Translations under genes and position numbers: made by a program | Shown: one piece after another, positions 1-64,000 of the stretch | How the letters are laid out: each line of letters begins with the position of its first letter | How positions within the stretch are numbered: position 1 is the first letter of the stretch | Notes under the pieces: model-generated | Told to the model about the DNA's origin: nothing | Databases searched by the model: none | The model's input: the letters and a program-made list of their open reading frames with translations, nothing else | Origin: Timema cristinae | Taxonomy: Eukaryota > Arthropoda > Insecta > Phasmatodea > Timematidae | Direction of reading: 5' to 3' | Length of the DNA stretch: 64,000 nt | NCBI GenBank assembly: GCA_039000515.1 | Contig: JBCFYV010000001.1 | Location: forward strand, 14,795,928 to 14,859,927

Positions 1-840
1 ACAATAATGTTATGTTAAATACTTATATAGATTACCTGGTTCTCGTACCCAGAACCTGAGTGTTGGTGATACTTCACTGATAAGTACAGTTAATTTGTGT
101 TATTATTCGTTGAATTGTCATGTATAGATATATTACTCGAATAAAAAAGTTTTATCTCATCATAACCTTTATCAAAAACTCACCACAATTTTATCTGCAT
201 TCTCGACACAATAATCACAATCAACATTATACTTTTAGTTTGTTTGAAACTTAACGCTAGCAACAATAAGTATCCCAAAAACAACAACCTAAATTATTAA
301 AACAAAAATTTACTAACAATTTAAAAAAGGCCCATACATAAATAAACAAAGATAAAGTGTCAAAACATAGATTCCTGGTGTCTTTGAAACGTTTTAAGGG
401 GCCCCATCCACGTTGAGTTGGTAGAATCCAAATTGCAACCGTGGTGATCATTTTAGCTTTGTATGGTACACATTAGAGGACATTTTTATGAACATCTGGC
501 TATCTTGACTTGCTGACATATCTTAAAAGATGAACGTATGGAAAAACATTCATCATTGCCTCTTGCCATTATCTATTCTTTCAATACTTCTCTACAATTA
601 AGCACTGTTCAGTTTGACTAAACATTATTCCCACTCCACTTTTAATTTTAAAAAAACCAATACAGTTAATTCTTCTAGAAATTGAGGATATGTTGTACTC
701 ATATTCTTAAAAAATATATTAGCAAATATACATTTGCTGTTGGCAATAAAATTTATTCAAACACGATTCTTTTTATTTTAGCATCAGTTCTTACATCCTG
801 TTAAGATTATACGCACATGAACTGGTTACATTATTATTAC
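1..840. other. AT-rich sequence, no gene recognised
   Basis: I see no convincing exon, RNA gene or mobile element here. The short open frame on the minus strand at 257-451 has low-complexity composition and no recognisable domain. The right end (about 829-840) is the ATT-rich tail of the SINE that follows. Confidence 0.5.
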
Positions 841-1121
841 TAGCACCACGTCTTACTACCCATTCGGGTCATACGCACTTACACTAATGTGCTATGGTAG
901 GGTGATTGTGAGATAAAATGGAGGACCTACAGTTTAACGTAGGATCCAAACCACGTTGGAGGCCAGGCATTCCACACATTCACAAGTTGTGATTAATACA
1001 CATCTTGTCATAGGTGAAGGAAGGGTTTGGCAATAAGGTAAATCTGTGTAGGGACCAAGGATTGAACTCCGGACCCTCAGAACAAAGTCTGACACCTTAC
1101 CCCTAGACCGCCAGGTTACCT
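841..1121 (-). mobile_element. tRNA-derived SINE, family A, near full length
   Basis: Read on the minus strand, the element starts at about 1121 with a tRNA-like head. It has an A-box-like stretch (GGCGGTCTAGGGGTAAGG) and a B-box-like stretch (GAGTTCAATCC), the two internal promoter boxes of RNA polymerase III. A conserved body follows, ending in a block around GCGTATGACCCGAATGGGTA and an AAT-rich tail at 829-840. The same body recurs at 26696, 34706, 39265 and 41597, which supports a dispersed family. The tRNA head makes it a SINE rather than a tRNA gene: the region beyond the B box does not close an acceptor stem. Confidence 0.8.
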
Positions 1122-1314
1122 AGCTACGTTATTGAACTAGGGATGTGAAAGGATGAATATAGAGGAAGTTTACCCGCATTTGCATGAAGAGAAAGAGTGA
1201 ACATCTATTTTGGAAAACTACAACCAGTTCTAAGATTTGTAACAGTATGAACATGTTTCAAGCATATTTGTTAAATAATGGTACTCACACAATTACTCCA
1301 AAAGAATCCTCACC

Positions 1315-2676
1315 AGGACCCCTAATTTTGAAACTTGCGAAAATACTCGCTTGCGAGCTAACTCGCAACTTATGAACTCGCAAATCGCAGGCTGTACTGA
1401 AACAGAGCTAATTTTGAAAGGTTTCTAATGTCGTGCGAGTCGGTGTAGTGTTGTTTCGCTTGCGACTGAGTTTTCAATCCGACAACACTGTAAAACCATG
1501 ACGTGCCAAAGGGTTGGGGTGATGGTCTGCCACAACACGTCATTATACAAGATACGTAACTGAAAGTAAACATTATTATTGTATTGATTACATCATATAC
1601 AACGGTTAGTTTAGTTTCATTGGGAAACCATCTTCCAATTGTATACATCTAAACTTATTGTCTCAAAATTTTCTCAAAGATATATATGACCCAAATAAAA
1701 ACCGATCCTATGTAACAATCCAATTTAGCACACTTGGTAGCGCGCTGAACCCGTATCCGAACATCCACGAGTTCAATCTCAACCTATGTATAATATTTTA
1801 ATTTTTGTCTGAATTTAAATCACGTTTTCGTAATTAGAATTCAGTAATATATTTTTTTATTTTCGCAACTATTTTTAAAACATAAATATACCCTAAAAAA
1901 TTTTACTATGCGAATAATAATTAGCTTACTTAGCCTTATTTTAAAATGTGTACAATTTTATGTCATAAAACCCATTAATTTAATTTTTAAATAATCACCT
2001 ACGTACAAAATTTCAAAATTAATGTAGGCTTAGCGTTTTTAATTTAATACCTTTTTAAATTATTTTTAACGACTATTATGTTAGTCTAAGTAGACTCAAA
2101 TACCTTGTGTATTTCTATAAAATATATTTAAAACATATTTTATGCTTACTAATACGATCATTTAAAATTAAAGTTTAAAGTCTGATAAATTAAAAGAAAT
2201 TTTTTTTTTAAGGATTTGAACACGCGAACCTTAGATCATGAAACGGTTACGTTACCGACTCACCCAAATTGACTATTGAGGAAATTGAAAAAATTAGAAT
2301 ATATAATTTCGTTTTCACCCAAACAAATATTTGTATTGAAGGATTGCATAAAGTGTACAAAGCAATCATATTCTTTTCTTCTGTAAACCTATTTTGTACA
2401 GTGATAGGTTTATTTCAACAAAATCACTCTCAGAAAGCTGCAACCGAAGAGGGGGATGGCATCCATTTTGTTATTTTATTGCCTATTCGATAGACAAGGC
2501 CTGTCTCCTACGGTGTGAGGCTGGCGAGTAGAATCCGCTCGCTATTCGATCGTGTGACGTCAGTTTTCGCAGCGCAGAAGTTTCAAAATTAGGGGTTTGC
2601 GAGATTGTGTACGAGATGAGAGAAATACGCTAGCGAATTGCTACTCGCACGTTTCAAAATTAGAGGCCCAGTCCTT
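1315..2676. mobile_element. Candidate non-autonomous DNA transposon with inverted ends
   Basis: The left end carries CTAATTTTGAAACTTGCGA (about 1321-1339). The right end carries the inverted counterpart, GTTTCAAAATTAG (about 2651-2663) preceded by CTCGCAC. A second inverted copy of the core lies at about 2580-2593, and a direct partial copy at about 1409-1420. Repeated subterminal motifs in inverted arrangement are typical of DNA transposons with internal deletions. There is no coding sequence inside and I could not define a clean target-site duplication, so both the boundaries and the superfamily are uncertain. Confidence 0.35.
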
Positions 2677-3428
2677 CCCACTTTAACGTTCCCATTCAAC
2701 CGAAACAAGTGCCAGTCAGGGCTAACGTGTCGTGTGATGCCAGATGACGTCACAAGTTCCACGCCACAGATGCGCCGATAACCCAGTAAAACGCTATGTG
2801 GCATGTTCCCCTTCCTTTGCCAATTTCTACCCTCCTTTGAATCTCCCTTTATCTGTCTCTGGGATCACGTGATGACTTTCTAGGACTATAACTTAACATG
2901 ACTCGTCCCTATTGTTACTCGCTATACCACTGGCTTCAGTTTAGGTAAGCAGAGCTATCTACGGCAGACTTACTTTTACACGCCTTCAAAAATATTTTTC
3001 GGTCTTCAACCTTTTTGTCAATGTTTATTAATTATATTTCTGGCTTAGAACCTAAATATTAATTTAATTGTATATGGTATATAAGATGGTTTACTCATGT
3101 TATCGTGTTTTTTTAAGGTCATTTTAATAAGTTAATATTAGTGGTAGATTTGTCTTGAGGTCACTAAAAGCCATTGTTTAATAGCCACACAAATTACCCT
3201 ATCTCAAGGCTACTAGATTGCATTGCCAAATATTAATTGTAAATTTAGATGCATCCAAATTAAGTACGGGTAAGAAATATATCCCGGTATATCTGTTGTA
3301 TTGGCTTGAGCCTCTTGATGGCTAGGCTATGCCGCCATTGCATGGTTCCACCAGGGAAATGGAGAATACCCCACCGCCACAACTTGCATCGATCCTTACC
3401 ATTCATCTTACCATGAGTTTAGAAACAC
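2677..3428. other. Intergenic sequence, no gene recognised
   Basis: I see nothing codable here. At 3429 the sequence CAGGGTGTCTAC resembles a hAT terminus, followed by an A-run and CCTGAGAACT. A matching inverted end (CCAACACCCTG) lies at 8821-8831, but the flanking 8-mers differ, so no element is asserted. Confidence 0.4.
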
Positions 3429-3996
3429 CAGGGTGTCTACTTAACCTTGAAAAAAAAAATTACCTGAGAACTTAGTTTTTTCATGAAAGTTTTAGATTTT
3501 TCCAGGCTTAAATTAATGATTTTGACCTCTTTTCCTATTCTAATTAAATGTACATGAACATGGTCTATTAATATATTAATCTTAATACAATGAAATCTCT
3601 AAAGAATGGACACCTTCAAAATAAAAATAAAACTGTTTTTAAGTGATGTCAGTTATTTGTAAAAATATTTTTTTAAATCATATTCTTGAACACAATATAA
3701 ACTATTTGAAAGCTATATGAACCTTTATATTTTGGATATTAACTAAAACAATCTAATTAGGACCAGCACACACTTAAGACACAGTTGAGACGACTATTTC
3801 ATCATTTATACAAGACCCTTCAGAACATATTGAGATGCGCACACTGAACATTACGACACACGATTGGCAGTGGGCTACCTCTGACAACAGCCCTGGCTTT
3901 TTCTGTCGACAACTGTCGTTGGCTCTTAGAAATGTATAAAAACGCACAAATTAAAGACCCTTTCAGTGGTTCTGGCTTTTATTTAGTGAGACGTAG

Positions 3997-4338
3997 ATGA
4001 TTGTCAAACATGAATTTTGTGGGAAATATCGCAGTTTGTGCGCTTGCGATTCGTCTCAGGAAAAGGAGAAAAAAAGGAATTATTGGGTGCATCCACTGCA
4101 TAGTGAGACACTGTTGAAAGGAAAATTCCATAACTTACTGTGTTTGAAATTCTATATAGTGACCCTACAAATTTTATTTTCTTATTTACGCACGAGTACA
4201 CTAAGTTTGGATGAGCTTTTATTATTGATGAGACCATGTATAACCTATCAAGACATGAATATACGTCTTGCTACAGAATTTCACCTGAAGAAAGATTGGC
4301 GGTCACACTATGATAAGTTAGTAGGTAGGCCTATATAA
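3997..4338 (+). pseudogene. Harbinger transposase, N-terminal fragment
   Basis: The open frame contains YWVHPLHSETLLKGKF, then FSYLRTSTLSLDELLLLMRP and the spaced residues of the family's N-terminal helix region (..ITYQDMNIR..). The YWVHP-x-G-F start and the later YLRxSxxxxDxLL block are a recognised signature of the domain upstream of the DDE nuclease in PIF/Harbinger transposases. The frame ends shortly after the point where a family member would continue into PEERL. The catalytic part lies 2.6 kb away at 6945, beyond the LINE insertion. The first ATG at 3997 may be fortuitous. I regard this as a non-functional fragment. Confidence 0.7.
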
Positions 4339-4489
4339 AATCACCTTTACAATAACTTCTTTATTTTTAAATAAAGAAACATAGATAAAACTTAAAGTAA
4401 TACCTTTCTAAAGATAAATAACCAAGGCAAACAACCTAGTTGTTATAAGTCTAATATTTCAGAATCACAAGAAAAATTTGAATAAACTG

Positions 4490-5030
4490 TTTGAACTGTG
4501 TCATTTGAATTTGGGAAAGCTAAGTGGAGAAGATGAGCAACATTGTGGTCTTTCTTTATTGTTGGCTGCTGTTGTTTTTGCACCTTGGTTCGAAATAAAT
4601 TCATTCCTGTTGCTATTTACACCAGATGGACCAGCTAAATTAAAAATCAAAGGGTGGGACTGTTGAATCCATTATTGTTGTACAAATAGTGCGCTAATAT
4701 TACAATTTGAGCCATATTCTGCCCCTAAGTTTTGAATTGCTCTCAAAGTTTTTACCTTCGCCTCTAATTTTTGTCTTTGCCTAGTTTGAGTGAAGGAACT
4801 AAAGAGAGTACGAAGTGAACATCTTCATCTTTATTTCTTGAATCCAAAATGTTTAGTAAAGATTCAGCCGAAAAACTTTTGCTTCCTTTTGTATGCTGTC
4901 TTTTTTCTTCTGTAGAAAGCTATTTTTTCTGATTTCAGCCTCATTTACAATATCAATTTCATTTTCTTCATTGCCATCGTCATCTGATATTACATTTTAT
5001 TCCATTGATCTAGATTCTATTGTTGAAAGT
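4490..5030 (-). pseudogene. MADF/BESS accessory protein of a Harbinger element, remnant
   Basis: On the minus strand the translation near 4950-5000 is acidic and polar (around DDDGNEENEIDIVNEAEI). A frame at about 4780-4850 reads DEDVHFVLSLVPSLKLGKDK. The second stretch resembles the BESS motif found at the C-terminus of the Myb/MADF accessory protein of Harbinger elements (FLLSL-P-x-K-L-x type). Stops and frame changes separate the pieces. Divergent orientation relative to the transposase is usual for this superfamily. Assignment rests on a short motif and context. Confidence 0.4.
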
Positions 5031-5448
5031 AAAAATAACCATTTTTCCAAATATATATACTTCCTCTCTTGATGTTTATTGCCGGGTCTTTGTCTCTTTC
5101 TGAACATGGAGCTTCTACTGTTGAAAAAAGATCTTACACTTTGTCACTTCTTCTGTGTGCCTCGAGTTAGAAATAATGAAAATATTTAACTCTTTTATAA
5201 GTAATACATTCATACTATTTTATTATATGTTGTACGCCCATTATGCTGTATGCTGTAATAATATAGTATGACCATATTCTAGACTTTTACCTTATTTTAA
5301 AAAAATATTCAAGATATTTGGCAACTGGCACAAGCTTCAATAGACTCTTTGATTTTTTAATTGCACCTTCAACGCTAAGGATGATAATTAAATGCACTTG
5401 GCAAAAACATTTGGAGTGTTTTGCAACTGTTGTATATACCACAATCAA

Positions 5449-6930
5449 TTATTTCCAGCTTGTGGCCGGGTCATCTTAGTAAAATGCCTCCATCTTCCTC
5501 CTTTAATTTCTTTCATTCTTCTTCTCTCATTTGAACACTTTCTGTTATCCGCTCCTCCAATCTCTTTCTTGGTTTACCCACATACCTCATTTCCAAGATT
5601 TTCTTCGGCATCTTTTCTTTTTCCATCCTCATTACATGTCCATACCATCTCAGTCTTACTTCCTCTACTATATCATGTAGCCCCTGTACTCCAACTCTTC
5701 CCTGAATAACTTCATTCTTAAGCTTGTTTCTCCTCGTAACAGCTAACATACTCCTCACAAACTTCATTTCCATGGCCTCCATTTTTCTAGCCTCTCTTGC
5801 ATCCATTGTCCATGTTTCTGCTGCATATGTGACAATGGGAACAAAGTACGCCCCATGACACTTCCTTACACTCCAAGGGAACGTCTCTTCATAGAAGGTA
5901 TCTTATAGAACAACTCTCCCTGCTGTCCTCTCAGTAAATCCTCTCTACTTCCACCTTTCTCCTCAATCACGCTTCTAAGATATTTTACATTTTGTATTTT
6001 TCTCAGCTCTACTCCATTCGACCTTATAGCTTTAATAGGACTTACCCTCTTTCTTTTAATTACGATCATGTCACACTTTGCCATGCTAAATTTCATTCAA
6101 CAATCTTTTTCTTCATTCCATTCTTGTAGTTGTTCCTGTACTTCCTCTTTCTTCTTCCTCCCATAGCATCAAGTCATCAGCAATCATCATGGCTTTCATT
6201 TATTCCTCCCAGAGTTTTACTGCCAATTTTTTCATGACCATTTCCATTATAAATAGTAATGGTGAAAGGGCACTCCCCTGGTTCACCCGTTTTTTTATTT
6301 GGCACCACTTTGTCTTTCCACTCTTCGTCTCAACACAATTCCTGTTATTCTCATACATGCTTTTCTCTCTCATTTCCACTTCTTACTCCTCCATCACTTT
6401 CCAAACTTTATTTTTTACCACACTGTCATATGCATTCTTCACATCCATAACCATCATTACCAAGTCTTTCCCATATTCATACCTTCTTTCCATTAGCTGT
6501 CATATGTCAAAGATTAAGTCTGTTGTAGACCTCTGTTCCCTGAATCCGTGCTGTTCCTCTCTCCACCTTCTTTAATTTTATTCTGTTTTCCAGAATCTTC
6601 TAATATATTTTTGTACAGTGGCACATCAGCATTATCCCCTTATAATTTGTACACCTCTTTGTGTCTCCTTTCTTGAAAATAGGTATTATAACTCCTTTTT
6701 TTCCAGTCTTCCGGTACAGTGTTTTGCTTCCAAACCACTCTCAGCACCCTGTATAACCATTGTTTGTCTACTTTATCTGCTGCCCTTTTCATGTTCACAG
6801 TCAGTTCGTCCACACTCGGTGCTTTTCCTTTTCATCCTCTTTAATGCATCGTCCACCACTTTCCATGTCGGCTCTGTTTCCTCCTCTTCTTCTATTTCTT
6901 TCTGATCCTCTTTTTCACTCATTCCTTTAA
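5449..6930 (-). mobile_element. Non-LTR retrotransposon (LINE), 5'-truncated, decayed reverse transcriptase
   Basis: Minus-strand translation in several broken frames gives a non-LTR reverse transcriptase. At about 6700-6640 it reads GVIIPIFKKGDTKRCTNYKG, the GD..NYRGI motif. Near 6300-6270 it reads VNQGSALSPLLF, equivalent to the QG..LSP block. After the palm comes a segment at about 5866-6096, then the C-terminal tail at 5513-5806 with MKFVRSMLAVTRRNKLKNEV and RLRWYGHVMRMEKEKMPKK, typical of LINE ORF2 ends. The 3' end lies near 5449, at a block whose complement reads GGCCACAAGCTGGAAA. That block recurs at the 3' ends of the copies at 8862-9053 and 24610-25065. The copy sits inside the Harbinger element, so it inserted later. 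Confidence 0.8.
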
Positions 6931-6944
6931 CTCTTCCAGGTTAA

Positions 6945-7652
6945 AAATGTATATATCGGGGAACATAAAAGAAGAATGGATAAGAATAGCTGATCAATTA
7001 TATCAAAGGACCAAATTTCTCAATATAATAGGTGCCATTGATGGAAAGCATATTTGCATCATTCAACATCTGCAAGTGGATTTACATTTTACAACTATAA
7101 AAAATATTTTTTGCAAGTGTTAATTGCATGGACTGATGCAGATTACAAATTTACTTATAGATGTTTAATTATATGGAACTTCAAGTGACTCAAAAATCTT
7201 TAAGAATTAAAAAATGGGTAAAATGTTGGAACAGAATCAACTAAACATCCTGAATGTAAGATCTTTGCCTGATTATTAAGACGACCGAGCGTTGCCGTTA
7301 TTTGATGTGGCGGACGAAGCTTTTGTGTTATCTAAACACGCCTTGAGGCCATATGCAGAAAAAAAAAGTTGACAATGCTCAAAAGTATATAAATAACTAT
7401 CGCTATTCAAGAGCTTGTCGAATGGTGGAGTGCACATTTGGCATTTTATTTAACAAATGGAGGATTTTGCACAGACCACTAAATGTCGGTATCGAATTCT
7501 CCGACTGCATAACTAAGGCAACTTGTTTACCTAATAATTATGTTCGCTTTAAGGATGCATACACAATTGTGGAACCAATATTACCTTGTGGAACCAATAT
7601 TAGGAGTCTCTTGAAGCTAATTTCCCCTAAAGGATTAACACAAACTCAATAA
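6945..7652 (+). pseudogene. Harbinger transposase, DDE nuclease fragment
   Basis: The plus-strand translation shows EEWIRIADQLYQRTKFLNII then GAIDGKHI (from about 7031), which carries the first catalytic Asp of the DDE_Tnp_4 nuclease. The frame then breaks where the second Asp should be. It reopens with FDVADEAFVLS (about 7300) and NYRYSRACRMVECTFGILFN (7394-7453), whose Glu is the third catalytic position, followed by KWRILHRPL. These three landmarks occur in family order. Stops and frameshifts around 7110-7290 make it non-functional. It is the downstream half of the transposase begun at 3997. Confidence 0.8.
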
Positions 7653-8156
7653 GACAAAATGTATTTGGTGGGTTGTGTGAAAACAAGCAATTAATAAATA
7701 ATAATAAATTTTGTAACGTATTTGATTAATCAAAATTAAATTAATAATTCAACAGTGGAAGAGCAATTAAACTGTTCATAATAATTGTCAAGTGTATTGA
7801 CTATAGGTGAAACGTGATTGTTAAACTTTATTGTTGAAATAAAATAAAAAACAAATATACAAACCTGCTTCAGTTTTATTTTCGGGTGACAATTTGCTCC
7901 GACCTGGTAGCACAGCTGAAAAAAAATTTACTTCCAAAGTTTTCTTTTGACATTGCTGTATTGCATAATCTTTTAATTTTTTTGTCATAAATCTCTTGAA
8001 TTAACTGTTCAATATTCTTGTCTTGCAACATTGCACTTCCATACTCGCCGAGTATAGAGAGAAGATTGGGGAACAAGAGAACAACGGTTTAGTTGTATAT
8101 ACGCGCATGCTCACGCATTGAACTGCCGTGTCATTGATGAGTCGTGTGCTTTGGTC

Positions 8157-8861
8157 AACCAAGATAAGAAAGTTAGGCGATGGTTTAGTCTTACATGTGC
8201 ACTGGCCCTTACCGCACTATGCAATATTGTATGCAGGGTAATTATGACCAAGTGGATAAATTTGTACATAGCTTACTATACAAAGAACAATACACAAATA
8301 TAATGTGAACAGTAGATCTCCTATACTGTATATGTGCACAAGCATGGATAACCGCTGGAACATACCCCTCCCTCCCCCCTGATGGTTCGATAGGGGTGGG
8401 AGGTATGACTTTGAAGTACCATAGCATAGTCATTACTACGTTGATCATTTAAATTTTCTCTAGAGGGGGAGGGCAGAACTACTAACACTTCACATGAGAC
8501 ATTGGCATTACTATAAATGGACTGGTGTTTTAATTTCTCTCCATTGTCTAGAGATTTTTATGTATAAAGATGGCTTCTCTAGAAGTGTGTGTGTGTTCAT
8601 TGTTGGGAAGTTGCTTCACCGTAAGAGCCCATGTTATTTTGCCAGGGAAATTTAAACCGCCTGTTATAAAAGAGAATCCACTTTTCAGAGGCTTCCATTA
8701 AGGGAAATATCATTGTACCTTTAGAGCTATTAACTTTAGTTTGGTAAAAATAATTACAAAAATTCATTGATTCTCCATGCAACAAAAAATTCCCTGAGAA
8801 TTCCAGGTTTTCCAGGCGTGCCAACACCCTGAACAATGACAAAAACATATTTGTCAAAATG
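8157..8861. other. Intergenic sequence with a hAT-like terminus
   Basis: No gene is seen. CCAGGTTTTCCAGGCGTG followed by CCAACACCCTG (8803-8831) resembles the end of a hAT-type element read towards the left. The minus-strand open frame at 8597-9106 runs across this terminus and into a LINE end, so it is not a gene. Confidence 0.4.
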
Positions 8862-9053
8862 TTGGAAATTATAAAGTATGTAGGAAAAAGACTGCAAGGG
8901 AGGCCAAGAAAGAGATGGGAGGAGCAGGTAACAGAAAGTGTGTGAGTGAGAGGAGAAGAATAAATAATTAAAGGAAGAAGAATAATGGAGGGGTAAAAAA
9001 AAGATGGAGCCATTTTACTAAACTGACCTGGCCACAGGCTGGAAACAGTTGTT
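8862..9053 (+). mobile_element. LINE 3' end, truncated copy
   Basis: This is a short copy of the same LINE family as 5449-6930. It shares AAAGACTGCAAGGGAGGC with the copy at about 24918-24935 and has the family 3' terminus CTGGCCACAGGCTGGAAACA (9028-9047). It contains only the last codons of the reverse-transcriptase frame plus the 3' untranslated part, as expected from 5' truncation during target-primed insertion. Confidence 0.75.
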
Positions 9054-9332
9054 GACGATGATATTTGTGTTGCATTTTTAAATAGAAAAACTGAAGAAAA
9101 TCGCATCAGAAGAATTCAAAAGAGTGAAAATGTTTAGAATTGAGATTTTTGAATTCACTAAAGAGGTTTTGCTAAAGGCAAAAAAAAGAGCTTATTTTAA
9201 AATAAAATGGTTTGGTGTATTTATTTATATAACCTTAATTTCAATCGAGACGGCACATTTTAAATAACATTTAAGTAAATCGGGCCATATTGTAAGGCTC
9301 ACATTGTGTGTGTGTGTGTGTGTGTATGTGTG

Positions 9333-9912
9333 CAGGGCCAGATTTATAGCTGTGGAGGCCTTGTAAAGACACATAATTAAAGAGTCCCCAACATTAAACA
9401 AACATTTTTCTTTTCAACATCACTTTTTCTTTACTAAATTAACTGTTAAAATCTCACTGTTATAGATATTATGTGAATAAAGAAATATTGTCATTATAAT
9501 AAATTAGATTTGTTTTTAAAAAAAATACATATTTCGTTCTTGTTAAAACCTTAGGAAAATACTCAACGGAAAAAATAGCAAAATGTCGTACTCTAGGGCT
9601 GTGTCTACACCACAGGAAACTCTGGTGGTGGGGACGACTTAATTAATAAAGCAATGTTTTATTGTTCTATATGAACCCATTAGATTAGCTGCAATCAAGG
9701 AATGTTGTCAAAGTTTTGAAACTAACACTTTAAATCACTTGTTTGTCTCATGAATTAGTAAGTATTATTTTGTCAGAAATAAATATAAATTGATATAATT
9801 TTATTTTAAGATTCTACCATGACTGCAATATAGGGAGCCAAAAGAGATTTTTTATTATTACAACTGTTTGTGGGGACCCCTGGGCAGTCACCGTCCCTTA
9901 AATCTGCCCCTA
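9333..9912. mobile_element. Probable hAT-like non-autonomous element
   Basis: The left end reads CAGGGCCAGATTTA. The right end reads TAAATCTGCCCCTA, whose complement, TAGGGGCAGATTTA, matches the left end at 12 of 14 positions. The element sits between TG-repeat tracts (9305-9332 and 9913-9921), so the target duplication cannot be separated from the microsatellite. No coding sequence is seen. The AT-rich interior and GGGGACCCCTGGGCA near the right end fit a small hAT-type element. Confidence 0.55.
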
Positions 9913-10325
9913 TGTGTGTGTATACATATATATGGTTCCAAAGGAACAATACATATGTATGTTGAAAGATTTGTGATAAATAGAAAATGCATTTAATAAA
10001 ATGAAATATATAAAATATTAAATATGTAACGAGATTCCAACTTGGGTAAAAAATTGGCGATGATCCGTTATTTCACAACTCAATTCAAGTCGCTCTTATT
10101 GTTTTCCAAGTACACATAAAAAAAACAACTGATCTGAAGTTAGAAAACTAATCTGTTAATCCCTTCCGGAAAGAAGACAAGTGAAATCCACAGTTCTATT
10201 TGATGGTTAGGAGGTTGTGGAACAATCTGGAAGATATAAACTTTCTTTTACATTTTTGAGTCTCAGGAAAGATTATGGTCACACAATCGCGCACAAAAAC
10301 TTTGAGAAACAATCACACACATGTA

Positions 10326-10331
10326 TTTATT
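10326..10331 (-). terminator. Polyadenylation signal of CNOT2
   Basis: On the minus strand AATAAA occurs about 66 nt beyond the CNOT2 stop codon (10397-10399). A second AATAAA-like stretch overlaps slightly upstream. It is the first good signal after the stop, implying a short 3' UTR, but the AT-rich context makes chance hexamers likely. Confidence 0.5.
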
Positions 10332-10396
10332 ATCAATAAATGATAGAACATTAGTTATCTATTAACGTTAATGGTTTGATCAGTCATTATTAAGTG

Positions 10397-10628
10397 TCAA
10401 GCCACTGCAGGCGCAGGTGGCTGGTGCAAAGAAGGTGGCAGGTGCGGCCGACCTTCCAACTTCGTATAGTCTAAATGAAACTCTTTGGCCACCTTTCTCC
10501 AGTTCTGAGCATCAAAGAAATAATATGTGCCTCGCTCATAAGTCGATGTCTTTTCCAATATAACCATTCCAGGTACTTGTGTAATCCAAACTTTCTCTTC
10601 CATATGATAGCGCCATTCTCTGCTGTAC
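10397..10628 (-). CDS. CNOT2: CNOT2 coding exon 6 (C-terminal NOT box, stop)
   Basis: The acceptor is TTGTTTGTACAG followed by the exon. Its first G completes the Leu codon begun in exon 5, then the exon encodes YSREWRYHMEEKVWI, later TYERGTYYFFD and NWRKVAKEFHLDY, ending PAPAVA and TGA. These match the last strands of the NOT box, including the near-invariant WRYH-x-EE-x-WI and ERGTYYFFD blocks. The acceptor region is duplicated 42 bp upstream. Confidence 0.95.
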
Positions 10629-13600
10629 CTGTACAAACAACACTAGATAAAGCAACATTCCATGCTGTACCTGTACAAACAACACTAGATATAGGTGTGA
10701 CCAGCCACAGGGCCAATCATAGCTCTTTAACATACTATCTGTAGACTTCACTACCATTTTTACTATATTAATTTACTTGAGATATCTAACGCGCACTTTC
10801 TGAACCAACTGATTATATCAACACACGACTTATACACTAACTTAAATCTAAGGCACACCCCAGCTGTTAATTAATCACTAAGAAAGGGGAAACCACATTT
10901 TTCACTAATAATAAACTTTTCGACCAAACTGGGAATCAAACTCGGGAGCCTTAGCTCAGTAGATGGACACACAATGTTTAGAACAAAGTTGTATAGCAGG
11001 GGTCCCCAATTATTTTTTATTGAGGTCCGTTTTAAAAACTTGACATACTTCTTCGGTCCGGCAAAACTTTACCAGTGACTCAAGTTCAAGCCCTATAGGA
11101 CTATGCTCATTCAAAAACATGATTTTCTTTCCTTTTAGTTATTTTACTTATTTATCATTGCTGGCCTTCTATGTCTACTTCCCGCCCACCACCGAGATAG
11201 CACCATTTATTCTGTTAATCACTATCTCGTCAAGTTCCTGCGGGCCGCCATTTGGTGACCACTGTTGTATAGTATAGGCCACAAACAAGCATTGGTTATG
11301 TATTTAGACAACAAATTGACCGATACGAGAGAATAAAGTGGAAAACAGTCAGAAATGATATAGACCAAGTGAGGTGAGACAAACTACAAACATTTCATGT
11401 TAGAATACTTATCTAGGCGATACATTTTGCTAACACAACAGAGAAAAAAATCTCTCAGTTTTGTTTTAATGTTAAGGTGCCAAATTAAAATATTTTTTAA
11501 AAGCAAATATTTATATTATCTGATTATCCATTAAGTTCCCCGACATTTTCAGGTTATCCCAGCCACTGTGGTTTTATTTATTGCCCATGTGATTAGTAAT
11601 GCCATCATCGCTCCGGCTATGTTTTTTTGATATGGTTATATGAGGAGAAATTACCTGACAGTGTCAGGGTGTAAGTGTCAAATGGGCCAGTATAAGCGAG
11701 AAAGCCTACAGTAGCCCCATTGCTTTTTTTGGTGCTGATGACAACTGACGGCTTTGAAAAGTTACCAGAACAAATTATTTATCCCTATGCCATCCATATG
11801 ATCGGCAAAACATGTGTTTAGCAGCTGTCACTTCTTACAGTTAACATTTAGGTATAGAGCTGTGAGTTGTCAGTCAGCACCAAAGAAGCCATGGGGCTAC
11901 TGTAGTTTAAAGTAATATAACAATCTAGCAAAAGATTGGCATTATCTTTAGAGAAAAAAAAAGATGAATATCTATAGGACGCTGAACAATTTCACTATGC
12001 AATTGTTTAAGGAGTGAATCCCCTGCATCTACAGAGGAACAAAATGTGATGCAATAAAATCTACTTGGATGTGTGTTATTGCCTTGAGATTAAATGAATC
12101 GAGGTCATATCTGGTAATGTTTAAAGCATGTGCAAAGTACACTTTTTAAATTCCAAGAAAACTTGAATCAAGCAAATGAAATATTCCCAAAGCCGAAACC
12201 GTGTTGGAATATTTTTTGGTTAGTAATATCAGTGTTCCCCCAAGGGCCTTTTCACATTTGTTTCACAAATCATCAAACATTGAAAAAATATTCCACTGCC
12301 TCTGTCCAGGTACTTACTAATGTACCCTGGCTAGAAAATATTTCTGTGAAAAATGTTGTATTTTATACTCTGAACAAATATTATTTTGTGTGCTAAAATC
12401 ATTTATAATTTTTCTTATTGCACAGTTGTGTGTAATATTTAAATCAAATCAATCAAGTTGATATAACAACCCGCAAATCAATTACTTCAGATTATTTTAC
12501 ACTAGCAGAAGTTCCCAGCGTTGGCCGGGAGTAACTACGTAATGCATTGCATGGTTACAGAAGCAAGACTTTTCTTTGTTTCAAACAGACAAAAAAAAAA
12601 TCTCTTCCTTTTATTTTCTCCAATTCAATATTTAATTAATTAAAAAAAGTCTAATCAAAATTTTAAAATTTCGGTTTCTAGGTGCACATGGCTACTAAAA
12701 TAATTATGAAACAGTTTCTGTGTAGTGATGCTTACAGTTCAGCTGCAGCTGCCAGCTGTAGCACATCTCCATAGTTGGTGTAGTACATATAGAAAAGAAG
12801 ATCCTCCTTGTAACGGTTTAGCTTGACTGGTGCCAACTTTTCCCTGGAAAATATGCAACCATCTCTGGTGACCTGATGGACCTGTTGTAGTACTATGAAT
12901 ACAGTAGTGTATTGTGATTCTCAAAGAAATCGATATAGATATTTTGATAAATGTTGACGTTTCATGACCACCCAAATCCGAAAAAGTGGTTTTTGAATTG
13001 ACGTCTGTCTGTCCCTCGGAGTTCAGCCTAAACTATTTGACTGACTGGGCTAAAACTTGGTATCTAGGGTTTTCATAGGGTCGCCCGAGGGGTTTTTGGA
13101 ATTGGATATTTAATTCTAAAATTGAGGGTAGTTTCCTTAAGAGATAAAAGAGAAAAAAATGATTTTATCAATATCGGCTCTAACGATTATAATTAAATTT
13201 CATTTCTAAGCGTTGATCAATATGACAAACAAAATGGCTACTCTTCAATTTTTCGTCAAAATGACTTTAAGGGTTCTGGTCTGATGCGTAAATTCAATTT
13301 TTTTTTATCATATCTCTGTAACTCTTTGAGATATGAAACTACTTATCATTGCATAATTGTAGTACTATTAAGTATAAAAAACTTTATTTTAATATATGTA
13401 AAAAAAACAATAGTTCATGAGATATTGGCAAATATATTGATACAATCTTGTTAGCTTTGGCTGTATAGGAGCTACCAAGGCTCTCTCTTTTTTAAATTAA
13501 ACCTCAAAGTATGGTCTAAAATGATGTGAAAGAAAAATAGTAGCATTTTAGCTGCTAATGTACTTACTTAGGTTTATAAATTACAGCAATCTAGCATACT

Positions 13601-16600
13601 GCAGCTAATTTAAAACACATTATTTAGACATTAGGCTAGGTATCAAAATAAATAATTACCTTAATGGCATGATGGGGCCTGATGTAAAGTAAATCTATTT
13701 TAGCTTAATTTAAAATATTGTACAGTAGTCACATGGCTTCTTTGGTGCTGACTGACAGCTGACAGCTAAAAGCTTTGAAAAGTTACCAGACCAAATTATG
13801 TATCCCTACGCCGAACCATATGAGCTGCAAAAACAAGTGTTTAGCAGCTGTTACTTCTGAAGGTCAAAATGTAGGTATATACCTAAATGTTGACTGTCAG
13901 AGTCACTGTGAGTGTCAGTCAGCACCAAAGAAGCCATGGGGCTACTGTATTCCTATTGTTCAATGTTAATTTTTGACATAAATTGTTTCTTATTAATAAT
14001 TTAATAAGAAACATTTAATATATAGCATAATACATAAAATTTCAATGAATATTTACTAGCTCTGTAGTAAGCTGGTTGGGGGCGAGGAAGGGAAAGGGCA
14101 CAAGATGAAACATGAACGGTATGAAGTCCATTAACCGCGAGTTGACTCTGCACGAGTCATCCTTTCGTGTACAGGATTCAACTTGAATGCAGTGTGAGTC
14201 ATCTGCTATCTATTGTTGAGTGAAGGGGCTGTATGCTGTTTCAACATGTTTAATAGTTTGATAGGATAGAGAAACCCACTTCTAAAATCTAAGTTTAAAG
14301 TTTTTTTACTGTTCTAAAGTCTAAAAAAAAGTTATTTTATTAGCTTACTTTTTTCTTCTTCTAGTTTTAAAAACTGTCCCAAACTGAATAGCTTATTGAA
14401 AAGTGAAGCGCAGGAAACGAAAGTGGAACTGAGTGTCATAATAAGAGCTACAAACAGGCGGTGAATCTGAGAAACATTGAGACAGTAAGTGCATCAGAAA
14501 ATTAATCTTCGATTGCGAGGATTGGGGTGAGTTCTGAACATTTATTTAATGTTTGTGAAAATCATAAAACATACTACCTGAAGAAGTGTGAAACTTACCA
14601 GACAAATTGTTTTGATCCATTCAAGTGTAACAAGAAAAAAATAACAAAAGCATTAAGAAATATAACATTTGACTTTTCGGAGAAGATCAATAACATTCCA
14701 GTCCTTGTGAAATCAATTCCTGGAAAGAAGATATGTAATGCATGCAGAGAAAAGGTAGAGAAACACCTACAATATGGAATTGAAGAGCTGGATATAGGCA
14801 ACAGCAACCCAAGTATTTGTAAACAATAAACATCAATGTCCAAAGAAGAAACACCAGAGAAAATGATGAAGCACAAAGGTATCACTGGACCAGTGACAGT
14901 TGTTCACTAAACCTATCGATAATCTACACACCCGTTGAGCCATCTAAATACCTAATTGTTTCAAGTGTGTGCATCTTATCTGATGATTTGAAGCCTTTGT
15001 ACACGAAACACAAAAGATAACCACACAGTATGTAAAGGTATTATATTTGTAAGAAGGTATGGGAATGGTGAATAGAAACATAAAAATGTTGTTGTAAAAA
15101 ATGTACAGTATTTCAGTGAAGGGTGTGCTGCATAGTACAAGTACTGCCAAAAACTTTAGCAACCTTTGCCATCACAACCAAGATTTTACTTTAACAGCAT
15201 CATGGACATTTTTTGCAACCAGTCAAGTAAAATGTCCTTGAGACTTCATTGGTGGAACCGTGAAACATCTGGTTACTAGAGTAAGCCTTCAAATGTGTCC
15301 TGGTGATGTAATTGACTCAGCCGAAAAAATTCTCAATTTCTGCAAGACCAGATTTGAATACATAAAATTTTGGATGGTAAAAAAATAAACACTTTCAGAA
15401 ACATGTCAGCAAATAGAAGCACAATTCTCCAAAGCAAAAACAGTTCCTGGCACACGTAGCTTTAACCATTTCATTCCTGTGTCTAAAGATTCCATCGGAA
15501 CAAATAAAATCAGTTCTGATGTGAACTTCAGCACTATTTTTCGTTCCTCTGGAGAGCAACCATCTGCAGTCAAGATGTCACAGATATGCCTAAACTCAGA
15601 TGTTGCATGTGTTTACGATAGTCACGGGTTCTTTGGGTTTGATTTAAAAGTACATGCACCCTTACGACCCTGCACCATCATTTCACTGGCCTCCACATAG
15701 AGAAGACATCTGCAATGTTCCTATGTGTAACATACTTTCTTGTGTTAGTCCTCCCATCACAACTTCTATCTCAAGTTCACTCATCAGTTGTATTTAGTGA
15801 TCTAGAACAGTTTTATTTAAATTTTCCTATGAAGATACAAATCTATTGTGATGTGTAGTGTTTACATATAATGTGTTTTAAATTAGCTGTGCTAGATTAT
15901 TGTAATTTATAAATTTAAATAAGTAGTTTAGTAGTTAAATTGCCATTAATTTTCTTTCACAGTATTTTAGACCATACTTTGAGGATCAATTAAAAAGGAG
16001 AGAGATACTTGGTAGCTCCTCTGCCTCAGGCCATAATACTCACTTAATAAAGCAATGGCTACACTTAAAATTTGCCAATAATCCAAACTAATTTAATTTG
16101 AGTATCTTTTGGAGTTAAGCAAGGTTTATACTTTTTTTCTCTTAAGTCTACACAGTGTGATTGATATGTGGTAAAATTTTGACAGTAATATATTGATTAT
16201 ACACAGAGCTATGGATGTTTTCCTTAAATAATACACTCCTTCTGCAGAGCCTCAGAAACAACGTTTATGCACAATTTTCCAAAACTTTACCATTTTATAT
16301 CTCAGAAAGTATGTGGTAGCTTGGTGGTATTAACATTAACAATGAAAATCTGAGGTGGTGGCTGTCGTGGCCTGGGTGAATTAGCATGGAATGACTCGTA
16401 GAGTAGTGTACCTGGTAGAGGTACTGTATATACAGTAGTGTACCTGATATAGAGGTACTGTATATACAGTAGTGTACCTGATAGAGGGGTACTGTATATA
16501 CATAGTGTACCTGATAGAGGGGTACTGTATATACAGTAGTGTACCTGATAGAGAGGTACTGTATATACATAGTGTACCTGATAGAGGTACTATATATACA

Positions 16601-19600
16601 GTAGTGTACCTGATAGAGGGGTACTGTATATACATAGTGTACCTGATAGAGGGGTACTGTATATACAGTAGTGTACCTGATAGAGAGGTACTGTATATAC
16701 ATAGTGTACCTGATAGAGGGGTACTGTATATACATAGTGTACCTGATATAGAGGTACTGTATATACATAGTGTACCTGATATAGAGGTACTGTATATACA
16801 TAGTGTACCTGATATAGAGGAACTGTATATACATAGTGTACCTGATAGAGCGGTACTGTATATACAGTAGTGTACCTGATATAGAGGTACTGTATATACA
16901 TAGTGTACCTGATAGAGAGGTACTGTATATACAGTAGTGTACCTGATAGAGGTACTGTATATACAGTAGTGTACCTGTTAGAGGGGTACTGTATATACAG
17001 TAGTGTACCTGATAGAGAGGTACTGTATATACATAGTGTACCTGATAGAGGTACTATATATACATAGTGTACCTGATAGAGGGGTAGGCCTACTGTATAT
17101 ACATAGTGTACCTGATAGAGGTACTGTATATACATAGTGTACCTGATAGAGGGGTACTGTATATACATAGTGTACCTGATAGAGGGGTACTGTATATACA
17201 TAGTGTACCTGATAGAGGGGTACTGTATATACAGTAGTGTACCTGATAGAGAGGTACTGTATATACATAGTGTACCTGATAGAGGTACTATATATACAGT
17301 AGTGTACCTGATAGAGGGGTACTGTATATACATAGTGTACCTGATAGAGGGGTACTGTATATAGAGTAGTGTACCTGATAGAGCGGTACTGTATATACAG
17401 TAGTGTACCTGATATAAAGGTACTGTATATACAGTAGTGTACCTGATAGAGGGGTACTGTATATACATAGTGTACCTGATAGAGGTACTATATATACAGT
17501 AGTGTACCTGATAGAGGGGTACTGTATATACATAGTGTACCTGATAGAGGGGTACTGTATATACAGTAGTGTACCTGATAGAGAGGTACTGTATATACAT
17601 AGTGTACCTGATAGAGGTACTATATATACAGTAGTGTACCTGATAGAGGGGTAGAGGTACTGTATATACAGTAGTGTACCTGATAGAGGTACTGTATATA
17701 CAGTAGTGTACCTGATAGAGAGGTACTGTATATACAGTAGTGTACCTGATATAGAGGTACTGTATATACAGTAGTGTACCTGCTAGAGGGGTACTATATA
17801 TACAGTAGTGTACCTGATAGAGGGGTACTGTATATACATAGTGTACCTGATAGAGGGGTACTGTATATACATAGTGTACCTGATAGAGAGGTACTGTATA
17901 TACATAGTGTACCTGATAGAGGGGTACTGTATATACAGTAGTGTACCTGATAGAGGGGTACTGTATATACAGTAGTGTACCTGATAGAGGTACTATATAT
18001 ACAGTAGTGTACCTGATATAGAGGTACTGTATATACATAGTGTACCTGATAGAGCGGTACTGTATATACAGTAGTGTACCTGATAGAGGTACTGTATATA
18101 CAGTATTGTACCTGATAGAGGTACTGTATATACAGTAGTGTACCTGATAGAGAGGTACTGTATATACAGTAGTGTACCTGTTAGAGGGGTACTGTATATA
18201 CAGTAGTGTACCTGATAGAGAGGTACTGTATATACATAGTGTACCTGATAGAGGTACTATATATACAGTAGTGTACCTGATAGAGGGGTAACTGTATATA
18301 CAGTAGTGTACCTGATAGAGAGGTACTGTATATACATAGTGTACCTGATAGAGGTACTATATATACAGTAGTGTACCTGATAGAGGGGTACTGTATATAC
18401 ATAGTGTACCTGATAGAGGGGTACTGTATATACAGTAGTGTACCTGATAGAGAGGTACTGTATATACATAGTGTACCTGATAGAGGTACTATATATACAG
18501 TAGTGTACCTGATAGAGGGGTAGGCCTACTGTATATACATAGTGTACCTGATAGAGGTACTGTATATACAGTAGTGTACCTGATAGAGGTACTGTATATA
18601 CAGTAGTGTACCTGATAGAGGTACTGTATATACAGTAGTGTACCTGATAGAGGTACTGTATATACAGTAGTGTACCTGATAGAGAGGTACTGTATATACA
18701 GTAGTGTACCTGATAGAGGGGTACTGTATATAGAGTAGTGTACCTGATAGAGCGGTACTGTATATACAGTAGTGTACCTGATATAAAGGTACTGTATATA
18801 CAGTAGTGTACCTGATAGAGGGGTACTGTATATACATAGTGTACCTGATAGAGGTACTATATATACAGTAGTGTACCTGATAGAGGGGTACTGTATATAC
18901 ATAGTGTACCTGATAGAGGGGTACTGTATATACAGTAGTGTACCTGATAGAGAGGTACTGTATATACATAGTGTACCTGATAGAGGTACTATATATACAG
19001 TAGTGTACCTGATAGAGGGGTAGAGGTACTGTATATACAGTAGTGTACCTGATAGAGGTACTGTATATACAGTAGTGTACCTGATAGAGAGGTACTGTAT
19101 ATACAGTAGTGTACCTGATATAGAGGTACTGTATATACAGTAGTGTACCTGCTAGAGGGGTACTATATATACAGTAGTGTACCTGATAGAGGGGTACTGT
19201 ATATACATAGTGTACCTGATAGAGGGGTACTGTATATACATAGTGTACCTGATAGAGAGGTACTGTATATACATAGTGTACCTGATAGAGGGGTACTGTA
19301 TATACAGTAGTGTACCTGATAGAGGGGTACTGTATATACAGTAGTGTACCTGATAGAGGTACTATATATACAGTAGTGTACCTGATATAGAGGTACTGTA
19401 TATACATAGTGTACCTGATAGAGCGGTACTGTATATACAGTAGTGTACCTGATAGAGGTACTGTATATACAGTATTGTACCTGATAGAGGTACTGTATAT
19501 ACAGTAGTGTACCTGATAGAGAGGTACTGTATATACAGTAGTGTACCTGTTAGAGGGGTACTGTATATACAGTAGTGTACCTGATAGAGAGGTACTGTAT

Positions 19601-22600
19601 ATACATAGTGTACCTGATAGAGGTACTATATATACAGTAGTGTACCTGATAGAGGGGTACTGTATATACAGTAGTGTACCTGATAGAGAGGTACTGTATA
19701 TACATAGTGTACCTGATAGAGGTACTATATATACAGTAGTGTACCTGATAGAGGGGTACTGTATATACATAGTGTACCTGATAGAGGGGTACTGTATATA
19801 CAGTAGTGTACCTGATAGAGAGGTACTGTATATACATAGTGTACCTGATAGAGGTACTATATATACAGTAGTGTACCTGATAGAGGGGTAGGCCTACTGT
19901 ATATACATAGTGTACCTGATAGAGGTACTGTATATACAGTAGTGTACCTGATAGAGGTACTGTATATACAGTAGTGTACCTGATAGAGGTACTGTATATA
20001 CAGTAGTGTACCTGATAGAGGTACTGTATATACAGTAGTGTACCTGATAGAGAGGTACTGTATATACAGTAGTGTACCTGTTAGAGGGGTACTGTATATA
20101 CAGTAGTGTACCTGATATAGAGGTACTGTATATACAGTAGTGTACCTGATAGAGGGGTACTATATATACAGTAGTGTACCTGATAGAGGGGTACTGTATA
20201 TACATAGTGTACCTGATAGAGGGGTACTGTATATACAGTAGTGTACCTGATAGAGAGGTACTGTATATACATAGTGTACCTGATAGAGGGGTACTGTATA
20301 TACAGTAGTGTACCTGATAGAGGTACTATATATACAGTAGTGTACCTGATATAGAGGTACTGTATATACATAGTGTACCTGATAGAGGTACTGTATATAC
20401 AGTAGTGTACCTGATAGAGGTACTGTATATACAGTAGTGTACCTGATAGAGAGGTACTGTATATACAGTAGTGTACCTGTTAGAGGGGTACTGTATATAC
20501 AGTAGTGTACCTGATAGAGAGGTACTGTATATACATAGTGTACCTGATAGAGGTACTGTATATACAGTAGTGTACCTGATAGAGGTACTGTATATACAGT
20601 AGTGTACCTGATAGAGAGGTACTGTATATACAGTAGTGTACCTGTTAGAGGGGTACTGTATATACAGTAGTGTACCTGATAGAGAGGTACTGTATATACA
20701 TAGTGTACCTGATAGAGGTACTATATATACAGTAGTGTACCTGATAGAGGGGTAGGCCTACTGTATATACATAGTGTACCTGATAGAGGTACTGTATATA
20801 CAGTAGTGTACCTGATAGAGGTACTGTATATACAGTAGTGTACCTGATAGAGAGGTACTGTATATACAGTAGTGTACCTGTTAGAGGGGTACTGTATATA
20901 CAGTAGTGTACCTGATATAGAGGTACTGTATATACATAGTGTACCTGATAGAGCGGTACTGTATATACAGTAGTGTACCTGATAGAGGGGTACTGTATAT
21001 ACAGTAGTGTACCTGATAGAGGGGTACTGTATATACAGTAGTGTACCTGATAGAGGGGTACTGTATTTACAGTAGTGTACCTGATAGAGGGGTACTGTAT
21101 ATACAGTAGTGTACCTGATAGAGGGGTACTGTATATACAGTAGTGTACCTGATATAGAGGTACTGTATATACATAGTGTACCTGATAGAGGTACTGTATA
21201 TACAGTAGTGTACCTGATAGAGCTGTTGATGAGGTACTCGGGAGGTACATGAAAGTCAATATCTTGAGGCCGACACGGTGTCTCAGCCCAAGGTCCAGCA
21301 AAGTTGGGATACAAGTTCTCTGGTGAGTTGAGATTGAGTCCGAGGGCGGTCAAGTCCTGTCCCAGTGCAAGGGATACAAGGTTAGGGTCAGTTTCCGCTG
21401 CTCTGATGAACGTCAAGAGCCCGACCATTCCAAACTGGTCCTTTACCATACTTCCCGGTATATTGGTTACCTGACCTGAACAGAGAAATATTATATATAC
21501 AACGACATGGCGTCACGACTACCAGTTCACAGTAGTAACCACATGACACATCTACCAGCTAACAGTAGTAACCACATGATGGTGTCACAGCTACCAGCTA
21601 ACAGTAGTAACTACATGATAGTGCCACAGCCCAACCCAACATAGTCAACCCCTCACGTGTCAATGTTGCCAACTTTTGTGGTTAAATTGAACAATGATTG
21701 TACCCATTTCTATTTAAATGTTATAGTTCATATTATTTAATTGATGTGATCTCTACATAAACTATGTTAACCCTTTAATCAGCGTTTTACAGCCGCTGTG
21801 CCACAAATTGTCAGTTAAGGAGTGCCAGCAGGAGTTTGAGGAAGGATGAAAAAGGAAGCGAGAAACAAAATTTAGGAGTAAAAATAAATATTTTTAGATC
21901 CATGATCAACATTATATTTAGAAATAAAACAACTATTATAATTTTGCTATCAAGGATTGATTAACTGCTTGGTAACAGTTTGTAGGAAAATATTTGACAA
22001 GAATTTCAAATTTTGGCAACTAAAGCTTTTAAGTCATATGATTCCAAACATTCCAATTTTTGAAGTAAGGAAAAACCCCTATTCTGAAGCCCATTTTCAT
22101 CTTGGAAGCCTTGTGTGAAATCGTCTGACATAGAGGTGGGACCCTCAAGCCCTTAAGGAAGTTTGAGTAGTCAAAGAATGTTTGGATTTGAGACTTAAAT
22201 CATTTAAAAAAATAATCTTTTTGAACTGTTGATTGTTTTATAGCTTTAATACATCTTATTGGTGGTTCTGACTCATTACACTTACAAGACCAACTTAACA
22301 ACCAGACCCCAAACCATTAATTTAACACTTAAATGAATTTATGAATGTTATAATTTAATGAATTATAGCAAAAAAAAGTCAACATTTAATTATTATTTCT
22401 ATCATTCCATTATATTTATATTTCCATCATTTTTATCAAGATTTTGATTTAAATTTGGGATTTGTAAATTATTTTAAGAATCGGATTCTTAAAACAGTAT
22501 GTTCAACCTAATTTTACATTATATAATATAAAGATTCGGATCCATAAAATATTATATATTCAACCCCAACTCTAAGTTGAAGTAATACTCTAGCAGGGCC

Positions 22601-25600
22601 CTCCTTAGTTGGATTGGCAATACACCAAGGATCACAAAGTTTCATCGATTACTATAAGAACTATTAAGTCCTTTTGAATTTAATGAAAACTCGCAATATT
22701 TGTATCAGTTTTTATCCACCCCATTAATTTTACCCACACACATAAACTCATAAGAGAAGTAACTTATTGCTTGCTCAACATAATGCCGAGATTGCCCACT
22801 TTGTGATGACACAAGCCCCAGATATGTAACTACAACAGTCTTTGAGCTTATAATAAACACAAAGTGGCCTTACATTGTGGGTTTGTGGTGAACATATTGG
22901 CCCATAAATTCAATATGACAATTAATGAAAAAATTACCCTATATCTCTCCTTGTGACATTTATGAAACTGTAGGCTTTTTTTTTTTATTGTTGACAGCCT
23001 CTACAGTTTGATTTTCAATGGAACACCCAAGTAGTTATATACAGGAAATATCAGGTATATAAAGGCTGTCAGCAAGTTTCAGGTACCGTATTTATCTCAA
23101 TCTAAGACAAGTTTTTTCCCCCAAATTTGTAGCTTCAAAATTTAGGGGTCATCTTAAAATCTCAAACTAAGGAATGGTTAAGGCCTACATCAAAAGGTAA
23201 CATTTTACATCTTTATTTAATATTAATACAATAGTGCAGGGCTGCCTTTTTTTTTAAGATGTAATCAATTTTCACATAGTTTAGAGGTATAACACAGATC
23301 CACAGGATATTTGGTTATTTCCAAGGATTTTTAGGTTATTTATTAGGTTACCGGTATCGTTAAAAATAACTACTCACTTTTGGTCCGATACAACACTCAA
23401 TACCCATAGTATTGACTAGTATTGCAATAATCAATATTATACCCTAGAAATGTGTATATTTATCCTTTGATTTCCTTTCTTCCTTTATCTCTTTAATTTA
23501 TAATATTTTATTTTCTGTATATCATTGTGAAAGTGAAAGTGTCAGGTTTTAGACGCTAGCGTATTAATGGTTGAGTCCAATGTTCATATTTAGGGGAGTA
23601 GGGTATGTAGGAGACTTGGAGTTTCACTAACGACTATCATCTGTCGTGGTAAAAATTAGCTTCTCATCCAAAGTTAGCCTTCTTATACAAAAGCAATATT
23701 TGTGACAAAAAATAAATTCCTTAGCAATTCTGCAACCCTAAATTTTGCAGCCCTGATTAGATTTTAAGTTAAGTTAAGTGTTTTGTTTTGTGAATAACAA
23801 ATTTTTTGTTAGTATTACAAAATAAGTCTACCATAATTATAATGTTATTCATTCACGATCAAATAAATACCACTTTTAAAAAATCTATCCAGAACTAATG
23901 AAAAACTGGGGGTTGTCTTGGATTCGGTTGAATATGATAGGTAAGTTCTGTCAGCAAATTCCACGTTTGTAGGCATTGTCAGCAAATTCTAGGTATGTAG
24001 GTGCTGTCAGCAATTTACAGGTATGTAAGCACCATCAGCAAGTTCCAGGTATACAAGCATTGTCAGCAAGTTCCGCGTACGTAAGAGATGTCAGCAAGAT
24101 TCAGGTATATACAGACTGTCAGTCAGCAACACCCCCCGATATACTAACCATCAGGCGAGGTCTGGATGCCTCGTCTACTCGCCTGACTCTTCTCAGCCCC
24201 GGGCGCCCTGTTGGCTGGGGATGGCTCTGGCCCCAACTCTGTTCCTCCCACCTTGTCACCCGACACACTTCCTCCCGGAGAGGGCCCCTCTGTACTCTGG
24301 GTACCAGGGAGAGCGGGGAAGTCCTCGGAGCTCATGGTGAATTCACTGGCCTCTGCGGTAGGTTGCTTCACCATCCCCACTGCAACAAGCACCAACCGTG
24401 ATCATGAAACCATAAGATTAATGACTAACTACTAAATAGGATCATCATCATCATATCATTGTAGTTTTTATCTAGTCAATAACATTCCATACATTATGAG
24501 GAATTAGAACATAAATACTTATTCATTTGGAACACACAAGACAAAAATGGAAAGAGACATATTTCACTAATAAAATGAAAATAAAATAAAAGGTGAAGCT
24601 AAATTCCTCACCCAGAAGTGCCTTGAAGAGTAAGGATGTGTTGTACAGGGAGTATTCTGTACACATTGTCACATGTGCAGCAGAAACATGGACAGTGAAT
24701 GTAAGAGAGACCAGGAATGTGGAGGCCATGGTAATGAAGTTTGTGAGGAGCATGTTAGCTGTCACGATGAGGAAGAAGATTAGGAATGAAGTTATCCGGG
24801 GAAGAGTTGGGGGTACAGGGAGTACATGAGATAGTACAGTAAGCAAGATTGAGATGGTATGGGCCTGTATTGAGGATGGAAAAACAGAAGAGAATGATGG
24901 AAATGGAGTATGTGGGGAAAAGACTGCAGGGGAGGCTGAAAAATAAATGGGAGGCGTAGATAATAAAGTGTTTTAAGTGAGAGGACAAGAATGGTGGAAA
25001 GATAAAAGAAGATGGAGGCATTTTAGTAAACTGACCAGGCCACAGGATGGAAACAATATTTTTATTCAGCATCGCATATTACAAACATATCTGATTCACA
25101 GAAAAACCAAACTGTTATCACAGTTTAATGTTGACTAAAGTTCTGGTATCTTACAAGTTTATTTTATATTTGTTCCATGTTCATAGATTGTATCATGGAT
25201 TTGGGAGTCAAAATTTTATTTTTGTTATCAATTCAACTAATTAAATTTATTCAACCAGACAATTGTTTCAAATTACATATTATAATATGTTAGTGATAAT
25301 ATATTCCATTCCAGTACAGTTGAAATGACACCTTATTATGTATCCTGACATTACCTGCCATCTGTTAGCAGTGAAGTACAAACACATCTTATCAAGTTAG
25401 ACATCACAATTATTGTAATACTATTATGTCCCCACAACCATCACTGCAAGTAAAGGCTACACTGGCTACAACATAAGTTGATCAAATGAATAAACAACAT
25501 TAGCAAATTAACTTGGTAAAGTAAACAAAAACATTCCTGGAAAATGTTTTACTGTAGTATTAAGTAATAATTATTGTTATGTTGTATAGCTCCTAGTTAA

Positions 25601-27756
25601 TTATCATGTTGTATGGCTACTAGTTAAAGTTTAAATTGTATGGCTACTGGTCAATTGTTATGGTGAAAGGATCTTGGTTAATTTTATGCTGTAGGATACA
25701 TATTTACTTTGAATGGCTCCTAGGTAATTGTTATGCTGTATGACCCCTAGTTAATAGTTATGTTGAATGGCTCCTAGCTAACTGTTATGCTGTAGGACCC
25801 CTAGTTAATAGTTATGTTGAATGGCTCCTAGCTAACTGCTATGGTATAGGTTTATCAACCAAGTGCACATTGTTATAGTTCTGTTATCAAGGGTTCTGGA
25901 CCAATCAGAGCGGTGAAAGTAGTTCCCGCAGTTACTGAGAGAATGATTGGTTCTGTCTCCGATATTGCTACTGTTGTTGGTGCTTTGAGCGAGCACAATT
26001 TGATCAAGTTATGTTGGTAGCGAGCAGCAAGTGTTAGGGGCGGACCACACCTTGTCTCTGTGCAGGGCCGCACTCACCGTACGGCTGTTTGCCCGTCATC
26101 GGACCGGGTTGTGGAGCGGTGGTGGCGGAATCCCCCTGGCCCCGATTAGTCAGGGAGGGGAATTCAGAGAGATCCAAGAGAGGAGGGGTACTAGTGTCTC
26201 CTCCTCCCCCAAACACTGAATGGAAGTTATTGATGGCCCCTTGCGAGCCTCCGTACGCCCGGCTGGCTGGAAGACCAAAGCTGCCCATACTTCCTGAGCT
26301 CCTGGAACAGATCGCAAACATAAGTGGTTGAGGACACTCCACAGTTGGGCTGGTTTGCACATTTTAAAAATCGTTACATTTTTGAATCTCCTATTCATAC
26401 TGCATATCCTGCCCACTGTAATTTGCAAGACTTGATTATCCTAACAATGTCTTGTGATGAGTACAGGGTATGTAGCTCATCATTATGTAACTTCCCACCC
26501 TCCCCAGTATGTCTAACCCTTTTTGGGACCTACTGATGAACCATTATAGTTTTGACACTTGTTTTTTTTTTTGTGTGTATATCGAACAAACTTCATTTCA
26601 TTCTTCATACATTCTTTCCTCGCTCCGTGTTCTCTTAAACATAGTATACATTGAGTCCACCTTACTTTATTAGTTTTATTATTAATATTATTATTAGCAC
26701 AGCGTCTTACTACCCGTTCGGGTTATACGCACTTACGCTAATGTGTAATGGTAGGGTGATTGTGAGATGAAATGAAGGACCTACAGTTTAACGTGGAATC
26801 CGAACCACGGTGGCGACCTGGCATTCCACCTTTATTAGTTCAGTTATGTTGTGCCAGGGGCTTGTGTTTTTTTAACCTTTTTTTTTAAGGACTTGATTGA
26901 GGTCATCCGTGGTTGGTTCAGTAAAGTAATCTTTCCACACAACCAAGCCCTCCCATTCTCCTGCTTCTTTACTTTGCAGCCATTATTGTTTCCAGCCCGT
27001 AGCCTGGGTCAGTTTTTATTCAAGACATATATTTTCTGTTACTGCCTTGCTAGGCCTGTCGTAGCTTCATATGTCTTATAATCTATCTTAAGACTAGGAC
27101 AGGCACAACATCCAGTCCCCGACCGTTAATCCATCACTGTGAAAGGATAAGCCCACATTTCACCAATGATAATTTTTATTTTATTTTTGGGAATCGAACC
27201 TGGTACCCTTAGCTCGGTAGACAGTCACACTACCAACTGAGCTAGGGTGTAGGCATATCAATCCTATACAATATCTTATATTTTATATAACTTAGGCCCT
27301 AATCCTTATTTTTTAAATTAATTTTTTCTGAAGTTAATATTTCATTTTGTCAATTTTTTCCTCAAGAAGAACCTAAATCTTGTTCCTCCACCCTCACCCC
27401 TCTAAGTCTCTGTCTCTATAAGCTCTATAAGGAACTAATATACTAATGGAGTTTTTGAGCGTGTCAAAATAACCAACTGGTAAATAACAGAATCATTGAA
27501 CCTACCCCAATCCTGTGGTAAGAGAGCGGCGATCAGGGAAAGCACGCTGTCCGAACAGGCCCCTACTGCCCATGGGGGGCAGGTTTCTGTTGGGGGACAG
27601 CTGTTGGGGAGTGAAGGATGTCAAGCCAGTAGAGCCAGGAAACATTCCTGACGTGGGTGTAACGTGACCAGATAAGGAACTGCCACCAAACCCTCCTCGA
27701 CTCACACTTTGAGTGGGGTTGTTTCGTGGGGGCTGCTGGAAGTTCAGGTTGGCCAT
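10397..27756 (-). CDS. CNOT2: CCR4-NOT transcription complex subunit 2 (NOT2/Regena), six coding exons
   Basis: NOT2 is a scaffold subunit of CCR4-NOT, the main cytoplasmic mRNA deadenylase. It pairs with NOT3 through its C-terminal NOT box and docks on NOT1. The coding sequence is the join, in minus-strand order, of 27756-27506, 26301-26078, 24379-24149, 21475-21214, 12843-12736 and 10628-10397. Every junction is GT/AG and phase-consistent, and the lengths sum to 1,308 nt (435 codons plus stop). The N-terminus reads MANLNFQQPPR, as I recall for fly Regena. A disordered middle holds the conserved pieces GHVTPTSGMF, DLSEFPSLTNR and EDFPALPG. The C-terminal part from DQFGMVGLLTFIRAAETDP to KVAKEFHLDY is the NOT box. 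It is shorter than the human protein (540 residues) mainly in the disordered part. No upstream exon or promoter was identified. The tandem arrays at its splice junctions are exceptional. Confidence 0.95.
10621..10691 (-). repeat. 42-bp tandem duplication of the exon 6 splice acceptor
   Basis: The 29 bases at 10621-10649 recur exactly at 10663-10691. On the minus strand each copy contains TTGTTTGTACAG followed by GTACAGCA, so two identical acceptor sites lie 42 nt apart. Use of the upstream one would add 42 nt that include an in-frame TAG (codons Tyr-Ser-Met-Glu-Cys-Cys-Phe-Ile-stop). The downstream copy must therefore be the productive site. Confidence 0.9.
10825..10986 (-). mobile_element. 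Diverged tRNA-derived SINE, family C
   Basis: On the minus strand there is a tRNA-like head with CTACTGAGCTAAGG and GAGTTTGATTCCCAG (B-box-like). The body follows, aligning with the better copy at 26975-27249 (shared pieces around AAATGTGG, TTAACAGC/TTAACGGT and GGTGTGCC/TTGTGCC). It lies in CNOT2 intron 5 and its 3' tail is not clear. A hAT MITE follows on the right. Confidence 0.6.
10997..11264. mobile_element. hAT-type MITE with perfect 8-bp target duplication
   Basis: The left end is CAGGGGTCCCCAA and the right end TTTGGTGACCACTG, an inverted pair with few mismatches. The direct repeat TTGTATAG flanks both sides exactly (10989-10996 and 11265-11272), the 8-bp duplication made by hAT transposases. 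At 268 bp and without an open frame, it is a non-autonomous copy. It lies in CNOT2 intron 5. Confidence 0.9.
11709..11902. mobile_element. Tc1/mariner-like MITE, copy 1
   Basis: The ends are CAGTAGCCCCATTGC and its near complement GCCATGGGGCTACTG, with TA on each side (11707-11708 and 11903-11904). The outer 35 or so bases are inverted repeats that include GGTGCTGA and TCAGCACC. It is homologous along most of its length to 13723-13947 (shared CTTTGAAAAGTTACCAGA and GTGTTTAGCAGCTGT). A TA target points to the Tc1/mariner superfamily. It lies in CNOT2 intron 5. Confidence 0.85.
12736..12843 (-). CDS. CNOT2: CNOT2 coding exon 5 (NOT box middle)
   Basis: This 108-nt exon lies between TTGCATATTTTCCAG and GTAAGC. 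Its first base completes Arg with exon 4, then it encodes EKLAPVKLNRYKEDLLFYMY, YTNYGDVLQLAAAAE and the first two bases of Leu. The frame and sequence fit the NOT box segment that follows the INxxIR motif. It is too short and spliced to stand out as an open frame. It lies 8.4 kb downstream of exon 4, across the minisatellite. Confidence 0.95.
12985..13722. other. CNOT2 intron 4 sequence, possible dispersed repeat
   Basis: No exon is seen. Around 13005-13090 a stretch with TCTGTCTGTCCCTCGGAG and later CTAAACTATTTGACTGA resembles 38393-38460 (TCTGTCTATCTGTCCCTCAG, CTAAACGGTTTGATGAA). This may be an old dispersed repeat, but I cannot name the family. Confidence 0.35.
13723..13947. mobile_element. 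Tc1/mariner-like MITE, copy 2
   Basis: The ends are CAGTAGTCACATGGCTTC and GAAGCCATGGGGCTACTG, flanked by TA on both sides. The inverted repeat extends through TTTGGTGCTGACTGACA and its complement TGTCAGTCAGCACCAAA. This copy is about 30 bp longer than copy 1. The plus-strand open frame at 13775-13969 is only the element read through. Confidence 0.88.
14380..15700 (+). pseudogene. Decayed copy of a multi-copy protein gene of unknown function
   Basis: One frame (14527-14829) encodes a Cys/Lys-rich segment with a CFDPFKCNKKKITKALRNI stretch and IPGKKICNACREKV, a CxxC pair. After a break, 15177-15535 reads WTFFATSQVK, then DFIGGTVKHLVTRVSLQ, and later KAKTVPGTRSFNHFIPVS. The order ATSHGK / GIGGTxKRLxxRASLQ / VPGTRxxHxF is one I have seen in uncharacterised, highly copied arthropod and cnidarian proteins, probably transposon-associated. 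Stops and frameshifts show decay. It lies in CNOT2 intron 4 on the opposite strand, so it is an insertion, not an exon. I do not assign a function. Confidence 0.5.
16402..21222. repeat. Giant minisatellite derived from the CNOT2 exon 4 splice donor
   Basis: About 4.8 kb of tandem 32-37 bp units, roughly 140 copies by length. On the CNOT2 strand each unit reads CTCTATCAG then GTACACTA, then a palindromic core TACTGTATATACAGTA (intact or with a 2-bp deletion), then TACC. The first unit overlaps the end of exon 4: its CTCTATCAG encodes the conserved Ser-Ile-Arg, and the following GTACAC is the real 5' splice site. The array thus copies an exon-intron boundary. Variant units (TAGGCCTACTG at 17085, 18521, 19889, 20753; ATTGTACC at about 18104 and 19473) recur at 1,368-1,369 bp, showing segmental duplication. 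Stop-poor unit sequence makes long open frames that are not genes. Confidence 0.97.
21208..21219 (-). promoter_or_regulatory. 5' splice site of CNOT2 exon 4, first unit of the array
   Basis: The exon ends ATCAG at 21214 and the intron begins GTACAC. Exon 5 completes the Arg codon with G and continues Glu-Lys-Leu-Ala, in phase with the NOT box, which fixes this junction. Positions +4 to +6 (CAC) deviate from the GTAAGT/GTGAGT consensus, so the site looks weak, and it is repeated in the array downstream. Confidence 0.9.
21214..21475 (-). CDS. CNOT2: CNOT2 coding exon 4 (start of the NOT box)
   Basis: The acceptor is CTGTTCAG. The exon completes Gly, then encodes QVTNIPGSMVKDQFGMVGLL, the helix TFIRAAETDP, LGLNLNSPENLYPNFAGPW, and DIDFHVPPEYLINSSI plus two bases of Arg. 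These blocks are the most conserved part of NOT2 across animals. The 262-nt length keeps phase on both sides. Its last nine bases are the seed of the adjacent minisatellite. If the donor were skipped, the frame would run on through repeats to a stop near 20721. Confidence 0.97.
21511..21627. repeat. Three-copy tandem repeat beside the exon 4 acceptor
   Basis: The block CTACCAG-x-TAACAGTAGTAA-CACATGA occurs three times with a spacing of about 33-39 bp. It begins roughly 35 bp inside intron 3 from the exon 4 acceptor. Confidence 0.85.
21640..23040. other. CNOT2 intron 3 interior, nothing recognised
   Basis: AT-rich intron with no exon or element I can name. Paired short blocks such as GGATTCTTAAAACAGTATGTTCAACC and a close relative around 22483-22575 hint at old duplications only. 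Confidence 0.4.
23943..24148. repeat. 28-bp minisatellite beginning at the exon 3 splice donor
   Basis: The core GTCAGCAA (ATCAGCAA once) recurs at 23950, 23978, 24006, 24034, 24062, 24090 and 24122, a period of 28 bp. On the gene strand the intron's first bases (GTTAGTATATCGGGGGGTG, then TTGCTGAC) look like unit 1: the next unit reads GTATATACCTGAATCTTGCT, then GAC. An isolated related unit lies at about 23053-23092. The array therefore starts essentially at the splice site. Confidence 0.9.
24149..24379 (-). CDS. CNOT2: CNOT2 coding exon 3 (FPALPG motif)
   Basis: The acceptor is GCTTGTTGCAG. The exon completes Val, then encodes GMVKQPTAEASEFTMSSEDF and PALPGTQ, a Ser/Gly/Pro-rich stretch, and ends RRGIQTSPDG with one base left before GTTAGT. 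YVGMVKQP followed by EDFPALPG is characteristic of NOT2. The 231-nt length is phase-consistent. The exon is GC-richer than its surroundings. Confidence 0.95.
24610..25065 (+). mobile_element. LINE 3' end, truncated copy
   Basis: The translation shows MVMKFVRSMLAVTMRKKIRN, then RLRWYGPVLRMEKQKR, homologous to the C-terminal frame of the LINE at 5449-6930. The same 3' terminus follows (CTGACCAGGCCACAGGATGG AAACA). Frames are broken. It lies in CNOT2 intron 2, opposite to the gene. Confidence 0.8.
25565..25855. repeat. Diverged ~30-bp minisatellite in CNOT2 intron 2
   Basis: About nine imperfect units of the type ATGGCTCCTAGTTAATTGTT followed by ATGTTG, spaced about 29-31 bp. The last units (25745-25845) are the most alike, including an alternation of GACCCCTAGTTAATAG and GGCTCCTAGCTAACTG that suggests a two-unit duplication. 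The right edge is about 220 bp from the exon 2 donor. Confidence 0.85.
26078..26301 (-). CDS. CNOT2: CNOT2 coding exon 2 (FPSLTNR motif)
   Basis: The acceptor is ATCTGTTCCAG. The exon completes Gly, then encodes SSGSMGSFGLPASRAYGGS, NNFHSVFGGGGDTSTPPLLD, LSEFPSLTNRGQG and finally TGKQPY plus one base before GTGAGT. The NNFH-x-FGGGG-DTST-x-LLD-x-x-EFPSLTN series is the middle conserved block of insect NOT2. The 224-nt length keeps phase. Confidence 0.95.
26696..26830 (-). mobile_element. SINE family A, fragment lacking the tRNA head
   Basis: It holds the 3' body of the family, from the AGCAC block next to ATT repeats to GGCATTCCAC, but not the tRNA-like head. That makes it 5'-truncated, as expected of reverse-transcribed copies. 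It is nearly identical to 39265-39397, which is truncated at almost the same point. It lies in CNOT2 intron 1. Confidence 0.8.
26975..27249 (-). mobile_element. tRNA-derived SINE, family C, with LINE-like tail
   Basis: On the minus strand the head reads CACCCTAGCTCAGTTGGTAG (A box) and GGTACCAGGTTCGATTCCCA (B box). It is followed by a body and a 3' end CTGACCCAGGCTACGGGCTG then GAAACAATAATGG. That 3' end resembles the terminus of the LINE family in this window (9022-9050, 25032-25060). A shared tail is how SINEs use a partner LINE's reverse transcriptase. It lies in CNOT2 intron 1. Confidence 0.85.
27506..27756 (-). CDS. CNOT2: CNOT2 coding exon 1 (start codon)
   Basis: ATG lies in a strong context (GGAGGCCATGG), with an in-frame TGA 12 nt upstream, so translation starts here unless an upstream exon is spliced in between. 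It encodes MANLNFQQPPRNNPTQ, GGFGGSSLSGHVTPTSGMF, LSPNRNLPPMGSRGLFGQR and LTTGLG with two bases left before GTAGGT. MANLNFQQPPR and GHVTPTSGMF are conserved in insect NOT2. Upstream is a 30-bp tandem array, and I could not define the 5' UTR or promoter. Confidence 0.93.
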
Positions 27757-27776
27757 GGCCTCCTTTCACATGAAAC

Positions 27777-28258
27777 AGTTGCTAGGTCATTACTAGTGTC
27801 TGCAAGAGTTGCTAGGTCCCTAATTGTGTCCGCAAGAGTCGCTAGGTCCCTACTTGTGACCACAAGAATCGCTAAGTCCCTACTTGTGTCCACAAGAGTC
27901 ACTAGGTCCCTACTTGTGTCCGCAAGAGTCGCTAGGTCCCTACTTGTGTCCGCAAGAGTCGCTAGGTCCCTACTTGTGTCTACACGATTTGCTAGGTCAC
28001 TACTTGTGTCTACACGAGTCGCTAGGTCACTACTTGTATCTGCACGAGTCACTAGGTCACTACTTGTGTCACCAAGAGTTGATAGGTCACTACTTGTGTC
28101 TGCAACACCCAACATGTCACTACTTGTGTTTGAACACCCAACAGGTCACTACTTGTGTCTGAGAGAGTTATTATATCACTACCCGAGTCTGAAAGAGTTA
28201 CAGTACAAGGTCAATGTGTTTCAACAACTAACAGGTAACTACTATGTAGCAAGCAGAG
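27777..28258. repeat. 30-bp minisatellite directly upstream of the CNOT2 start
   Basis: About 15 units with an exact 30-bp period (marks at 27781, 27811, 27841 and so on to 28141, then decaying), of the form GCTAGGTCCCTACTTGTGTC followed by CGCAAGAGTC. The period is a multiple of three and stop-poor, so it creates open frames on both strands: plus strand 27709-28317, minus strand 27744-28115. The minus one encodes a ten-residue repeat like DTSRDLATLA and overlaps the CNOT2 ATG in another frame. I treat these frames as by-products of the repeat. Confidence 0.95.
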
Positions 28259-29689
28259 TTACTTGGTATGGTTTATCATTTCAGCTCATAATTTATTTGG
28301 TAAAAATGGATGGTTAGTGACAATTAAAACAATGGCAAATAGCATTATTAATTGAACTATGATACACAAAAACACTTGAATTAAGATTGTCAGTTAGATG
28401 TATAAGATAATTATTGGGCCTAGGCCTACACTCACCTACTACATACCTAATTTTAAATGTGTAGGGCCTACTCGTTAGAAATATACATAAGCTTGCCACA
28501 ATGAGAACATATTTTTTTCCTGCATAAATAACCTAAATGTTGCATAAATGTATTAGGATAGATGTTACAGGAGAGTAACCTAGTAGGCCTACTTAACATC
28601 TTGCTTAAATATTTTTAATATAATTTTGGTTCAGAGCAAAAACAATTGGTAAACAGGGTTTGAGACTAAAAAAAAATTGGTAAACAGCATTACTGTAATC
28701 GCATAACCTCTGTCTCAAACATGGAAGGTTAGATTATGTTAGGTTAGTTTATAAGTCATAACATATAAACTATTATATTTGACGAATTATTACTTGGTTA
28801 TAAAATAAAATACGTAAGGCTCTACTGAATAATATGGCTGAATGATACTCCGCGAAGTAATGAGAGACCTATGGTTTGCTAAGCAAGTAGCTACCACAAG
28901 TCATATTATTCATGCGTTTGATGTTATTGTGTTTCAAGTGATTAATAACACGGTTGTATAAGTCTTTTTTAAATATATTGAAGAGGTTATTTGAGCTTAA
29001 AGACCAACTAATTCTATAAGGTTGAGAATAAATGAAGGAACTATAACAAAATCTTAATACAATATTGCTTTTCAGAAAGCAACAAATGAGGGGAAAAATT
29101 AGTTTAAATCTAAACAACATATAATAAACATGTTGTAATGACAAATAAGTGAATTATTAAATTGGATTTGACAACAATACACAAGGATTAATTGATAATA
29201 ATTTTAAATGAAAGTTACATACCAAAGCAAGAAAAATGATGCTTTTATTATAAATTTCTTGAGTATAAACAACAGGGTAACCAAATTTCTGCCATAATAC
29301 CACAGAATAAATATACCAGCGGCCAAGTTAATTAAATTAGTGAATTTATAGAAGAAAATAAAAAATAATGTACTATGTTCGTGATTAAAAGTGTAACATT
29401 ACTTCGATAGAAAATACGATATAAGCCATAGATTAACATAACACTATTTTATGTTAAGGCTGGGGTAAAATATTGGTTAGATATCTTTAATTTAGGTGCT
29501 ACGATCTAGGATGGTTTCAAACTTGTGTAACTAAAATAACAGCTTCGATGGCTCAATGAGATTTTTATTTGCTTGGTAGTGTGAAAAATCCTATTAGCAA
29601 CTAAGTTGACAAATTTTCATTATAATTAGTGGATTAAATAAATACACTATTGTAATTGTTGAGTGCGTGAATCGTGTTCACTACTGACT
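28259..29689. other. Intergenic sequence, no gene recognised
   Basis: AT-rich. I see no exon, element boundary or RNA gene. It may contain the CNOT2 promoter and 5' UTR, but I cannot point to either. Confidence 0.4.
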
Positions 29690-29699
29690 AAAGATGGTA

Positions 29700-30015
29700 A
29701 TTTCCCCAAATTAATATGATAATGTTGGCATTGTTAAAGATAAAGTTAATATTGTTTATGAATCTATCGCTCCTAAGGCATATGCCATGGTGAATGGGCA
29801 ATGTTTTGTGGTAGATCGTAAGATCAAATTTTTTGTTAAAATTGGGCGATTCTCTTGGAAACGCTCTTTTAAGTTGCGCCTAACTATCCGCTTGACATAA
29901 TTTTGGGGAATTGTTTCTTATTTGAAACTAAGGCCAAATTGAATCTGGGTGAGCGGGATGTGTCCTTTGATTTCATGCCTGGGGAATGTATCCCTTTTGC
30001 TGCCTATAACACGCC
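29700..30015 (+). pseudogene. Gypsy aspartic protease remnant
   Basis: In shifting frames the translation shows NGQCFVVDRKIKFFVKIGRF, then a segment equivalent to the YPLDIILGNCFLF-type strand that ends a retropepsin, then LNLGERDVSFDFMPGECIPF. The position directly before the reverse transcriptase fits. The catalytic Asp-Thr-Gly is not visible. Confidence 0.5.
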
Positions 30016-30031
30016 ACTAGGTTAATTTTCT

Positions 30032-30800
30032 GTGGATAGCGATAGTGAGGCTATAAACCATGTGGTCGGTCAATTCTCGGATGTTATCACTAATAGATTG
30101 GTTAAATGTGATATTCTGCTGTACGACATCATTGCGCAGGGCAACATTCTTGTGCGCTCAGGTCCATATTCCTATGCGCCTCCCAAAATGGAAATTTTCA
30201 GGAATTTAATTTTTGATCTTTAAAGAAAGGGGTTACTCGCCCATCTAAATCCCACTATACGAGTCGCGCTTTTATCATTCCTCGCAAAGGCCAAGGGTAT
30301 TATCTGATAGTCGATTATAGGAAGCTCAATAAAAAAATTGTTTGATCCGTATCCGATGTCTAATATCGAATCGGCCTTCTAACATCTTGATGGAGCTAAA
30401 TACTATAGTTTGATCGATCTTAACGCGAGTTTTCTTCGGTGCGTGTTCTCAGAGCCTTCCAAGAAATTCACTGCTTTCATTACTTCATGGCAGGTTTATG
30501 AATTTAACCGTGTGCCTCTGGGCATGAGTTGTGGGTGGCAATCATTGAGAAGGGTGTTGGATAATATCCTTGCTAACTTAAAATTTAAATTTGTCTTTTA
30601 TTATCTTGATGACATCTATATCTATAGTAACTCCCTTGACGATCATTTGCGTCATGTTGAAACTGTTTTGAGTCACCTGCGCACAGCGGGTCTTACTATC
30701 AATCTGGAGAAGGTCACTTGGGCAAAAAAAAAAAAAAGTACCTTACCTAGGGTATATTATCTCGGAAGGGAATCTTCTTGTTGACCCTGAGCGTGTTAAA
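30032..30800 (+). pseudogene. Gypsy reverse transcriptase, broken
   Basis: It begins with a VVGQFSDVITNRLVKCDI linker and a PYSYAPPKMEIFRNLI block. Next come RPSKSHYTSRAFIIPRKGQG and VDYRKLNKK, then in another frame LIDLNASFLRCVF, FTAFITSWQVYEFNRVPLGM and the catalytic FYYLDDIYIYSN (about 30597-30632). LRTAGLTINLEKVTWAKK follows, interrupted by a 13-A run at about 30725-30737. The YLDD box is intact, but stops at about 30222 and 30345 and the A-run frameshift kill the frame. Confidence 0.85.
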
Positions 30801-31015
30801 ATCATTCAAGACTTTTTGGCCCCAAAAAACATTACGAATGTGTTGCAATTTTTGGGTATGTGTTCGTATGACATCAGATTCATCCCCATGTTCTCTGAAG
30901 TGGCCTGACCCTGAACTCCCTTAAGAAAAAAGGGGCGACCTTTGTTTGAGGACAAGAGTAGAATGACGCCTTTCTCACTCTCAAGCGCCATCATGTTTCT
31001 CCTGCTGTTTTACGC

Positions 31016-31471
31016 ATGCCTGATTTCTCTCTTGCATTCCAAATGCATGTAGACGCTTCTTTGGTAGGGTTTTCCAGTAGAAACTTAAATGCGGTGGAGA
31101 ATAAATATAGTACTTGTGAAAAGGAATGTCTTGGGTGCATTTTTGCTTTCGAGAAGTTCTCTGACTACCTTGAACTTAAGAAGTTTGAACTGTTCACCGC
31201 TAATATGGCGCTGACCTGTATGTGGAGTTACCCCAAACAATTAGGCAAAATAGAGCGCTGGATTTGGAGAATCTCCAGGTATAATTTCACTACCCATTAT
31301 ATCTCTAGGAAAATGAATGGGGTAGTGGATGCGTTATCTCATATGTCCAAAGATATTGATCCTGTTGGGGAGCAACTAGAAACCGACCCCCTGTGTGTCA
31401 TACATACCCTCCCCGAATCCTTTATCTCGATTGGTACTCACCAGTCTAGAAATTTTTTTGTAAGCGGGTGA
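31016..31471 (+). pseudogene. Gypsy RNase H fragment
   Basis: The frame starts MPDFSLAFQMHVDAS, continues SSRNLNAVENKYSTCEKECL, then WSYPKQLGKIERWIWRISRY and ISRKMNGVVDALSHMS. These are the landmarks of the RNase H and tether region in Gypsy Pol (SR.L...E..Y.T.EKE.L, R..RW...L..Y, K.N.VADALSR). The first catalytic Asp lies in the VDAS motif. Confidence 0.8.
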
Positions 31472-31519
31472 TAGAGATAATCAAAGCTAGAGAGGTAGTA
31501 GGTAGCTAATCCATCCGTA

Positions 31520-32219
31520 AAGGCCTTTTGGTAGCCACTGTTAGAGGGAGAACCAGATATTACATTCCCGAAAAGCTTAGGCCCATGCTCCTAAAATATT
31601 TTCACGACTCTGTATTTGGTGGGCATTGTGGTATACCCAAAACTGGGCGTAAAGTCTCCAAAGAGTTCTTTTGGCCACATTTATCAAGGGGCGTTATGGA
31701 TTGGGTGCATAGGTGAAAGTTGTGTCAAAAGGCCAAACCCTCCCAGAACTAAAAGATTGTACTCCATTCTGCCGATATTGCTATGCGTCCCTGGGAAAAG
31801 ATTTTTGTTGACTACGTCGGGCCTCTCACTCGTTATTCCCTGGGTAACACCTCTATCTTAATTGCCATGGATGCGTTTTCTAAATTAGTGGTACTGATCC
31901 CTTCAGGAACATGAAGGCATCGACGACGGTGAACATCCCGTATAGGCGGGTTTTGGTTCTGCTAGGGACTCCTAGGGTTATTGTAAGTGATAATGGGCCA
32001 TGTTTTAGGTCTAAGGCATTCGGGGACATGTGCTTTTCTTGGGGTATCAGGCACGTGAATACCAGTCCTTACAATCCTTCCTCGAACCACGTGGAACGTT
32101 TCAACCGTAATCTGAACGTGGCGCTTTCCATCTTTCACCACCATGGCCACTCCCACTGGGATAAACACCTAAACTTCGTGAATGTTGCGTTCAATACTGC
32201 ATTCCATGAGTCTGTTTAA
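31520..32219 (+). pseudogene. Gypsy integrase, broken
   Basis: The N-terminal zinc-binding region reads LLKYFHDSVFGGHCG, then WPHLSRGVMDWVHR, with the CxxC part in another frame after a stop. The catalytic core is split: WEKIFVDYVGPLTR, then VIVSDNGPCFRSKAFGDMC and SPYNPSSNHVERFNRNLN. These carry the three acidic residues of the DD(35)E triad in order. The frame changes at about 31715 and 31905. Confidence 0.85.
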
Positions 32220-32294
32220 GCCACCCCAGCTTCAATATCCCTCAACAAGGATTTGAAACATCCCCTTCTTGACATTTAGGATGTAGACCCACTT

Positions 32295-32651
32295 TTGTCC
32301 GAGGTTGGAGACCGCCCTTTCGTTGAGAAGTGTGAGCTTGCCTTTGAAAATTTGCACAAGTCACATAGGAAAGTAGCTTCAACTTATAATCGGAGGCGAA
32401 TCCCCGTCCTTTTTAAGGTTGGGGGTAGTGTAGTTTGTAAATGTTTTCCCCTGAGCTCGGCGGTGGATAAATCGTCGGCTAAGCTGGCGTACAAGTGTAG
32501 CGGGTCATGGTCTATCGACAGGTTCTTAACACCCGTCTCTGTGCTGCTAAGAGAGATAGCAGATCTGTCTTTAACTCCTTCGGGCTCATGTGAGCCACCT
32601 CAAGGCTGCTGGACAATGAGTCAGTGCCCGGCTTTTTTTGTTAGTGTTTAG
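32295..32651 (+). pseudogene. Gypsy integrase C-terminal domain remnant
   Basis: The frame includes STYNRRRIPVLFKVGGSVV, then LSSAVDKSSAKLAYKCSGSW and RFLTPVSVLL. This is the pattern of the GPY/F-type module after the integrase core (F..G..V...-x-S-A..K...KL....GP....RFLTPV.V.L). The usual GPY/F is GSW here. Confidence 0.65.
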
Positions 32652-33136
32652 TAATTTAGTTAGGTGTCATATGTGTTGCATTTAAATTTATTCAACGTCC
32701 TACTTAATAATGTATTGAAATGGGGTCCCCCATTTCCAACACAATGAAGAAAAGAAAATGTGATGATTTATGTCATAAAGTTCTACTTCTAACACCTAAG
32801 ACTTATAGAAGATTTTGTGCGCGTCTGTGCGTCAGTCCAGTCAAAAGATACCATAAAATACGAACTTTCTCTGTGAAGACTTCATCTAGAAGACGTATTT
32901 GCGGGATGGCAATCTCCTAGAACTGTTTACCTAAGTTTTCCAAGGTCCCCTCTAAGGTTGGGTAAACCTGATTGGACTCCTCTAGCGCTATGTCGTACAT
33001 GGCAGTTTATGCGCTCTGTATTGTAGGATAGGTTTATATCTTCTGATTTTGTTCTCAGAGAGGCCTTCCTCTTCCTGTTGTTTTCTCCCCTCCTTTTTCC
33101 TGTCTTCGAGGACCGAGTACTGGACTGTCCCATGGC

Positions 33137-33436
33137 TTGAGGAAGGAAGTCAGCTACCGACTAGGCAGATGGACCCCGTTGTCTGAAGTGATGGTGGCAG
33201 ACCTCTATGGATCCGGTAGAAAAGACATGGCAGAAGTGTCAAGTGCCAGGGCCTACGTGCTCCTTCAAGAGCTGTTCAAGGTTCGGCGAGCAGCTACAAA
33301 GATAGCCTCTGGAAAGATAGGTGACCTTCCAATGGATTTCACTAACAGAGGACCTTTAGACGAGAGCTATATCTCCTCCTTTTCGAGACCAGCTAGAAAT
33401 GGCAGGGATGGCGCTACACTGTGTCGTTCCCACTAA
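33137..33436 (+). other. Open frame downstream of Gypsy integrase, unknown
   Basis: A 99-codon frame rich in Arg/Ala (KVRRAATKIASGKIGDLPMD, then FTNRGPLDESYISSFSRPAR). It lies between the integrase end and the putative polypurine tract, so it may belong to the retroelement. I do not recognise it and no conserved motif is obvious. Confidence 0.3.
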
Positions 33437-33475
33437 ACTGAGGACGCATATCCTTCTCCTTTTCAAGGGGGATGA

Positions 33476-33870
33476 TGTAACGAGTTCAAACAAATGGGGT
33501 AACACTTACCCCCTGCCCTGTTGGACTCAAACACTGGCGCGCGCTTCCACTGACCTCCTCTCTCTAACATACAATTCCATATACTGAACAGAGGCGTATT
33601 CTTACTCTCAGCTCGAGAAGAAAGCCACGCCCGAGAAAAACAAGTGAAGGCGACTCTGCGCGCTTAGTTGTCGTTTTCTCCGCCTGGACTATTCTCGAAG
33701 CTTCTTTTAGTTCCCTCGGTTACCAGCAGAATCCCCGCTCCATCCCTCACCTCCCTTTCCCCTCCTCTCTATGGACATGTCAGTTCATTTGCTCATTATA
33801 TATCGAGATGTTTCGCTAGTATCGTTACTCATTATACCATAGGCTTGCAGGTAGTCAGCGCGATGAATTA
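33476..33870 (+). repeat. Putative 3' LTR of the Gypsy element
   Basis: It starts TGTAACGAG directly after a purine-rich run. The GC-rich stretch with CTCTCTAACATACAATTCC and GACTATTCTCGAAGCTTC may hold LTR regulatory sequence. There is no second copy in the window to confirm it, and the right boundary is a guess. Confidence 0.4.
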
Positions 33871-34039
33871 AGTTAAGGGTTGATTAAAATAGTCAAAATT
33901 CTCTTTTGGATAATGGGGGGAAATCTCTTCAAAATTACTGTTTTGGACTTGCCAATTTAAATATTCTATCATGGGAAGAGTTTGTTGACTATCTATGGGG
34001 TTATCTGTAATCACATTTTAATATTGATTTAATGTATGG

Positions 34040-34048
34040 GGAAAATTG
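34040..34048 (+). repeat. Left 9-bp target-site duplication
   Basis: GGAAAATTG directly precedes the inverted terminus that starts at 34049. The same nine bases directly follow the opposite terminus at 61639-61647. Confidence 0.85.
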
Positions 34049-34640
34049 ATGTGTGTCTCCCTGGCCACCCGACTTTTAGCCACCCGGTTTTTGAAAACGC
34101 CCGTCGTTTGTGCTACGTTTGTGCTGGTTAGTGCCCGATTTTCATCGTTAGTGCTGTAAATTTACAGAAATTATTCACGATTCTTTATGGGTGGCTAGGG
34201 AGATATCTCCCTGGCCACCCACTATAAGAAATAATAGAGATAATCAATTTTCGAAAACGCCCATCGTTTGTGCTACGTTAGTGCTGGTTAGTGCCCGATT
34301 TTCATCGTTAGTGCTGTAAATTTACAGAAATTATTCACGATTCTTTATGGGTGGCTAGGGAGATATCTCCCTGGCCACCCACTATAAGAAATAATAGAGA
34401 TAATCAATTTTTGAAAACGCCCATCGTTTGTGCTGCGTTAGTGCTGGTTAGTGCCCGATTTTCATCGTTAGTGCTGTAAATTTACAGAAATTATTCACGA
34501 TTCTTTATGGGTGGCTAGGGAGATATCTCCCTGGCTACCCAGTATAAGAAATAATAGAGATAACCTTTTTTTGAAACCGCGCATCGTTTGTACTACGTTA
34601 GTGCTGGTTTGTGCTCGCTTGTGATCAATTTTTATCAACT
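34049..34640 (-). repeat. Left arm: 160-bp tandem units, inverted
   Basis: The arm holds a terminal cap of about 45 bp followed by about 3.5 units with an exact 160-bp period (the CGTTTGTGCT block at about 34106, 34266, 34426 and a variant at 34586). The units are the complement of those at 59625-61638. Units near the inner edge (34560-34640) are more diverged. Confidence 0.95.
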
Positions 34641-34705
34641 TGAATACATAATATCTTTTCCATATTTTATGCATTAACTTATAATTATATTAATTTATTA
34701 TTACT

Positions 34706-34849
34706 AGCACTGCGTCTTACTACCCGTTCGGGTTATACGCACTTACGCTAATCTGTAATGATAGGGTGATTGTGAGACTTAATGGAGGACCTACAGTTTA
34801 TGGTGGAATCCGAACCATGGTGGAGGCCTGGCATTCCCCACATTCACAA
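34706..34849 (-). mobile_element. SINE family A, 5'-truncated
   Basis: It has the family 3' body from AGCACTGCGTCTTACTACCC to GCATTCCCCACATTCACAA, with the ATT-rich tail at its left. The tRNA head is absent. It lies inside the large candidate element. Confidence 0.8.
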
Positions 34850-36212
34850 TAATTATATTTAGTTTACATTATGTTTAAGTGAAGTATCTCTAAATCCTAT
34901 GCAACCACCACTTTTCTCTACGTTTATACTGAATTCTTATGTTTTAGGCTAATATTTCTTAGTTTTTTTCATTTAATCACTTTTCAAAGTTTATTGTTCT
35001 ATGGTTTCTCACCGTCTATCTTTTAAATGAAAACTTTTTTTTTCTTCCTATGAATAATACTGTTAACTGTAATGTATTTTTTCAAAGACTTATTTGAAAA
35101 GCAACTATAGCTTAAACTCAGTTGTTTTGCAAATTTGTTTATTTTAGCCATGTTTTTTATGAGAAATTAGTTTTACATTGTTACTAAAATTAATTCACGA
35201 GCTAAGTTTACCTGGATGACAGCTCGAAGTGTTACTAGAAGTAATCCCTGATATATCACTACGCCAACAGCTGACATCTATCACTTTGGATGACTAATGA
35301 AAACAGATGGTAATATATTAATGTGATAGTTAACCACAGTAATTTAGGCCAATATTATTTATATATTTATTTGAGGTCGGACACAAAGTTTTTATATAGT
35401 TTTATTCCCCTTAAAAAAATATTAACACCACTTTCATAATAACTAACGAACATAGCTTCAAAATGGCGCCTGACGGATCTAAACCATATGATTAAACATA
35501 ACTGTAAACAAGTTTTTTACGATGATGCAGGCACGCAGTTGATGAAAATATTTTATTCAGTTAAATATTTAAAACTAAGTTAAAATAGTCATAAAATCAT
35601 TTATTATATGTAAAAAAATGACAACAATTTTCTCTTTTCGTATTTATACGATGCCTGTATTAAAAGGTATTGATGTGTGCACTATATTACACAAAATTAG
35701 TAACGTTCCAAAACGAAAAATAAGTACTTTTAATTAAGTTTAAAATATTGTTTCCAGTTGGATAAAAAGAAATTATTTAAAAAAATGAGATAGTATGAGA
35801 AAACTTAAGTTTACGTTATTTTAAATGTTATATATAATAGGTAATTAAATATCTTTACATTTATAACAAAACTGTGATCTTTTACAAGTGTTGGCAACCC
35901 AAAACCTAAACATTTGATTTATATATATATATATTTGACTATTCTTTTTATAGAATAAATTGATAGGGAAGAAAAAGCTTTATTTTGGTGTCCGCTATCG
36001 CACAAGGAACTAATTATTGTAAATGCCACATTTATTAAATGTTAGATTAAATTCAAGATAATCAATAACAATTCTACATTAAAACTATTCTTTAATTATT
36101 GAATATTGAATTTATTTCGTAATGTGAATGATTGAAGATAAAATTCCCTTTTTCTTGTGCTTGACATTTTTTGATCACAACTTAAATGTTTTTGACTAAC
36201 ATTTATAACCAT
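34850..36212. other. AT-rich interior, nothing recognised
   Basis: No open frame with a domain, no repeat boundary. There is a short TA microsatellite at about 35920-35934. Confidence 0.4.
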
Positions 36213-36785
36213 ACTAGATTTTACCCGTCGTGGCTTCGCCCGCAATAATTGATAACATCTTTTAATTTTTAACTAAACTGTTTTGGTCATTAATAAAAAA
36301 TATTCAAATATCTATGCGTTTTTCTCAGTTCTAGCTATAAATAATTTTGCCGTATTTTAATTTTCACTTTTAAATATTTCGTAATAAAAGAAATATATAT
36401 TATTTAAACTATCAATTATAATTTTTTTTTACTTTTAACTTCAAAATTAGTAAGATAAATTAATTAATTAAATAAAAAATCGAACTACATAGCTAAAATC
36501 ACATCATATTTATTATTTATTAGTATGAAACTACGTCACACTAATTACTATTTACTTTAATTACAAAATATCAAATCACATATTCTTAATAACATCATTT
36601 CAATCACATTATAATCATATATTTATTATTATTTAAAATCAAAGGTTGGGAATAGTCCTATATGTTATTCCAGGACATGTTCTACCAACGTACAAAGTTT
36701 CATTCGAATCCGTCAGCAATTTTGGCGTGATTGAGCAACAAACATCCAAACACACATACTTTCGCATTTATAATATTAGTAAGAT
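36213..36785 (+). mobile_element. RTE-like retroelement fragment (non-autonomous)
   Basis: The left edge reads CTAGATTTTACCCGTCGTGG CTTCGCCCGC. The right edge has GTTTCATTCGAATCCGTCAG, CAACAAACATCCAAACACAC and ends CATTTATAATATTAGTAAGA. This pairing of a CCCG...GGCTTCGCCCGC start and an AACATCC...TATAATATTAGTA end is common among short RTE-related repeats in insect genomes. The AT-rich middle has no coding sequence. Confidence 0.6.
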
Positions 36786-37044
36786 GTCACTTTTCTGGCT
36801 AAAGTCAGTGTATGCAGTATTTATTTTCAGGTATGCTGTACTCTCTCCAATTCAACCCTTCTTATCTAATCCCACACTCTCATACTTCTTTCTTTGCCAA
36901 CTAATTTGCAGCGTGTACTTGGAATGACCATTCTAATAGTTTCAAGCTGAAAGGTTTGGATTTTCCTAATCTCAAGGACTTATCCCTTCCATCACTCTCC
37001 CCAGACGCCGCTAATACTTCCTATTTCGTTTAACAATTTCTTGC

Positions 37045-37264
37045 CTTGGATTTACCCAACTTTGTTGCTGCTGAGGATGGGGAGATCAAGGTTCGAATCT
37101 CGGTCGGGTGAACTGGGGGTGGTTTTTTCTAAATGGTTTTCCACTCTACCTCCACGCAAATGCGGGTTCACTTCCTATAATTCAACCTTCCCAATTCCTA
37201 ATCCATTAGCGTAATTAGTACTTAAAGCGTATAACCCGAACGAGTAGTAAGATGCGGTGCTAAA

Positions 37265-37296
<32 letters not shown>
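37045..37296 (+). mobile_element. tRNA-derived SINE, family B, with family-A tail
   Basis: The head carries a B box (GGTTCGAATCTCGGTCGGGT). The body contains GTTTTCCACTCT and CGCAAATGCGGG. The 3' end reads GCGTATAACCCGAACGAGTA then GTAAGATGCGGTGCTAA plus an ATT microsatellite (37264-37296). That 3' block is the same as in family A, although the head differs. Confidence 0.8.
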
Positions 37297-37298
<2 letters not shown>

Positions 37299-37574
37299 CT
37301 TGTTGCTTGATCAATACACAGCATAGCTAACTATTCTTGTATACGTACTTAAACAACAAACTGGTGAAATTGAAATAATTTACTCGAGGGCAAATATATA
37401 AGACAACCAGCACCACCCCTCACTATATCGTTGAGCTAATATCACAAATTTAACTGATATTTTGTCTTACACTGCTGGCATATGTCGCTTTTTCCAACAT
37501 TATTTAAATATTTTCACGTACCCCCAAAAGTCCTGGACGTATGCCTGGCGTTACGTGTACTCCAGGCTGGAAAC

Positions 37575-37735
37575 AACTGGTTTAAGGCATCACCTTTGTG
37601 TTAGACTGCTCTGCTGATGACTGAGGGATCGGAGTTCATTTCCAGTCGGGTCTACTGGGGGTAGTTTTTCCAAAATTGTTTCCCACTCTCCCCATATAAA
37701 TGCGGGGCGGATGCACTTCCTCTAAATTCAACCTC
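37575..37735 (+). mobile_element. SINE family B, diverged copy
   Basis: It shares TCGGGTCTACTGGGGGTAG, GTTTCCCACTCTCCC and AATGCGGG with the copy at 37045. The B box is degraded (GGAGTTCATTTCC). Confidence 0.6.
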
Positions 37736-38212
37736 CCTCATTTATCAGTCAGATACATACACCCCAATATTTACAAGCGTAGAAAGACGTACAGATGGAA
37801 ACGTACACTCGTCTAGGAAACAACCCTCCAAAGAAGTTGAAGATTACAGTGGGAAAATAGCAGTTTCTGGCTAATAAAATTACTTACTATAGTTAAAGAT
37901 AAATATATCTGTTTGATTTTGTCAAAGAGATGTGACATACATATTTACTTGTGTAATTTTCTCGGTGAGTATAGATGCTCTAAATAAACAATACATTGCA
38001 CCATTGTGGATAATTTTTTAATTTTTAAATGAAATATGTGTATTAGATTAGTCTTTATTTTTTCAAAAGTTTGAAGTTCAAATTATTCTTTTTGTAATTT
38101 TGATATCTGTACTAGGATTTAAAAATGTGGTAATGTTGAAATAAATGTGAGTGACGCAGTAAATATAGCACGCTTATAATATTAAGACGGAATTTACACC
38201 ATTTCTACCATT

Positions 38213-38327
38213 TAAAATGCAAACGGGATGAAATTTACCCAAAACGCAAAGAATGAGTGTTAAAAAAATTGTGCAGCTATTATTTTTATCCGGGGCACAA
38301 GTGGTTGTTGCTAAATAACGCTAATAT
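38213..38327 (+). repeat. 115-bp dispersed repeat, copy 1
   Basis: It matches 59295-59410 in the same orientation almost base for base (shared CGGGATGAAATTTACC, AACGCAAAGAATGAGTGTTA and GTGGTTGTTGCTAAATAACG). Both copies end at CTAATAT. The second copy sits exactly at the right edge of the large satellite. Confidence 0.9.
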
Positions 38328-39034
38328 GAGATCTGTCCCCTCATTTTCTACGCCCTTGTACCCTGAACTTAAGAATGAATACTTTCTGTTCGATGTCTGT
38401 CTATCTGTCCCTCAGTACATCTGCCTTTAGCCGGGGCCATAGACTAAACGGTTTGATGAATTTGTTCAAAAGTGATATTTAGATGCAATTAATCAAAATT
38501 AGAGTAATTTAATAAAGATAATTTTTTTTAAAAATCTGTAACTTTAAAAAAATGGCTATATCACTTCTGTTCAAAATTTACATATGAAGAAGCTTGTTAT
38601 GATGATCAAAACAACGTGTTTTTTTTAAAGAAAACTTATTAATGTGTAATTTACCGAAATCTGATATTTCAAAAATTGTATCATAATTTACAAACCATAA
38701 TACATTATTTGAGTAAGTATGTAAGATTGTGTCGTAATATTTATGTTTTTGAATTTTAATCGCGCTTATGGATTAAGGATGAGAAGATAAAAATGTTAAA
38801 GGAAATTTTATTTCTTTTGTGTGGAAGGAGAATAAGAAACCATTTAGGGGAAAAAAAACCTAACTAAAAACGGCCTGGATTCCAATCCCGACCTACAAGT
38901 TATAGTCAAACCCCGTTAGATGAGCTTGACGTTTAATCTGCGTGCTCATCAATGAAGTTTGATATTGATTTATTTACGATGTGTCTCTTTGTAAAAAAAA
39001 GTTTACTTAACTAGGAGTACTACACACTTCGATG

Positions 39035-39262
39035 GATGACCTAACGCGCTACTCTTGCAGTGGTTTAGACTGCCGATGACGGGGAGATCAAGGTTCGAAT
39101 CTCGATCGAGTGGACAGAGTTTTTTTTTCCAAAATGGTTTTCCACTCTTCCTACACGCAATGTGGGTACAATTCCTATTAATATAACTTTCCTGATCCCT
39201 AAAATTAGCGTAATTATTACATAAGCGTATTATTCAAACGGATAGAAATATTATTATTATTA
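39035..39262 (+). mobile_element. SINE family B copy, tail-to-tail with a family A copy
   Basis: The head contains GGTTTAGACTGCCGATGACG and the B box GGTTCGAATCTCGATCGAG, the body GGTTTTCCACTCTTCC. The 3' end is degraded (AAGCGTATTATTCAAACGG) and runs into an ATT tract shared with the minus-strand SINE at 39265. Confidence 0.75.
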
Positions 39263-39264
39263 TT

Positions 39265-39397
39265 AGCACCGCGTCTTACTAACCGTTCGGGTTATACGCA
39301 CTTACGCTAATGTGTAATGGTAAGGTGATTGTGAGATGAAATGAAGGACCTACAGTTTAACGTGGAATCCGAACCACGGTGGCGACCTGGCATTCCA
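39265..39397 (-). mobile_element. SINE family A, 5'-truncated
   Basis: Almost identical to 26696-26830, including GGTGGCGACCTGGCATTCCA at its inner edge. It shares the ATT tract with the plus-strand SINE on its left. Confidence 0.8.
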
Positions 39398-39909
39398 GGA
39401 TAGAAATACATGGTGCTAAAAACAACAACTATAGGTATTAAACATGTAGTCCTAGATGGGCCCTTGTGTAGTCCACCAAGGTACGATTGCTACAATTTAG
39501 GGCAGACTGAGTACGTATTAAGCCTACTTACTATATCAGCACATACCTGGCTCACAGATTAACCGCAATCTAAAAAAAAAAAACGTAACAACTTTTTTTA
39601 AAGACAGTCGTTTCATCTCTATCGAAGGGGAAACACAGACACATTCTCCTGTAATTTTTTTTTATCACGCTGAGAATATAATTAGGGACACTTGGTAAAT
39701 GCGTTACTAATTAGGTTAATACAAAAATTTTAATTGGATGTATGATCCAAGCTTGAATAGTTTTACTTGGCAATTATTTTTCTTGTTTGTTGCTGTTATT
39801 TAATAAAGAAATAAAGGTCAACAGTGATAGCATATGAACTTTCGATAAAATCTTTTAGTTTCGTTTTAACGATTAATTTTTAATCAGTTTAATGTTTCTG
39901 ACCCACCCA

Positions 39910-40085
39910 CATCGGTGGGAACACGGGCTAAGACGTTATCCTCATCTGATCTTGTATGCTGGTGACGGGGAAGTGGTCAGTATTTGAATCTTGGACGGGT
40001 ATAATGAGACTGTTTTTGTACTAAATGTTGTTATTATCATCTTCCACGTCAATGTTGATACATTTCCTCTTACACGGATAGTAAT
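39910..40085 (+). mobile_element. Diverged SINE of the family B type
   Basis: GGTGACGGGGAAGTGGTCAG followed by TATTTGAATCTTGGACGGG recalls the family B head, and an AT-rich body follows. The diverged B box makes this tentative. Confidence 0.45.
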
Positions 40086-40462
40086 ATACAGTGCATACCA
40101 AGATATTACTTTCTGAGCTCTAAAATAATGAACCAGCGTAATGGTCTTAAGTAAAATCTTGCTTTACTGACAAAAGAAGACCCGAGTTCAATTCTCAACC
40201 AGATACACTGGTAATAGTTTATTTCTATAAAAGGTTTTCTATTGTCTTTTCAGATATATGTTTATTTAAAATTAATTTATTTTCATCAGGTTTCCTTTAT
40301 TTATTAATTTTAGAACACAAATATTGCAAACAGGCACTAAAAACATTCCGATAGATTGAAAATCTGTCAATTTATGTTATGATTACATTTATTTGAGCTT
40401 GGTTTATATATTTAATTTAGGATTTTATCAATTGTTTCTCATACCAAATCTTTAAACTTGAT

Positions 40463-40690
40463 ATCGACCTTGCTGGTGTTGGGGTAAAATGCTCGCCTCA
40501 AGATCCGATGTTCGTGGGTTCCAAACCCAGTTGGGGTCGACGGATTTTGCTTGAGGGGTAAAAAATACGTAGCACAACTTACTTTGGTGGGGAAATAAAG
40601 CCATCGTTCCCATGTTAATTGTGGCTGTGAAAATACCTTTCCCGGTAAAATTGATAGGCCCTTTCGTTCTCGCTCATAGAAATTCTCGTA
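40463..40690 (+). mobile_element. tRNA-derived SINE, another head type
   Basis: GGTGTTGGGGTAAAATGCTC with GTTCGTGGGTTCCAAACCCA resembles an A box and B box of a tRNA-like head, followed by a body with no coding potential. The minus-strand open frame at 40439-40693 is only this element read backwards. Confidence 0.55.
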
Positions 40691-41596
40691 CATTTATATA
40701 ATCAGCCGGCTCAGAGAGTATACGTAAAGTTCCTAAGATATTTAAAAAAACCCAACTAAACCTGACACGTTAAAAGGCAACGTGGCGTAAAACCAGACAT
40801 GTATTAAAATCTCAATCTCCTTGAGATGATGCGAGTTTATTACACTGCAAGATGAAGCGGTCACGTAACATAACCCAAAATAAGATCACATGCAGATAAT
40901 TATGAACATAACTTCGTTAAGGAATGAGATTTTTTTTTTCATTAGAATAAATCTCACTGTAATTGTTTAACCTCTCGAAAATTTCAATCTAGCAACAAAT
41001 ATTTCGAAATTTATTTGCTAGACAATAGTTAAAATGGTGGACGTTAGGATTAACTATTTGATGAGCAGAAATATTGAAGATTTTTAAAATAATTTAATCG
41101 ATTATCATGTATATTTCCTAAACGAGAAAATGCCTTAGATTTAAGTGAAAATAAATAAATAAATTATTGTACAAACTGGATAAACATGCGCTTTTAATTT
41201 AATCAAATGTTTTGAAGTATTTAAAGGACTTAGACCCCCTAGTAGTACAACTGCTGAATATTTTATTTTTCTAAAAACACCCAATACACTTTTTACTCAC
41301 ACAAATGCAACACATATTAAATGTTAGAAATATTTAATTCTTTTATTGCTTAAAATGGCTGAAAGTTTGGCTACGTATAGATTTATGTAGATTTTAAACC
41401 AAACAATTAAAGCCATTTTCGCAATATTCCAAATGTTCAATAATCAACCATCATTAATTTAATTGGATAACCATTTAGCCCCCCCACCCTAAGAAAAAAC
41501 AAGAATAAAGTGTTTCTTACCTTGTAAAACACTCCATAGATGTAAATTTAGAACAAAATCGTGTAAAGCCATTTATAAAATATTTAGATTATTATT

Positions 41597-41877
41597 AGCA
41601 CCTCGTCTTACTACCCGTTCGGATTATACGCACTTACGCTAACGTGTAATGATAGGGTGATTGTGAGATGAAATGGAGAAACTACAGTTTAACGTGGAAT
41701 ACGAACCACGGTGGAGGCCTGGCATTCCTCACATTCACAAGTTATGATTAATACACGTCTTGTCAGAGGTGAAGGAAGGGTTTGGCAATCAGATAAATCT
41801 GTGCCGGAACCGAGGATTGAACCCCGGACCCCCAGCAAAGAAGTCCGACATCTTACCCCTAGACCACCAGGTCACCT
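41597..41877 (-). mobile_element. tRNA-derived SINE, family A, near full length
   Basis: The minus-strand head reads GGTGACCTGGTGGTCTAGGG then GTAAGATGTC (A box) and GGGGTTCAATCCTCGGTTCC (B box). The full family body and an AAT tail at about 41586-41596 follow. This is the best preserved copy in the window. Confidence 0.85.
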
Positions 41878-41879
41878 AA

Positions 41880-43205
41880 AATATTTTGAATTTTAATAAA
41901 TTAGTCATAGATTAACTACCAATGATTTTAGGACTAGAATCAACATCACCAATTTGCCTTGAGATGTGCCAATATAACTTATAAGCATCAAGTTTGAACA
42001 GAACAATAATCATTTTGTAAAACGCTATCAAGGTTCAAGCTACATCAGCATATCTCTTTGTACTTTATTTTTAAATTCAATCCAAAAGTCCATTCGTAAG
42101 AAAATCAAGTTATGCATCATGTGTGTGTACGTGTGTGTACGTGTGTGTATCCAGGAAGTTAGAACAGTTATGTGTACGGCCCACACATTGTATTCAACAC
42201 TCAGTACCGCTATTGTAGTACAGTAATCAGTGGTGTTGAAAGTCTCGCTTAAAAAGGAAAGTCATTAACTTTTGTTTTTCTTTATTGCGTAAAACGTCAT
42301 TCAGGAACTACTAAATTTGATAAAATTCAATTCAACCGCTTCACTGTTTCAGTAATGTTCCAAAACCCTTAAAAATATGAAGTAGGCTACTTTCATAATT
42401 TAAACAAACTTTAATACTTAAATTAAATTACTGGATTGAGCTGCTGAATATTATTTTAGTTCTTGAGTTTAGGTTAGTTTTAATATTGTGTTACTTTACT
42501 CTTCCTTTGATTAGTGTTTGGTATATTTTATCTTTGTAGTTCCCCTTATCACCCAACCAACACTCCTGTTGGTAATTACAATTGTATAGTGTAACGCCCC
42601 ATTACAAATATTTACATTTACAATATGTAATGAGCACTATTCTACACTGGATATCATTTTTGAGGGACTGCATAGCTACTATTGGGAAATAGCGTTGTCG
42701 TTTAATTGTTTGCGTGTGGTCAATCTTCCTTGCCTTTATGTATAAAAGTTTCGCAACGCTGGTTAGTCAATGTTGCCAGTAACTTCTTCTTGCCACCTTC
42801 CGACATAACTGAGAACGAGGAGATTTGGCAACAGTTAACGGAGAGAGAACGAAGATAAAGCTTTTCTCCATAAGACCTGCAGTTACCTCAGCGATGATAT
42901 TGGGTGTAGACTCAGTAGCGTACCCCCGGTGGGGCATGGGGAAATCGAGCCCCCTTTCCATAGTTTGGGGATGCCCCGAGATCTATGCAGATCCGAAGAA
43001 AAAATAAAATGGGGTGGGGTGGTGCGGGGGTGGAGGGAAGGAGAGTATGACCAGTTAAACATTGCGAACAAATAAAATATCAGGTGATCAGAAATAGTTT
43101 CTATATCAATCACCAAATGTATTTATTTCATAGGAGTGGACTGTCTTTCATGGAATGGAGGTGATATATCTTCACGCTCTGAAAATATTATACTTTGGTC
43201 AGTAG
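41880..43205. other. Interior sequence with microsatellite, no gene recognised
   Basis: A compound repeat of GTGTGTGTAC lies at 42121-42150. The stretch at 42167-42235 (TGTGTACGGCCCACACATTG) resembles the tandem unit at 43206-43540. I see no coding sequence. Open frames at 42767-43116 overlap on both strands without recognisable domains. Confidence 0.45.
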
Positions 43206-43540
43206 GATTTAGCAGGGTCACCAACAGAGCAATATCTTCATACTAACATTCTGAATGTGCATTAGTAATGGACATATGTCTAGAGGATGTCAAACCAGAT
43301 GTTTGTCGGCCTAAACATTGTGTCTAACATCCAATACTGCTATACTAGTACGGAGGCTACCAGCAGGGTCGCCAACAGAGCAATATCTTCAGATAAACTT
43401 TCTGAATATTCAATAATAATGGATGTATTATGTTTTTAGGATGTCAAGCCAGATGTGTACAGCCTTCACATAGTATCCAATATACAGTACCGCTATGCTA
43501 CCACTGTGGTTACCAGCAGGGTCGCCAACAGAGCAAACAC
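43206..43540. repeat. ~152-bp tandem repeat, two and a bit units
   Basis: AGCAGGGTC-x-CCAACAGAGC occurs at about 43212, 43363 and 43516. The intervening 150 bp are homologous (CAATATCTTCA, GGATGTCAA-CCAGATGT, CAATA-AC-GCTAT). Confidence 0.8.
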
Positions 43541-43949
43541 CTCTAAAGAAGTATTTTTCACCGTCGTGCTACCAGAAACCGCTTTCATATCAGGTTTCTT
43601 GATGTGAGTTTTTCAATAAGCTCAACATATTTTCAAATAAATCACCATTACAATTTTGAATACTGTTCGTACGGTAGTTGATCAAAAGATTTTAGTTTTT
43701 TTAGATGACTATGATTTTATATTAATAATACATCGATTTGTTTCTTTTACTCAGATTAAGATATTGCATCATTGATCCACCGCTGAATAAAAAAAAATGC
43801 CCACAAATTATAATTTAGATATCAGGTTGATTTTTAACATCATAATTACAATGTTGAGCCACATTTAAAAAGATTAAATTGTACAAGGGATGTACACGAA
43901 ACAAATATTATCTTAGGTATATTATTATAGTAAATATCTTCCCACACCA

Positions 43950-44130
43950 GTGGTCGTACGGTCTTAGGGATTAGTCTCCCAACGGGCTTGGTTCCTATGA
44001 CATGGACGTCAAGGCTCAAATCTCGGCCGGATGCATGAGGGATTGTTTTCAACATATGGTTTGTCACGGTGAATTTACCATCCTCTTTCCCCAGTAATGC
44101 GTGTGCAATTAATCTAAAACATCCCACTTT
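43950..44130 (+). mobile_element. Diverged SINE of the family B type
   Basis: A tRNA-like head with GACGTCAAGGCTCAAATCTC GGCCGG (B-box-like) followed by a body with CATATGGTTTGTCACGGTGA. Boundaries are approximate. Confidence 0.45.
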
Positions 44131-44779
44131 CTCGTCCTTACCCTATTAATAGCCATAATATTGAACGTAATAATTAAAATAATATAATGAACGTCCATGT
44201 AACAACCTACCACGGAATGGCAGAACACTATCTTTTCTGACCTCTATTTGAATTGATCTTCATTCAAATGCTTGAATGAATGTGTGAAGGATTCTACCGA
44301 AGTAGGTTGGGGAACATATTTCATAAGTGTAAACGAATAAAATAGGTAACAAAAATAGATTTATTATACAATTAACTTAAAAAGGTGATATGGGGTTACA
44401 ATAGTTATGATAAGGGTTAACAACTCCAAAAACATAGGAACTACCTGTAGCACGGGAAAAGAACGTGTCCAAGGCGACAAGGCAGCAGTCAAATGGAAGT
44501 TAAGTTGATAGAGGGTATTGGATTGCAAGACAGCGGGGCTAGCGCCAGACTTCGACCAGAAAGGTCTAAAAAGGAAAACATGGAGAGTTAGCAACATATA
44601 AAGCACTAGCCCCATTCCGCGTAAAAAAATATTGTAAAGAATCCTGTAAAACAAAGCTTCAAATCATCCATCGTGTCAATATAATAACCAAACTTTTACT
44701 TAAAAAAAAAACAGTCTTAACATCACTGTATAGCCCCCTACCTCTTTTTATCCTCCCTCTTATTTTCATCTCATTCCTC
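44131..44779. other. Interior sequence, no gene recognised
   Basis: The minus-strand open frame at 44364-44654 has no recognisable domain. Nothing else is seen before the satellite starts. Confidence 0.4.
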
Positions 44780-59294
<14,515 letters not shown>

Positions 59295-59295
<1 letters not shown>

Positions 59296-59410
59296 AAAAT
59301 GAAAACGGGATGAAATTTACCAAAAACGCAAAGAATGAGTGTTAAAAAAATTGTGCTGCTATTATTTTTATCCGGGCGCACAAGTGGTTGTTGCTAAATA
59401 ACGCTAATAT
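59295..59410 (+). repeat. 115-bp dispersed repeat, copy 2
   Basis: Direct copy of 38213-38327. It begins where the satellite monomer breaks off (after CTTGTGAACT), so it marks the satellite's right boundary. Confidence 0.9.
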
Positions 59411-59624
59411 ACTATCTTATTAACGCAACATTAGGCTATAGTTATTAAATGTGGTCATCTATCATAAGTATATTATTGACAGTAAAATATTATCGCTATC
59501 CATTATACTGGACGAAATTGTATTATTATATTTTTACTATGGCATGGATTATATCTTACTTAAACGTATTTAACAAATAACTATAGCTACTATACTATCG
59601 ATGTAAATAATATATGTTATTGAT
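59411..59624. other. Short unique spacer
   Basis: AT-rich sequence rich in CTATA/TATAG words, between the 115-bp repeat and the right arm. Nothing is recognised. Confidence 0.4.
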
Positions 59625-61638
59625 ACAATCGGGCACTAACCAGGACTAACGTAGCACAAACGATGGGCGTTTTCTAAAATTGATTATCTCTATTATTTCT
59701 TATAGTGGGTGGCCAGGGAGATATCTCCCTAGCCACCCATAAAGAATCGTGAATAATTTCTGTAAATTTACAGCACTAACGATGAAAATCGGGCACTAAC
59801 CAGCACTAACGTAGCACAAACGATGGGCGTTTTCAAAAATTGATTATCTCTATTATTTCTTATAGTGGGTGTACAGGGAGATATCTCCATAGCCACCCAT
59901 AAAGAATCGTGAATAATTTCTGTAAATTTACAGCACTAACAATGAAAATTGGGCACTAACCAGCACTAACGTAGCACAAACGATGGGCGTTTTTAAAAAT
60001 TGATTATCTCTATTATTTCTTATAGTGGGTGTACAGGGAGATATCTCCCTAGCCACCCATAAAGAATCGTGAATAATTTCTGTAAATTTACAGCACTAAC
60101 AATGAAAATCGGGCACTAACCAGCACTAACGTAGCACAAACGATGGGCGTTTTCAAAAATTGATTATCTCTATTATTTCTAATATTGGGTGGCCAGGGAG
60201 ATATCTCCCTAGCCACCCATAAAGAATCGTGAATAATTTCTGTAAATTTACAGCACAAACGATGAAAATCGGGCACTAACCAGCACTAACGTAGCACAAA
60301 CGATGGGCGTTTTCGAAAATTGATTATCTCTATTATTTCTTATAGTGGGTGGCAAGGGAGATATCTCCCTAGCCACCCATAAATAATCGTGAATAATTTC
60401 TGTAAATTTACAGCATTAACGATGAAAATCGGGCACTAACCAGCACTAACGTAGCACAAACGATGGGCATTTTCAAAAATTGATTATCTCTATTATTTCT
60501 TATAGTGGGTGGCCAGGGAGATATCTCCCTAGCCACCCATAAAGAATCGTGAATAATTTATGTAATTTTAGAACACTAAAGATGAAAATCGGGCACTAAC
60601 CAGCACTAACGTAGCACAAACGATGGGCGTTTTCAAAAATTGATTATCTCTATTATTTCTTATAGTGAGTGGCCAGGGAGATATCTCCCTAGCCACCCAT
60701 AAAGAATCGTGAATAATTTCTGTAAATTTACAGCACTAACGATGAAAATCGGGCACTAACCAGCACTAACGTAGCACAAACGATGGGCGTTTTCAAAAAT
60801 TGACTATCTCTATTATTTCTTATAGTGGCTGGCCAGGGAGATATCTTCCTAGCCACCCATAAAGAATCGTGAATAATTTCTGTAAATTTACAGCACTAAC
60901 GATGAAAATCGGGCACTAACCAGCACTAACGTAGCACAAACGATGGGCGTTTTCAAAAATTTATTATTTCTATTATTTCTTATAGTGGGTGGCCAGGGAG
61001 ATATCTCCCTAGCCACCCATAAAGAATCGTGAATAAGTGCTGTAAATTTACAGCACTAACGATGAAAATCGGGCACTAACCAGCACTAACGTAGCACAAA
61101 CGATGGGCGTTTTCAAAAATTGATTATCTCTATTATTTCTTATAGTGGGTGGCCAGGGAGATATCTCCCTAGCCACCCATAAAGAATCGTGAATAATTTC
61201 TGTAAATTTAGAGCATTAACGATGAAAATCGGGCACTAACCAGCACTAACGTAGCACAAACGATGGGCGTTTTCAAAAATTGACTATCTCTATTATTTCT
61301 TATAGTGGCTGGCCAGGGAGATATCTTCCTAGCCACCCATAAAGAATCGTGAATAAGTGCTGTAAATTTACAGCACTAACGATGAAAATCGGGCACTAAC
61401 CAGCACTAACGTAGCACAAACGATGGGCGTTTTCAAAAATTGATTATCTCTATTATTTCTTATAGTGGGTGGCCAGGGAGATATCTCCCTAGCCACCCAT
61501 AAAGAATCGTGAATAAGTGCTGTAAATTTACAGCACTAACGATGAAAATCGGGCACTAACCAGCACTAACGTAGCACAAACGATGGGCGTTTTCAAAAAC
61601 CGGGTGGCTAAAAGTCGGGTGGCCAGGGAGACACACAT
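59625..61638 (+). repeat. Right arm: thirteen 160-bp tandem units
   Basis: The CGATGGGCGT mark occurs at 59661 and then every 160 bp to 61581 with no length change (one copy reads CGATGGGCAT). Each unit contains a near-perfect 32-bp palindrome with halves GGGTGGCCAGGGAGAT and ATCTCCCTAGCCACCC, and a perfect 14-bp palindrome CTGTAAATTTACAG. The last unit runs into the terminal cap CCGGGTGGCTAAAAGTCGGG then TGGCCAGGGAGACACACAT. Confidence 0.97.
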
Positions 61639-61647
61639 GGAAAATTG
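61639..61647 (+). repeat. Right 9-bp target-site duplication
   Basis: GGAAAATTG directly after the right terminus, identical to 34040-34048. Confidence 0.85.
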
Positions 61648-62879
61648 CCATTTGTTCACACGATACCTTGTTCTCTACATCTGACCTTGGGCTACATATT
61701 TGCCGCTGCTCTGATCACTCTCGTTTGGTTTTTTTAAGGGGGAAATTAGCCTTTATAACGTGTATATTATCCTTTATATGGGCGGGGACACGGGCACTTG
61801 ATTGTTTGCGTGCATTTCGCTTTAAGTAGTTAATAGGGAAGCAAACTGCCACTAATTGTATGGTTCTTTCCGATTTAGACAGGGCACTAGCACTTACTTA
61901 TCTTTGTTCTATTTACTTTATGCTTTACACAAATCATTGTAGTTAGAAGGTATTTCGTTTGTTTATAGCCTAGAAGTTGTCCTTTTTGGCGAGCTAGTTG
62001 TATTAATATATTTGCCTTGAAAAGCTCAAGTTAAAACGGGTATTTATATTAGTTGTATCGTAGAGTCCATGCTGGATATTCATATCGTAGGTTCAGGAAG
62101 TATATATGTTGTAATCTCCCTATTTAATAGTAATCTATATTCAACCTTATTCATATCTAAAACAGTAGCATAATTCGTACAAATGCATAGCCTTAAATAG
62201 TTATGATGTAGGTTCTAAAATAAAGATAGTCAAAATCTAATTATTATAAATATTACTACAATTTTTAAACTATATTAAAAAACAAAAATCTTTTTATCAT
62301 TGTGTTTATTTCACAATAAAGCACAGGTATGATCTGCTTTATTAGGGTTGGATGAAATGGATATATTTATTTACACATTCAATTGACATACATTATTGTC
62401 TTTGAGTTAACAATCTGTTTTATAATAATACATACTGTTCACTAGCTACAACTATTATTCTTACTAACAAGAAGTGTGTCATGGCATTTAAACAATGGTT
62501 TAGCTGTAATGCAAATAAATAGATCTGTATGTTTACCTATATCCAAAGCCATTAAATTAAGTTCAATACTGTCTGAAACACATTTGGTCAAGAAACAAAC
62601 AAAAGAAAACACAACATACTAAATCATCACCTTCCACTTTGATAGTAATCATTACAGTCTGACCCATAATTAAGGTTAGGTTAATAGTACTTTTCAAGAA
62701 CTGACATAAGTAACAGACAGTTTAAAACAACAAGGTTAAAGCATTGAGAGATAATTTACCAATGTAATTTAATCTATGCATAACCTACACTTGTAAAATT
62801 TTAAAATGTCTAAGGGTCATCCATAAACCATGTAAAACTGTTGAAAAAAGGGAAAGATCGATTGTCTTGTATTGGTCAT
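61648..62879. other. Intergenic sequence, no gene recognised
   Basis: AT-rich flank of the large element. No exon, RNA gene or repeat is recognised. Confidence 0.4.
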
Positions 62880-63165
62880 ATACGGGGGAAGATCTCTATA
62901 TGTTGTTACATGGGGGGGGGGGGGGGGGGGGCGAGCTCCAATATATACATGGTTTTACATGAGGGGAGCTCTAATGTCTACACGGTGCTACATGGGGGAG
63001 CTCTAATGTCTACATGTTGATATATGGGGGAGCTCTTATATCTACACGGTGTTACATGGGGGAGCTCTAATGTTTACACGGTGTTATTTGGGGGAGCTCT
63101 AATGTCTACATGATGTTACACGGGGGGAGCTCTAATATCTAAGCTATAATGTTTACACAGTGCAG
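62880..63165 (+). repeat. G-rich minisatellite with a 20-G run
   Basis: About eight imperfect units of roughly 32-37 bp of the type TACATGGGGGAGCTCTAATG followed by TCTACACGGTGT. In one unit the G run has expanded to 20 (62912-62931). G-runs of five or more in tandem could fold as quadruplexes. Confidence 0.9.
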
Positions 63166-64000
63166 TGTTAGGTAAATATGAGAGAGGGTCAAAAGAGGTA
63201 AGAAAATAGTGTTAGGTTGTTTATGGATGACCTCTTCATAGAGATTTTGTTGGGAAAAAACTCAACAAAGTGTGCGTTAGGGTGTTAGAAACAAACTAAT
63301 TCTTACATAAAAGATACTTTTTAACTGTTAATATTCCTCTAAAAATAAATATTTTGTTTAAAAATAACAATGCTGTATAAAAAGTATTAAAACAAAAACA
63401 AAATTACTTCTAAAAGTGGAAGCAATTTTATACCTAACTGGTAAAGTCGAGTAAAGCGTTCTTGGTTTAATATTTCGAGACACAAGATAGATGACAAGAA
63501 CTTACAAACAGAACAACAAGCAATGCCTACAATAATTATGTTTTTGACTGCTTTTTGAATTTAATTTCCAAGAATTTAAATTTGGCAAATTCTTCTAAAC
63601 ACATGTTATTATTCTCTATGAATACATTGGTTTTATCCATATTTAGTCATAAACTTATTTCTTTACCAAGTTTTTTTTTTGTATAACATTAGCCTCTTGT
63701 TAAAACTAATTGCTTCAAATAATTCAAAAACTTCATCTTGTCTGTAATTTTATGCAAATGCGAGGTAATTAAAAACCAAACAAAGAGGGGAGTGTACAAC
63801 TGAGCAAACTGCTTGGTGAAGTTTGAGGGGTACGATACACAGATAAAGAAGGTATTGAGTAGGGCTGTGAAAAAAGTGTCGGTCGGTACTTTACTAATAT
63901 TGATATTTACCTTTCCAAACTAGTGTTTTTTTACTCAACACTTTTACTGATATTAGTACTCACACTCTGGTAATGGATCAGTATTATAAGAAAATAGTTT
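63166..64000. other. Intergenic sequence, no gene recognised
   Basis: AT-rich. I see nothing to annotate. Confidence 0.4.

Follow-up and report, generated by a model that had tools for sequence, protein, structure and literature searches.

Several described transposons combine inverted termini with tandemly repeated units. Rehavkus-1_TC, an insect DNA transposon from Tribolium, is 9.5 kb long, and its inverted termini consist of a 164-bp satellite unit, mostly in five and eight monomers (PMC10218199, in the available part of that account). The Rehavkus group makes 9-bp duplications and carries a minisatellite ahead of its 3' inverted repeat (PMC6446971, likewise in part). For Tetris of Drosophila virilis, a non-autonomous foldback element, the available description gives arm units of ∼220 bp in variable number that contain a stretch common to the outer terminus, duplications of 8-10 bp, arms of at most 1,735 bp, and three structurally complete copies (PMC4079207). 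Galileo, a member of the P superfamily with a known transposase, has long arms and internal tandem repeats with extra transposase-binding sites (PMC3688188, in part). In the available part of the report on Tm1 from root-knot nematodes, the composite foldback arms are built of tandem motifs (∼14 bp) in differing numbers, the duplications are 9 bp, an element that was measured spans 1,080 bp, a Phantom-like transposase is known, and some members carry the transcribed sequence Cg-1 (PMC3169594). Captured gene sequence inside inverted-repeat transposons is described for Pack-TIR elements and for Ssk-FB4, which is multicopy; in the animal reference genomes covered by the available part of that survey, the median duplicated size is 224 bp, four cases (1.4%) are multicopy, and no Pack-MULE is given (PMC8277862). 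The longest complete arthropod MULE in a recent survey, as far as its available part goes, measures 9,972 bp (PMC13359780).

Here we describe a foldback-type, non-autonomous transposon from Timema cristinae that is unusual in its size and cargo. At 25-34 kb or more, its long copies are about threefold longer than that MULE. Unlike Rehavkus, a group defined by its PHD-finger transposase, it has no transposase that we could see and carries a second, unrelated satellite as well as a host exon. The available account of Tetris describes no such cargo, whereas the Timema element contains 14.5 kb of satellite internally, along with a gene exon. Compared with Pack-TIR elements, it contains kilobases of gene region plus satellite and exists in many copies. 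We consider it very probable that, taken as a whole, these data reflect a dispersed family of giant non-autonomous foldback-type transposons in Timema that were mobilised in trans, took in cargo and spread recently.

Structure of the element

The window, that is, the whole 64-kb stretch of T. cristinae DNA analysed, contains the element at full length (Table 1). An earlier note on this DNA had reported a 27.6-kb structure directly flanked by a 9-bp duplication, with exactly inverted termini and arms of 160-bp tandem units in opposite orientation, and all of this proved real. On the + strand of the window, GGAAAATTG occurs at the two flanking positions and nowhere else; a 9/9 match at fixed places is expected by chance with a probability of ∼9e-6, computed with the window composition. 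The termini are exact inverted copies over 54 bp and belong to a 578-bp inverted repeat of 95.5% identity (34049-34626 versus 61638-61061). The terminal cap, given as 45 bp in the earlier note, is indeed present at both ends, but the part that does not belong to an arm unit measures 39 bp. Behind this identical cap, the left arm has three whole units and a partial unit of 50-60 bp, and the right arm has 12 whole units plus a partial one whose end is in phase with that of the left. All 15 whole units are 160 bp long and indel-free, with 0-6 changes relative to their own consensus. Since the terminal motif is present twice, in inverted orientation, in most of the units, the arms resemble arrays of binding sites for a transposase; in Galileo the transposase is known, while in the Timema element binding is predicted from the sequence alone. 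Rfam and tRNA scans of the window found nothing.

Table 1. Layout of the Timema cristinae element (positions in the window)
Feature	Positions	Strand
Left target-site duplication GGAAAATTG	34040-34048	
Left terminal cap, 39 bp, same as right cap	34049-34087	+
Left arm, three 160-bp units and a partial unit	34088-34626	+
Left core, common to the 6.3-kb short form	34627-38211	+
∼117-bp direct repeat bounding the inserted cargo, left copy	38212-38327	+
Putatively captured region that the short form lacks, with SINE-like repeats, an indel site at 39834 and the ITIH exon region	38328-44778	+
ITIH VIT-domain exon, open, with acceptor and donor	43440-43604	+
Higher-order satellite array, ∼790-bp repeat of three ∼263-bp monomers	44779-59293	+
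∼117-bp direct repeat, right copy	59294-59410	+
Right core, which in the short form adjoins the left core directly	59411-59618	+
Right arm, partial unit and twelve 160-bp units, inverted relative to the left arm	59619-61599	-
Right terminal cap, 39 bp	61600-61638	-
Right target-site duplication GGAAAATTG	61639-61647	

Copies elsewhere in the genome

The search of the same assembly for the cap, which the earlier note had proposed, yielded other copies with the same tips, arms and interior and with differing duplications. The terminus occurs in at least 40 places, 38 in addition to both ends of the window copy (40 of 411 candidates were scored). We read 22 of the 38, of which 20 as 10-kb stretches. 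The cap is mismatch-free in 19 of these 20 stretches and has at most three edits in the remaining one. The window interior follows the same terminus in 19 stretches, with 98-99% identity over the main pieces except on one noisy contig; the exception, L027, departs from it at 34741. Nine contigs of 38-109 Mb, as well as smaller ones, carry the fetched copies, whose left arms comprise 1.3-4.3 units. Their left 9-bp flanks differ, apart from two pairs, each apparently a single insertion represented on two contigs, as the homology continues into the flanks.

Both ends were read in seven copies, with lengths of 25.1, 25.6, 27.0, 27.1, 27.6, and 34.2 kb, plus a short form of 6.3 kb; among the long copies that were measured or probed, lengths start at 25 kb and exceed 41 kb at the upper end. 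For the other copies, the middle was sampled in part, and L022/L056 was covered at its ends. Six of the seven have target duplications of differing sequence: GGAAAATTG (the window copy, 9 bp), (T)GAGAACTA, (T)AGCTAGTA, (T)GGAAATAG, (T)ACTTAAAG, and (T)GTAAAAAG, the last five being 8 bp long if the element ends are assumed to be symmetrical (A...T), or 9 bp if the shared T is counted. An 8-mer match at fixed places has a chance probability of ∼3e-5. The seventh complete copy, L014/L051, has no target duplication. Ten copies were probed for the right end; in two of them (L011 and L018), four 260-bp probes at 15.0-22.6 kb and the region of 23.5-28.5 kb contained no satellite and no arm sequence, so that the right part is missing or the end is nearer. 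No empty insertion site was found. Long inverted arms with a variable number of tandem units, target-site duplications at the outer ends (here in six of the seven complete copies), and dispersed copies with identical ends at unrelated sites are features of the foldback class, and the element shows all of them.

A protein model of Timema podura includes the translated tip, the match beginning at the first base of the element, and protein searches with the arm and tip frames returned one protein, P0026. Exact scans of viral and prokaryote contigs for the cap and arm, which may omit records of this genome itself, returned no matches.

Cargo

The interior carries an exon of ITIH (inter-alpha-trypsin inhibitor heavy chain) with splice sites and a higher-order satellite array. 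The latter had been claimed as satellite cargo, correctly, and has a three-monomer structure (Table 1). The arms and the 263-bp satellite are not homologous, the best match being 11 bp (E 0.27).

The host exon had been overlooked in the earlier note. It lies inside the duplication-flanked element and also in other copies: the complete 241-bp exon probe is present in three of the 20 stretches with 99.2-100% identity, and eight further stretches contain a part of it that reaches the stretch end. The count was made by megablast, which the noisy contig L015 can escape; L010, L020, L026, and L028 stop before or barely within the exon, and L009, L013, L021, and L027 depart from the shared interior ahead of it. 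Degenerate partial copies of the VIT exon are found at 43229-43383 and 42170-42213. As in Pack-TIR elements, non-transposon host sequence is situated between the ends of one inverted-repeat transposon.

A tblastn search of the window with 25 ITIH proteins matched the VIT exon, the degenerate copy near 42172, and 39882-39975; beyond these three, there was no match below E 0.8. This search and the occurrence of the same interior at many loci led us to reject the interior as a genuine ITIH gene locus. The ITIH models P0001 (T. tahoe) and P0004 (T. poppense) also match 39882-39975. This is compatible with derivation of the interior from the ITIH locus but carries little weight, as the segment, although single-copy within the window, looks SINE-like. 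Timema proteins are the sole known trace of the ITIH parent.

Divergence and the short form

The long copies differ by 0.49% of substitutions on average (136 pairs, 17 copies) and by 0.96% at most. The count covers 16 of the 20 stretches and the window, with the short form L029 handled apart; it omits L009, which an insertion interrupts, L015 because of its noisy contig, L017, which represents the L016 insertion again, and L027, whose interior is different. The short form, known from one copy on a small contig, consists of the arms and a 3.9-kb core without the 21-kb cargo, has exactly one copy of the ∼117-bp repeat at the junction, and differs from each of the 17 other copies by 1.8-2.1%.

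We suggest that an older 6.3-kb short form may have gained ∼21 kb, namely, host DNA around the ITIH exon and the higher-order satellite, between copies of the ∼117-bp sequence, and that the long form would have spread recently, after this gain. The arm and satellite lengths may keep changing, probably via unequal exchange. Conversely, the long form could be ancestral and the 6.3-kb copy a deletion via recombination between the ∼117-bp repeats, so that the cargo would be no late capture. The single repeat at the junction fits such a deletion, and, if it happened inside an old long copy, the divergence pattern would be the same; still, a copy more distant from the 17 others than these are from each other is what one expects of an older lineage, and we regard an ancestral long form as possible but doubtful.

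Transposase search and classification

Pfam scans that covered 34600-44800 and a 2.4-kb satellite sample in all six frames found no transposase domains, in particular, no MULE-type DDE domain, no PHD-finger transposase domain, and no THAP domain; for these parts, the earlier claim of a missing transposase gene holds. As no transposase was found inside, the movement should be in trans. A transposase from elsewhere would recognise the terminal motif, repeated as an inverted pair in most arm units, excise the element, and insert it with an 8-9-bp target duplication, that is, by cut and paste.

MULE domains are abundant in this genome, with at least 150 matches (150 of 413 candidates were scored). 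A MULE transposase in any copy, which the earlier note had proposed to look for, was not observed: none of the 150 listed matches lies inside the seven measured elements, as judged by eye. Four fetched MULE loci match SINE-like repeats of the element's interior (70-87%), but neither its tips nor its arms, and no autonomous partner of the element was found. MULE duplications are 8-11 bp long, mostly 9 bp, while P and hAT typically have 8 bp. Of the earlier label "Foldback/Mutator-like", the foldback arms stand, whereas the Mutator part is not established, as no transposase was found and, with symmetrical ends assumed, five of the six duplicated copies have 8 bp. Without a MULE domain, we do not file the element as a Mutator member, although mobilisation by a MULE is still allowed.

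The 8-bp duplications with symmetrical A...T ends could also mean that the element belongs to the P superfamily, being Galileo-like, or to another 8-bp superfamily, and that its foldback look is convergent. The long arms of Galileo, with extra transposase-binding sites in tandem repeats (PMC3688188), agree with this, but the window copy has 9 bp, the other five also have 9 bp once the T is assigned to the target, no transposase is at hand to decide, and MULE domains are numerous; we regard this assignment as rather unlikely. A non-autonomous Rehavkus member is an equally unlikely assignment. The similarity is in structure: inverted termini made of several tandem units of about the same length and a satellite ahead of one arm (here, the right one) recur in the Timema element. 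Against it, neither a transposase nor a PHD finger was found in the parts scanned, and five of the six duplications, compared with 9 bp in Rehavkus, read as 8 bp with symmetrical ends, or as 9 bp with the T.

Movement as a unit

We retain the foldback-type, non-autonomous transposon as the preferred reading. The 27.6 kb moved as one unit, as the earlier note had proposed, since other copies have the same interior and the same tips with different target duplications. Its alternative, growth after insertion, applies to the satellite and arm lengths, which vary among copies, but not to the cargo, which was present before the spread; growth solely after insertion is rejected, as the cargo is common to the copies. 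Two solo insertions face to face are rejected by the shared duplication and by the same end pair and interior elsewhere, and a single-locus curiosity or misjoin by the multicopy state. Spread by segmental duplication or satellite-driven exchange without transposition, with flank matches arising by chance, is highly improbable: the complete copy lacking a duplication would fit it, and ectopic exchange could readily use the arms and satellite, but the flanks outside the tip differ among copies, and six of seven complete copies have different 8-9-bp duplications, each hardly expected by chance.

Significance

It has long been asked how satellite arrays get to new genomic sites, and here an array, together with its higher-order structure, rides a transposon. 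The family may tentatively be seen, at somewhat less than even confidence, as a vehicle that moves satellite as satellite, each trans-mobilised jump bringing higher-order arrays of 10-30 kb to a new site and seeding arrays together with an exon cassette. If so, the carried arrays, still changing in length, could possibly even be centromere-competent at the new sites. The copies are datable, and their array lengths allow a comparison from one copy to the next. In a genus used for research on speciation, they are also large substrates with inverted arms for rearrangement, and the intact exon, multiplied by the copies, could be spliced into host genes.

Termini and arms

All three features claimed by the earlier note are present in the window: a target duplication, inverted termini, and arms of 160-bp units in opposite orientation. 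The inverted repeat of this copy is 578 bp long and 95.5% identical, with the outermost 54 bp identical. The left arm comprises three whole units and the right arm twelve, every one exactly 160 bp. As the inner ends of both arms break off at the same phase of the unit, the two are probably derived from a single original inverted repeat. Right-arm variants recur every 480 bp (units R2 and R5), a spacing that suggests unequal exchange.

The consensus unit carries one exact copy of the terminal motif CTCCCTGGCCACCC and one head-to-head copy with one mismatch. Sites with at most three mismatches to the 17-bp terminal sequence number 27 inside the element and zero elsewhere in the window (0.04 expected), and at this threshold a few units lack one of their two sites. 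In single-strand folding, two palindrome-holding stretches are much more stable than their shuffled versions (z-scores of -5.0 each); the cap alone is not (0.15).

The nearest known arm designs are those of Rehavkus-1_TC and Tetris, while for the cargo the nearest are Pack-TIRs. Among the best literature matches, no paper joined Timema or Phasmatodea with foldback, Mutator-like or Rehavkus elements, and nothing comparable was found for foldback, macrotransposon and gene capture. Judged from the literature rather than from transposon sequence libraries, the family is provisionally undescribed.

Dispersed copies

We searched the assembly (1.29 Gb, 7605 contigs), in which the window occupies C1:14795928-14859927, with the first 212 bp of the element and obtained 427 matches. 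At least 40 start at the tip (40 of 411 candidates scored), two of them being the window copy's own ends. For comparison, twenty 10-kb stretches behind tips were fetched. The cap is flawless in 19 of them, with up to three edits in the remaining one. In none of the twenty stretches did the ~9.4 kb inside the tip show a facing cap, sought without gaps and with as many as 8 mismatches allowed, or a second arm array.

The window interior is common to 19 of the 20, with the main aligned pieces at 98-99%. L015, a noisy contig with the same flank as L020, is 86% identical, and the final 0.5-0.6 kb of L016 and L017 only 92-95%. Two stretches leave the shared interior and appear to run on in satellite (L021 from the equivalent of 38670, L013 from 40483), as internal deletions would give; L009 departs at 41459. 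In L027 (G000:C7014:24743745-24753744), the left arm passes into non-family DNA at the equivalent of 34741, at a SINE-like repeat; its ORFs at 791-1977 may resemble a type B DNA polymerase. Seven stretches (L013, L016, L017, L018, L019, L026, and L028) have an extra ~310-350 bp at the equivalent of 39834, which the window copy lacks, and its presence or absence is a marker for two subfamilies.

The right ends of ten further copies were sought by small stretches and found for five. In the four of these sampled between the ends, all but L022/L056, satellite was seen in probes or beside the right repeat. Among the other five, satellite continues at 28.4 kb in L010 and at 41 kb in L023, and the right core is reached at 34 kb in L012; no satellite or arm was seen in probes from 15 to 28.5 kb in L011 and L018. 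In addition, contig C1375 carries an entire 6.3-kb copy, in which window 34049-38327 is joined directly to 59411-61638, with a single ~117-bp repeat.

Target duplications flank six of the seven complete copies (the window copy, the short form, and five others). The duplication is 9 bp in the window copy and 8 bp in five others, all of which have a T directly before it on the left; assigning the final T of the right end to the target makes these five 9 bp as well. L014/L051 has no duplication at its ends, perhaps through exchange with another copy. In L025/L058 a plain arm unit runs into the terminal bases at the right end, and thus an ordinary 160-bp unit seems able to serve as an end.

Features of the window, and both-end copies elsewhere in the assembly
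Feature	Position or ends	Length	Remark
Tandem array outside the element	16402-21222	4.8 kb	~145 copies of a 34-bp unit
Ty3/Gypsy-type reverse transcriptase, RNase H, integrase pieces	30383-32219		just left of the insertion
Mostly unique DNA with SINE-like repeats	34.63-44.78 kb		SINE-like repeats also found outside the element
~117-bp sequence, two copies	38212-38327 and 59294-59410		96.6% alike
VIT-domain exon	43440-43604		Pfam E 5e-8
Satellite	44779-59295		single orientation throughout
Run of A in satellite array	49466-49841	376 A	possibly insertion tail or assembly/polishing artefact
Further copy	L024/L050	27,138 bp	
Further copy	L022/L056	25,645 bp	read at the ends
Further copy	L025/L058	27,002 bp	
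Further copy	L014/L051	25,067 bp	
Further copy	L020/L073	34,168 bp	

Cargo

The VIT exon is closest to ITIH proteins from three Timema species, T. tahoe and T. douglasi (96%) and T. bartmani (91%), so that the window belongs to a Timema stick insect or a very near relative. The exon has an open reading frame, preceded by an acceptor and followed by GTGAGT, and degenerate partial copies lie upstream of it; the window holds no other convincing ITIH exon. Three of the twenty stretches contain the full 241-bp exon probe, and in eight more it is cut by the stretch end; among these eight, L016 and L017 are one insertion. In six frames, Pfam gave no domain besides VIT at 34600-44800 and nothing above cut-off at 44779-47180, a part of the satellite. 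Satellite identity is 95.5% between copies 790 bp apart and about 73% between copies one ~263-bp monomer apart. For T. douglasi centromeres, four abundant repeat families with motifs of 63-384 bp are mentioned in one account (PMC11691646).

Age and history

Across 3.35 kb of the left core, substitutions among 17 copies (136 pairs) average 0.49% (range 0.03-0.96%), and the short copy differs from each of the 17 by 1.8-2.1%. The long form has therefore spread recently from a single source. At one position of the ~117-bp repeat, the three complete right-hand copies (window, L051, and L058) share a base unlike all 14 aligned left-hand ones, whereas the lone repeat in the short form agrees with the left-hand ones; therefore, the doubling of this sequence predates the spread. 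A deletion between the two repeats could have made the short form. Still, we take the short form to be the earlier one and the 21 kb to be a later capture.

Mobility

The copies are many and dispersed, with the same ends, common cargo, target duplications, and variable arm and satellite lengths. Since no transposase gene was found in the parts of the element scanned, the transposase would be supplied in trans. By analogy with Galileo, as outlined in PMC3688188, the arms may be arrays of putative transposase-binding sites. A possible source of transposase exists, as at least 150 MULE-domain matches in the genome exceed the cut-off, with 150 candidates scored out of 413. Compared by eye, none of the matches listed lies inside the measured elements, and the four MULE loci examined showed no terminal link to the element.

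P0026, a carboxylesterase protein model of T. podura, holds the translated tip near its C terminus, from the first base of the element (28 residues, 86%). The family may thus have been exonised in a host gene of T. podura, or the model may be wrong. Little transposon activity in the genus is noted in a passage of the 2022 Timema genome paper (PMC8865771); the present family looks recently active.
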